A DNA stretch of 64,000 bases from Prostheceraeus crozeri (lineage: Eukaryota; Platyhelminthes; Polycladida; Euryleptidae), in the NCBI GenBank assembly GCA_907163375.1, contig CAJQUW010009006.1, positions 1-64,000 on the forward strand, given 5' to 3'. Positions within the stretch are counted from its first letter, which is position 1, and every line of letters begins with the position of its first letter. The position numbers and the translations under genes were made by a program. Of this stretch, positions 1 through 64,000 are shown piece by piece. The notes below the pieces were generated by a model that did no database searches, had not been told where the DNA came from, and saw only the letters and a program-made list of their open reading frames with translations.

Positions 1-3000
1 AAAATTTATTTCACAACGCTGTACCACTATTTCAAAACTTAATTTCAGCTATATTTGTAAACTGTTCTAACTTTATTATTAACACATAAATACACTATTG
101 GACAACATCTAGTTTTTAAACTTGTAAACTCTTGAATCTTTATTTCTATCTAGTTAACGGTCTTGAACTATTTGTTCTTATTTCTATAATCAGAATTACT
201 GAATAGAACTTTATCTTCTAACGTACCACACAATTGAAAACTTTATCTTATTTATAAAATACAATATGATGATAGCTGATATACTGTTTTAATTTGGTGG
301 GAACAACTTCTATTGGAACTTTCTATTTTACTTATAATATCGTTTGAACCCACTTTTTTTTGACTTGAAACTGATGACTACACTTTATTTCTAACTGGTC
401 TAACTTTTGAAGTTTTATTTTTACTTGCTTATTGTTGACAGCTCTTCAATATTAACTTGCTGTAAAAACTGTTAAAAACCTTTATTTTTTAATATGAAAC
501 TGATGGAACTTTATTTCTAGCATACAAACTGGTAAAAATTCATTTCTTAAAATACAAATGTTAGAACTTTATTTCCAAGACATAAACGGATATAACTATA
601 TTTCAAGCGTATAAACTATCAAAACTTTATTTCCAACTTGTACACTATTGAAACATTATTTTCTAATCTGTAAAACTGTTGAAACTATATCTTTCATTTA
701 CAAATAGTAGAACGCTTAGTCTAACTTGCAAACTATTAAATCCTGCAATCATATTTTTACAAACAGATAAAACTCTATTTCAAACATACACACTGTTGAA
801 ACTTTATTTCTAGCTTGTAAACTCTTGAAACTTTATTTTGATATACAAACAGCTAAAACTTTATTTCTAACATATACACCATTGAAACTTTATTTTTTAA
901 CTTGTAAACTCTTGAAACTTAGTTTTTCATATACAAACAGCTAAAACTTTATTTCTAACGTACACATTATTGAAACTTTATTTTCTAATCTGTAAACTGT
1001 TGAAACTATATCTTTCATTTACAAATAGTAGAACGCTTAGTCTAACTTGCAAACTATTAAATCCTGCAATCATATTTTACAAACAGATAAAACTCTATTT
1101 CTAACATACACACTGTTGAAACTTTATTTCTAACTCGTAAACTCTTGAAACTTTATTTTGATATACAAACAGCTAAAACTTTATTTCTAACGTATACACC
1201 ATTGAAACTTTATTTTTTAACTTGTAAACTCTTGAAACTTAGTTTTTCATATACAAACAGCTAAAACTTTATTTCTAACTTGTACACTGGTGAAACTTTA
1301 TTTCTAACTTGTAAACGGTTGAAAATTTGTTTCATTTCTATCATAGAAACAGATAGAACTTTATTCCTAACTTACCAACTGGTGAAACTTCATTCTATTT
1401 CTAACATACAAACAGATAAAACTTTATTCTTAACATATGCACTATTGAAACATTAGTTTTAACTTGCAAACTATTGAAACTTTATTTTTAACTTGTTAAC
1501 GATTGAAACTTTGTTTTATTTCTAACATACAAACAGATAGAACTTCATTCTTAACTTGTAAACTGGTGAACCTTCATTTTATTTCTAACATATAAACAGA
1601 TAGAACTTGATTCTTAACTTGTAAACTTAAACAGATAGAACTTTATTCGTAACTTGTAAACTGGCGAAACTTCATTCTATTTCTAACATATAAACAGATA
1701 AAACTTCATTCTTAACATACACACTATTGAAACTTTATTCTTAACTTGTAAACTGTTAAAAACTTTATTTTTTAATATGGAAACTGATGAAACTTTATTT
1801 CTAGCATACAAACAGGTAAAACTTCATTTCTAACATACACACTGTTGAAACTTTATTTCTAACTTGTAAACTCTTGAAACTTTATTTTGATATACAAACA
1901 GCTAAAACTTTATTTCTAACGTATACACCATTGAAACTTTATTTTTTAACTTGTAAACTCTTGAAACTTAGTTTTTCATATACAAACAGCTAAAACTTTA
2001 TTTCTAACTTGTACACTGGTGAAACTTTATTTCTAACTTGTAAACGGTTGAAAATTTGTTTTATTTCTATCATAGAAACAGATAGAACTTTATTCTTTAA
2101 CTTACCAACTGGTGAAACTTCATTCTATTTCTAACATACAAACAGATAAAACTTTATTCTTAACATATGCACTATTGAAACATTAGTTTTAACTTGCAAA
2201 CTATTGAAACTTTATTTTTAACTTGTTAACGGTTGAAACTTTGTTTTATTTCTAACATACAAACAGATAGAACTTCATTCTTAACTTGTAAACTGGTGAA
2301 CCTTCATTTTATTTCTAACATATAAACAGATAGAACTTTATTCTTAACTTGTAAACTTAAACAGATAGAACTTTATTCGTAACTTGTAAACTGGCGAAAC
2401 TTCATTCTATTTCTAACATATAAACAGATAAAACTTCATTCTTAACATACACACTATTGAAACTTTATTCTTAACTTGTAAACTATTGAAACTTTATTTT
2501 TTAATATGGAAACTGATGAAACTTTATTTCTAGCATACAAACAGATAGAACTTCATTTCTAACATACAAACTGTTAGAACTTTATTTCCAAGACATAAAC
2601 GGATATAACTATATTTCAAGCGTATAAACTATTAAAACTTTATTTCCAACTTGTACACTATTGAAACATTATTTTCTAATCTGTAAACTGTTGAAACTAT
2701 ATCTTTCATTTACAAATAGTAGAACTCTTAGTCTAACTTGCAAACTATTAAATCCTGCAATCTTATTTTTACAAAAAGATAAAACTCTATTTCTAACATA
2801 CACACTGTTGAAACTTTATTTCTAGCTTGTAAACTCTTGAAACTTTATTTTGATATACAAACAGCTAAAACTTTATTTCTAACGTATACACCATTGAAAC
2901 TTTATTTTTAACTTGTAAACTCTTGAAACTTAGTTTTTCATATACAAACAGCTAAAACTTTATTTCTAACGTACACATTATTGAAACTTTATTTTCTAAT

Positions 3001-3865
3001 CCGTAAACTGTTGAAACTATATCTTTCATTTACAAATAGTAGAACGCTTAGTCTAACTTGCAAACTATTAAATCCTGCAATCATATTTTACAAACAGATA
3101 AAACTCTATTTCTAACATACACACTGTTGAAACTTTATTTCTAACTTGTAAACTCTTGAAACTTTATTTTTGATATACAAACAGCTAAAACTTTATTTCT
3201 AACGTATACACCATTGAAACTTTATTTTTTAACTTGTAAACTCTTGAAACTTAGTTTTTCATATACAAACAGCTAAAACTTTATTTCTAACTTGTACACT
3301 GGTGAAACTTTATTTCTAACTTGTAAACGGTTGAAAATTTGTTTTATTTCTATCATAGAAACAGATAGAACTTTATTCTTAACTTACCAACTGGTGAAAC
3401 TTCATTCTATTTCTAACATACAAACAGATAAAACTTTATTCTTAACATATGCACTATTGAAACATTAGTTTTAACTTGCAAACTATTGAAACTTTGAAAC
3501 TTTGTTTTATTTCTAACATACAAACAGATAGAACTTCATTCTTAACTTGTAAACTGGTGAACCTTCATTTTATTTCTAACTTGTAAACTCTTGAAACTTT
3601 ATTTTGATATACAAACAGCTAAGACTTTATTTCTAACGCATACACTATTGAAACTTTATTTTATTTCTAACATATAAACAGATAGAACTTTATTCTTAAC
3701 TTGCCAACTGGTGAAACTTCATTCTATTTCTAACATACAAACAGATAAAGCTTTATTTCTAACACACACACACACACACTATTGAAACTTTATTTTCAAT
3801 CTGTAAACTGTTGAAACTATATCTTTCATTTACAAATAGTAGAACGCTTAGTCTAACTTGTAAAT
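1..3865. repeat. Higher-order satellite array of Polinton origin
   Basis: AT-rich array built from short units of roughly 33-40 bp that vary around aaactttatttctaacatac and cttgtaaactgttgaaac. The short units are organised into longer repeats: the block containing tagtagaacgcttagtctaa recurs near 715, 1030, 2720 and 3045, and the block tttctatcatagaaacag recurs near 1335, 2060 and 3345. The block with cgcttagtctaacttg is the same sequence found as single-copy Polinton DNA at 4040-4075 and, inverted, at 23670-23700 and 23880-23900. The array therefore appears to be an amplified internal part of the degraded Polinton that ends at 9072. No coding potential is seen. The left end lies outside the window. 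Confidence 0.85.
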
Positions 3866-3879
3866 CTTATGACACTTCA

Positions 3880-4290
3880 TATGGGTGATGATGGTAGATG
3901 AAATAGTGTTAAATAAAATTTAGATAGCTTACACTTCTGATACAGGGATAGCAATCGACTGCAATCCATGTGTAAAGAGCTTGTTAGACTACGGATGGGC
4001 TTAAGTGGATGATTTAACCATGTATACTTTTTCATTTGGAAATAGTAGCACGCTTAGTCTAACTTGTAAATCTTAAAACATTTCATATGGGCGATGATGA
4101 TAGATGAAATAGTGTCAAACAAAATTAAGATAGCTTGCACTTCTGATACAGGGATAGCAATCGACTGCGATCCATGTGTAAAGAGGTTGTTAGACTACGG
4201 AAGAGAGAAGTGTGTTATGTTGCGTGTGGCGCGTGAGTGTCCTCCCATTTCATTCCATTCATCAATTCGTCTCATTGATAGAGACAGGTA
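3880..4290. repeat. Two tandem ~195-bp blocks shared with the complete Polinton
   Basis: Two direct copies of a block containing cagggatagcaatcgactgc, each followed by the cgcttagtctaacttg string. The same two-copy arrangement occurs inverted in the complete Polinton at about 23557-23940. The second copy here (4094-4291) can be read as a 65-codon ORF that differs at only a few residues from the one at 23451-23645 on the minus strand, but the first copy is broken by a stop. Conservation may reflect a cis-acting repeat rather than a protein. Confidence 0.6.
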
Positions 4291-4698
4291 GAACTCATGG
4301 TTCTCATAACGTATGCAATGGAAAGTTTTAGGCAACCTTCGACAGTTGGCTAAATGTCGCCCTGGCGCGAATGCATACTACGTTGAGACAGAGGCAATCA
4401 CTTGCAAACATGACGCAGAGAGGTTTAACAAGATTGACCATTGCCGAATGTCCCTTGCGTATACATAGCTACGGGTTTCACCGCCGCCCTTTACAGGAAC
4501 GCCCGTCGAAAGGAAGTATTACACCGAACTTCATTTGCAACGTTCAAGTTGACTGATAGCAGATTCAACTTAATGTTAGTATTCGCCAGTCCGAAGACTG
4601 CCCAGGGCAAACCGCGAGGAGGTTCTATCATGTCTTGCCCCATGGTGGCCCTTAAGAGAGCCGATGGTTCGTTCTCGGGAGTAACGTCATCTTACACC

Positions 4699-4959
4699 CT
4701 ACCAATTCTGCTGAGAAAGTCTTTGAACTCTCTCCTTGGTAGAAGTGTCGACTTCCACACTAACTGGTACATGGCTAAAAAGTGGAATGTAGCGCCATTC
4801 CGTTGGATTGACAGCAGTTGCTGTCATCGGATTGCCAATCCGAGCAAGATTATTAAAAACTCTGTCTTGCTCCTCTAGCCTGGCAAACTCCTCAAATAAA
4901 TTTCGCGGCCTTAACTGCGGTCCGCGAGGAGAGCTGACTTGACTGTTCGGCGTCTGCAT
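4699..4959 (-). pseudogene. Remnant copy of the small Polinton ORF at 22254
   Basis: An 86-codon ORF beginning MQTPNSQVSSPRG, nearly identical through about residue 76 to the 88-residue ORF of the complete element, including LFEEF, RIGNPMTAT and NPTEWRYIPLF. Its last residues diverge because of a small indel near the 3' end. A TATA box lies about 35 bp upstream (4991-4998). Similar amino-acid sequence in two diverged element copies supports a genuine small protein. Its function is unknown: no domain is recognised. Confidence 0.6.
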
Positions 4960-4990
4960 GATTGAAATGAAATGAAATGAGAGGCAGTGG

Positions 4991-4998
4991 TTTATATA
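4991..4998 (-). promoter_or_regulatory. TATA box of the remnant small ORF
   Basis: On the minus strand the sequence reads tatataaa, about 32-39 bp upstream of the ATG at 4959. The spacing and flanking sequence (tatataaaccactgcctc) are the same as at 22215-22222 in the complete Polinton. Confidence 0.6.
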
Positions 4999-5009
4999 CC
5001 CCTCTAATG

Positions 5010-6200
5010 CGACGCACCGTTCAAGTTGACTGATAGCAGAGTCAACTTAATGATAGTATTCGCCAGTCCGAAGACTGCCCAGGGCAAAGCGCGTGGAGGC
5101 TCTATCATGTCTTGCCCCATAGTGGCCGATTATACGGTAGTCTGTTAGTAGATTTCAATCACTGAAAAAGTAAGATGAGAATCATTTCATTTGTCTCATC
5201 AACGTTTATCATGGGAGCAATCATTGAAGGGGCATCTAATGAATTACATTTCACTCTACTCCATATCATAAAGACTAACCTTTGTCGAATGGCTGAAGTA
5301 CTCTGACCTGGCGAGAGAAAACGTCACGTTGAGTATGAAGTCAAATGCCCAACATGAGCAACGGCTCAGAGGTTTCGGTCTAACAAACGACGAACAACCC
5401 GTGCAACACAATCCCTCTACGGCAGTACCCGCCGTCCCGAAGGAACGCTCGAGCAAAGGAGGTATTACAGCGATGATGTGCTTTATGAGCAGAAGTGAAT
5501 CTCTTGATAGCAAGAAACTATTCAACTAGATAGCAAGTCAAAACAACCTGATAGCAGGACAAATGTATAGTCAGTAATTTACACTTAGTGAGGAATGATA
5601 GATTTGAGTGTAGTGAGTAGCACTCGATCCCGTCGACAGCCCGAAGGCCTTGTACTGATCACTAGGGAAGTGAGAGATCTTCCCCGATACCCGCTATTTA
5701 CAGCTTAAGACATCATTGTCACTGCCCCGAAGTGGTAACAGCAACGCCGAGTCAAAGGTAGTGAACAGTAGCTGGGATCTAACCCCTCAAAGCTGCCTTA
5801 GTCTTAGTTAAATTTGAAATCTGATAGCAGATTTGAACTCAGCATACTTGAAAACCTTGAGGAAACATCCCAAGTTATTGCTTTGATCAGCTTGATAGCA
5901 AGCCGTAGAGAGCTTGATTCACCAGCGTTTTGCAATGGAGATGTTTAGAGGCCACCCATGACAAGATAGCTAAGACTCAACCGATTGGCGTTCAAAGTGC
6001 TACGTTGAGAGCTGTGTCAAATGCCCAACATGAGACATGAGTTGTCCCAGCGGTTACGGTCTCAAATATGACACATTCCCTTGCCACACTTATCACTACG
6101 GCATCGTCCGCCGTCCCGAAGGAACATCCTGTCAGTGGAATATTACAGCAAAACTCTCCGTGTCTTGCTCGCTTTCAGTGAAAAGCCGCTTATAGCATGA
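5010..6200. repeat. Degenerate internal Polinton repeats
   Basis: Contains another copy of the promoter repeat (5010-5140, with gccagtccgaagactgccc) and two copies of a block with gtcaaatgcccaacatgag (5338 and 6009), each ending in a gccgtcccgaaggaac segment (5430 and 6108). Short ORFs in this stretch overlap one another on opposite strands and are not believed to be genes. Confidence 0.55.
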
Positions 6201-6580
6201 GAAGACTGGCTCAGACATCATTAAAAATGCTTTCATTGACTTCAGCAGGGTCGAAAACCCCAGAAAACCTCCAAAACTAGTGAATTTAAATTTTTCAACT
6301 TTTTAGCACTACTTATGAAATTTTATAAGTAGTCTGTCACTTAGGCCAGGTCAATAGCGACCGAACCTTTTTTGAATCAAGTCAAACGGACTTGTAGAAG
6401 CAAAGTTACGAGCCTTTAAAGTTTTGGAGTCTTTTATGGCCTGGAGACGAAGGCCATCTCCTGGCGAACCTCTAAGTCTGACGGCTTAGCTGATATCAGC
6501 AATGAAATTTTCTAAGTCGGTTTCTTACAGAAACCCGGGATTTGGAATGTCCGAAGCTATCATCGGAGCTCAGAGAGACG

Positions 6581-6642
6581 ACCTACCTCTGACAATCGTT
6601 CTCCTCTAAATGACAAGTCTCCGTCGGTTCCCAGCTTATATA
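6581..6642 (-). promoter_or_regulatory. TATA box and 5' splice donor leader (remnant copy)
   Basis: Read on the minus strand, tatataag (6635-6642) is followed about 50 bp later by a donor-like agag|gtaggt (gtaggt is the complement of 6581-6586) and then cgtctctctgagctc. The complete Polinton has the same order at 21805-21877: tatataaa, then gacgag|gtaagc, then gtcgctctgagctc. The leader is conserved while surrounding DNA has diverged. Confidence 0.5.
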
Positions 6643-6689
6643 GTGTGTGGCGATCAGCTGATGACGTAATACCCATCATCCAAACACTA

Positions 6690-8735
6690 AAAATCCCGTC
6701 TATCTCCGGTTCTAGTGCTCCGATTGAGCTGGAAATACACCATTTCCATGTAGAATTTGACGCTGAATCCGAATCTGGCCTCCGTTTTCCCATCCGATGC
6801 TTCGTTTTGGCTCTACAGTAGGCAGCCATCGCAAAATTCTAACTCGTTTTTCTAGTCGTTTTTCCGAAAAATGTTGAAAATTTTTCTCGCCGATTGACTT
6901 GAAACTCTCCGATTGACATGAAACTCATCATACAGATAGAGAATTTCACGCTGATTCCAAATCTGAAATCCGTTTTCCAATCCGATGCTTCGTTTTGAAG
7001 CTAGAGCCCAAAACGTCCCAAATTCTAACGCTGTCGTTTTTCACCAATGTCCCAAAATCTTAAATGGCGTCTCACATCTAAACGAAGACAGATAGGAACA
7101 AGCCGATTCTTTCACTGAATTTGTCTCACTCTTAGCTTTCAAACGAGCTATGGCACGACAAAATCCGTCCACTGGAAGCCAAATCGAAGCAAGCTGTCCA
7201 GAGGGGGGGGACGTCAGCAAAATTTTTTCTCTCCGATGGCGTTCAAATTCACCATACGGATGCAGAATTTCACGCTGAATCCGAATCTGGCCTCCGTTTT
7301 CCCATCCGATGCTTCGTTTGGGCGCTACACACCAAAACGTCCCAAATTCTAACTCTGTCGTTTTTTCGAAAAATGTTGAAAATTTTTTGTCGCCGATAGA
7401 CTTGAAACTCACCATACAGATAGAGAATTTCACGCTGATTCCAAATCTGAAATCCGTTTTCCAATCCGATGCTTCGTTTTGAAGCTAGAGCCCAAAACGT
7501 CCCAAATTCTAACTCTGTCGTTTTTCACCAATGTCCCAAAATCTTAAATGGCGTCTCACATCTAAACGAAGACAGATAGGAACAAGCCGATTCTTTCAGT
7601 GAATTTGTCTCACTCTTAGCTTTCAAACGAGCTATGGCACGACAAAATCCGTCCACTGGAAGCCAAGATCGAAGCAAGCTGTCCAGAGGGGGGGGGACGT
7701 CAGTGAAATTTCAAAGTGTGATGAAAAATGTTTTGGTGACGGTCCCAGGTCGAAATTCCACACTTTGGAAAATTTTCAAAATTTTACCCATACAAAGTCA
7801 CTCTGACACTTAGGATTTTTTCAGGTGAGCGAGCTCCGACCTAAAATCTTGTAACCGCTCTAACTTTTGAACGAAGACAGATAGGAACAAGCCGATTCTT
7901 TCAGTGAATTTGTCTCACTCTTAGCTTTCAAACGAGCTATGGCACGACAAAATCCGTCCACTAGAAGCCAAGATCGAAGCGAGCTGTCCAGAGGGGGGGG
8001 ACGTGAGCGAAAATTTTTTCTCTCCGATGGCGTTCAAATTCACCATACCGATGCAGAATTTCACGCTGAATCCGAATCTGGCCTCCGTTTTCTCATCCGA
8101 TGGTTCGTTTTGGCGCTACACACCAAAACGTCCCAAATTCTAACTCTGTCGTTTTTTCGAAAAATGTTGAAAATTTTTTCTCTCCGATTGACTTGAAACT
8201 CACCATACAGATAGAGAATTTCACGCTGATTCCAAATCTGAAATCCGTTTTCCAATCCGATGCTTCGTTTTGAAGCTACAGCCCAAAACGTCCCAAATTC
8301 TAACTCTGTCGTTTTTCGCCAATGTCCCAAAATCTTAAATGGTGTCTCACATCTAAACGAAGACAGATAGGAACAAGCAGATTCTTTCACTGAATTTGTC
8401 TCACTCTTAGCTTTCAAACGAGCTATGGCACGACAAAATCCGTCCACTGGAAGCCAAAATCGAAGCGAGCTGTCCAGAGGGGGGGGGACGTCAGCGAAAA
8501 TTTTTCTCTCCGATTGACTTGAAACTCACCATACCGATGCAGAATTTCACGCTGAATCCGAATCTGGCCTCCGTTTTCTCATCCGATGCTTCGTTTGGGC
8601 GCTACACACCAAAACGTCCCAAATTCTAACTCTGTTAAAATTTTGAAGAAAAATTTTTTCTCGCCGATTGCCTTGAAACTCACCATACCGATGCAGAATT
8701 TTACGCTGAATCCGAATCTGGCAGCCATTTCACCA
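6690..8735. repeat. Subterminal tandem repeats (300-490 bp units)
   Basis: Repeating units contain cacgctgaatccgaatctgg, cccaaaacgtcccaaattct and gacagataggaacaagc, and each ends at a run of 7-9 G preceded by ctgtccaga (near 7200, 7686, 7991 and 8477; spacing 486, 304 and 487 bp). The same unit occurs about one and a half times in the right subterminal part of the complete element (40860-41450). The ORFs here read through repeats on both strands and are not taken as genes. Confidence 0.75.
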
Positions 8736-8738
8736 TCC

Positions 8739-8845
8739 ACGACAACCTAGACGGTCGCCCACGTCAACCTAGACGGTCGCCCACGTCAACCTAGACGGTC
8801 GCCCACGTTAACCTGGACGGTCGCCCACGTCAACCAGGCGGTCGG
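8739..8845. repeat. 22-bp minisatellite in the remnant terminal repeat
   Basis: Four to five copies of acgtcaacctagacggtcgc (22-bp period), just inside the G-run part of the terminal repeat. The complete element has a differently sized repeat at the matching place, with a gtgccggccaggttggcgtg theme near 21010-21080. Confidence 0.7.
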
Positions 8846-8869
8846 ACCAACTCACCCGAGTCTCACACT

Positions 8870-9072
8870 CTGTCGTTGCAGAGGGGGGGGAGTCAGCGAA
8901 CAGTTTGTGAACGTGGACCCACCTGGCCGGCACACCACGACAGACTACAACCTCTGTCGTTCCAGAGGGGGGGGAGTCAGATCCGAAGCACCACGGCGGC
9001 CGACCACGACACTCTGCCGTTCCAGAGGGGGGGAGGGCGCGCTGTGTTTATTATGGACCTTTTATTACTACT
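8870..9072. repeat. Terminal repeat end of the remnant Polinton
   Basis: Three G-runs preceded by cgttccaga or cgttgcaga (8879, 8962, 9023), then a short AT-rich tail ending attactact at 9072. The complete element's right end has the same order: G-runs with gacgtcag, a unique tail, then cttactact. The 6 bp following 9072 are aacagc. Whether they form a target duplication cannot be tested because the other end is outside the window. Confidence 0.55.
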
Positions 9073-12000
9073 AACAGCATCAGATCAAGTGATTTCTGAC
9101 TCTTAGTGCAGCGCGTATGTACGCGGGTAGAAGAATAGAATGCCCTTAACCACGGATGTTTGGGGTGTTCCGTAATTACGCGTGGCATGTTACCTAGTGT
9201 ATGATGGTGTCATGCGGAGAAGATATATTTTGAAGAAATATTTAGATATGAAGATATACATAGAAGATATACTTTGAGGAATTAGCATTCATGAGACATA
9301 ACACGTGGTACAGTCCACCGCTTGTTCCAAATGAGCAATATATCGAAATGTGAGCGCTTGCAGGTGACTTGAACTCATTTAGGTGTTGAACAATACGAAT
9401 TCTTTAGAAAATAAACACGCTGTGTGCACACCCCCGGAACAAGCTAAGTTTAAATACATGTCTCGTATATCAAATGCATAAAAATAATATGTTTAACTAA
9501 TGTATTAACAGTTTTATTTTAAAATTATGTCAAATCATGATTATTATACTTAAAAATGCAATAATTATAAGCATTCTTTCACAACTCAGGCGGAGCCAGA
9601 AAGAATATAATTAATTGAGCCATAAACCTTGGCCTTATTAAATGAACGAATGTTCATTAAGATATCATAGTGAATCAGCTGGACGTAACCCATCATTCCA
9701 AAGAAACTTGAATTTGTTTTATTCAAAACTGCGTCAATTGATTTGAGATGTTGAACTGAAAAAAAAGAAAGATATTCTGAGATTTCGCATTATTTGAATT
9801 GAATAGTGCATATTTCTATTTTTGATCTGAGATTGCAGTTGTTGAATTTCAGAGTTGAATTCCGGGGATGGAAAAGGTGTAGGTCGAAACTCTATCCAAT
9901 TGAAATTCGTGGCTTACATTTCTACAACAATTGATATAACTTGACAGCCAACTTTTTTCCTCTCGGGATCTTTTCGTGCATATGCCAACTAGAATTCCTT
10001 CCTCAATCCATTCCTGCTGAATTCACGCGCCCCCTCTTACATGCTGCAATTGGCACATGTAGCTACATGTGGGTATAGGCCTGCATAACAATTGCATGTA
10101 CATGTAATTTGCATAACTTAGTTCCGTGACTGTCACAGTTTTTAAGGACATATTTAGACCTCTTCAGTGTCTTCCCTCCATGAAGTCCTAGCGCTTATCC
10201 ATCACTTACAATACAACTCATTACTAAAATTTATGTTCAACTGCAATTGCGGCCTATAGCCATAACCATGCCTCCTTCGTAGCATATTTCTACTGTCCTA
10301 ATCTGTTGTCAAACATTCCTAGCAATGCCTGTGGGTAATATGAGCATGCACTATCACCTATGCAAACTTACCTGACACATGCCAACTACCACCACTATGA
10401 CATGCAGGCCTATGCGCATGAAATATACAAGTCATCTTTGCGAAACTTCAACTCTTTCTTAAGACACGACCCAACACCGAAACCTAGGCAAACTTATACT
10501 CGTATTGATCCTCTATTCACCTACAATCCAGATTCGAAGCCCTCATCCCTGGAAACTAGCCCGTTCGCCAAACCTTACCCTAACACTAGCCGATTGCATA
10601 TTCAAACACAAATTTAACTGTTATTGAATTTGCGCTTCCCTTGCCTTGACCATTCGCCTACTACCTTCCATACACTTAGTACATTATAAGAGCAAGTCAT
10701 TAACTTCACATTTTATTCATATAGGAATTCACAACACTGACAAGTTTCAAAAACAGACTGATTTTCACATGAAAGATACAATTTGTCCAACTTTACCAAA
10801 ACATAGTATGTCAACAAAGTCGTGACACTGTCCCAGTCTACATACCACTATCATACACAGGAATATCACAATTCACCAAAAATGCCATATCATGCTGAAA
10901 CTCGTTCTGCACAACGAGTTACACTAATTTCCACTATATTGAAGACTTCAGGACACTGAAGTGAAACAGAAGAGAAGTGCACTTCATTTTCCAGCTGATT
11001 AATCCACAATCTTCTGCTCATTGAACAGCTTTGAAATTTGATTCATTGCACTGACCAACACTAAGACACATCGTTGACGGTTTCTGAAAATCCTTTGGGT
11101 TAGCGTAAACGACCTGTTGAAGAAAAAAGGAATAATATTTACAAGATGTTAACTGTTTACTTGTAACAGTAGAACTAATGACTGACTGTCACAGTCAGAT
11201 CCACAAATCACGATCGACATTGATATTCACGAGCAGAAGCAAGTAAACACGTCTAGCTAGATCACGTATTTTCTGCGAAATGAAATTGGGTCATTGTTGA
11301 CTGTGTCTTACATAGAAAATGAAAATGATCACGTTCCTGATCCATTGACGCATTCATGGGTTGTAAATAGTTTTGTCTCAGATTCCTGCTCCTTACCAGG
11401 CCACTGTGGCGCGGTTATTCCGACGCAAAAAATTCGCAAGAATTTATGCGTGCGAATAACGATTTCCTTCGTTTCTCACCATCGGCATGCTGATATTTGA
11501 TTTTATTTTTTTACAAGAATTTATACATTCTCATACGATGATAAAAATCATCCCAGCAGCCATTTATAATGCACATACAGATACTTAAACAAATCAATCA
11601 AACTACCCTGGATGAATTAAAGAGCAAGGTTTCGATGTCTCCTTAGTCAATGAATACATGCAATCATGGAAACACGAAATAAATGTTATAATCAATTTAT
11701 CATTCAATCCAATTAATCTTTTATATTTCAGAGATGAAGCAAAAATGTTGCGCACGAATCTCCAACAGCGTCAATCGTCATCATGCAGTGATCGAACTAG
11801 ATAATAAAAGGAATAGCCTTCTAGACGTTTTATCTTTCGTTTTCAGCACGATGTAAATATATGGCCCATTGTACATGCGTTGGCATTCTGAGTTCATTGT
11901 GGAGTTGCACTTTAACCATACACCTTAACGAGGAAGTTATGAACCACGAAGGATATATTGCAGACCAAAATACATTTGACTTGGAGTGGAACAGGATGAA

Positions 12001-15000
12001 GACAGCTTGGTGCTGAAAAAGAGTGTGGTCGCAGCAAAGGCTGGGCAGGCATAAGAGAGACCTGATGGTGGAATTCGGAAGTGGAAAGCGCTGACAAAGA
12101 AAAGAAGTTGCGCTTCAAGCAATGGCAGCAAAGCAAGTGTGAGGCAACTAAAGTTCTCTATAAAAATGTAAAGAGATAAAGTATCACTATCAAATGAGAC
12201 CGATGAACTGCAATAAAAATTATTATTGATGAAGTTGAAGATAGTTGATGCAAAAAACGTCAAATTGACATAGGGCATATGCATCAAGCATTCAAATATT
12301 ACATATGCATATCAAACATGCTCACTTATGTCCAATCTTTAATAGTGCATGTAAGTTTATAGCAATGATCACAATTGGCATAAAGCATCTGCACTTACAT
12401 GTAATTATGCCATGCTTCTCTGGAATTTATTTTGTAATATACAAGTATTAAGGTCATTATCATTTATATCATGTCATTTGCCTGAAATTGAAGGCGTTTT
12501 ACAATTAACTACTCAGCTACTAATGCTGTCATTCATTATTTTTGTGGCTGTAACAATTTGCAATGCCTATCACGAGCAACGCAGTTCGTTCAGGGGAAAT
12601 GAAATTAATTTGAACATGTCCCGCACAAGCTATATTACAGATCAGGCCACATCGAGCCAAAATCCTCTGACAGTGCCCCATCGAAAAAATGGGACTACAT
12701 ACATTTAAATTATATAAGCGAAAAATGGACCTAAACATACAAAAGAATTACAATTTTGAACATGCATATAGTCAGTCTTTTGATATCAAAATTGCCATAC
12801 TTTTGCGAGAGGATTTTTTCAAATGATTGTCGTCAATTGCTAGCAGGCTAGACGACCAATGATGTGACTTTGTATCGAAGTTGGCCTTTAGGATCATACT
12901 TTTAAAAAAAAATTCCTGAAAAACATGCAAACATATTAATGACTCAGTCAGATTTTTATATGTATAGCATCTGAATGAAATCAGATTGCTCTACTCGTAC
13001 TGAAGTAATTAAACTCTAAGTGATAAGTTGCACATAAAATTCAACTTTCCAAAATTTGCGGAAGTGCTTTCGAATTGTTCCTCACCTTCATTATTCGCCT
13101 CAATACCGTACCGCGCAACCGCGAAAAAATTTTAAATACTGATAGCACGAATCGTCAAACTCGATCACATGCACATAGAATTCCTGTGATACAGCAAATA
13201 AGAGCTTCATCTGTAATATTTCAATTTTAAACTACTAAATATTGGAAAATCATTCCCTTATGGTTACTCATGGTTACTTATTTCCTGTAAAATTATCAGT
13301 GAATTTACATCATAGCCTCATGGCGCCTCTTTCAGAGCTGTGTCGGCTAGTGATAATCCAAGCGACAGCAACAAGCGACTTGCACTGAATCCTTACTTGT
13401 CTTTCGCCATTGAACAATGACTAATTGCATTTCCAGTCGCCCAGTGATAGACTTAGTATAGGCTAACGGATTATTCACTTCGACCACAATTGAGCTACAA
13501 GCTTGCTCTATGACTACAAAAGCATAAGAACCCAAAAAGAACCCGAGTCATTGAGTGGGTCACCGAATGGTGCCTTTGAACCAGTTTCATCACTGATATA
13601 CACACCATCATGCTATAACTTTTTACTTTTTCACCGATATTCCTAGACATTCCAAATGTGAAGAATGATTTTAGAAGTTTTTAATATAATCGCAGCTCCA
13701 TCGCTGAAATTCATCCCCGGAGATATTATTTCAAAAGAGAGTCGAAGCCTCTTGTATTGACGAACTAGGCTTCGAGGATTGCTGCAATCATCATGCCTGA
13801 TTGTTCGAATCTCTGTCTTAGTAGCCATGTATCTCAGGGTTGTTTCGAGGCACAAATCGAATTTCTCTGGTCGACCCGGCTTGCGAAGTTGTCGTGGAGA
13901 TGTTCTTAGAATCTAATGATCTAGTTGTCATGGTGGTAGAAATCGATCACAGTATATGATGCATGCAAAAAGAGTCTGACATGTGGATTGGATTTCCTAA
14001 AATTTGATGGAATCATGACAATTTGAACACTCTGGTATTCATGACTTAGATAAGTGCAAGCGATAGTTGCATTGGCATCCACTGCCAGCTCATCTATATG
14101 TAGTTCTATATCATTCATGTGCAATCAAAAGTCCGAGATCAATGTGTCTGGCTGAAGATTAGGCGGGCTGAGCTTTCAGTGGTCCCCTGTTCACGCGTAC
14201 CTGTAGGATGCAAAGCAGGACCAAGGTGAAGCAAGACAAACAAACAAATCAAGACACACACTTATTTCATTGAGGGATTTGTAGTCAGAAATTTCTGAGC
14301 AACTAGACACGACAACAAAAATGGAAGATTGCTGCACCAGATAGCCGGTGTAATAGATGCGAGACCAAATATTTGCCGACTCAACCTATGCAGTAGCCAA
14401 TAGCCATTCCACCAACATCTGCTTATTCTTTACTCATTATTCATCTGCTGCATATGCACAGTGCCCTGTACATAGCACTCCCTTCTATTCTTTAGTTATC
14501 TATATAGGGTTGTTCCTAACTAAGCCAAGCAATCATAAGCTCCGTTCATCAGTCTGCAAGCCGATTTTACTGATCTAACCTCCTGCAATAAGACTAAACA
14601 TTCATTGCAATGAAATAAAAGCTACTTACTTTCCCTGCTGCCTTGAAACATGCCGTGTGCGTAGATATAGGCTGATAGCTTCGTTAATAGCGGCAGACCA
14701 CAAAATTCCACGTCCAGCTGGTGCGTTTAGAAATGCGTGCAGCGTTTAAACAAAATCTAACATAAATTTAGAAGGAATTTGTGACAGAAACATTCTTGCA
14801 CAAAATACATTAATCTGTAGTTTCCGACATTGTGTCAGCATTTTCTGTAAAAGCGTTGATATTTCTAGATAGAGTGAACAATTTTCTATCCAATGATATC
14901 AAGTTTGTTGTATGTTTTTGCAGGATAAAAATAACATAATGATCACGTGAATGAAATATGTCCAATTTTGAATTATTGCTATTTAAATACAACTACTACA

Positions 15001-18000
15001 ATTTCTTGTAAAACCATTGACATTTCTGGTGGTTTCAGAAAATTTATAGTCTTTTGATACCTCATACACGCTGTAACTCGCCGTGGTTAAAATAACATCA
15101 TAAACCGGTGTTTTTGACATTCTCGAACAATCCACATACCACTCCCCAGACAATTCTGCGGCATCTTTGATAAAACCAAGCATATTTCTGTAATGTATGG
15201 CTCCTATGTATCATACCATTTTCTTGGTTTTGATTGTAATCTTGTAGTTAAAATAACATAAGAACATGGGGCCTAAATGACCATTTCTTGTGGGGCCTAA
15301 ATGTACTGGGGCCTAATTGACTGGACACCCTGAGAAGCCGATGACCGATGATCGGAACGAACGGCTTTTTTGCTTGATTGAACGTGATTGAGCGGTAATT
15401 TAGCCCCGGAAACCCAACAAAAGAAATAATGGTAGAAAATCCTTGATACATTCAAAAATTGCTTATTTACACATTCTGACTTCAATGAAGTAGTATTCTG
15501 AAATTTGAAAATATTTAATTGCCAATTTGGGCATGGATCACCACTAACCCATTGGGGTTTCGTGGTGTAGTGAAACCTCGAAATTTCGATAAAAGAAAAC
15601 TCTATTGATGCTCTTCGAAAGTGCTTGTTTGAGCATTAAGACTTCAGTTCAATGACAAAACAATGACAAGAGACTTGCTATTACACAATGATTCCATCTC
15701 TTGCTATTGATTTAGTGTTCGGAAAATACATCTACTTATTCTACTACTCATCAGCTACTAAAACATCTGCACACATCACCATCAATGCGGTTTAGCAGTG
15801 ATGAAAACTGAGGAAGCCGGACTGAAAAAGTTTCACGTCCTTCCATGAAGCAACGAAATTTGTCATGATGCACACTAAAGTATCATTTAATTCATCACTT
15901 GGTCACAAAGCAATGAACAGTTTGAATTCAAAAGCTATGATGAGGTAGGTCTACTTGCACTGTGGGTGCCAATCTGACCACTACTTTTTAAAAATGGCAG
16001 GTATTATGTTGCTTTTGCATCAAGTAAAGTCATAAGCTGTGGTCGGGCCCGATGTGGGTACCTCGATTTTTGCGGAAAGCGGGCATTCCCATGCAGGCAC
16101 GGGCATTTACAATATTGGCTTAATCTGAGAATTCATATCTGGTCAGTGGATATGCAGGTAGGGATTCATGGCGGCGTACATGACGTGGGCGTAATGTATG
16201 CAGCCTAAGCTCATTATGCAATTGAATCTAGTCACTATCGAATTCAGTCACATCGTATTCTTAAATCACTATTTCTGAAGACTAGACCTAGGCCTATGCT
16301 AGCTAGCAGGTTTCAAGCACTGTGAAGCGAAGTGTCAAATGAGTGAACATCTATCTACCCATTGTCACCTATAGCAAATTCGTGCAGCGTGATGCTGCTA
16401 AAGCGTGTTGTAGGCTAATCATCAAGGCAGAAGGAGTAGGACTTTCTCCATCGATTTTGATATTCTCTAGTTTGATTGGTTTTGATACAAAGGGCGCGTG
16501 TGACGTGTAGCGTTTGACGTCAACTCATGTTTCGCATTGTCATTGTAGGACAATACCGACAACGAATTTTCCGATAGGGCAGCTTGTATTATTTCGCGAT
16601 GTTAGATGGAGAACATCCTGCATCGCCAGCTTCCGCATTTCTCTGAAAAAACCAATGTTAGTTAGAAACGACATCACTATATAATAAGGTTCGACAGCAC
16701 TATGTAGGGTCCATCAGTATTGAATATTGTTTTGACTTAGAAGGAACGACTGAACGGGTGCTTTATGCCACGAACGAACGGAACGAGGGTAATAGTTCAT
16801 TTGAGCGGTGAACGAACGAACGGGTCTGAAAGGCTAATGAGCGGAAGATCGAACGAATTGGGAAAAATATGACCGTTCTAATGCTGGGTATGAAACACAA
16901 TAATCGAAAGACATACCTGATCGCTTTTTTACGTTGAGGAGTCAGGACGATTGCAGGAAATTGCTTATCTGAGGAGCCATCTGGGAGTGATGGTCGCAGT
17001 TCACTGCATGTTATGAGGGAAAACATGAACTCCGAACGCTACGTTCGAGTGATCGAAGAACATGCTGTTTATCCTTTAGCATGCAGTTTAGGTGATCCAT
17101 CATCTGATTGGATTCTCATGGATGACAAAATGCTCCATGTCATCGTGCCAGTGCAACTCCATTGTATAGAAGACAGGCAGGAAAACGAACCTTAGACTGG
17201 CCAGTAAGGTCTACTCCCTTTTAACGACTAGGCCCTAACTGGGCAAACATATAACAAAGAAAAATATTTAATATGATATAGGATGCAGATTTATTCAATT
17301 ATAGTTAGAAAACGTGCTGTTTACTTTAAAATGTCTAGTTCTAGCTAATTTCTAACTATTTATGAAACGGACTGCATGCGTATGTTTGACATGTAGGCTA
17401 TTCCATGTATGGCCTACACATCAATCTTGTCGTTCTCAGATAAGTAACTTCCTATTACACTCAACTCGTTTAGCATCGTAGATAGCAACAATTGAGGAGA
17501 CAGAATAGAAAAATGTCCTCAGACATGATGTTTGAGGACATCTTTCCATTGCTTGTCCAGGCGAGCGGGCACTCTGCAATCTTTATCATTGAGGAGATTT
17601 TCTCTTAAGTTCGGTGGAATTTCAAATTTAAAAAATCTGACAAAATTGGTGATTTGACATCTTGAATTGCTTTTTACAACATGGGGGATGAATGAGTTGG
17701 AGCAAATGAACATCACGATAAGAAAGCTCAGAACCTAAATATCTTGTGCCGTGAATTTCATGTGATTTGGAACATTGGTTTGGATGTTAAAGGGGAGGCA
17801 GATTCAGTCCTACGCACTTCAGAGTCCGGTATGGAAAAGGACTGAAGTGAATAAATGTCCGTGGTCTTAAAATCAATGCATCGCAAAATGGAAGCCATAT
17901 ATGCCTACACTAGGATTGTCCTGGTGTAGGCCTAATTTGGTTGGTTTCAATTCTTCCTAAATTGTAGCTCTTTCGCAGTTCTTTCGCGTTTGACGATACT

Positions 18001-19214
18001 GAATGTCTCTCAAGGATCTGCATGTGGATGTGTTCCAGCAACGAAATTCTTCTATCAAATTAAGGCATCTTTTAGTGTCTTCGTGCAATTCCGGAGACCA
18101 TTAGTACATCTATGGGACGAAGCGACGATTGGGAGACCGATTCAAAAGATATGTGAATAAATAATGTGTCGATGGTCAGATGTTGAGTGCAGCATCGATC
18201 ACAAAGACCTTATTGCTAAGTTCATATTCAGAGGAAGAATCCAGACAGGCATTCAATTCATTGTCAAGAGTGTGAGAACTACAGAAAAGAGAAAAAGTTC
18301 GAAAGAAGTTCATCAATCAAGTTATATGCATGCATGTACAATAAAAAGACTTTTATAGAAAACATTTTGAAGAGACTTTTCAAATGTTTCGCTTTTTTGA
18401 TTATTTGATCTTTTTAACTTTTGTTTTTTCTAAAAATGGCTAAATCAACCGCTCGCTCACGACAAAAAATCACCGCTCGCTCGCTCAATTTTCGCTCACG
18501 GAATATTTTTTTCGCTCATCAAAAAATTGAAAAAATGTTGCTCGCTCAAAAACACTGGTCTGGAGCCTATCGGTGAAACTATAAAATGACGTCGACTAAG
18601 ATGGTGTGGTCATATGGAAAGGAAAGTGCCATACAAGCAAACCGTCATACTCAACTTATGGATGGAACAATCGACGTTTAATGGTGTAAGTATGAGTAAG
18701 CAATTTTAACCTGTAGGTAAATAAGTAGTGAAAAAATTATCCATCAAAATAACACGCACACGCCTAAGGATGATTTAATTAGAGAACTTTTTCACAGGCA
18801 ATTTAAGGAATTGATTGTCGTCCTCAGATTTCTTTTTTCCACGTCTCAATTATCCTTGGAGTTTCTTGACTTCACGGATCCTTCAAAAGATTTCGTATGT
18901 TCGCTTTGTTCGACTTCTCTTCAATATGACGATAGAATCAACCCAGATAACGAAGGGTCAACTTGAACAATATTTGCCTCAATATAATCACACTGACTGT
19001 TTAGTGAGGAAGAAGGAACAGAAATTTGAATTATGAACTTTATTGTTGATTTCGGATCGCGAAGCAGTTGACGTAGAATCAATTTTAGAAAAATGGTACT
19101 TGTGAGAGACTTCACTTTTCATCCAAGTTTAGAAGTGAATAGAACTTAGGTGCTTCAGAGGATTTCCCATTTTCACAAATATGAACATAGCGAAAGCCAA
19201 GTTTTCTTCGGCTA
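9073..19214. other. Host DNA without recognised genes
   Basis: About 10 kb of AT-rich sequence in which no ORF resembles a known protein and no RNA gene was recognised. Small repeats are present: gaacgaacg-type runs at about 16750-16850 and a gctcgctca-rich stretch at about 18450-18555. One possible terminal exon is listed at 11018-11113. Exons of ordinary host genes with long introns could be missed by eye. Confidence 0.6.
11018..11113 (-). CDS. Possible terminal host exon, 31 codons
   Basis: On the minus strand a polypyrimidine-rich acceptor (ttttttcttcaacag) precedes an open frame of 31 codons ending in TGA at 11018. The frame starts VVYANPKDFQKPS. No domain is recognised and no upstream exon was identified, so this may be chance. 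Confidence 0.2.
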   Translation of the reverse strand, partial: VVYANPKDFQKPSTMCLSVGQCNESNFKAVQ

Positions 19215-19222
19215 CAAAATAT

Positions 19223-20046
19223 CAGAGCTGGCCATCACGGAAGTCCACGATTTCGCGATTCCGCTAACGAAATTCGATCGCGATCGCGGAATGAATTTTG
19301 ACTTTTAGTCCGCGATCGCTGATTAAATCAGACTTAGCTCCGCGATTTTCATTGAAAATATCAGAAATTTTGTAAATGATTTAATCCACATATTTTATTG
19401 GTTTGAAAACGAATCTTTGGTTTTATTCAATAACCTACTAAAATAATCTTGTAGATGTCTAATATTCCTTGAAAGATCATAAAAATAAATTGCACTGTAA
19501 TTAGGCCCCTATGATTTCTCTTGGTCTAGCAATCTAAATAAAAAATATTTGCTTTAGTATTTTATCGGTAGCGACAGTAGGCCTATAGTCTAAATGCTGC
19601 TGCGTTTCTTACATTTCTTTAATGTGAATGATTTATTCTCATACAGAGCGCCTTCATATGCTTCTTATATGCGTCGGAATAGGTTGAAGACTCATCCTCA
19701 AGTTCTCGAGTCTCTGTCATCGTGACGTTTGTAGTAATTGCATTCGAATCATTGTCACGATCTATGGAGGCACACATGGGCCACCATATAATTCCTTTCA
19801 ACTTAATAGCAAGCAAAAGTAGGTCTACAGGCCTATAACATGCCAATTGAATACCTCCTCAGCTAAGCACAATTGTAAAAATTAAACGTTAGGCCTACAG
19901 TAAGCACTATAATCTTGACATTCCTTCAGTTACTTGAAAAGATATCAGATATAGTAACTGCCCGATCGCGATCGCGGAATCGCGATCTCGGATGGTCAAA
20001 TTTTCAGTCGCAGACCCTTGATATTTGTATCGTGTGCCCAGCTCTG
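19223..20046. mobile_element. hAT-like non-autonomous element (MITE)
   Basis: The 824-bp element begins cagagctggccatcacgg and ends, in reverse complement, cagagctgggcacacgat. It is flanked by caaaatat (19215-19222) and caaaattt (20047-20054), a 7-of-8 match to an 8-bp hAT target duplication. Both subterminal regions carry palindromic cgatcgcgatcgcgg clusters (19275-19292 and 19962-19978), which may bind transposase. No coding capacity is seen. Confidence 0.65.
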
Positions 20047-20087
20047 CAAAATTTTATTGAAACATACGACGTTTCGCCGCACAAGCT

Positions 20088-20401
20088 TGGTCACGTATGC
20101 TTGTATGGAAATCATTAATGAGCATGGAAGCAACGAATGGAAATAAGTTCAGAATATTTGCAATCAAAACAGATATTCGATGACTGCACAAAACATGGCA
20201 TGATTAAAACTCGAGTACTACCATAAAAATTGAAAACAGTATGATAAAATTGAAAACTGTGTCATTTTGATAGCAGTATCTAAAACACTCCAAATTTTGT
20301 ACAGTCATTGAATATTTGTCTTTATTGTAAATATTCTGAACTTATTTCCATCTGTTACTTCCATGCCCATTAATGATTTTTCGTACACGCATACGTGACC
20401 A
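20088..20401. repeat. Foldback: ~107-bp imperfect inverted repeat
   Basis: Left arm 20088-20194 and right arm 20293-20401 are reverse complements at roughly 80-85 percent, sharing ttctgaacttatttccat and cattaatgat, with a loop of about 100 bp. It is likely a foldback-type MITE or a head-to-head duplication. No target duplication was identified. Confidence 0.65.
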
Positions 20402-20791
20402 CACATCGTGGTCCAAGGATCCCTTTGATCGATGCAGGGGTCGTACCCGTCATACTTTTTTGGCAATTTGCTGAAATTTTTGTACTTTTTTTCAAATGAA
20501 GGTTTATTACAATTTTTAATCAACAGTTTGGTAATATGTTGTTAAACTTTAATGTCATAATTCTAAGAATAAAACTAACCGCATACCAAAACTTGTACAC
20601 GATCAATTGCTTGGAAGTTGCTGTCAAATGATATTAGGCTTAATTGTTATGCTTGTTTCGCTCATGGTAATGATAATATAATGAAGTTGCGGTGTTTCAG
20701 CCTGCGCGCAAAGATTAAAAACTGGCTTTCTTCATACATCCACATGTTTTGATTCGCGATCGCTATACATGAAATGCAATTTATAAACGTC

Positions 20792-20797
20792 TTCATG
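20792..20797. repeat. Left target-site duplication of the Polinton
   Basis: ttcatg directly abuts the first base of the element (agtagtaag at 20798). The same six bases follow the last base at 42145. Six-bp duplications are the established hallmark of Polinton integrases. Confidence 0.9.
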
Positions 20798-21497
20798 AGT
20801 AGTAAGTAAAACTCCACTTCTGGACCGCGCAAGATGGCCGCCGTCGCTGACGTCCCCCCCCTCCTGTCCGTCGAGTCGGTCGTGGTGTGCCGCCGTGTTG
20901 CTTCGAGTCTGACGTCCCCCCCCTCCTGTCCATCGAGTCGGTCGTGGTGTGGCGTCGTGTTGCTTCGAGTCTGACGTCCCCCCCTCCTGTCCGGCCGTCG
21001 TATAGCGCGCAGTGATGTGCTGTCCAGGTTGGCGTGGTGTGCCGGCCAGGTTGGCGTGGTGTGCCGGCCAGGTTGGGAGGGTGGACTGTTGTAGCTCACC
21101 TGAAAAAATCCTAAGTGTCAGAGTGGCTTTGTATGGGTAAAATTTTGAAAATTTTCCGAAGTGTGTCATTTCGACCTGGGACCCTCACCAAAACATTTTT
21201 CATCAAATTTCACGGACCCCCCCCCCGACAGCAATCTTCTAACTTTGGTTCTAGTGGACGGATTTTGTCTTACAGCTACTCGTTTGAAAGAGGAGAAAAA
21301 CTGCTCGACGCCATTTTTGCCGCGAGTCAATCGGACCAGCCGTTCAAAAGTTAGAGTTGTTACAAGATTTTAGGTCGGAGCTCACCTGAAAAAATCCTAA
21401 GTGTCAGAATGACTTTGTATGGGTAAAATTTTGAAAATTTTCCAAAGTGTGGCATTTCGACCTGGGACCCTCACCAAAACATTTTTCATCAAATTTC
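20798..21497. repeat. Left inverted terminal repeat of the Polinton
   Basis: Matches 41459-42145 in inverse orientation, with small differences in repeat number and C/G-run length. The outer 50 bp are unique; then come about three copies of a ~63-bp unit ending in a run of 7-8 C (gacgtccccccc), then a segment with aatcctaagtgtcaga that is present twice (21098-21228 and 21383-21497). The pairing ends near 21497. Confidence 0.85.
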
Positions 21498-21633
21498 TCC
21501 GAACGAGGGGGGAGGGGGTCCGTGAAATTTGATGAAAAATGTTTTGGTAAAGGTCCCAGGTCGAAATTCGGAAGTTTTAAATTTTTCAAAATTTTCACCA
21601 CACTGGAGCTCTCACACTTAGGAATTTTTTCAC
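21391..21633. repeat. Internal inverted repeat at the inner edge of the left terminal repeat
   Basis: The arms 21391-21498 and 21522-21633 are imperfect reverse complements around a G-rich centre (gaacgaggggggaggggg). Both strands carry cctgggacc and catttttcatcaaattt. Only the left side of the element has the second arm, so the terminal repeat was partly duplicated head to head. Confidence 0.7.
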
Positions 21634-22214
21634 TTGTGGCATGTTACATGGACATGTGCTGACGGACCGACTTCCCGTGGTCATATGAGAATGGTTCAGG
21701 TGTCATATGATAGAGAATGATGAGACGAATCGTTTGCAACAAACCGCATGTCGCTACGATGAATACTTTTGGAGATAGAGCCATTTTAAGTTTTCTTCCG
21801 AGCATATATAAACCCCCGACAACGTAAGTCTCATCACTTCATCGAAAGACGAGGTAAGCGACGGTCGTCGCTCTGAGCTCCCGATATCGGGTGTTTCAAA
21901 GGACTCTATCTTTTGAAGTAGGCAAGCTATCTTCTTACTTCAAAGTTTGTATGATAGAGTTTGATAGTGTCTTTACTACTGATAAAATTTTTTAAAAGTA
22001 GTATGAGTAGTAAAATGCGGATTTTTTTAAAAAAATTCTTAATTTTCAGTTTTTTCAAAGTTTTAACATGTAGACTAAGGTTTTCAAGTATGCTGAGTTC
22101 AAATCTGCTATCAGATTTGAAATTTAACTAAGTCTAAGTCTTCGGACTGGCGAATACTATCATTAAGTTGAATCTGCTATCGGTCAACTTGAACGTTAAG
22201 TCGCGTTAGAGGGG
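21634..22214. other. Left non-coding region of the Polinton
   Basis: Apart from the TATA/donor leader, no gene is seen. The stretch 22080-22130 (around gctgagttcaaatctgctat) is conserved in the remnant at 5820-5870, and 22137-22195 holds a first partial copy of the promoter repeat described at 22533. Confidence 0.6.
21805..21877 (+). promoter_or_regulatory. TATA box and 5' splice donor leader
   Basis: tatataaa at 21805-21812 is followed by gacgag|gtaagc, with donor GT at 21854-21855, and then gtcgctctgagctc. The remnant Polinton conserves this order at 6581-6642. It probably marks the start of a spliced transcript running into the element; the acceptor is uncertain (attttcag at 22042-22049 is one candidate). 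No ORF starts in the leader. Confidence 0.5.
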
Positions 22215-22222
22215 TATATAAA
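22215..22222 (+). promoter_or_regulatory. TATA box of the 88-aa ORF
   Basis: tatataaa lies 32-39 bp upstream of the ATG at 22254, and the leader is a tandem of catttcatttcattt. Spacing and leader are conserved at 4960-4998 in the remnant copy. Confidence 0.65.
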
Positions 22223-22253
22223 CCACTGCCTCTCATTTCATTTCATTTCAATC

Positions 22254-22520
22254 ATGCAGACGCCGAACAGTCAAGTCAGCTCTCCTCGCGGACCGCAGTT
22301 AAGGCCGCGAAATTTATTTGAGGAGTTTGTCAGGCTAGAGGAGCAAGACAGAGTCCACAATAATCTTGCTCGGATTGGCAATCCGATGACAGCAACTGTT
22401 GTCAATCCAACGGAATGGCGCTACATTCCACTTTTTAGCCATGTGCCAATTAGTGTGGAAGTCGACACTGCTACCAAAGAGAGAGTCAAAGACTCTCTCA
22501 GCAGAATTGGTAGGGTGTAA
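22254..22520 (+). CDS. Small Polinton protein of unknown function, 88 aa
   Basis: Starts 32 bp after a clear TATA box. Acidic and charged in the middle (LFEEFVRLEEQDR), followed by NPTEWRYIPLFSHVP and a charged C-terminal third. It has no signal peptide, membrane segment or recognised domain. A near-identical reading frame in the diverged remnant (4699-4959) is the best evidence that it is real. Its place next to the terminal repeat, with its own strong core promoter, suggests an early or regulatory product, but that is inference. Confidence 0.6.
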   Translation: MQTPNSQVSSPRGPQLRPRNLFEEFVRLEEQDRVHNNLARIGNPMTATVVNPTEWRYIPLFSHVPISVEVDTATKERVKDSLSRIGRV

Positions 22521-22532
22521 GATGACGTTACT

Positions 22533-22677
22533 CCCGAGAACGAACCACCGGCTCTCTTAAGGGCCACCATGGGGCAAGATTTGATAGAACCTCCTCGCGG
22601 TTTGCCCTGGGCAGTCTTCGGACTGGCGAATACTATCATTAAGTTGAATCTGCTATCAGTCAACTTGAACGTTATGC
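22533..22677 (+). repeat. 145-bp direct repeat, copy A (promoter cassette)
   Basis: Runs from ctcccgagaacgaacc through ggcaagatttgatagaacc to atcagtcaacttgaacgtt. Copy B is at 23059-23203 with few differences, and a partial copy lies upstream of the first TATA box (22137-22195). Copies precede TATA-containing starts, so the unit may carry upstream promoter elements. The pair brackets the 85-aa ORF. Confidence 0.75.
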
Positions 22678-22738
22678 AGTCGATTGCTATCCCTGAAGCA
22701 TTCTGATTCGCTGTTGAGCAATTCATTGTTGAAAACCC

Positions 22739-22746
22739 TATATAAG
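22739..22746 (+). promoter_or_regulatory. TATA box of the 85-aa ORF
   Basis: tatataag lies about 41 bp upstream of the ATG at 22787, directly after a copy of gcagtcgattgctatccctg that is also found in the blocks at 23557-23940. Confidence 0.6.
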
Positions 22747-22786
22747 CCAGAAGATTGTAGCGCTTCTCATTCAATATCAAGTCACG

Positions 22787-23044
22787 ATGGAAGCAACGTC
22801 TCCTGCCAACAGCATTCCCGTCTTCATCGATGAAGACAACGCCACTCCCGAGTTCATCATCCTCGACGAGTGGGATGAAGAGGATGATAAGAAGGGGAAG
22901 ATCAAGAAGATCGTTTGGACAGATGGGGTGTGGACTCCAAATACCACTCGCATCCGAAAGGTGCCAGATGCACCAGCACGACCTAGGCGGTATAGGGTCT
23001 ATGACAACCTAACCGTCATACCCATTGACTATTCCAGCCAATAG
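22787..23044 (+). CDS. Small acidic Polinton protein, 85 aa
   Basis: An ORF with its own TATA box. The N-terminal half is strongly acidic (FIDEDN, LDEWDEEDDKKGK); the C-terminal half is basic (ARPRRYRVYDNL) and ends PIDYSSQ. No known domain is recognised. It sits between two copies of the 145-bp repeat and is missing from the remnant Polinton, which fits gain or loss of the cassette by recombination between the repeats. An acidic-basic layout could suit a regulator, but no function is claimed. Confidence 0.6.
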   Translation: MEATSPANSIPVFIDEDNATPEFIILDEWDEEDDKKGKIKKIVWTDGVWTPNTTRIRKVPDAPARPRRYRVYDNLTVIPIDYSSQ

Positions 23045-23054
23045 TCAACTTAAT

Positions 23055-23429
23055 TCACACTCCCGAGAACGAACCATCGGCTCTCTTAAGGGCCACCATG
23101 GGGCAAGACATGATAGAACCTCCACGCGGTTTGCCCTGGGCAGTCTTCGGACTGGCGAATACTATCATTAAGTTGAATCTGCTATCAGTCAACTTGAACG
23201 TTGCAAATGAAGTTCGGTGTAATACTTCCTTTTGACGGGCGTTCCTGTAAAGGGCGGCGGTGAAACCCGTAGCTATGTATACCGCAAGGGACATTCGGCA
23301 ATGGTCAATCTTGTTTAACCTCTCTGCGTCATGTTTGCAAGTGATTGCCTCTGTCTCAACGTAGTATGCATTCGCGTCAGGGCGACATTTAGCCAACTGT
23401 CGAAGGTTGCCTAAAACTTTCCATTGCAT
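23055..23429 (-). CDS. Doubtful 124-codon ORF
   Basis: Open frame starting MQWKVLGNLRQLAKCRP. The first 50 residues are also readable in the remnant from 4318 on the plus strand, where the frame is then broken by a one-base difference. The second half overlaps the 145-bp promoter repeat on the opposite strand, which argues against a protein. No promoter or domain is recognised. Confidence 0.2.
   Translation of the reverse strand: MQWKVLGNLRQLAKCRPDANAYYVETEAITCKHDAERLNKIDHCRMSLAVYIATGFTAALYRNARQKEVLHRTSFATFKLTDSRFNLMIVFASPKTAQGKPRGGSIMSCPMVALKRADGSFSGV
23059..23203 (+). repeat. 145-bp direct repeat, copy B
   Basis: Second full copy of the unit at 22533-22677, starting ctcccgagaacgaacc and ending gtcaacttgaacgtt. 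Unlike the other copies it is not followed closely by a TATA box. Confidence 0.75.
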
Positions 23430-23556
23430 ACGTTATGAGAACCATGAGTTCTACCTGTCTCTATTAATGAGACGAATTGATGAATGGAATGAAATGGGAG
23501 GACACTCACGCGCCACACGCAACATAACACACTTCTCTCTTCCGTAGTCTAACAAG

Positions 23557-23940
23557 CTCTTTACACATGGATCGCAGTCGATTGCTATCCCTGTATCAGA
23601 AGTGTAAGCTATCTTAATTTTATTTGACACTATTTCATCTATCATCGTCGTCCATATGAAATGTTTTAAGATTTACAAGTTAGACTAAGCGTGCTACTAT
23701 TTCCAAATGAAAAAGTATACATGGTTAAATCATCCACTTAAGCCCATCCGTAGTCTAACAAGCTCTTTACACATGGATCGCAGTCGATTGCTATCCCTGT
23801 ATCAGAAGTGTAAGCCATCTTAATTAACACTATTTCATCTATCATCATTGCCCATATGAAATGTTATAAGATTTACAAGTTAGACTAAGCGTGCTACTAT
23901 TTCCAAATGAAAAAGCATACATGGTTAAATCATCCACTGA
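23557..23940. repeat. Two tandem ~195-bp blocks
   Basis: Two direct copies of a block with ctctttacacatggatcgca, gcagtcgattgctatccctg and agactaagcgtgctactatt. The minus-strand ORF at 23451-23645 (MIDEIVSNKIKIA...) begins in the first copy; it is listed here rather than as a gene because the second copy is interrupted. The cgcttagtctaact part is the seed of the satellite at 1-3865. Confidence 0.65.
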
Positions 23941-23995
23941 AGCCCCGTTCAAGTAAGTCAGTATGAAAGCAAAGATAATACGAAATAAAAATTTA

Positions 23996-24442
23996 TTATG
24001 GCATGTATTTCAAAAGGTCTTCATCGTCAATATCGTCCCAGAGTCTGGCTTCACATAGATAACAAAAACAGTTCACTTGCTTTAATCGTTCTTCCACTGC
24101 GAGCCTCACTTTGTCGATATACTCCCACTCCGCCATAGTTCGTGGCTGGGAGTTAGGGGTGTACCACTCCCATAATTGGTGGAGGAATTTGGTGCTGGTG
24201 ATCTCCATCACATCGTCAGTATCGTACTGGAGATACTTCCACCTCACGCCTGTTAAGTCGGGACACTCCTTCTCACATACACTCTCTTCGTCGTCCGCTG
24301 GTAATGACAACTTTCCGATATTGTCCAGTCGGTACACCTTCTCTACCTTCCCCTTCGTTGGAGCGTTTGGTGCAACGAGCGCCTTTGGTGTTGAGCATGG
24401 AGAAGAGAATTTTGTGTTTGGTGTTGTCGGAGGGCTTGTCAT
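23996..24442 (-). CDS. Polinton protein of unknown function, 148 aa
   Basis: Begins with a Ser/Thr/Pro-rich tail (MTSPPTTPNTKFSS), followed by an acidic central region and an aromatic segment (LHQLWEWYTPNSQPRTMAEW). The C-terminus has a CFCYLC cluster and an acidic end (DDIDDEDLL). No domain is recognised. An AATAAA overlaps the stop codon. The gene is divergent from polB; the 257-bp gap carries a TATA-like tatata (24540-24545) and CCAAT boxes usable in both directions, so the two genes may be co-regulated. Confidence 0.6.
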   Translation of the reverse strand: MTSPPTTPNTKFSSPCSTPKALVAPNAPTKGKVEKVYRLDNIGKLSLPADDEESVCEKECPDLTGVRWKYLQYDTDDVMEITSTKFLHQLWEWYTPNSQPRTMAEWEYIDKVRLAVEERLKQVNCFCYLCEARLWDDIDDEDLLKYMP

Positions 24443-24504
24443 GTTGACTGTGAATAATAACTTTGAAATGTTTTCTAATTCTTAAGTATCAACAAGCAAC
24501 CAAT

Positions 24505-24550
24505 CAGAATGAACAGCCAATGAATGATGAATATGAAAGTATATATGTAA
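24505..24550. promoter_or_regulatory. Bidirectional promoter between the 148-aa gene and polB
   Basis: Contains caaccaatcag and gccaatgaatg (CCAAT-type boxes) and gtatatatgtaaag (24539-24552), a TATA-like element readable on either strand. The polB ATG is at 24700 and the 148-aa ATG at 24442. Confidence 0.5.
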
Positions 24551-24702
24551 AGTGACATTCGTGTCATTTCACTCTGTCTTTGTGACATATAAGTGAAGTG
24601 TTCTCTGACGAATTCTATATTTGAGGCGTACAAGTGAACTGCTCTCTCGTGAAGTCTCTATCTTGTTGAAGTATCAACCTTAAACTCGATTTCGTTGAAA
24701 TG

Positions 24703-24769
24703 GTAAGTTGAAAATTTCTTCACTCATCTCCCTCAAACGTGTGGCTAATAGCATCTTCCTCAATTTCAG
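24703..24769 (+). other. Predicted intron 1 of polB (67 bp)
   Basis: gtaagt donor immediately after the ATG, and a caatttcag acceptor. The start codon is alone in its exon. The 235-aa gene at the other end of the element has an intron of the same length in the same position (40636-40702). Confidence 0.7.
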
Positions 24770-24830
24770 GCATCAACTTCATCACCAACGCCCTCCCTTC
24801 TCGAGGAAAGTTTAGAGTTGTTGAGTCAAA

Positions 24831-24889
24831 GTAGGTTGTAACAATACACTGAGACTTGAACAGAGATGATAGAATGATTTCTCTTTCAG
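24831..24889 (+). other. Predicted intron 2 of polB (59 bp)
   Basis: gtaggt donor and tttctctttcag acceptor. Removing it joins exon 2 to the frame with the first zinc finger. Without splicing, the next possible start is an ATG at 24874 inside the intron, giving a different N-terminus. Confidence 0.65.
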
Positions 24890-27800
24890 GTGATGCGAGT
24901 TCCAGCTCAGGACCCTCGCGACAAGGCAACGAGTGGGAATGTGCCGACTGCGGACATATGTTTACAAGGAAGCAAAGTCTCCTTCGACACATCAAACAAC
25001 GTGTGTGTCAACGCAAAGCGGCGTCAATCTCCGGAGGTGAAGTTGATTCTGACGATGACATCTCCTTTCCTTGCGATTTGTGCCCTCTTTCTTTTGATAG
25101 TCACTTTCAGCGATCTTCGCACAGACTTCAACACACGCATGCAAATGATCACTACACCAACGGTACCTCTACCATCTCCCTCATTAATGTTTCACATAAT
25201 AATTTAGTACGCGACTACTGCATGGAGTCCAATACTCAAATAGTAGATTTTCCTGAGTGGCTCCTTCAAAATTCTAACATTATCGAAGCGCTCTTCAACA
25301 ATTTAGACAATTTTAGAATGAAGGCGCTCATCTACCTTAAACTAAAATATATTAAGATAGATTTTCAAACGGGTCAAGTGACGGAGAGAATACAGTTTCA
25401 TGTTCCTTCCTCTTCCGCAACCGAAGTTGTAGACTGCGAGTCTTGGCTAAATTTTCACATTCAATGTTTAAAATCAAATGTAGATAAATTCAATCAACGT
25501 GACAGCGCTCTCATTTTTGATGGTGTGGACTCAGCCATATTCAAAATTTCCCTATTAGAAAGTCATGCAGCTCGAGGCACATTTAAACTACCAAAAACGT
25601 TGTATAATAAGAAAGCTGTCATCAATGTCGATTGTAAATCACAGTGTTTCAAATATGCAGTCCTATCCATCCTTCACTATAATGATATCAACGCGCACCG
25701 AGATCGCACCTATAGCTATAGACAGTGGGAGGATGAACTAGACTTTGAAGGTTGTGATAGTAACAACATGAAAATCAAAGATGTAGAAACGTTCGAAAAA
25801 CATAATAAGATTAAAATTGTCGTTCACGTGTGGGAGAAGGGGTTGAAGGGTGCCCGCTATAATTCACGTTCAACTTGTTATGAACGTGTAGTCAACCTCT
25901 TATTAGTAAAACAAGATGATAGCGAGGAATGCCACTACTGTGGTATACCCAAAATCTCTCGCTTGTACACTCACTTGGGGCACTCTAAAAGAGGTGAACA
26001 TTTTGTATGCGACCGCTGCATCCGCTCCTTTCGGAGTAAAGATAAATTTGAAACTCACTATGAATGGTGCAAACGAGGTAAATTTCAAATGGAACGCATG
26101 CCCAAAGATAAAATATTTTCACATAGGGATAATGGTGACGAATTAAGTCCACTGCGTGTCATTTACGCAGACATAGAATGCTACATTGATGATATCATCC
26201 ACAAGCCAGCAGCCATATCCTGCTATGAAGTATGGCATGACCACTTTAAGAATAGACAAAACAAAATGCATACTTGGCAAGGTGAAGATTGCATTTCAAA
26301 ATTTCTAGAATTTCTCGATAAAGCTGCTAAATTTCAACAATCATATGATTCCCAATTGCAGCGTAAGTCACTACATATGTCAGATGAAGACAAACAAAAA
26401 TTTGAAAGTTGCACATCGTGCCCTAAATGTCATAAAACGTTTGATGACGATAAAATTAAGAAAGTGCGTGATCATGATCACATCACTGGTAAATTTAGAA
26501 ACGCACTCTGCTCCAAATGTAACTTTTCACTTAGGTTGAGACGTCGTGTACTACCCGTCATTTTTCATAACTTTAAGGGCTATGACAGTCATATGCTCAT
26601 AAAAGGAGGGTTGAGCCAGATGAAATCGTGGCAGTTTAATGTAATAGCGCAAACGAGAGAAAAATTCATGGCAATGACAGCAAAAGTACCAGTAGATAAA
26701 ACTAAAGAAAATAAGACAGTCTTCTTCGAAATAAAATTTTTAGATTCATTCCAATTCATGTCAGCGTCACTAGTTTCTCTCGTTCGTAATCTCAAGTTTC
26801 TTCCCCATAGTCAAACTTTGAAGAAACATTATCCAAACTTAAGGGATGAAATAATCACACGCAAAGGAGTCTTTCCTTATGCGTATTTTAGCTCAATGTC
26901 TAAACTAAATGAAACAATCCTTCCTTCCATTGACAAATTCCAAAACGATTTGACGGTTGAAGATTGTCCAGTAGAAGATTATGAACATGCTCAAGAGGCA
27001 TGGTTAAAATTTGATTGTAAAACGTTTGGCGATTATATGATCGCTTACTTAGAATTAGATGTCATTTTGCCGCCTGATGTCTTTCAGGAATTTCGACGAG
27101 TGGCATTAGAAGAAGACAAATTAGATCCTGTCCACTTTGTCAGTCTACCAGCCATGTCCTTTAAATCAGCCTTTAAAATGACTGGTGAGACCATTCATCT
27201 CTTACAAGACCCCGAGATGTATAATATATTTGAGCGCGGAATACGCGGTGGTCTCACATTTGTAAATAAACATCATATAAAATCTGAAACAGTAGGTGAT
27301 AATCATATCCTCCTAAAGTACTATGACCAAAATAATTTATATGGCAGTTCACTGTCTAAACCACTACCTCATTCCGAGTTTAGTTGGTTAAATCAAGATG
27401 AGCTTGAGTATTACTCCAACCCTTAAAACATACTGAAGATTCCAGATGAAGGTGATTGGGGATATTATTTTGAAGTGGATTTGATTTATCCAAATAGCAT
27501 TAAAAATAAAACTGCTGATTTCCCACTCGCACCTGAATCTGGTGAAGTGACTGAAGATATGTTTTCACCATTCATGTCACAATTTCATAATAACTTAACA
27601 GTGTGTGGACAGCCAAGGTACAAACCATGCCGCAAACTTTTACTCACCCAATATGATAAGAAAAATTATCTCGTACACTTCTGCATACTAAAATTCTATT
27701 TAGAAATGGGCATGCTTCTAAAGTCAGTTCACCGCATTATCAAATTTAGACAGAAAGCCTTCCTCAAACCCTACATAGATAGTAACAGTCAAAAACGTGC

Positions 27801-28823
27801 ACTCGCCCAAATAATTTTTAAAAGGATTTTTATAAATATAAGAATAACAGTCTTTTCGGAAAGACCATGGAGGATGTTAGAAAACGTATGAACTACAAAC
27901 TGGTCGTTGATGAACAAAAATATCACAAATTGCCCTCATCACCTCTTTTCATTGATAGAGACATCATCGATGAGGATCTTGTAGGTGTTAAAATGATAAA
28001 ATCAGAAGTTGAGTTGTGCAAACCCATCTATATTGGGAAAGCCGTTTTAGATTATTCCAAGCTTGAAATGTATCAACTCTTCTACAAAATATTAAAACCA
28101 TGCCCTCTCGTAAAAGAGGTTCACTTGCTGGGTGGTGATACAGATAGTTTCTTTTTAGGAATTACCACTCAAAAAGATTTAAATTTTAATGAAGTAGGTA
28201 AGTCATTAGAAAAATATTTCGACACATCTAACTACAATCCCACTCATCCACTCTATTCCATACAGAATAAAGCCAAACTTGGTTGTTTTAAGGATGAAAC
28301 AGCAGGAAAGGAAATAGATGAAATGGTTCTCCTCCGTCCTAAAATGTATTCCATGAAATTAAAAGAATGTGCAGATAGTATTAAGCGTGCTAAAGGTATA
28401 TCAAAATCCATTGTTCACAAAATGAAACATCGGTCCTATAAGAAGGCCTATAAAAATAAAACTATAACGTTTGTCAATATGACAATCTTAAAATCTCAAG
28501 TTCATACTGTGAAAACGCACATGTTCAAGAAACGAGCGCTTTCAGCATGGGAGGATAAGAGGTGTTGGATAGGACATAACACATCTCTTCCACATGGACA
28601 TCCTGACACAAACATACCTCCACCCAAAAGAATAAAACTCACGCTACCACATTCAGGAGATGTATTGACATAATCAACTTTAACTCAGTATTTTGATGTT
28701 GCTTTTTGTAGATATACATGGTTGTTTTATGTATCGCATGAGATCGTTTCTTCCTTGTGAATATATGCCTACAGTCAGCCCATTCCCCCTTTATCTGTGA
28801 AAAGACTTTTTCATACACATATT

Positions 28824-28837
28824 TTTATTTCAATAAA
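28824..28837. terminator. Overlapping poly(A) signals of convergent genes
   Basis: aataaa at 28832-28837 serves the plus-strand polymerase gene, and tttatt at 28824-28829 (AATAAA on the minus strand) serves the virion gene ending at 28853. The two signals are two bases apart. Confidence 0.6.
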
Positions 28838-28852
28838 CATATCACAATGACT

Positions 28853-30411
28853 TCACTTTGTTTTCCGAAACACTAAAGTTACGAGAGATTTAGTATCTTT
28901 CACATGGATGCACTCTTGTAAACCATTGGTAATTTTGATAGCAATAGAGGGTATAGTTTGTTTGACGACGGGATGATAGAAAATAGATTCAAACATCTTC
29001 TCGACTATTCCATATGAAGCGTCTTTATCATGAATGAAATCACGTAAAATGTATTCTTTTTTCTCGCCAACAGAAATAGGTAGAATCAAATCACTTTGAA
29101 TGTAAAGGTGCTGTTCATGTTTATCAAATGTCATTGGTGTTTCTATACCAATCGTATGCGCAGCAGTAAACACAGTTTGTAGCATTGAAAAACCAAAGAG
29201 TTTTTTCAAATTTTTACTCAATTGACATTGAATGTCATCGCCCAGTTTCAGAACAACGCGTTGATTTTCAATTGAAAACGAAATGTGGTGTGTCTTTACA
29301 TCATATTTACTTTTCATCACATGCTTCAACTTCTGTTGTATATAAGGATTTACTACATGAATGAAGCTTTCAACTGTATGATATAGACGCGGCATTATAT
29401 TGATTGCAACTTTAGATTCTTCATAAGACTGGTAAATTTTCTTGATGCGATCACCATAGATGTCCACCCACCATTCATCATTAACTGAATCAGCTTTAGT
29501 GTGATATTCATGAGAAGCATACACCAGACCGCTTCCAATAATAGGTGTATAATGTCTTACAAAATGACGCAAGGTTGGAGAGAAATAAACTGTAAGTTTG
29601 TCATTATATTTCTGAATAACCAACTTATTTTTGTCCGCCATAATTTTCTCTCCATACTTCTTACCCACAGTCTCATCCCATCGTTTACTAACTCAATAAG
29701 TGATAAAGGTTGAACACCACGGTTTTTCAAAATGATGCGTTCTTCGCATTCTACAACATCTTCATCAAATATTTCAAATTTATAATGAAATTTGTTGATT
29801 CGATTTGAATAAACTTTTTTAACATTTGCAGTAGCAATTGACGTTAGATGTAGTCCATGACCAAAACCAAGATGTGGATAGAATTCATTATCCAACCTCA
29901 GTGTAAGACCTTTAGTAAAAGAATGAAAGCGAAGGAACTGTCTCCCACTCCAATGATAGATAGTAAACTCATAAGCTTTCTGATTTTTATTCTTCATGAT
30001 GGAAGTATTACCACTATTGAATGCCTTAATAATTTTCTCATTCCCAAATGGTTCATAAGAATCTGATTTTATCTGAATCCATTCATAGTTCCACTTTCCA
30101 TCTGATGTTAAATTGTATGGGAACTGGAATGCATTATTCATCGTTATTCCATCATGGGTGCGAGGAGTCAATATCATTTCTTCCAAATCATTCACATTCT
30201 GAATATTGCTATCATAGCAAATACTAGAAACGCCAACCTCCCATTCACCTTCTAAATGTAGTGGGCGATTTAATTCTACTCGATAGTCTGATGGTTTATT
30301 TTTGGGAAATTTATTCATAGAAGCATTACTGGGCAAGTAGATTAGAAACGAGTCCTTATTTTCACTTTCCATATTATTCACATTGGAAAATATATTAGCA
30401 TACTTTTGCAT
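28853..30411 (-). pseudogene. Virion-type protein B, paralogue of 30411-31808, frameshifted
   Basis: Two overlapping frames make one gene of about 520 codons: the 5' part (30411 to about 29690) and the 3' part (about 29690 to 28853), whose open frame has only a GTG at its head, so it is a continuation and not a separate gene. The N-terminal module, FLIYLPSNASMNKFPKNK then LEGEWEVGVSSI, matches the module in the upstream neighbour (HILLSNAATKRFASNR, LNGKWEVGVTQL). Downstream, LRHFVRHYT pairs with FLRHHS of the neighbour. ATG at 30411 overlaps the neighbour's stop (TAATG), but the ATG at residue 14 fits the paralogue better. Such proteins accompany capsid genes in Polintons; a penton/fibre or other minor virion role is inference. 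Confidence 0.7.
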
Positions 30412-31808
30412 TAACTCTTCATTCGGAAATGGAGTGTGATACTTGTCACAGCATCTTTATGAAAAGGAATCAACGCACCAGCATCGTCATAAATGGCAAT
30501 ATCAATTTGTGGGATGTAGTTTGATTTCAGCTTTGTATAATGCACTTTCTTGAAAGTATGCTCAGATAAAATACTGCAGCTTTTTGGCTGGTATGGTATC
30601 ATTGCTAGCAATGGAGCTTCAACATCTCCCACACGTACATCTTCACCAATATTGGAATATATCTGAAAATAGTTAATACGACGCGATGGCGACATGTCTG
30701 CGCTAGCTTTGGTTACAGTACCACTTTTAAAGATATTTTGATCAAAACCCAAAATGTCCATTAGAGTTTTATCCATAATTAGTTCAATACCTTTTCCACT
30801 TATAGTGAGAGACAAAACACCTTCTTTTTCAGAAAATAAAATATGTTGCTTATTAATCACTTCATTTAAATAATCTACAACCAATTTAACCGAAGTAATA
30901 ATGCGAGGCATCAACACTCTTGTTTCATGTAAGATACCACCGAAAGGCTCTACACACTTTCTGTATAAAGATACGGTCCATTCTGTATCAAATTGATTTG
31001 ACCTTTCACATGGTAAATGTTGCATATCAAATTTTCCATGAACAGCTGCAGAATGATGTCGTAAGAACTGATGAAAATCTTTTGAACAAACTAATACTAG
31101 ATCATCATCATTTAATTTACTTATTGCAATAGGATTAGATGATTTGATATAAGTCAATGTTGCCACTTGTTTACCATCAACTCGAAGGAGATAATTAAAT
31201 TTCTTCAATAATGTTTCAGGAGTCATGTTTGTCTTTCTTGGCTTAATCACAATCTTCTTCACCAACGTCTTCTCATTTCTTGGAATAAGATCTACATAAT
31301 AAGCTTCCTCTCGATATATTAACTGTTTATGACCACTTATGTGGTAATTAACATTAAAATTATCATAGCTTGTTAAGGCGCTAGCGAGGTAACCTAAATC
31401 ATTTCTTAAACTTGGACTTAAACCAACAATCCAATCTTTCTCAACTACATGATGTACATAATTATGATCATCATTGTGCGGAGTAAATTGGACAATATGT
31501 TTACACGCTTTATTCAAGAAATCATACATAAACTTTTTAAATGATAAGAGATCTTTCTTTGCCCACTGTGGAATGTATACTCGGCAGCCCTTTTCACATT
31601 GGTAAGCAGCTGTGCGTCTCATATTAATAGTCATCACCTCATGATCAAAAGTATAGACACAGTTGATATAAACAAGTTGAGTGACACCCACTTCCCACTT
31701 TCCATTTAGCTGTTGTGTATAATCAATGGGAGTAGAAAAGAGTGCGGCTCGATTACTAGCAAATCTCTTTGTAGCCGCATTGCTAAGCAAAATATGATAA
31801 AACGACAT
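30411..31808 (-). CDS. Virion-type protein A, 465 aa
   Basis: Intact ORF. The N-terminal module MSFYHILLSNAATKRF ... LNGKWEVGVTQLVY is shared with the downstream paralogue. The C-terminal part contains LMDILGFDQN, VEAPLLAMIPY, LKSNYIPQIDIAIYDDAG and VTSITLHF, a run of predicted beta strands. No signal peptide or membrane segment is seen. I recognise the overall pattern as a conserved Polinton/adintovirus-type protein next to capsid genes, but its exact virion role (penton, fibre, assembly) is not established here. It starts 23-35 bp from the divergent plus-strand gene, and its stop codon overlaps the next ATG by one base. Confidence 0.75.
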   Translation of the reverse strand: MSFYHILLSNAATKRFASNRAALFSTPIDYTQQLNGKWEVGVTQLVYINCVYTFDHEVMTINMRRTAAYQCEKGCRVYIPQWAKKDLLSFKKFMYDFLNKACKHIVQFTPHNDDHNYVHHVVEKDWIVGLSPSLRNDLGYLASALTSYDNFNVNYHISGHKQLIYREEAYYVDLIPRNEKTLVKKIVIKPRKTNMTPETLLKKFNYLLRVDGKQVATLTYIKSSNPIAISKLNDDDLVLVCSKDFHQFLRHHSAAVHGKFDMQHLPCERSNQFDTEWTVSLYRKCVEPFGGILHETRVLMPRIITSVKLVVDYLNEVINKQHILFSEKEGVLSLTISGKGIELIMDKTLMDILGFDQNIFKSGTVTKASADMSPSRRINYFQIYSNIGEDVRVGDVEAPLLAMIPYQPKSCSILSEHTFKKVHYTKLKSNYIPQIDIAIYDDAGALIPFHKDAVTSITLHFRMKS

Positions 31809-31843
31809 TTTGATATTGCTGATCTGCGACTTTGCATAACATC
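31809..31843. promoter_or_regulatory. Minimal divergent promoter
   Basis: Only 35 bp separate the minus-strand ATG (31808) from the plus-strand ATG (31844) that aligns with its paralogue. There is no TATA box. On the minus strand it contains atgcaaagt about 20 bp before the ATG; the same atgcaaagt occurs 30-40 bp before the minus-strand gene at 35308. The motif may be a shared late-gene element, or an octamer-like site. Confidence 0.4.
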
Positions 31844-32200
31844 ATGAAGACTTGGATTTTGGACTCTCTACAATATATCAGAGTTGATCGTGATGGAAAC
31901 GTACATTTCAAAAATTCTCATGGTCATACATCAAGAGGTATTACATTAACATGGCGACAATTTGTCAACCTCAATGATATCATGAGGGATTTCGAATATT
32001 TTGAAACATTAAGATTCATCTCCTTGGGTGATCAAGTTTGGCTTCAACATTACAGAAATGAAATTCAAATCTACCATTCTCATTCCGCAAACTGTTTCTC
32101 ATTTCGCAAATACAATTGGGAGAAGTATAGAAGATACATACATCGCTCCATCATGACATTTATTCGTCGTGAGTTCATCGCGCTACTATGCAAATCTTAA
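31844..32200 (+). CDS. Small paralogous protein 1 (possible PC4-like fold), 118 aa
   Basis: Begins MKTWILDSLQYIRVDRDGN; an ATG four codons upstream (31832) is also possible. It aligns along its whole length with the next gene: W.LDSLQ.I, D.. NV.FK, a helix with RDFEYF versus KDLKYF, then IQIYHS and a WEKYRRYIHRSI versus WEKYKRKVHRSI end. The pattern is two repeats of beta strands followed by a helix, each with an aromatic. That resembles the single-stranded DNA-binding PC4/p15 fold, but similarity is too weak to assign by eye. It lies upstream of a TBP-like gene, in keeping with a transcription role (inference). Confidence 0.6.
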   Translation: MKTWILDSLQYIRVDRDGNVHFKNSHGHTSRGITLTWRQFVNLNDIMRDFEYFETLRFISLGDQVWLQHYRNEIQIYHSHSANCFSFRKYNWEKYRRYIHRSIMTFIRREFIALLCKS

Positions 32201-32222
32201 TCAGACATGACTACCACGCACC

Positions 32223-32549
32223 ATGAGTTGGAAATTAGATTCCCTACAACGTATTGAAACGGATCATGATCGAAACGTCTATTTCAAAGATTCAACTGGA
32301 AATGTGAGAAGAGAGTTTGCTTTATCTTATCGTCATTTTCAATCTTTACATCATATCATGAAGGATTTGAAATACTTCTATATGAAAAGACATTCACGTA
32401 TTGGAAATCGCATCTGGCTGCGCGTCAACAAACGGCGAATTCAACTCTATCATTCCCAACTTCATACTAACTTCACATTTCATCAAGGTAGTTGGGAAAA
32501 GTATAAAAGGAAGGTACATCGCTCAATTTACTCATTTTTTTCATCATGA
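32223..32549 (+). CDS. Small paralogous protein 2 (possible PC4-like fold), 108 aa
   Basis: Tandem paralogue of the gene at 31844: MSWKLDSLQRIETDHDRN ... HHIMKDLKYF ... RRIQLYHSQL ... WEKYKRKVHRSIYSF. The protein is basic. The gap to the upstream gene is 22 bp, and its TGA stop overlaps the ATG of the TBP-like gene (ATGA at 32546-32549). Sequence divergence from its twin is large, so the duplication is old and both copies have been kept. Confidence 0.6.
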   Translation: MSWKLDSLQRIETDHDRNVYFKDSTGNVRREFALSYRHFQSLHHIMKDLKYFYMKRHSRIGNRIWLRVNKRRIQLYHSQLHTNFTFHQGSWEKYKRKVHRSIYSFFSS

Positions 32550-33086
32550 AGCGCCATCGCTACACCATCGTCAACATTCTCCGTCGCTTCAGACTCTACA
32601 CCAAAATCGATCTCACAACATTACACCAACACCTTCCAAACAGCAAGTACTAACCGTCCTCAAATGTTAGTGGTGAAGATGAACAATTCACGGAATCTTC
32701 AACTCTTCCCAAATGGGACTGTACAGATTCTCGGCGCCCTTTCTCATCCATCGGAGCAGTCAATGCGCTTAGAGCTACAGAGACTACTACGTCGGATATG
32801 GAAGAGGGAGAGGTGTGTGATGTCGAATCTGACTGTGGACAATATGGTGATCTCTACTCAATTGAGTGAAAGTGTATCATTTTTGAAGATTCGTACCAGC
32901 AGTTACAATTTGTGTTATGAACCCGAACTTTTTCCTGCAGCTCTCATTAGTTGTTGGTTACCTGTGCATGTGGCAATCTTTCATAATAGTAAAGTGATCA
33001 TTACTGGACTAAAATCTCACGTACAAGCAAATGTGATCCTAGACTATCTCATCGAGTATGTACGCACCCAGCGGATTGTAAAATAA
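32546..33086 (+). pseudogene. TATA-binding-protein-like protein, frameshifted
   Basis: Two frames together span 180 codons, the length of the conserved TBP core. Frame 1 (32546-32653): YTIVNILRRFRLYTKIDL resembles the first strand and helix of TBP repeat 1. Frame 2 (from about 32650, ATG 32664, to 33086) continues with LVVKMNNSRNLQLFPNGT and GALS, then repeat 2 with SNLTVDNMVIST, YEPELFPAALI and VAIFHNSKVIITGLKS. TBP has NMVGS, YEPELFPGLIYRM and LLIFVSGKVVLTGAK at these places. Three of the four DNA-kinking Phe positions are kept (LFPNG, ELFPA, AIFHN); the first is replaced in QMLVV. A one-base indel near 32650 breaks the frame. An AATAAA overlaps the stop. It probably acts in the nucleus on the element's own promoters (inference). 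Confidence 0.85.
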
Positions 33087-33118
33087 AAAACAATTTTTTC
33101 CAACATGATGTTTTTATT
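33082..33118. terminator. Convergent poly(A) signals
   Basis: aataaa at 33082-33087 overlaps the stop of the TBP-like gene; tttatt at 33113-33118 is AATAAA on the minus strand and overlaps the protease stop codon at 33114. The two gene ends are 27 bp apart. Confidence 0.65.
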
Positions 33119-33575
33119 TCAAATCATGATAGAACTTACAAATCATTTTTTCATTAGAGGATGGATTACATGAAAAGTTTTGAATAACAGATACAAATCG
33201 AGATACATGTAAACGTTTTAAGATGAAGTACAGTACAAAAGCACCACACGTTGATGAAAGTGGATGTTGTAGTATGCGTTCATTTCGCTGATATTGACGC
33301 GTATGTTTTCTCAACCACTGCTGTGTTGGTATATTTGGAGGTTGAGCAAGAGAGTCAAATAGTTCACCACGTCGGTCTTCTCCAATAAAGATCGCTTTCC
33401 AATGCTCACCGCGTAAATTCTGCGAATGAGTGCTTAGCACAATAAAGATGGGATAGTGATTTACTGCAGGTGGTAAGGTATCGAGTGAATAGACATTATC
33501 GAAAGCTTTCAACGTCGTTTCGTCTGCATTACGCTGCACTTTAGTTTTAATATCGTCAGCAGTCAACCAACTCAT
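33114..33575 (-). CDS. Adenain-like cysteine protease, 153 aa
   Basis: Capsid maturation protease of the adenovirus/Polinton type (family C5-like fold). Catalytic pattern in order: His in LRGEHWKAIFIG (about residue 58), Asp in GELFDSLAQPP (about 74), Gln in ILQHPLSS (about 103) and Cys in STCGAFVLYF (about 110). Length is short but usual for Polintons. ATG overlaps the stop of the capsid gene by one base (TAATG), so translation is probably coupled. Intact. Confidence 0.85.
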   Translation of the reverse strand: MSWLTADDIKTKVQRNADETTLKAFDNVYSLDTLPPAVNHYPIFIVLSTHSQNLRGEHWKAIFIGEDRRGELFDSLAQPPNIPTQQWLRKHTRQYQRNERILQHPLSSTCGAFVLYFILKRLHVSRFVSVIQNFSCNPSSNEKMICKFYHDLK

Positions 33576-34850
33576 TAACGATTATACTGAAGAATCACGT
33601 CACGATACTTTGTAATTTCAATATTTGAATCGAAGACTGCATAAATTAATACATTGATCGTCTCAGGTAGTGTTCTTTTGAACGTCAAATCCAAACGAAT
33701 ATTATGAGGCACGTTCGCTTGACGATAGGGTGCACTAATATCGCTGTCAGCAGTCAAATCAAATGCATAAATAGTATATCCACTCTTAAACTCTTTCATA
33801 GTCAGTCCGTTGGTGTCATCCGTATTGTAAAAGCCAAAGACATCCATAAAATCAACATAACTGCGCATAAATTGATCCGAAGCAAAATCTGGTTTGTAGG
33901 GTGGACCAGGATGACTCACACCATTTACACGTAAAGCAATTTCACTTAACTGATTGTGTTTAAAATTGAAAGGATTCTTCTTTATATTACCATTAAATGC
34001 ATCATTTTCAACCATTGCCACCATGAGGAGCTTCGGTGCTTCCGATGCAAAGAGGCCATCTTTCATGAAACTCTTTTGATCTTTCGGAATTGTAAAGGTG
34101 AGAAGCTTTGTATGCTGAACGGGGTAAATGGCATTTTGGCGGTTAAGACCTTCAGCATGCCCTCTAATGACACTTGGATTCGGTACTACTCGACGAATGT
34201 AAAGTGCAATATCTTCCACATGAATTCTAAAATTGTCAACTTTAGCAAATGCATTCAGCGCAAATTCAGGCTTATTCAATGTCAGCTTGAGTCGCATGCT
34301 GGTATTACAGAGTAAAAACTTTTGACTGTCTAAAGAAGTCTAAATTCAGCGGACCATATAGCTGACATACTTTACTATCTTTAATCATAGCAGATCGCTT
34401 TACAAAGCCACTGTTTGTTTCAACATCAAATTTTCCTGCTTCATCTCTGTACCATCCCATGGCTTCCATGACTTTTTGTGCTGCTGGATGAAACTGTGAT
34501 ACATGATTGAAATATGATTTATAGGGATAATCGCTTTGACCACCTTCCACCTGATGCTCTCCAATCGTTAGAGAAACATCGCGAAGTAATGTAGTCAATG
34601 GTAAATTGTTCAGTCCAACTTTATGTGCATCGTCAATAGCAGTTCCATCTGCTTGCTGAATTCTAAACCTCAAATCAACCATCGCATAACTCAAATCTAT
34701 GTAGTCATCACTACCACCAGGAATAACAAATTCAATGGAGCCAGCATTCTCAGCTGTTCGAGGATGATAATCTACAATACTTGAACTAAGAATATCTGTC
34801 TGTATGGCATGTTGATCAAACAAACAAAACCCGGAAGTTTTACACTCCAT
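33575..34850 (-). pseudogene. Double-jelly-roll capsid protein, frameshifted
   Basis: Two consecutive frames (34850-34305 and 34297-33575) form one gene of about 425 codons. The N-terminal part has SIVDYHPRTAENAGSIEFV then GGSDDYIDLSYAMVDLRFRI and LLRDVSLTIGEHQVEGG. The C-terminal part has FTIPKDQKSFM, KNPFNFKHNQLSEIALRVNG and GYTIYAFDLTAD. This is the widespread invertebrate F54H12.2-like family found in Polintons, which I read as the jelly-roll major capsid protein; assignment as major rather than minor capsid protein is less certain. The break is one base, at or near an A5 run (34314-34318 on the plus strand), with no other damage, so the gene may be only recently broken or mis-sequenced. 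Confidence 0.75.
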
Positions 34851-34852
34851 AA

Positions 34853-35308
34853 TTAGAAGTTATGGCAGCGTCGTCGTTTAGCGCCTGATGAATGATTAGA
34901 GCCTCTGCGACGTTTGCGTGAATGCCTTTTGACTGAAGATCGCACCTTACCAGCTCCGCGATGTTTCCTCCTTCCTTTTTTCATTCGTTTAGGTGATTTC
35001 TTTCCTTGAGTAACACCAGCAAAGGTCTGCTTCAATGTTTTTAAACCGCGTTCCTTCCCACGATTCAACAAACTGCTCTTAAGACTTCTACCTCTGGAAA
35101 GATCACTAGCAACATCACCAGCAAAGCCAACGGCATTACTTAAAACATTTCGTTTTAAAGATCTTCCGACATTGGATATGAGAGGTGCTACAACAGATTT
35201 CAGTGCACCAAGTATGCTACCTCCACGTTGGCGGCGAGCGCCGATGTAAATTTGTCCTCCACCACTTACATAGGAGGGTCGTGAATAAAGTGAGGCAGTT
35301 GGATTCAT
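34853..35308 (-). CDS. Basic core-type virion protein, 151 aa
   Basis: Very basic: the C-terminal third is almost entirely Lys/Arg (KRMKKGRRKHRG, KRHSRKRRRGS). The N-terminal part has Gly-Gly sites that could be cut by the adenain-like protease (SGGGQIYIG, RQRGGSILG), followed by an amphipathic segment LGALKSVVAPLISNVGRSL. This layout recalls adenovirus minor core/cement precursors (pVI/pVII type) but may be convergent. The stop is two bases before the capsid ATG (TAATTATG). DNA condensation or membrane-lytic roles are inference. Confidence 0.7.
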   Translation of the reverse strand: MNPTASLYSRPSYVSGGGQIYIGARRQRGGSILGALKSVVAPLISNVGRSLKRNVLSNAVGFAGDVASDLSRGRSLKSSLLNRGKERGLKTLKQTFAGVTQGKKSPKRMKKGRRKHRGAGKVRSSVKRHSRKRRRGSNHSSGAKRRRCHNF

Positions 35309-35349
35309 AGCTCAAACCCTAAACATTGTTAGTTACAACTTTGCATGAA

Positions 35350-36614
35350 TCACTGTCGATCACTTAGATGAAAGATGTCGGCACGACGCATCCAAGAGTT
35401 CATACTTGAAGGATAACCAGTCCATTTAACAAGACGCCATTCTTCACCTTGCCGTTTTTTACATCGAATGATTTTCTCTACCAAATATGTTTCACTTTCA
35501 GTGACTACCTCAATCTCATCGCGGTAAAAGCTACCCTCAATTTCTTCATTATCGTAATCTTTCAACTTGTAGGTGGTCGGAGAGTCTTTTTGATTAATCC
35601 TTGATACTGTAAATACCTCCTCTGTCCAATTGGGAAGGTACCCTTTAGCAAAAACACTTCACTTTTGAGATACGAACTTTATCACCAATTTTCACATCAC
35701 TTTTCACATGAGTGCGTTTACGTTGGAATGATTCGCGCACTTTATCTACATTGTCAGCATTTACATCTACTGGTCTGAGTCCAATAGAACGATGGATAGA
35801 GTGATTGTAGGCATGGAGTGTATCTTGTAGAACCTTTGTCCAATTTTGTGTCAAGTTGGCAGTGAAATGTCGCCACAAGCGATTTTTTAATGTGCGATTA
35901 AAACGTTCAACGAGTGCAGCTTTATAAACACTCTTTATACTAAACAACTCAATGTCATGCCTCTCAAATAATCTTCTCACATGCTGATTTTCAAACTCTT
36001 TTCCTTGATCACTCTGAATTCTTTTTGGAATGCGACCTTCTCGAAAAATTGTTTGGAATGCTTTTGCTACTCCTTTCCCTTCTTTAGTTTTTAAAGGTTG
36101 AGCACACGCATAACGCGAGAAAATATCAATGACGGTTAAAATAAAATTATTGCCCGAGTTATGTTTTGAAATGGAGGCAACATCACACAAATCTGCTTGC
36201 CACTGTTCATCGATGTCATGAACAATATAATGGCGGGTGCGGTACTTCTTTTTCGCTTGTTTGTGGAGTGTATAGGTAGCCTGACCCTTTAACCATCGTT
36301 TCACTTGTGATTGTGGAAGACCACTCGCTTTTGATAATTTCTTGATAGATGCAAATCCTGCCGGATGTTTTACATCATAATAGATTGACTTCAAACGTTC
36401 AGTCGATGACGACTGACTCTTTTTTCTCCTTCTCATCTTTTTGTTTTCTTGCCTTTCTACATTTACAACAACTGCAGCATTTAGCTTTAGCGGTTTTGCG
36501 ATCGTGGTCACATTGCTTAGGGGTTTCATTGTGAGAGCTGGCGCAGCAAGTGCAAGTGACAACGACATTCACCTCTGGCGGCTCATTACATGGCAAGCAA
36601 CACTTCTGCTTCAT
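35350..36614 (-). pseudogene. int: DDE integrase with Cys-rich N-terminus and chromodomain, frameshifted
   Basis: Inserts the element with 6-bp target duplication. Core: QWQADLCDV (first Asp), IQSDQGKEFEN (second Asp) and ALVERFNRTLKN (Glu), with 33 residues between the second Asp and Glu. C-terminal chromodomain at 35565-35350: YLVEKIIRCKKRQ then WRLVKWTGYPSSMNSW. Upstream, a Cys-rich frame (36614-36399; CCLPC, CTCC, CCSCCKCRKARK) begins three bases after the previous stop and is likely the zinc-binding N-terminus. It is joined to the core only through a frame change near a T6 run (36420-36425), while the ATG at 36568 in the core frame gives an unlikely N-terminus. A second one-base break lies at an A5 run (35650-35654). 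The Cys-rich piece could instead be a separate overlapping gene. Confidence 0.85.
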
Positions 36615-36615
36615 A

Positions 36616-37308
36616 TTAATAGTCTGAGAACATGTATTTCCTGGGAGGAGCTGTTTTACGTTTTCCTTTTACTAGTTTTAGTGGTGATGTAGATCTACGT
36701 CGAGTTCTTCCTCTTGTTTGCTTAGTGAGTGTGGGAGGGGATGTAGCAGGTGACGTCTTAAACCAATTTGTTGGCATTTTCATCGTCTGAAGCATTGGAG
36801 CAGTAGCCACTGTTGAATCAAGTTCTTTCAATGTCTCATTATTCAAAGCAAATTTTGGCACATTATGCTTTTTCAATAGTTTAATAAAGTATGACCAACC
36901 AGGTGGAACATAGCCCTGACGGCGCTTTCTACGTGTCGCATACTGAATCAAGTCTTTATAACGTGAAGCATCAATCACTTTATTTTCATCTGTAATGATT
37001 TCTCCTCTATCATTTACATTGAGATGGGGTTCAATACTGTTGAAAAAAGATATGGCATGTGCGCGAGATGCTAAAGGTGTAGCAGTCTATACAGAGTCAC
37101 GCATCTTATTCTTCAAGTTTTTCAATTGCTCAACAGTTTCCGATTGTAATAATACAGCACGATGTGGATCTTTGATGTGAACATTTTGCTGATAATCTAT
37201 TTCTTTCCTATACATTTGATTTGCAAGAGGTTGCTTTACTTGCTGCATGGCAGTCAATTGTACATATTCATCCTGAGGAATAACAATCATGCGAGAATAA
37301 GAACTCAT
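36616..37308 (-). pseudogene. Conserved Polinton protein, 230 codons with internal TAG
   Basis: The frame from ATG 37308 (SSYSRMIVIPQDEYVQL) is stopped by TAG at 37087-37089 but continues open in the same frame to 36616, with NDRGEIITDENKVIDASRY, YVPPGWSYFIKLLKKHNVP and a basic C-terminus. The two halves match the layout of a conserved protein I associate with Polintons (an N-terminal IPxxxYxxL segment, a coiled region, a C-terminal DLI...Gw..F...L...NvP region); its function is unknown. ATGA overlaps the ATPase stop at 37305-37308. Either a nonsense mutation or stop-codon readthrough would explain it; mutation is more likely given the other breaks. Confidence 0.65.
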
Positions 37309-37970
37309 AGTTTGTAGATAATCATGGGAGTTTTCAAAATATCACTTCGAAATCTAAATTCTTCCGGACACTCTTGCGTAAAGTCAATGAATAAGTAACC
37401 GTATGGTTTTTCAGTAGCTGCTTGAAAAATTTCAATTAAGGCTTTTGATCCTCTGGGTGCAACTTGTCGCGCTAAAATTTCAAATTCACTTTTATCTCGC
37501 GGATTCTTGAAAATAGCATAATAGTGTGTATTCAGGTTTCGTGTACGAGCTTCTTTTCCATCAGGAAACCAATTTTGTGTGATATAGATGATAAAGCACC
37601 TTTTATGATGTGCTGCACGAGTGAACATATCTGTAACATCTTTTGAATTCTTACTTTCTTTTAATAAATCATCCAATACAACAACATCATTAGACTGAAG
37701 TTTATCCACTGGAATAATTCCTTCATGTCGAATAAAGTTGCGACTTTGCAATTCCTGAAACAGCGACGGTTGATAAATACCATAACACCAAATCACTCGA
37801 TTGATAGGTTCCTTAAACAACTCCCTTCTTTTATCCAATAAATTCAGCGTGAAAACAGTTTTACCTGCATGAGATGGACCTGATACAGTCAGAACTTTAT
37901 CACATTGAAGTCTGAAATCCGTTATAATACTTTGAGATTCAACATTTGCATAATTAACGCTTAGAGCCAA
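37305..37970 (-). CDS. Genome-packaging ATPase (FtsK/HerA, A32-like), 221 aa
   Basis: P-loop motor that pumps DNA into capsids. Walker A GPSHAGKTVF (about residues 31-40), Walker B DVVVLDDLL (about 94-102), and the following YITQNWF motif (about 128-135) with the polar Gln/Asn expected in the A32-like family. Intact and of normal length for Polintons. The start overlaps the end of the upstream basic protein gene by 17 bp, and the stop overlaps the next ATG. Diagnostic for a capsid-forming element. Confidence 0.9.
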   Translation of the reverse strand: MALSVNYANVESQSIITDFRLQCDKVLTVSGPSHAGKTVFTLNLLDKRRELFKEPINRVIWCYGIYQPSLFQELQSRNFIRHEGIIPVDKLQSNDVVVLDDLLKESKNSKDVTDMFTRAAHHKRCFIIYITQNWFPDGKEARTRNLNTHYYAIFKNPRDKSEFEILARQVAPRGSKALIEIFQAATEKPYGYLFIDFTQECPEEFRFRSDILKTPMIIYKL

Positions 37971-38319
37971 AGATATTACCCAATAGGTTGCCCACGACAG
38001 GAGCTAACATTGGAAGTATTGCTGAAAGGAAACCGCCCTTTTGTGTTAGAGTTTTCCTCTTTCTTTGAAGGGTGACTTTAGGATTGGAGATGAAACGCAA
38101 TTTTGTGGCATATCGCTTAAGTAACTTTCGTTGTTTTGGCGCTAATTTCTTCGTCCTCAACTTTCTGACATGAGAAATAATTTCACGAATGAATTTATCG
38201 TTGGCATGTCGTATAGCATTGTATCGCTGATTTGCTTTCATTCGTCGGAGAGCTTGAATGGCTGAAGAAAACTTTGAAGACTTTTGACTTTTACGTTTCG
38301 CCATTTTACGTTTCGCCAT
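37954..38319 (-). CDS. Basic protein with hydrophobic C-terminus, 121 aa
   Basis: The N-terminal three quarters is strongly basic and helical (RRMKANQRYNAIRHANDKF). It ends in QKGGFLSAILPMLAPVVG then NLLGNIFGSKR. The Gly-Gly before a hydrophobic segment resembles an adenain cleavage site that would release an amphipathic or membrane-active peptide, as in adenovirus minor virion precursors; that role is inference. The pattern is common in Polintons next to the ATPase. A duplicated MAKRK at the start suggests a small recent duplication. Intact. Confidence 0.75.
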   Translation of the reverse strand: MAKRKMAKRKSQKSSKFSSAIQALRRMKANQRYNAIRHANDKFIREIISHVRKLRTKKLAPKQRKLLKRYATKLRFISNPKVTLQRKRKTLTQKGGFLSAILPMLAPVVGNLLGNIFGSKR

Positions 38320-38369
38320 TTTCCGTGTTAGTCTTTGCTAAACCTATCTTTACCACATTTGCATAGGTA

Positions 38370-38693
38370 CTAACTATTGCGACATAAGTGACACTCGAAA
38401 TGAGCAATATCACAGTGGTTACATTTGCAAAGTTGAATGCAATTACGTATGAAACAGCGTTGACAAAAAGCGTGCTTACATCTCTTGAAGATGCGCTTTT
38501 CATTTCCATCCTTTCGCTTACATACATCACAACACATAGTTTCACCGTTACTAATGTCTATAGCAAGTCTTTTTGAAGATATGAATTTGCTAGCCTTTTC
38601 TAAATAATAGACGCATGTACAGAAGGAATATACTTCGAGAGTGAGCAGACATAGCTCGAAAACCAGTTGTGCTACAATCAAGTACCACTGCAT
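38370..38693 (-). CDS. RING-like zinc protein with N-terminal membrane segment, 107 aa
   Basis: ATG at 38693 (five bases after the upstream gene's TGA starts) is preferred over the in-frame TTG at 38699. A hydrophobic N-terminus (WYLIVAQLVFELCLLTLEV) is a likely membrane anchor. The rest is a Cys/His array: CCDVCKRK, FKRCKHAFCQRCFIRN, CKCNHCDIAHFECHLC, close to a RING (C3HC4-type) ligase domain. A membrane-bound E3 ubiquitin ligase acting on host proteins is the family-based guess. A second, shorter RING-like ORF is at 39771-39896. Confidence 0.65.
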   Translation of the reverse strand: MQWYLIVAQLVFELCLLTLEVYSFCTCVYYLEKASKFISSKRLAIDISNGETMCCDVCKRKDGNEKRIFKRCKHAFCQRCFIRNCIQLCKCNHCDIAHFECHLCRNS

Positions 38694-38695
38694 TT

Positions 38696-39106
38696 TCAAT
38701 TTTTCTTTATGGAAAGTTGAATGTGAATATCTGAAATCGCTTCAATCACTAGACTGCTACCATGATGGTTAAATGCGTTAAGACGTTCAGCAATTTTTAT
38801 CATATGTCTTTTAAAAAATTCTTCGGGGTGATCTACCACTTCCATTGAATAAGAAGCAAAATGGAAAGAGCGACTTTCCACCTCTTCCTTTCCAAAATGA
38901 CTAAACTTAATTTTCGCAACTAATCGCGCAATGATAATGCTATCAGAGAATGTATTCATTAACTCTAGAAATAGAGTGCTAGCATCATCGACCACTGCTT
39001 CGATGTCGCTCTCATCTTTATGAAAATTTATCACATAATCTTGAACAGCTCCTTTTAAACTTTGCCTATGAAAATGTAATGTTCCGCAGTCGTTTGAGAA
39101 AGACAT
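38696..39106 (-). CDS. Conserved Polinton-type protein, 136 aa
   Basis: Begins MSFSNDCGTLHFHRQSLK and contains FFKRHMIKIAERLNAFNHHGSSLVIEAI then DIHIQLSI. This layout (helical segment, GS, then two beta strands) resembles a domain I know from proteins encoded with or fused to transposon family B polymerases, where it often precedes zinc fingers. That recollection is not strong, and the function is unknown. It is intact and closely followed by the RING-like gene. Confidence 0.55.
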   Translation of the reverse strand: MSFSNDCGTLHFHRQSLKGAVQDYVINFHKDESDIEAVVDDASTLFLELMNTFSDSIIIARLVAKIKFSHFGKEEVESRSFHFASYSMEVVDHPEEFFKRHMIKIAERLNAFNHHGSSLVIEAISDIHIQLSIKKN

Positions 39107-39190
39107 GATCGCCCTTTATCTAACCCATCCATTGCATGAAAACAACTCTTCTCATAGTAACATTTATTGAATAATAGTAACAAGCATGCA

Positions 39191-39721
39191 TTATAAATCA
39201 ATGGTTTGAAAGAGATAAAATAGATACAGCTGGTAACTATCATACAGCGAGCAATGATAACCATACAGGACTTTGGCAGTGCTGAGGTAAGGAGGAAAGA
39301 AGCATTGGTTATGAACGTAGCTACTACAACGAACAGACAAAATAGGAACAGACAAATCCTTAAAACGTTTCGTGACTTCATGATAATGTTGATTCACTCT
39401 ACTATCCCAAGGTGGGAGCAAAATATCATCAATGATTAGATTGGGAAATACTTTCCTCTCCTTACCAGGATTATTACAAAAGATGCGTATAACATTGAAA
39501 GCAGCTAACCATCGTTTAAAATCAATAAGAAGAGCACTCTCACAAGAAAAGCCATAGTCTTGCAAATATTTCAGATTAAGTCCATGAATGTGTTTTCTCG
39601 CCCATTGATCAACATTGGGATTGCAGTTGGCATGTTGATGATAGACACTGACAATCTGATATGTCCAATTGTTCATAGCAATAGCACTGAGCTCCTGTAC
39701 AGGTTCACCCTCACAATCCAT
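39191..39721 (-). CDS. DEDD-type exonuclease-like protein, 176 aa
   Basis: Starts at an ATG inside the first nuclease strand: upstream bases gcttctatcattttt extend the same frame (ASIIF) back to a ttttag acceptor-like site, so a 5' exon may be missing. Motifs: MDCEGEPVQELSAIAM (Exo I, Asp-x-Glu), RKHIHGLNLKYL, an Asp in LLIDFKRWLAAF, and a C-terminal YHCSLYDSYQLYLFYL (Exo III-like His...Asp). Together they fit a 3'-5' exonuclease of RNase H-like fold. It may proofread or process ends for polB, or act in host interference; both are inference. Confidence 0.6.
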   Translation of the reverse strand: MDCEGEPVQELSAIAMNNWTYQIVSVYHQHANCNPNVDQWARKHIHGLNLKYLQDYGFSCESALLIDFKRWLAAFNVIRIFCNNPGKERKVFPNLIIDDILLPPWDSRVNQHYHEVTKRFKDLSVPILSVRCSSYVHNQCFFPPYLSTAKVLYGYHCSLYDSYQLYLFYLFQTIDL

Positions 39722-39770
39722 AAAAATGATAGAAGCCTAAAACGGAAATTTACACATCTAAGGAAACGTT

Positions 39771-39896
39771 CTATAACATATTACAAAATGAAGAATTAAA
39801 TCGATGCTTTTCACGACAAAATACACAAATGATATGATGGCAACGAAGAAGTAAAATGTATCTAATAAGACCACGTCTACGACACTCAAAGCACAT
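39771..39896 (-). CDS. Short RING-like ORF, 41 aa
   Basis: From ATG 39896: MCFECRRRGLIRY then LLRCHHIICVFCREKH, i.e. the first half of a RING-like pattern (CxxC...CxHxxCxxC), followed by an early stop. It lies 35 bp downstream of the 235-aa gene's stop. It may be a truncated paralogue of the gene at 38370, or an exon spliced to something downstream. Confidence 0.4.
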   Translation of the reverse strand: MCFECRRRGLIRYILLLRCHHIICVFCREKHRFNSSFCNML

Positions 39897-39930
39897 AAGC
39901 AAATTGTCATAGGGTAGAGTTAGGAAAGGA

Positions 39931-40705
39931 CTAGTAATTCTCCTTCTTTGATTTGCGTTTTGATGCAGCATTCTTCTCCGACTTGGGCTTCGTACCACTG
40001 CTGTTAAGGATTTGATCAATTATGTCGTCCACGTTGGGTGGTTTTGGAATATATAGGATGGATTCCATATGCATGGAGAGAGAGGCTATCTTATTATCCT
40101 TGTGACGACCATAATTTAGCCCATTCACTTTGAAAAGGATATCCCAAGTACCTTCTCCGAGCTCGTCGCATGTGATGGGTGTTGAATGATCTCCCTCCTT
40201 CTTATAGTAAGTGCACCAATGTGATACCGGTAGGCAAATTTGATTACCATCCCAAATCTTTCTATAGGGAGTATCCTTGTCATCTCTCGCCTTCCACTCT
40301 TGAGCAAGAGGAGTGGGAATGTCCATATTTAATGTCACGTACTCCTCAATAATATCAAGTTGGTGGCGAATGTACGGACTCACGGGGATCAGTATGTAGT
40401 CCCCATACTGATTGTGCATTATCTTGACATCCGTGGAAGGGAGCATTCCCGTTTGGAGTACTACGCTATGATCGTCATAACGCAAGACTTGTTTAAATTT
40501 ACGCTGTAGCGGTGTAGGATTATGTACCTTGGTTGTTTCTTCCACTGGCCTCAGTTGTAGATGATCTGATCGTAGCGAACCTTGTAACGTTTGACCGCCA
40601 TTTTGTCCTACTAGTGCAGCAGATGGAGTAGATGCCTGAAAATGAAAAAGATTGTATTAAGTTTACGTTCAAGGGAGGAGAGGGAGGAAAGTAGCGACTT
40701 ACCAT
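39931..40705 (-). CDS. Spliced Polinton protein, 235 aa, unknown function
   Basis: ATG at 40705-40703 stands alone; intron 40702-40636 (67 bp, gtaagt...tttcag); exon 2 runs from 40635 to the stop at 39931 in one open frame. The unspliced ATG frame stops soon. Body: IMHNQYGDYILIPVSPYI, ELGEGTWDILFKVNGLNYG, KIASLSMHMESILYIPKPP, a basic Lys/Arg tail. The central strands and hydrophobic pattern would fit an OB-fold ssDNA-binding protein or another all-beta protein, but no signature proves it. It has its own TATA box (40805-40816). The exon-1 layout copies that of polB at the other end of the element, suggesting both belong to one expression class. Confidence 0.65.
40636..40702 (-). other. Predicted intron directly after the start codon (67 bp)
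   Basis: On the minus strand the donor ATG|gtaagtcgct and acceptor ttttcattttcag|gcatct. It has the same length and position as polB intron 1, and both are followed by gcatc, giving Met-Ala-Ser at the start of both proteins. Confidence 0.7.
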
Positions 40706-40804
40706 TTTAGTTGGATAATAGAATAGGGAACTAGAGAGAGAGAAAATGTGCGTCCGTCACTCGTGTGATTCAACGATGGAATGATTCTCACTGTGGAAGG
40801 CTCG

Positions 40805-40816
40805 CTATTTATATAG
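40805..40816 (-). promoter_or_regulatory. TATA box of the 235-aa gene
   Basis: ctatataaatag on the minus strand, about 100 bp upstream of the ATG at 40705. A CCAAT box (atccaatgag on the minus strand, near 40830) lies just upstream, as in the polB promoter region. Confidence 0.6.
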
Positions 40817-40859
40817 AAATGCTTGATTCTCATTGGATGATGATCCTCATTGGACAATA

Positions 40860-41458
40860 ACATCAAGCTGATTCCAAATCTGGCCTCCGTTTACCAATCC
40901 GAGCCTTCATTCGCCCGCTGGAGCTGTTTCTTGTGAAATTCTAACTCTGTCGTTTTTCGTCAATCTCCCAAAATCTTAAATGGCGTCTCACATCTAAACG
41001 AAGACAGATATGAACAAGCCGATTCTTTCAGTGAATTTGTCTCACTCTTAGCTTTCAAACGAGCTATTGCACGACTTTCTACGATCTCTAGAACCAAAGT
41101 TGGAAGATCGGTGCCGGGGGGGGGGACGTCAGCGAAATTTTTTCTCTCCGATTGCTTTCAAATTCACCATACAGATGCAGAATTTCACGCTGAATCCGAA
41201 TCTGGCCTCCGTTTTCCCATCCGATGCCTCGTTTTGGCGCTACAGCCCAAAACGTCCTAAATTCTAACTCTGTCGTTTTTCGACAGTCTCCCAAAATCTT
41301 AAATGGCGCCTCACATCTAAACGAAGACAGATATGAACAAGCCGTTTCTTTCAGTGAATTTGTCTCACTCTTAGCTTTCAAACGAGCTATTGCACGACAA
41401 AATCCGTCCACTGGAAGGCAAGATCGAAGCTAGCTCTCCCGGGGGGTGGGGGTCCGTG
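40860..41458. repeat. Right subterminal repeats
   Basis: About one and a half copies of the unit found tandemly at 6690-8735 in the remnant, with gacagatatgaacaagccg, ctgaatccgaatctggcctc and a G-run with gacgtcag at 41116. ORFs here are shadows of the repeat. Confidence 0.7.
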
Positions 41459-42145
41459 AAATTTGATGAAACAAACTTTGGTGAAGGTCCCAGGTCGAAA
41501 TGCCACACTTTGGAAAATTTTCAAAATTTTACCCATACAAAGTCACTCTGACACTTAGGATTTTTTCAGGTGAGCTCCGACCTAAAATCTTGTAACAGCT
41601 CTAACTTTTGAACGGCTGGTCCGATTGACTCGCGGCAAAAATGGCGTCGAGCAGTTTTTCTCCTCTTTCAAACGAGTAGCTGTAAGACAAAATCCGTCCA
41701 CTAGAACCAAAGTTAGAAGATTGCTGTCGGGGGGGGGGGGGGGGGTCCGTGAAATTTGATGAAAAATGTTTTGGTGAGGGTCCCAGGTCGAAATGACACA
41801 CTTCGGAAAATTTTCAAAATTTTACCCATACAAAGCCACTCTGACACTTAGGATTTTTTCAGGTGAGCTACAACAGTCCACCCTCCCAACCTGGCCGGCA
41901 CACCACGCCAACCTGGACAGCACATCACCGCGCGCTATACGACGGCCGGACAGGAGGGGGGGACGTCAGACTCGAAGCAACACGACGCCACACCACGACC
42001 GACTCGACGGACAGGAGGGGGGGGGACGTCAGACTCGAAGCAACACGGCGGCACACCACGACCGACTCGACGGACAGGAGGGGGGGGGGACGTCAGCGAC
42101 GGCGGCCATCTTGCGCGGTCCAGAAGTGGAGTTTTACTTACTACT
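41459..42145. repeat. Right inverted terminal repeat of the Polinton
   Basis: Inverse match to 20798-21497. It contains a G-run of about 17-18 G near 41730 where the left copy has 10 C, and three copies of the ~63-bp unit ending in G-runs of 7-9. The different run lengths in the two ends show these tracts are unstable. Confidence 0.85.
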
Positions 42146-42151
42146 TTCATG
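42146..42151. repeat. Right target-site duplication of the Polinton
   Basis: ttcatg directly follows cttactact at 42145 and is identical to 20792-20797. Confidence 0.9.
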
Positions 42152-44995
42152 CTTGTCAGTAAGGGATCATCCAGAATGTACGTGGCCGGAAAATTAATTT
42201 GTTGATCCTCGGCTAACCCCCTTAATGCACCCCTTGGTGCATGGACAGTGCCCGAAACTCTCACCTGCCATTGCATAGACAGTAGACGATGAAAAAAATT
42301 GCGTTGTGACTAAAGAAGTTGGAGAGCTTAACGATTAAAGATATAAGACCAATGTTCTCATATAACCAACAGGAACTCACAACTGTTGAAATAACATGAG
42401 CATTTTGAAAATGAAGATTACCGGTACAAGAGTGCAATCGCTGTCTGTGATAGCTGGAAACTGTTTGGTCTTTTTCAGTGGCCCTTGATGATCTCTGTCA
42501 ATGAAATACATCACACTCAGCTGGCATGAAGTATGCCTTTTCTATTTCCAGTTGGATAAAAGTAACTTCAGTTTAGTCTTAGCAGGAATAAATGGCCAGA
42601 ATGACACCAATTACATCTAAGAACAGTAAGTTCAGATTGGTCATTAATAAGTAGTGATATTTGTCAAAGTAGCTAACCACGTCGTTCTTTGTTTGTTAGT
42701 AGCATTCGATTTAGTCAAAGTGATTTTTAATTTCTACGCACGAACACTTGCTCCTTTCTTGCCTTGATTCGCTTTGGACTCCTTCGTAAATTCCACTAGA
42801 GGTGCATTGATTGTCTTTAATCATGAACATGACCAGTAAGCCATCTATCATATCACCATTTGAAAGCGAAGAATATTGAAGAATGACACGGGACAAGTTT
42901 AGCGACTCTTTGATGGTGATTGCTTGATAAATTGATGGCTATCATCGCCGCATCATGCAACAATGCCCATGCACCACCTGAAGACTCCATGTTTAAATAA
43001 TGGTGAAGGCAACTTGTGATATCTCTCAATTAACTATTCCCTTCCCCCTGTGAGATGTTTGGATCCTGCTTTAGGGAAACTGTATGGAGAAATTTGACAG
43101 CCCAACATCCAAGCTGAGATATGATCTAAATTTCCCCGACATCTTCTATGTATTCGTACATCAGTGAAGAATTCAAGTTGTTTCTCGTAAACTAGAAAGT
43201 TGACTTTCTATTTGGAAGTGCAGAAACTTTCTCAATCATTTAATGGAATGCGCACCATCCTGCGTTCGTGGAGATGACATGTATATGAGTTAAACTATGA
43301 TTCTAAGAAACTTAAATAAAGCTGTGTGTGGGAAAAGAATTCATTCTTTTAACGAAGGAATTTTGCTATAAACGCGTAAGCATTAGGTCAACGCTTGTAA
43401 TAACATTTCCTTCATAATAATTTCTAATAACCTTCAGTTCTGGACCGAAGACATTCAAGACACAAGGATGACGACGGTCTCATATCAAGTACGGTATCAG
43501 TGAAGAATATCAAACATTACCTACGCACATGACGTGCGGTAAGCCCACTAGGCTTGCCGCCATTATGTAGCCTACTCGGCACCACCTACACATTTCAAAC
43601 GATCATACCAGCAAAATACCGATATCGGTGAGGCCGGCCGGTATCTGAAAATGCTGCCGATTCCATCTCTGTAACAGTCGGTCTATCACCGCGTGTGTAA
43701 TGTGACTTTTTAAATTGTTTTGGAGAAACCATTGAGGAATTGACTATCGTGATAGCAGCACGCAAGAATAATATTTTACTAACCCTTTGAGTCACTGATG
43801 TTAGTGAGGAGAGGCCTTTTTGTAGCATCAACAAAATAGTGGGTCTATGTAAACACATAAATAATTTGAAATAAGGTACATTTCCAGACATTGATCAAAT
43901 ATGTAGGCCCTATTAAATTACAGGAACATAATGTCCGCAAAAACTGAATTCTTTGGTGCAAAAATTTTCAAATTATAAGTTTACCGGTAACCTTTTTGAG
44001 TCGACACTGACACTTTACCTTACATATTCCCCGATATGTAGACGGATCTAAAACACATCTGTATTATTATTCTGCTAACACCTGACATATCGAACCCTTT
44101 AGAATTTGAATGTCATCGCTGGTAAGAAGGCAACAACTGCTCGCTCAAAGAATTGGAGATCATTCTATCGAAATGAAATTGAGGTAGCATGATTACATAA
44201 AATGAATGGCAAACGATTAATGTTCTAATAAAGGAACACTAAAAAAACGCTGATGTGGCTTGTACATATAATTATTAAGCAGCTAGAATATCCGTGCTTT
44301 GTCATATTATCATTTAACATTGCTATTTATAAAATCAAATCGATAACTGGGGTACTAAAGTGATCAAAACAATGATTTATTTTGTATATCAAAATCTAGA
44401 CCTTTTTTAATTTGACTCACAGCTCTGCGTGATGTATTTTAAGTTGATAAATATCAATGTTCAATTTCGTGGGAATCAATAATTTTATAAATACTGAACC
44501 CAACTCGGAATCATGTTGTTACCAATTATGATTGCTGAGATAAAAAGCACCAATCCAAGAAGAACATGTATTTTGATGGTGAGAATAGTAAACATGAACA
44601 AATGAAAAGGCCGCTCCATTATCCATAACAGGAAGTTCCTTGTAAAATACTGTCACATCTGTTACTATCATCAACGTATAAAAACCCATGCAAACATAAC
44701 AAAAAAATCTCATCATAAACTATAGAAACGATTAAGTCTTGGAGAACATCCACATATCCTATAGTAGAAAATGCTAAAATAATTCACAATATGTAAGTAC
44801 ATAGCCGTTCGAAATGAAAGAGCACGGACAACCAAATCTCAGCAAGAATGAGAGGATAATTCACAACAAGAAGAATACAAATTTGGCAATAGCCAGTTTT
44901 GTAACCAAAGTCGGGGATTGAATAGATACCCAGAGATGTCTCAAATACTATATCTTCATTTGTTGATCAACTCGTGGAAGAGTTCGTTAGTAGCT
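42152..44995. other. Host flank, no gene recognised
   Basis: AT-rich DNA without convincing ORFs. It may include the 3' untranslated region of the EF-hand gene whose last exon ends at 44996 on the minus strand. Several tttatt strings (AATAAA on the minus strand) are present, for example near 44375. Confidence 0.5.
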
Positions 44996-45120
44996 TTATA
45001 AATGGTCACTTAGTTCGGACTTGGAATATTCCGGAAAATCGATGTAACCATCACCGTTGTTATCCGCCTGTGCCAACATGTCATCTACTTCGTCTTGAAT
45101 TTCACTATCATTCATTATTT
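44996..45120 (-). CDS. Terminal exon of a host EF-hand protein
   Basis: On the minus strand an acceptor ctattttcag precedes an open frame of about 41 codons ending TAA at 44998-44996. It encodes a canonical EF-hand loop, ADNNGDGYIDFPEYS, after an acidic helix (EIQDEVDDMLAQ), and ends SELSDHL. All calcium ligands of the loop (D, N, D, the backbone position, D and E) are present. The helix and loop resemble the C-terminal EF-hand of MCFD2-type cargo receptor proteins, but one exon is not enough to name the gene. Upstream exons would lie at higher coordinates and were not identified. This is the one convincing host coding piece in the window. Confidence 0.7.
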
Positions 45121-46879
45121 CTGAAAATAGAATGAGCTAATCGAAACAAATAATCAAAATAATCTGATGAAAAAGCAAACTATTTCATAACAAAACAGTT
45201 ACAGAAAAAAATAACAACGTGACTGAATTACTTTCTGTAAAGAACAATAAAGAAAAACACAATGTTCAAACAAGAATACTTCATCAAGGAATCAATCAAG
45301 AAGAATGATAAAATGTTCTTCTTCTTTTTGAATGGACTATACATTAGACTTTCAATTTCAACCGGTAACTAAAAATGTTGCTTTTGACTCATCTCATAAA
45401 TAATTTCCGTTGGCCGTTTCGGCTATCTGACAGCGAAGAAATGTCAACAATTCGTGTCGTGACAGCATTCCTTCTTACACAATATTAATAATCTGAATGT
45501 AATTGGCGTATTAGTTTCTTAAATCTCACTCACGAGAAAATCGATTAAAATCATTCCAGCAATGAATGCAAATTGCTGTCTTCTTAGTCTATGTAATTAG
45601 ATTGAATTTATTAATGAACTCTAAACAAATGCCGACAAGCAATATTTTGAATTCCCAGCTAATTCCAATGAAAATTTATGAAAAATATAATAAAACTGTC
45701 CAACTCCTAAGAAACCTACAAAACGAAGTTTTACACATTTACATTTATATTGAGCAAAATAACTATCGTAATAAAAAAAATTGCAAATAATATGATTTCG
45801 ATTGTCTTATTTCATAAAATAGAGAATAGCTTTTCGAGCACACCTCATCACAGAGTGCCGTTTAAGCTGTTTTATAACGCTAACTCGCCTCCCCCAGTGA
45901 AATACTGTGGTCTCAAAAGTGGCGTCTAGGCCTATGCAACTCCCTCACACACCACTATTATTTTCAAACTATGTGAGGCAGCTAGACTCAACCATAGAAA
46001 TCTGGTAATCTATAATATTAAAGGATTACAACGGACATGCACAATACTACGTCGTGGACACGCGTTGTCATGTCATGATGCCCTAACGATGGCGGTTTCC
46101 AGTGATTGACAATGACAGAGTAAGTATAGTAGGTAGCAACTCAGTATTAATTAAAACTCCAATAGGTAAGCAATATTAAATGAACTCGAGTTGTGACCCA
46201 GCACCCAATGTCAGGTATACAAATAGTCACAGTTTTGAAGAAATTATCACGGAATTGACTTATCATGACAGCAGAATAGAAGAATAGTATTGCATAAATT
46301 CTCCGTGTCATGACAACCTTGGCGGAGCAATACTCATTAAATTAGCCTTGATGGACGTGCCTTACTTCAATGCTCAACCTTATAGTACTCTATTGAAATG
46401 ATCATGTCACTCAAACTATTGGCATTGAAAGAGCAAAATATCACAAAGACAGTGATCACAATTTACTTAAAGGATGTAAATGGGTCTGCAATATTATTCA
46501 GATTCGGATAAGCTTAATTTGGTGAATCATAAAATTATAAAACTATAAAAATTGCATCATTCCGCAATCAAATATTAATAGTTACATTTTAACTGCATAG
46601 AGTATCTATTATGATTCTAAACCATTTACAACTACGAGTAAATTTTACTTATTTCTACAGACCGTAGCTTTACTAGTTGATACATGTGGTTTGGACAAGA
46701 GTCTTAACTAGACATATCCATTTCCTGGCATAAAAGAGCTGCATGAATTCGATCTACTAAGACAAGGGTGCTCCCGCATTTTCGGAGGATAATTTCCAGA
46801 CTCATGAAAAAAATTCCAGACTGATTGATGATCCCAATTTACCCTAATTCACCCAGAACTTAGACTTGATTAACCCAAG
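45121..46879. other. Host intron or intergenic DNA
   Basis: AT-rich. Probably intron of the EF-hand gene next to its last exon. No further exon recognised. Confidence 0.45.
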
Positions 46880-49140
46880 AGAAGAAAAATGTTGTAAGAA
46901 GGAACAGCTGGGTTGCTTTCGGCAATCAGGGAGGCAATGACAGAGTCTACCGACAGAAAGGAGTCACTCAGAGGACACTCCTATTTGCGGATGAAAAGCA
47001 AAGTCAAAATATGACAGACTTCAGTCTGAAGAGAACATGAATATATGCAGGAGCGAGTGTAATGAAGTTCGAAAGGCGGTGCGAGCCGATATGAAAATAT
47101 GGCTGCAGGAGAAACACCGACTGATTGAACAGAGTGCGCAGAAGCAGAGATGCGCCAAGCATAGCTGCTGATCAGAGATATCATTAGAAAATGGGAACCG
47201 AAGCAACGATCTGATAAAGATCGCGATGGACACCTGTTTCAGACATCCGAACAGACCAAGGAGAGATGAACTGTACTGCCGAGACCTGCATGCGTAGACG
47301 TGTGATTATGATACAAACAGTAGTGACAGAAATCGAAGACATGGCACCCCAAGACGACGACAGAAATGACAAAATACTCGGGTGTCAAGTCGAAACAGCG
47401 ACCAGGAAGCTTGACTACAAAAGGCTCCCGGTACAGATGGCATCACACGAAAGATGCTACATGCAGGTGGAGTAGAATTGGTAGATGAGCTGCTCATTAT
47501 ATGCAGTCAAGCATAGTCTGAAGCATAGAAATTGACAACAATAAAACCTCTAGAATGGAAATTAAGCTTCAGGCAATGCACAATAACGGCACATAAATCG
47601 CACGCATTTTCACTTAGATGCACCTGCCAACGTCTGTATCATTGGAATTAGAATCAGTCACATGAGTAAGTCGAAGCTTTTAATTGGTTCTTCATGCCCC
47701 AACTCAGTTCCCCCGGATGTGGCGCGACCTTGAGTCAATTTCCATTCTAGTCAACTTCAGATAAACAGTTTATTTCTATGGTCTGAAGAGAAAGTTTCTG
47801 ATGAATGGAACAAGTCGGTTATAGTGACGCTGCCAAAGGAAGGATATCTAGGCATCTGCAGCAACTACCGCACTTTATCTCTGATTAACAACGTGTGCAA
47901 AGTGTTCTTACTGATCATCCAAGAGTGTCTGAAAGCTTCTGTCGAGCCATTCCTGGTAGAAGAACAAACAGGTTTCCGCAGAGATAGCAGTACTGTGCAA
48001 CAGATCCTTGATGATGGTCTGTTTCATCGATTTCTCTGAGGCTTTCGGTAACATTCGGCAAGACGCCATGTGGGCAGTGCTGAAATCACACGGAGTGGAT
48101 GATAAGATTATCCATATTTTGAAGAGCATGTACTGCAGTGCCAAGGCTGCATTTAGACTCGGAAATGAAACTGATGACTGATTCAAGCAAGGATTCCAGA
48201 CAGGGCGATCCTCTGTGATCTGTTACTTTGCTTTGCATACCTGGTACGTGTTATAACAATGCGGCAAAGGTGTCAATTCAGGGACGGCCTATCAACAACC
48301 CAAGCTTTGCCGATGATATAACACTTTCGGATGAAAGTTAATGAGAACTGTAGAATACCCTAAACTTCGCTCCTTCAGATGCAGGAAGATGTGGCCGTAA
48401 GATCAACACCGATAAAACGAAGGGATTACTGATAGTGGAGACAAGTAAAAAAGCAGAGCTTTCGACCAACAGCAGTGCAATCGAAACACACAAGTTCACC
48501 TATCTTGGAATCACGATAGATGGCGAGGGATTTGCAATGAAATACGTCAGCGCATTGGCATGACCAGGCATGGCATTCAAGACGTTTGCAGATTTTGAAT
48601 AAATATGGAGGAGTCACGTGATTAGCAAACGAACTATAATGCCCGGTATTGCGATCGTGTGTCTCCAGCGTGCTGATGCTTACTTCGGAAACGTGGACGC
48701 TCAGAAAGACGGATAAGCGGCGTCTCGATGCTTTTCAGTGGCGGTGCTTGCGAAGAATTTTAGATGTTATATGGTTTCACCGCACCACCAATGCGAAGTC
48801 TTGAGAAGAGTAGAACCAATGCTACGGCTTGTGTAGATGATTAATAAGCGCAAACTGAGTCTGTTCGGCCACATCTGCCGCATGAAACATAATTGCCCAG
48901 TGAAGATCGTGCTGTTTGGTATCGCGAATGGCAACAGTCGTAGAGCCGATCCATGATGTGGTGGATAGACAGCATCAAAGGTTGGTGTGAAGTTGACCTG
49001 CACGTGATAGCTGGGATGACAGAAGAGACTGGCAGAAATGGATGACAGAAGAGACGAGCGGAAAATAACCGAACGCGTAATTGAGGACACCAACGAATGA
49101 TACGACCTCCTCCCAAATCAAGCAAGCTGAGTAAAATGCT
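46880..49140 (+). mobile_element. Decayed non-LTR retrotransposon (reverse transcriptase)
   Basis: Frames broken many times, but reverse transcriptase landmarks remain in order on the plus strand: a KAPGTDGIT-like segment at about 47420, TLPKEGYLGICSNYRTLSL (47826) with EEQTGFRRDSST, a segment around 48070-48180 with LKSHGVDDKIIHILKSMY, the catalytic FADDI at about 48310, and a C-terminal LFGHICRMKHN region at about 48860. This is the order of LINE reverse transcriptases. Clade is uncertain. No endonuclease domain was identified. Dead copy. Confidence 0.75.
47520..47758. mobile_element. Small insertion inside the retrotransposon
   Basis: About 240 bp interrupt the reverse transcriptase between its KAPGTDGIT-type region and the TLPKEG region. 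Its ends carry an inverted ctagaatggaaatt / aatttccattctag pair, suggesting a small MITE. Boundaries are approximate and no target duplication was fixed. Confidence 0.4.
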
Positions 49141-52100
49141 TTAAGTGACCAACAATCTGTTTAGCTAGTAGCTCTAACCAGCGCATCAGAATTTTTTGGT
49201 TTGAATGAACGAGGTTTTTAGTCGTTCACTGGTAAGTAAGCAAAACACCATGTAAGGTGAACGAGGGTTCAAAGTAAGACAATTAGCGAAGGCATGTCTT
49301 TGTTCTCACATAGAAGCTGCCGATTGTTTACCTTCGTTTGCTTGTGTACTTTTGCGGAAATGAGAAAAAATATTGAAGAAGTTCGAAAAATAACTATTGA
49401 ACTTCAATGAATATAACTTACATATTCGTACTCCTCACATCGCAAGGATTCAGAGGATGCCAAACATGAACATTTTTTATGAAAAAGTGAGAACATAACA
49501 TTTCAACCAAAAAGGTCATGATTTTGTGATAACTTCACGACATCACTAATTTTTTACAAGTTCATTGATTTTGATGAACAATATGTCAAAAGAGAGCTCA
49601 GAAAATGCTCGTCTCCCAGTGCCTGATTCATTATCACAATTGCATGTTTTTTTGAAAAATTGCGACTTGTAAATTGAGTGATTTTCATATTTTGAGCATT
49701 TCTCAGCAAATACAATAACGGATACAAGTCTATAATAGCTCATTGTAAAGCTGAGACTGCAAGTTCTCGAATGATGTATGTATGGCACGTTGATGTGCGA
49801 CACGATTGGAAGACATGAGAGTCGATTGAATTTCAGCGATATTTAGGTGGTCTTTTTTTTATAATCAGCTCTGTAGTAACTGCCACTGAAATGAACTAAT
49901 ATTTTTCAGTTCATGAAACTGGTGAATGGACTGAACTGATGCTTCTCAGTCTTACATTTACTATGAGGAAAATTAATTCTCACATCGCTTTTCGCTGCTC
50001 AGACATAGACAGCCGTTTAGAGCAACTTTCGCTCACACAAATCCGTACTGTTGTTTCTGATCGTGAACATATTATAATACAATATATACAATGTAAATGA
50101 GCAGATTAAAGATCAGACCAGACAGGAATTTTTAAGGTCGCTGTAGCCGGCGCACCGCCGCATAAGAATTTTCGATCGGCTTATGAAATATTTCATAAAT
50201 TTTCTTTCGATTTCTGCAGGATGAAAAAATAAAGGATGTGGTAAAACTCCAAGCAATTATGGCTTCAAATATTTAATTATTCAACTTCTTGTTGAATTTA
50301 GTAGTATAGGGTTGCCATCTTTCCAGGAATCCGGGACTTGGAATTGGGTGGCTTCTCTGCAGTGGCAGTTTTATGAATGTCAAAGGCGATTTGTGAGACA
50401 AAGGTAAACCAGGTACAAAAGTTTTCAAAATTGACCGAATGACAAAGTGGGCGTATAGGAAATAATGATGGACAATATGAAGAATACAGCTCATTTGATT
50501 CTCAATGTGGTCAACGAGCACCAAGGCCCACAACGTTGGTGGCTTTCAAAGTGAACAGAAAGGAAGTGAGTGACTTGAATGCTTCAGTTGAACTGATCGA
50601 ACGCTATAGCGTGAAATGAAAATGAACGAGCAAACTCAGTGAACGAACAAAATAGTTGAATGAGCGAAGAACTGAGTGAGCTGAATAAATGGCCCTATTC
50701 GAATGCACTGGCGCACTTGGATCCGGGAGCGATCTTTTGCATTCAAGTTTCGAATATACATGTAAACATATTTATCGATGGAATGATAATTTGCGCCTTA
50801 AAAAATGAATTTTGCGCTTCAACAGTTGATGCAATAATGAAAAATAAATATTGTACTTCAAAATGCGACAAAAATAGTTTTTGTAATTTGAATTTGTCAT
50901 AAAAGTTTTTGCAATTATGAGGGATGAAACTCAGTGGCTACCACATAGCAGCTGGCATTTAAACGATTTCAATATTGAGTACATATTTTCACATTTCTTA
51001 TATAATCAGTGAAATAGAATTTTCTTCTTAAATGATTTTATTTAAATATAATGTTACCCTTTTTTGCGACTACAGTACTACACAAACGGAATGCATATAC
51101 GAGCATTATTATAGTGCACATTACTCTCGATCACCTTTTAAAAATGCATGTAGTTTGCTACTTGCAGCTATAATTGCTCAACTGTTTTTAACTGCAATTT
51201 TGTATCACTGAAGTAATAATAAATTAATAATAAAACCAAATATCAGATTTCTATGGGCTCAACCCTTAATTCTGATTCTGATTAATTCCCTTGAAAGCCA
51301 ATCTGAAATTAATTATCAACACTTTGAAATTGAACAATTCAGACATATATATCTATCGTAAATGAACTTTGGCGACGAAGAAAATTAACATTAAAATGCA
51401 CTTGAAAGAATTTGAATCAGTTACAATCGAGACAATTACCCAAGTCAGTAACAAACGGGGCAGCTGACGATTAAGTATTGACTTGATCTCCTTACTTCAC
51501 GTGCTGATTGCCGACCTAATTTTGCCTTAACATTGCCAATCCCGTTCGAATGGACGAGTGAGCAGCTAGTATATTTGTAAAAATGTTGTATTAGCATGGT
51601 AAATTAGTTAAGGAACCACTCATATTTCGGTACATTTACAAATTGACTGTCAAGTTATGACTAATGGCGTAATCGTTTCAGCGTTTTTGCTTTACATGAA
51701 CATTCACTTCTGTCTACATTGAATTTCCCCAAACTTTCACTTGTTCACAGTGTTTTAATCTGGTTGCAAACTGCCACATGAATCTGCTGTCATTATGTCT
51801 TGCTATAATGATTAAAATAATCGATTTCCTCACATCGATTCTGCATTTGATATTTTGCTTCTCTGAAATCCGAATTTCTAACTATCTACTCCTCCTTACA
51901 TTTTTGTCGATATTCGAGATTCAGATTCCTCGCTACAAATTTGTGCTGCATACATATATAATGTGAATCCTAGCTGCTTGTACCCACAAACAATTGACAT
52001 ACAACAATAAACTTACATGTAAGAACGCTTAGGTAAAAATTAAACATATGTTTATGACTTGACATAAATAAGCTGAAACAAATCTCAATTCATTTTCAAG

Positions 52101-54727
52101 TGAGTGTGTTTGATGCCACGGACGAAGCTTAACTGTAAGCTGAATGTTGTTCTCCCTTTTGATTTATTGCTTTCCTGTATGTCTTAGCATCTTCTCGGGG
52201 GAAAATTGTCGTAGACATTTGATTTGATGCCATTTTCAGCACCTTAACGATCAAAATAATTGTCTAAGATTTTCAACATGCTTTTAAAGTCGTAGCATAT
52301 TACGGGAATTGAACTTGATGCATTGCTTAGCTGCTCATTGTCTGTTAGCTGCTCTAATTTTATGCCTTCACCTAAAAAATCATGAGAATGCTGGCTTTGA
52401 TGAGGAATGATAGCCCGATCACCTCTTGCATATAATGTATTTTAGCCAAGGACTACTAAAGGGAAGTCCTCGATTTTAGCATAAAAATGCCAACTCTATA
52501 GCGAAGTACATGCAAATGCACATCTGCTTCTTCACTTTTGCTTCTTCTTTACTTATCATCTTCTTTTCAATGCTCCTATTAGCTACCTCAGTTATTCAGT
52601 TATAAATGTTTTTACACAAGCTTGTTGATGGGACGGAATTTTCCCTCTCATTCCCACTGAAAAATTATTAGAATTCCAATGGGTTTTGCGTACACATAAA
52701 ATGAATATTATTCCGGCCCTTTCTAACTTTTTCATGCTGCGTTCTCACAAATATGTCTCTTTTTATTATTGCGATTTCATTTTCATGGTTTTCAAATTAT
52801 TCCTTATAAGACATACCGTTATACAGAGGAGATCGCTGTTATTTGTTAGACTGCAATTTGCAATTCTGCTGTTGCTATTCAACTATTAATTTTCATTTTC
52901 TTGCTTAGTTAGTACCGTTCTCCAACTCTCAACACTAAAATGAGTTTTTCGTGTACCTCATCCATCTCGTACATGTGCTGTGAATAAGCATGAAGGATAC
53001 TTGTATCTTGTAATTCGTTGCTCATTTTATGGTCAACAATCCAATTGCCTAGCGGTCCAAAATGAACAGTTCCCATCTGTGCTACAGCAATGTGTAATAG
53101 GCCTAATCTAACATAATTCTGCAATAATAGGAAAGTAGACCCCTTCTGACTTACTGCATCTTATCAAAATTTTAACTAACTGCGTTTCTCATAGAATGCT
53201 ACGCTTTGCAATAGTATACATTCAAAGTAAACTGAGGCGCTTGAACAAAAGAATTCTGCATATGTAAATAATATTTCATAAGGGAGAATGATGACTAACC
53301 ATCACTTAAAGAAATGAGCGTCGACGTGAACATTATCGTCACCCATCACCTACAAGTGACCAGGGTGGATATTGTTTTAGACAAGTTGCGTAAAACAGTG
53401 CTTAAAACACGCTGAAAAAAACATACTTGAAACATGCTTTTTTCAGAAGTGATTCTTAATTCAACTTTTTCAATGCTTTATCAGTGGTTCCTAGCCTTTT
53501 TTTGCTCAGATTCCTCCCTAAACGTTGAAAGTCCTCCTTCTAAACTAGCAGGTCCCCATTCAAGTTTAAAGAAGAAGTCAAAGATCTTTACAATACATAT
53601 TTTCAAATACAGACTTTTTAGGTAACTAATCAGGAAGTATGTAAGTACGTGTATTTAAGAAGTGTTATCAAGAAAGATTGCAACAAAAAGTTACATGTAA
53701 TGACCAAAAATGATGACTGCATTGAGTCTGATGCTTACCATACATAATTCCTGATTTCGAGGTTTCAAGTTCGTGAGTTTCAATTTCAAATCGACGCGCA
53801 CGCTGATGTTGAGTCTATTGCTCTTCTCAGTTACCAAATCTGATAGTACAAATCTACTATTTGTAAACCTATTTCAATGAGTAGCATATTTACATGACTG
53901 CAGTCGCAATTCTTTATCTAGGAGGAAATCAACAGATCTTGTTCATTCAAAATATTCCTTCGAACCTCATTCCTCACAAATCCTTCTTCGAGCGACATTC
54001 CACCCCTGGCATGTTGAATTCCTCACCAGGGAGACACATGCCCCCCGGTTACGAATCATGCAAGAATACAGCCGAAACATCATGCAACCACATGCCAGTT
54101 CGCTACGATCGACCGTGTGGTGCTGGACTCCAAAGTCCGGTCTTGTAGAGTGAATTTTTTTGTTATAATAATATTCGACTAAAATTTTCGGAGAGCTCTT
54201 TATCTTTACATCAGGCTACATCAAAATGGATCCCCTATCGAGTAGTCAATTCATGCAATCATTTGAAAGTTTATAGACAAGATTTGCATGTTTTGGATCC
54301 TGTTTCAATTTTCTTAGACAAGTCAAAAGGACGATGGAACTATGGGAGAAGCGGTAAATAAGTGAAATATTCTGTATAAAAGACGACGCTTATAAGCATG
54401 TGATCGAAAAACGAACGACAGACTACATAACCGACGGTGGGCTAGGCCTACTTGATGCGAATCTGCACAGGCAAAATTGACGATGACCGCCGAGCAAACG
54501 AAACTTTTTCGCAATTTTATCGCTGGTGCTGCAGAGCCTGTTGCTTCTGGACCACTTACGCAATGCGTTGAAAAAGCATCTACTTCGACTTTTCGAAGGT
54601 AATGTTCATCCTGAACTTGGTAGAGGAAGCCGATGAGAATTAGTTTTGAGACGGAACCCTCTGGTGTATTACCAAAGCATCATTCTGCTCTCATGCAGTA
54701 CAGCAGTTCTAGAACGTCAATTTAGCA
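49141..54727. other. Host DNA without recognised genes
   Basis: AT-rich. ORFs are short and none resembles a known protein. No RNA genes or clear transposon ends were recognised. Confidence 0.5.
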
Positions 54728-54733
54728 CAATGG

Positions 54734-55846
54734 CAGGCCTCCCAGCGATTCCGGATCACAAATTTTATGATTTCATGACCAACTTTCGAAAATTTTATGA
54801 CCAATTTTAGAAAATATCATGACCATACGGAACGATACATGGACGTTTAACGCATATATTAATATTATAGTATTGTTTTTATAGAGCCTGCTGATACGCA
54901 TGCCGGTAATGAAAAAAACTAAAAGACGTTTTCAATAATAGAAAAATACAGAAAACGGGATTTTTTAATAACACCTGGCACATTCAATGAACTCCTACAT
55001 GTGTGTCGGTATTGCAAGGGTCGAAAACGTCTCTTGCTATGAACACACTGGCGTGCAGCCGCATCATTTTCATATTTTCTTAAGTGGGAGAAAAAAACAT
55101 AGCTTGGATAAAATACCTCCCACTCGCTTCCCTCAAATCCCAACTGTTACTTTGGTCTTGGTCACGGACGCTTCACTTTGGTGACCAAGACCATCAGAAC
55201 TTGAGGGCAGGCACATATACTGCGAGGTCTTTTATCCTGACTACGTGGTTCTTCTCCCACTTCAGGAAATCAAGTCATGACCATTTCCAATCTGATCTTG
55301 ATAATAAAAATCAGTAAAACATACTCGTACATACTTGTATTTCAGGGATACGTACTTCGTCAGTGGCAATGAAGGATGCTATTAAATGCAAAGCACTTTC
55401 TATTATGACGAATCAAGTCAGAAATGATAACTATGGCAATTTAAGTTCACGTACACACGAGAGGTAATTATAAATGGATAATCATAGATAAAGATAGCCT
55501 TTGACAGGGATCATTCATTGTCACTGACGAAGGGCGTCTGCCTGGTACATGTTTGACTGATTATCATGGACAGTTGTTTCTGTTTTACAGTATGACTTTG
55601 GGCACTCTTGCTTTCCATAATGAAAATATTTCAAAATGTGTTTTCACAATAAAATAGATAATAGCCTATAATTTGATTCTGTAAAAAACATGCAGAGAAG
55701 TAAAGTTTAAATCGAAATGGTCGAAAAATTAAAAATAATTTATGACTTTCTATGACAGGTGCTATATTTTATTACTTTTTATGACCTTTTTTGAAAATCA
55801 GGAATTTTATGACTTTTTATGGCTTTTCATGACACTGGGAGGCCTG
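54734..55846. mobile_element. TIR element, 1.1 kb, non-autonomous
   Basis: Begins caggcctcccagcgattcc and ends with the inverse of caggcctcccagtgtcatg. Directly flanked by caatgg on both sides (54728-54733 and 55847-55852). Subterminal regions are rich in ttttatgac repeats (54770-54830 and 55740-55835). The CAGG...CCTG ends suggest a hAT relative, though 6 bp is shorter than the usual 8-bp hAT duplication. It carries a nested foldback at 55081-55263. Confidence 0.65.
55081..55263. repeat. Foldback nested in the 54734-55846 element
   Basis: Arms 55081-55164 and 55181-55263 are imperfect reverse complements. Both carry aagtgggag at the outer end and ttggtcttggtcac at the inner end. The loop is only 16 bp, so it would form a long hairpin. 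Confidence 0.65.
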
Positions 55847-56183
55847 CAATGGAATTGACGTATGAGATATTGCGGAGGAATCTCGTAGTCAAGGCGGGAA
55901 AATACGTTTTCTTTGCAGACAACTGTACAATTGAACTAGAAATTATTATTTTATAACAATGAGGATGGATTTATTGCATCACGAACTTGTTCTAAATTAT
56001 TTCAGCATCACGCACTATGTTATTTCTTAATTAAATACAAAGAGTCATTTAATTTACTTCCTGCTCAGCATCTCCATTATTTTTTAAATGCATTACTTTC
56101 ATGGGATGCAGGCAGTAGGCCTATATAGTCTTATTATCTATAAACGTGTACTGTTTCAGTTATCTTTCGATAACGTAAATTCA

Positions 56184-56290
56184 GAAAAACTATTGCTTCT
56201 TCGATGCTGTACTTTATTGGCATTTGCCAATAATTCCCAAGTTATGGCAAATGCCAGTAAAGTGCAACATCGAAGAAGCACTAGTTTTTC
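56184..56290. repeat. Hairpin, 107 bp
   Basis: Arms pair over about 45 bp (tgcttcttcgatgctgtac with its inverse gtgcaacatcgaagaagca) around a small loop at 56230-56243. It could be a MITE or a processed hairpin RNA. No promoter is recognised. Confidence 0.55.
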
Positions 56291-56645
56291 CGATATATCA
56301 CCGATGCACAATCAATCAATTTTCAACATAAATTCAATGTCAATTATTGTTTAGTATTTATTAAAGTAACATTATCTTTTCAGGCTACTAACGAAGCATG
56401 ATACAAACATCACTACAATTCTCAAATTTCATTTAAATGCAGTGAATGCAGATGAATAGTCAGGAGGATTCTTCTTTGTCTTCTTTCTTATTCCCATATT
56501 TTCGTTTTCACTTTTTTCACTTTTCTGAATCTTTTTCATAGTTTGCTGAGGGACATCTTTCGTGCATAGGTTCGTCATCTTACCCAATCGGTAATTTAAA
56601 ATATTACTAGTACTCATTAAATAGTCTCATTTTAAGTAATACAAA

Positions 56646-56750
56646 ATCTACATTCTTTCAAAAACTGCCCCATATTTCGGCTGTCGCAACTTGAATTGCT
56701 CTACTAAAGGTGACTGTGACATATTGGGCAGTTTTTGAAAGAATGTAGAT
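56646..56750. repeat. Inverted repeat with 29-of-30 matching arms
   Basis: atctacattctttcaaaaac (56646 on) and its inverse ending at 56750 match over 30 bp with one mismatch, around a 45-bp centre. A short MITE is likely. Confidence 0.6.
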
Positions 56751-58697
56751 AATTGTATAAGTTGCAGCCTTGGCTTTCATTAATTTCATTGGTATAGTCT
56801 CATTTTGGTTTACTCAATTTCTCCAAGTTCCTTCATCAACATCATGAAGAAAGGATCAACATGGAAGTCAACTGAGTGGAATTGAGAGCATACTAATCGA
56901 AATGAACTATTGAAAATCTACTTTGAAATGAAGCTCAGATTCCCGACAGTCATATGAACATGTTTCATCAGTTCAAATATCCATTTCTGGAAAATTTCAG
57001 AAAAACGAACATCAAAAACAAATGATAAAGTTAAGGAATGTATGTCAACAAACATAAGCAACTTAGATGTGTAAATTGGCTGTTTAAATGCCCCACAATC
57101 AGACAATTTTATCGCTTTTGTAGCGACTCTTGATTTAAAAATGAACTGTCATTTGTGCACATAACCTTTTGCTTGTTTCATAATTGACCTTTACAACTGC
57201 AGCATACGGTACTTTGGCGAACAACAGAGCTGCCTTTTCAAGTATCCTCGACGCTATCAATTCTTCAAGCTTACCTGATGGTATATTTACGCGTTTTTCA
57301 GTAGTCGTATTCCAACCTGTTTAAGAGCAAGTTGATGACAAGGAAATAAAATGCTGGATAGGATATTAGAATAACGGTCTCAAAAAAGGATAGAGTTTGA
57401 TTTCCAACGGTTCCCAGAAATTATGCTCGCTATCTGAGCCGTGCACGACTAATCGATAATAAAATCTATAATCGCACAATTATGCTGCTATGCAATGCGA
57501 CGCAAAGAAGTACGCTAAAATGGTTCACGATGTTTCATAAAATTAAGGATTCAAGAATATTGACGTTTTATTTGAGAATGCTTTGGCGTTGATAATTTTC
57601 AGCATTAAATCAAATTTTACAGTCCTCTGTCGTTTGATAAGTAATATTTCTTACAATTAATTGTATTCTATGTTTTCAACACATCCAACTAACAATCATG
57701 TCTTGCATCGTCAATAATTTTTTAATTAAAAGCCATCAATTCAAATGTTCATCATTTTGACGATGCGCCTAAACATACATGTACATTATATGCATACAGT
57801 GCACACTTCAACAGGTTCTTGAAATAATGAATTTGTTTGTTTGTCAACTTCTAAAAATGCAATTTAAGGGAAATCAGTCCATCCTCATGATACATACTCA
57901 AGATTTAATCCGACCCATCCATACCATGTAGGCCAGCAGTGAGGAAGCAAGACGAAGTTTGGTACAGAAATATGAAATCCCTGTAGAATAGACGTATAAA
58001 AGAATCATAATTGCAACAACAAAAAAAATTCAGTCCCGATTATCATAATTAGCACATCAATGGCATCGATAACGTTCTTGAGGCTGAAGTAGTTAAGACA
58101 ACGAGCCATAACTACATTATTGGAAATAACATCCAAGTCTGTGCTCCGGGCAAATTTTGAGCAAACTTTGAAAATGCAACCAATTACACTGATTCACAAA
58201 TGCAGAAGAAAAAAATTTTATTCGCATGAAACCAACTTTTTCTGGGTATTTCGAGCATCCTAAGAACAATGGTGCTATTCATTTTGCTCCAACAGATCAA
58301 GTTCCCTGGTAAATAATGCATCAATATTTATGCAAAATCATGTATTTCTTCAAAACCTTTGTGAATTTTGATACACAGATCAGTAGGCCCCCAATTTTTG
58401 TTGAAGTCCTTCATTGAATCCATACAAAATTAGCATTGAATTAGATTCTAAGCAATTCAGCGCAACTATATTTTAGTCCTGCTGTTCAGGACATTCGTGC
58501 CATGTACACATGCATGCATGGGCCTAGTCGACATTACACGAAGCCATTTTCATAGCTGCGTACTATATTCATTAATTCAATCTCAACTCATGGCGCATAC
58601 GCAGTGAATCAGCCAATCACAGTTCAATCGTATTGCTATTGGCTGAAATTTGAATCTCACGTAGCCGAAGCACTAGACAGACTGTTCCGCTTAATCA
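56751..58697. other. Host DNA without recognised genes
   Basis: No convincing ORF, repeat or RNA gene. Bases 58690-58697 (cttaatca) are the candidate target duplication of the hAT element that begins at 58698. Confidence 0.5.
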
Positions 58698-60008
58698 CAG
58701 GGGCGTCGGAACGATTTTTTACTAGGGGTAGCAATTTTTTTTTCATGGACAACCCTTCGATTTTTAGTAGGCCTATATTCAAGCACCATCGCCCGAATAT
58801 TTCAGATTTAGTGAGGCTAACAAGACTAATTTTATTCACATGGGCGCACAGTAGACTTGTGACATAATTCTCATGCATGTATATGTACTACACGTATCAT
58901 TTGTGGGATGATGTAACTCAAAAGTCAAAAGTAAGAAATCAAAGAGTATATTTCACTCAAACTCATAAAAACTACGCGCATGCACGTGTGTAGGCTGCAT
59001 GTACTGCAATCAATGTAACAAATTTATAAACATGAGTATGTATGGTGAGTATGGCAATGAATCGTCTGAACGACACTATTACGATGAAAACTGTTTCCAA
59101 AAGTGTTAGATGTGCTGAAATTCAATGATTAATCCAGCTATACTGACATTTCTATCTAAACTTCATTTTGTGAAGGTAGGTCTACTAAGGCAACATTTGA
59201 TGAAAATAATTCTGAGCTTTCAAAGAACTACTAAGTACCCAGCCGCCACTATACTGCATAGCATTTAGTAATGTCAACCTATACGATGTAAACAATGTCA
59301 GCCTATTAAATACAAATGTGTCTCAAAATTTTCCCATTCATAAAAATTGTAAACCTATTTTTGAGAGACGTCACAAAGCTGCTTGACTACTTACAAATAT
59401 CCGATGGTTCGGTTTTGACGTGACATGTAGGTACAATTTATGGCAACTGCTACTTCACTTTCTGCTGGTCAATGCAAAACCAGGTCGACACATCGATACA
59501 CTTCGGCCCGACATGATTTTTGATTCTAAAATCTAGTATCATGTAAATGAAGATTATACATGTACATCTTTAGGTCATTACATCTCACCACACATCGTTG
59601 CCAAATCGAGCTTTCCTCTCGGGAGTACGGGAAGCAAACTCTCTCATAATAGAGGAAATGCTCAATTCCATGGTCTGATGTTTAGATACTTAATGTACAT
59701 GAAGAAGAATCAAGTGAGTTAGGCGTGATTGAATCATAGTACATCGGTAATCAGACTTTAGGCGGCGCAAGGCACTGAATGTCCTTTCAGCAGATGAGGC
59801 TGACGCTGGTATGGTGATGATTATCTGAATGAGTTTAATTACCTCCGAAAGCAAAATCCTAACGGCTTTCGGCTGTTTGGCTAAATGCTTCAGCAACGCT
59901 GAAGCTTGTGTTGGATCATCCACATTTTCCGTCTTCAAGAAAGACGACAGCATTCGTAGCTGTGCAGTTAAAGACTCTAGATTGAAGTCAGTGCGGTGAA
60001 CAGGCAAA

Positions 60009-61610
60009 ATTGATTTCAACTCATTGACACTTTTGTCTCTTCTATGAAGAACACTTTCGAAATTAGTTAATGTTTCAAAATCTGGCTGATGGAATCGTCT
60101 TTTCAGTTCTGCTGTTACCCGATCGATGGCTTCGAAATAAGATACTTTCAGATTCTTATCCGATGAGTCAGTTCTTCGATGTCCGTAAGCTTCGACAGTG
60201 TATGTGTATCTCGAAGGTAGTTTTGATGATCGTGTAGTCTCTGATGTAGCTGCGTTGATGCTTGAATCTTTTTTGGTCTTCATCGTCATCATAGCACTTT
60301 CTTCAATTTCAATGAACTTGTCGTCACTCCTCATCCCTTCAAGCTCTGTAATCAATATCTCAACAATGCTCTTCACATCAGAGGCTGGAAGTCCTGCCGT
60401 CTGGAGCGTCACAGCAACCTCTTCGCATGGCTTCAGGATAGCTACAGCCATTTGAATTCCCACTAGGAATTTTTTCTTCTCCATTTTCCGGACGTGTCCC
60501 CGTAAAGTCGACCGAACTTCTGGTCTGGTGCTCCCCTTTGAAATTGATTTCAACTCATTGACACTTTTGTCTCTTCTATGAAGAACACTTTCGAAATTAG
60601 TTAATGTTTCAAAATCTGGCTGATGGAATCGTCTTTTCAGTTCTGCTGTTACCCGATCGATGGCTTCGAAATAAGATACTTTCAGATTCTTATCCGATGA
60701 GTCAGTTCTTCGATGTCCGTAAGCTTCGACAGTGTATGTGTATCTCGAAGGTAGTTTTGATGATCGTGTAGTCTCTGATGTAGCTGCGTTGATGCTTGAA
60801 TCTTTTTTGGTCTTCATCGTCATCATAGCACTTTCTTCAATTTCAATGAACTTGTCGTCACTCCTCATCCCTTCAAGCTCTGTAATCAATATCTCAACAA
60901 TGCTCTTCACATCAGAGGCTGGAAGTCCTGCCGTCTGGAGCGTCACAGCAACCTCTTCGCATGGCTTCAGGATAGCTACAGCCATTTGAATTCCCACTAG
61001 GAATTTTTTCTTCTCCATTTTCCGGACGTGTCCCCGTAAAGTCGACCGAACTTCTGGTCTGGTGCTCCCCTTTGAAATTGATTTCAACTCATTGACACTT
61101 TTGTCTCTTCTATGAAGAACACTTTCGAAATTAGTTAATGTTTCAAAATCTGGCTGATGGAATCGTCTTTTCAGTTCTGCTGTTACCCGATCGATGGCTT
61201 CGAAATAAGATACTTTCAGATTCTTATCCGATGAGTCAGTTCTTCGATGTCCGTAAGCTTCGACAGTGTATGTGTATCTCGAAGGTAGTTTTGATGATCG
61301 TGTAGTCTCTGATGTAGCTGCGTTGATGCTTGAATCTTTTTTGGTCTTCATCGTCATCATAGCACTTTCTTCAATTTCAATGAACTTGTCGTCACTCCTC
61401 ATCCCTTCAAGCTCTGTAATCAATATCTCAACAATGCTCTTCACATCAGAGGCTGGAAGTCCTGCCGTCTGGAGCGTCACAGCAACCTCTTCGCATGGCT
61501 TCAGGATAGCTACAGCCATTTGAATTCCCACTAGGAATTTTTTCTTCTCCATTTTCCGGACGTGTCCCCGTAAAGTCGACCGAACTTCTGGTCTGGTGCT
61601 CCCCTTTGAG
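60009..61610 (-). repeat. Three tandem 534-bp copies inside the transposase ORF
   Basis: Units start at 60009, 60543 and 61077 (attgatttcaactc on the plus strand) and look identical by eye. 534 is divisible by 3, so the frame stays open and the protein gains two extra 178-residue blocks. Near-identity indicates a recent event or an assembly artefact. Confidence 0.9.
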
Positions 61611-62309
61611 GCTATTAGTTCATTAACAGTTGCTTTCACTCTATCAAGGTTGTCCAAAAATCGTTGCATTGCCTTGACTCGAACAACCCATCGAGTAGGA
61701 CAAACAGCCAGAAGATGCAAGGGTCTTTCCTTGTCGTCTTCAAGAACAGTCTCATACAATGTCCGTCGCTTTGATGATTCTCTTATGATTTTACTTACAT
61801 CTTTTACGACCAGTAAAACATCGCTGAGCAATGACTTCCTGAACGACAAGATCCAAAGCATGATTGCAACAGTGCACATGCAGGCATTTCGGTTGTATCC
61901 TTTTCAAGTTCGCTTGTACCCCATCAAGCCGTCCTGACATATTAGAAGCTCCATCAAAGCAGACTCCTCTGAGATTTCTTGCATCTAGTCCGACTCGGCG
62001 AATAACGTCAATGATGCAGTTTGTCAACGACTGTCCTGGTTGATACAGACCAGCAAAGAGCTCTGCAACATCCAAGCTATCCTGAGAGACGTAGCGAAAT
62101 GTGATGGAAAATTGCTCCTCACCTCCTTTGTCTGTGGTACTGTCCGCTATAAACGAGTAAAATGTTGCTTCATCTTTCATTTTGTTCATTTGAGATCTCT
62201 GCAAGGTATGTGTCAGTAGTTCGATTACTTCATTTTGAATGTCTGCGCTGAGCCATTTATCTCTGCGAGAGAGCCATGAATCCAAAACAGGAATATCTGT
62301 ACGTCTCTC

Positions 62310-63366
62310 CAGACCCGTAGCTAAGGGGGGCCACGGAGGCGGTGCCCCACCTGCAAAATTTTTCGCCCCCCCTAGAAAATCATGGTGAAGATACGGTTAA
62401 ATGGACTGGAAACTATAATTTCTGTATTTTTGAAACTATAATTTTTAAGTTAACGAAAATTTATGAAAATTGATGTCTTCACATTTCCGAAAACTACTTT
62501 CGTTTTACTTTCGGACTGGAGCTGGATATACACAATGCGATCTATCATCAGAAAATGAAATGAAATCCATTATGTTTGAATTAGTCGATGTCATCGTGTT
62601 TGAGTTCAAGCGTCGGTTCAAAGATAACGAATGGTTGTATGGTGCCACCTCAGCTGCATCAAGAAAGGTGTCGAATTTTTTTCTCGTCATGCTCTCATAC
62701 CTCTAGAAAAATCGGTATTATCATACCAGATGATTCAGAACTCATGGTTGCGAGAAATCTACTAGAGAGGACGTTGCCGATTGCCGACCATAACGACTAC
62801 AAAGAAGTTCTCGCTGAAATTTATGAGCAACGGCTCGCCTTTCCCAATGTCTACAAGATGCTGGCAGACGTTTCTACGATCGGCAACAGTACAGCTACTT
62901 GTGAAAGTAGTTTTCTACTGAAGCAAGAACTGACACCCCTACGCGACGTTCCATGACACAAGAGCGAAAAGCGAATCTGGTTCTCCTGGGATTTGAAAAG
63001 GAGCGAGCTAATTCATTGGATTTGGATGAATTTTTAGTCCTTTTTTCAAAATGACCTCGTAGACTTCAGCTCTTTTGAAAAAAAACTAATTATTGAACAG
63101 GAATTGTTTTCTTTTGGCTTTAACATCTGCCTATGCGGTATATGTTGTACATGTACATAATTGGCATATCAGCAATTACTCAGCACTCATGTATGTGAAG
63201 TACGTAGTCTTTATATACTTAAATAATTTCATATTTCAATATAGTCAGTATCCGTCTTTATTATTTAAAACTATCATGTAAAAGCAGCACATTGTTCATT
63301 TTTGTTTTGAAAATTCATCAGAAAGTCGCCCCCCCCCCCTAAGAGCAGCGTCTGGCTACGGGGCTG
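62310..63366 (+). mobile_element. Internally deleted hAT-like element nested in the hAT transposase
   Basis: Starts cagacccgtagcta and ends, in inverse, cagccccgtagcca; exact 8-bp duplications cgtctctc flank it (62302-62309 and 63367-63374). Removing it would rejoin the host transposase coding region. Inside, plus-strand remnants of a hAT C-terminus remain (62588 to about 63050). Both ends have runs of G/C (ggggggcc, cgcccccccccc). Confidence 0.85.
62588..63052 (+). pseudogene. Remnant hAT transposase C-terminus in the nested element
   Basis: Contains YEQRLAFPNVYKML, TIGNSTATCESSF, then after a small frame break MTQERKANLVLLGFEKERA. This is the hAT dimerisation region in the usual order (fP...l..i..., ErsFS, SM...Rl..L.ll). 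All earlier domains are deleted, so the element depends on a transposase from elsewhere. Confidence 0.65.
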
Positions 63367-63867
63367 CGTCTCTCCTTCAGCAACAGCATGAGATTTCCGT
63401 CAGATTCTTCGCTACTACCTCTAAGAGGTTGACCTGCAGCAGTCAAATATCGAATTGATCCGACGATCGCAGTCATGGCCTCCCAAGCTTGTCTCTGTTG
63501 TTTCCTTGTAGCCTGCGAAAGCTGGACATTTGTTGAAGTGGATTTCCGTGCGCTAAGCAACTTCGAGTGGACAAGTAAATGATGATCGCTTTTCTCGTGG
63601 TTCGATAAAACGCTGACTGCTTTGCTCCAAGTAGAGAAACCGCTTGCAAGAAAAGCTGCTTCTTTAGGTAGCAGGATAAGCCTAGGTAGATATGCTTTTG
63701 TACAGGTGTAGCAGGTAATAGAATCTTACTTTTCATTACAATGAAGCCAGTTATACAATTTGAACCATTTAGCTTGGCAGCGTCGCCCATTACGAATAGG
63801 AAAATTGTAATTCTGATCAGGTTGAAATGGCTCATTTGGAAAGTCAATATCTGAGGGGTCGGTTTCA

Positions 63868-64000
63868 GAGTTTGAGGAGTCTTGAGATGTAGCAGAGGAG
63901 CGATTACAGGTCACAGAGATTGAGAGTCTTGCGATGTAGCAGAGGAGCGATTGCAGGTCAAAGAGATTGAGGAGTCTTGCGATGTAGCAGCAGATGAGTT
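63868..64000. repeat. Minisatellite, ~57-bp units, at window end
   Basis: About two and a half copies of a unit with gatgtagcagaggagcgatt and ggtcaaagagattgag. It overlaps the 5' end of the hAT transposase frame and encodes a Ser/Asp-rich repeat there. It continues beyond the window. Confidence 0.7.

Follow-up and report, generated by a model that had tools for sequence, protein, structure and literature searches.

In published reports, TATA-binding proteins (TBPs) are described for three already known families of large dsDNA viruses and four more (PMC11410667) and for 59% of mirusvirus genomes (PMC10132985), and are mentioned where putative mirusvirus-origin elements without polymerase or double-jelly-roll capsid genes are treated (PMC10675990); ASFV is described as having its own RNA polymerase (PMC7458399, PMC10881513). 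Among the papers listed in literature searches, with subscription papers and the adintovirus description outside their scope, none reported a TBP in Polintons or adintoviruses.

Here, we analysed a 64,000-nucleotide stretch of the genome of the polyclad flatworm Prostheceraeus crozeri (the window; contig CAJQUW010009006.1) and found that positions 32546-33083 encode a TBP homologue within a 21.3-kb Polinton (Table 1).

Table 1. Features of the Polinton and its TBP region, in positions of the window
Feature	Position	Strand	Match or evidence
Polinton element, 21,348 bp, AG termini	20798..42145		TIRs + TSD
Target-site duplication TTCATG, left	20792..20797		perfect 6-bp TSD
Target-site duplication TTCATG, right	42146..42151		perfect 6-bp TSD
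Left terminal inverted repeat, composite with internal repeats	20798..21502		
Right terminal inverted repeat	41453..42145		
TATATAAA, 39 nt before ORF y3	22215..22222	+	
TATATAAG, 48 nt before ORF y2	22739..22746	+	
ATGCAA box, 39 nt before c2 start (placed by homology at the second Met)	30406..30411	-	
ATGCAA box, 29 nt before c3 start	31832..31837	-	
U1, paralogue of U2	31844..32200	+	
ATGCAA box, 35 nt before U2 start	32188..32193	+	
U2, PUR/PC4-like N-terminal fold; ends here in the window copy, elsewhere runs into TBP in another frame	32223..32549	+	
TATA box TATAAAAG of TBP gene	32502..32509	+	
Inr-like TCATT with its A at 32534, 32 nt downstream of first T of TATA box	32532..32536	+	
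TBP gene, first piece: opening part of repeat 1, ahead of frame break	32546..32650	+	PF00352 0.0082; family profile 2.7e-06
TBP gene, second piece: remainder of repeat 1, then repeat 2 and stop	32655..33086	+	PF00352 5.7e-11; family profile 6.8e-57
Protease, weak Ulp1-type match	33114..33581	-	E 0.0028, below curated cut-off
ATGCAA box, 38 nt before 'basic' ORF	35341..35346	-	
Integrase (rve)	35645..36568	-	PF00665 8.7e-11
ATGCAA box, 45 nt before ORF x1	38359..38364	-	
ATGCAA box, 31 nt before ORF x2	39132..39137	-	

The TBP gene, its carrier and an overlapping gene

Around the TBP gene we found terminal inverted repeats (TIRs), an AG terminus, a 6-bp target-site duplication (TSD) and a retroviral-type (rve) integrase, features of Polintons that agree with the original prediction of a TBP gene inside such an element. 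Other parts of the element are less distinct: an A32-like ATPase match (E 0.026) stayed below the curated Pfam cut-off, the first open stretch of the region of the putative protein-primed DNA polymerase B had no Pfam polymerase match (a putative DTDS motif was seen by eye in ORF 27822-28673), and two putative capsid ORFs, candidates for the double-jelly-roll major capsid protein, had no Pfam match either. The labels PolB, capsid, 'basic', c1-c3, x and y used here are assigned names and not search results. Rfam gave no match at the gathering threshold. The window copy is decayed, its polymerase and capsid regions each being broken up over frames. Aligned over 884 bases across U2 and TBP with the related copy L025, to which it is 97.4% identical there, it shows two internal length differences, near 32535 and 32652, which alter its U2 and TBP frames, respectively.

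Several further arrangements were observed. Capsid and protease each start directly at, or slightly within, the end of the ORF before them (window 33575 and 34850; copy L028 5568 and 6850), which suggests a polycistronic basic-capsid-protease message. The genes c3 and U1 are divergent, with about 36 nt between their start codons (window 31808-31844). On the minus strand, the adjoining ORFs 22421-23008 and 23055-23432 have the repeated stretch FKLTDSRFNLMIVFASPKTAQGKPRGGS in common, and two small Cys/His-rich ORFs (38370-38741 and 39771-40019) look RING-finger-like by eye.

The predicted two-repeat TBP-like protein with YEPELFPA, VAIFHNSKVIITG and LFPNGTVQILGA was borne out in its motifs and coordinates, and an HMM search upheld its homology to TBP. 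The second piece (32655-33083, frame 2, 143 aa) matches PF00352 significantly and in two stretches (42.5 bits, cut-off 22.9); the first piece (frame 1, 35 aa, then a stop) covers PF00352 positions 2-33 below the curated cut-off. Unbroken TBP copies match at 4.7e-22 or better, and the copies L025, L013 and L028 score 78.1, 78.4 and 83.1 bits, again in two stretches each. The best PDB sequence match of the second piece is the M. jannaschii TBP (3.5e-13); 35 of the 37 matches at E<=10 are TBPs or TBP fusions, counting one that carries only the name ECU04_1440; the two at the bottom of the list are not related to TBP. With a profile built from 88 relatives, only the two TBP pieces match in the window, the next E value being 0.57.

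The frame break near 32652 is specific to the window copy. In nine other copies of its family (family A) the TBP frame is unbroken and 181-188 aa long, and a programmed frameshift was rejected on this ground. The ATGA of the window was likewise rejected as a stop-start coupling between U2 and TBP: it results from the length difference near 32535 in this copy, and in other copies U continues.

Does the protein keep the architecture of a TBP? An AlphaFold2 model of the intact relative P0002 (18-row alignment) reached a pLDDT of 85.3, with residues 1-23 below 50, and in a fold search against the PDB it gave 44 matches at E<=0.001 to chains titled as TBPs or TBP fusions, the best at 1.7e-12 with a TM of 0.81 by target. 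The saddle fold asked for in the original prediction is therefore predicted, for a relative rather than for the broken window copy itself. Retention of three of the four DNA-bending phenylalanines turned out to be true of the whole family: F77, F152 and F168 (P0002 numbering) are invariant in 88/88 relatives of at least 150 aa, as are E150, P153 and A154, and the fourth DNA-inserting position is Pro in 86/88. We take these to be the DNA- and TFIIB-contact positions of TBP, and the nearly invariant EPELFPA to be the TFIIB-facing motif. Together, the three kept phenylalanines and the modelled saddle suggest that the protein may bind DNA.

The first half of TBP is shared, in a different reading frame, with a second gene, U (L025:4464-5111, L013:4233-4859, L028:4206-4802). 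This overlap is new here and was absent from the original prediction. FSF and SIE are retained across three element families. A fold search revealed a duplicated beta4-alpha fold as in the PUR-alpha/PC4 superfamily, and no PUR-alpha/PC4 sequence match appeared in Pfam or the PDB; we speak of a predicted fold similar to PUR-alpha/PC4, which makes U a candidate member of the superfamily at most. A Nudix identity of U2 was discarded, as the weak match (0.014) lay below cut-off and was not backed by the fold search.

Distribution and descent of the element TBP

Is the TBP gene confined to the window copy? The second piece as query retrieved 45 related proteins, and the profile search returned 430 relatives at E<=0.001, of which the best 120 were listed. 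Equal longest-contig figures of the U1/TBP relative pairs P0046/P0005 (12,876) and P0047/P0001 (1,771) suggest that relatives of both genes are paired on shared contigs. Contig scans of IMG/VR and GTDB found no relative, and INPHARED phages contained none. The genome from which the window comes (2.05 Gb in 14,165 contigs) yielded 10,984 candidates; all 150 that were scored lay above cut-off. Four of these rows belong to the host, namely to its TBP (C9306, two exons) and to a TBP-like gene (C3829, two rows), which leaves at least 146 element-type TBP places; the DNA of 29 of the 146 was inspected. With P0035 as query, 10,614 candidates were found and all 150 scored ones matched, 148 of them without an internal stop.

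The TBP gene is present in three diverged element families of this one genome, and unbroken TBPs are 41-55% identical between families. In family A (L019-L027, nine of 20 regions inspected), the order is c1-c2-c3 leftward, U1-U2-TBP rightward and protease-capsid-basic-integrase-ATPase leftward. (The family-A copy L026 departs from this order: its best capsid match, 8585-9838, is at a distance from the protease and has the opposite orientation to that in its sister copies.) Family C (L028 with L004, L005 and L007) is a second capsid-bearing family, whose best matches are 26-66% identical to the window proteins. A homologue at the same position in other elements, as the original prediction had proposed to look for, thus exists in families A and C, where TBP lies between the c-type paralogues and the protease. 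In family B (L009-L018), TBP adjoins x2-x4 and PolB. The inspected stretches of L009-L018 hold no capsid, integrase or ATPase homologue at E<=1e-4, and those of L013, L015, L018, L033 and L034 hold none at E<=1e-2. In these last five copies, also of family B, PolB, x-type ORFs, U and TBP are present. Family B may consist of reduced Polintons in which the U-TBP pair has been kept, or its missing genes may lie beyond the inspected stretches.

In a 90-row tree built from 82 database relatives of at least 165 aa, three own-genome copies and five cellular rows, the 85 element-type rows lie on one side and the five cellular rows on the other with support 100/100; the program warned that the cellular rows are attached by long branches. 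A recent capture of the element TBP from the host is excluded by this tree, whose long branches bear on the depth of origin. The host TBP-like row groups with the cellular TBPs, apart from the element TBPs, again on a long branch. In this host gene (L002, G000:C3829), which presumably resembles TRF2/TBPL1, YEPELHSG replaces YEPELFPG. Over 75 codons around repeat 2, pN/pS of the element TBP is 0.29 in family A (8 copies) and 0.44 in family B (10 copies), so amino-acid changes are rarer than silent changes among copies. A host retrocopy limited to the window copy, which had been named as an outcome that would speak against the idea, is contradicted by the at least 146 places and the separate clade.

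Two kinds of promoter signal

Upstream of the TBP gene, a script recognised the TATA box in 26 of 30 copies and missed it in L008, L011, L014 and L023, although in L008 it is visible by eye. The box reads exactly TATAAAAG in 22/30 copies and was not so recorded in 8/30. Counted from the first T of this box, the A of an Inr-like TCA lies 32 nt downstream in 25 of the 26 copies (33 nt in L004), and the TBP start lies 43, 44, 46 or 47 nt downstream. The same geometry can be read through translation of the upstream open frame: among database relatives with a readable upstream extension, I-K at codon -14 and H at codon -4 occur in 9/16 and are lacking in 7/16. Since the TATA box lies within the conserved U codons Y-K-R, protein constraint may account for part of this conservation. 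On sequence grounds, the TBP gene has a predicted TATA-Inr promoter with fixed 32-nt spacing and canonical geometry, which is new here.

A different box precedes other genes. We scored every 6-mer 22-52 nt upstream of predicted starts in two families, using 20 starts of family A (window 21601-41000) and nine of family C (L028); ATGCAA and AAGCAA had been noticed by eye prior to this ranking. In family A, ATGCAA ranks first of 3967 6-mers (6/20 starts, 0.18 expected, p 1.8e-8), and in family C, AAGCAA ranks first of 3547 (6/9 starts, 0.11 expected, p 3.4e-10). The first rank persists when c2 is taken at its first Met or left out (5 starts each; p 8.1e-7 and 6.1e-7, respectively), and for AAGCAA when MCPn, x6 and protease are left out (4/6; p 3.8e-7); two of the six family-C boxes, those of MCPn and x6, lie inside an upstream coding frame. 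In stretches shifted to 60-90 and 90-120 nt, the box count drops to 0 and 0 in family A and to 1 and 0 in family C. Within the tested stretch, each of the two families lacks the box of the other. Over the whole element no enrichment was seen, be it of ATGCAAA (4 against 3.3 expected), TTTGCAT (5 against 3.5), TATAAA (10 against 10.0) or TTTATA (9 against 10.4); the enrichment of the box is limited to its position relative to starts.

The box is absent from 14/20 family-A and 3/9 family-C starts. A TATAWA within 70 nt upstream occurs in family A only at TBP, y2 and y3, all three without an ATGCAA box, and in family C at TBP, protease and basic, the last of which carries both signals. The original prediction had proposed that the element may direct host RNA polymerase II, or a promoter class of its own, towards its TATA-bearing genes. 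A promoter class of its own fits the six family-A starts with a different box, and the emphasis on TATA-bearing genes fits less well, as these comprise only TBP and two small left-end ORFs. The distance from box to start is 29-47 nt. A box at 29-31 nt with a transcription start 30 nt further on would leave no leader, and the box may thus not be a TATA equivalent.

Possible roles and known systems

That the element-encoded diverged TBP acts as a putative element-specific promoter factor is, in our judgement, about evenly balanced, and we infer that its product would direct Pol II to element promoters. We envisage a two-step, early/late switch. Host TBP/TFIID and Pol II would transcribe the element TBP gene first, via its TATA box; the element TBP, with its altered saddle, would bind the A[T/A]GCAA box or adjacent DNA, and its retained ELFP stirrup would recruit host TFIIB and Pol II, with the U protein assisting at single-stranded or melting promoter DNA. 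Box binding by TBP is the weakest of these steps, given the variable distances and the position of some boxes very near the start codon, and all starts used in the promoter analysis are predictions. As family B keeps U and TBP and its inspected stretches hold no capsid, integrase or ATPase homologue, the role must reach beyond capsid genes. The fullest form of this proposal is tentative and may well fail: Polintons would use a promoter code of their own on host Pol II, in which a TBP with a re-shaped saddle reads a family-diverged box (ATGCAA/AAGCAA) with a PUR/PC4-like partner encoded in the overlapping frame, and a host-type TATA serves only as the switch-on.

It is conceivable, if rather unlikely, that a host factor of POU/octamer or C/EBP type recognises the A[T/A]GCAA box and that the element TBP acts elsewhere or only on TATA boxes. 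Three of the six family-A boxes read ATGCAAA(T/G) and resemble the octamer ATGCAAAT, which we take to be the POU/octamer site. However, a host reader would not need the box to differ between co-resident families, and in the tested stretch of family C, from the same genome, AAGCAA occurs and ATGCAA is absent.

The element TBP could also be a decoy that competes with host TBP for TFIIB, TFIIA or DNA and so damps host transcription or silencing, at no service to element promoters. The replacement of one DNA-inserting Phe by Pro beside a retained ELFP stirrup, the strong-looking host-type TATA promoter of the TBP gene and the retention of TBP in family B without capsid genes nearby would all suit such a shut-off. 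We nonetheless consider it unlikely, as the three retained Phe positions and the predicted saddle fold suggest DNA binding and the family-specific box would be left unexplained.

A role in replication or packaging rather than in transcription, by bending DNA at the ends or origins of the element, is improbable. TBP-fold proteins bend DNA and the gene is retained beside PolB in family B, yet the TFIIB-facing motif EPELFPA is nearly invariant. A captured host TBP copy without any role, which the broken window copy might bring to mind, hardly deserves consideration in view of the separate clade (100/100), the three element families that carry TBP, pN/pS below 1 and the invariant saddle residues.

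If the element-specific promoter factor holds, an abundant conserved TBP lineage in 21-kb Polintons, with an overlapping gene whose fold is of nucleic-acid-binding type and with two promoter classes, would make Polintons active in transcription initiation. It would offer a testable answer to how Polintons time their own genes, and a natural case of co-divergence of TBP and promoter box within one host.

How does the locus compare with known systems? With cellular TBPs, archaeal and eukaryotic (PF00352), the element TBP shares the two repeats, the predicted saddle, the ELFP stirrup and three of four DNA-inserting phenylalanines. It differs in being only 18-28% identical to the solved TBPs listed, in the Pro at the fourth position, in standing apart from the five cellular tree rows and in belonging to a mobile element in which a partner gene overlaps it. 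The animal TBP-related factors TRF2/TBPL1 and TRF3 are alternative TBPs serving subsets of promoters; the host TBP-like row falls with the cellular TBPs and the element TBPs fall apart from them (long branch). U differs from PUR-alpha, PC4 and Whirly in the missing sequence match and in an extra C-terminal part encoded in the TBP overlap. The TBPs of large DNA viruses (ASFV B263R and the mirusvirus TBP), considered here by their published description, are likewise virus-encoded and belong to large genomes, in contrast to a 21-kb element among whose 10 ORFs scanned against Pfam no RNA polymerase match was found. With Polinton/Maverick elements and adintoviruses, the window element shares its TIRs, 6-bp TSD and integrase. 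Virus-encoded TBPs as such were already known; the predicted TATA-Inr promoter, the overlapping U gene and the family-specific box are what this locus adds.
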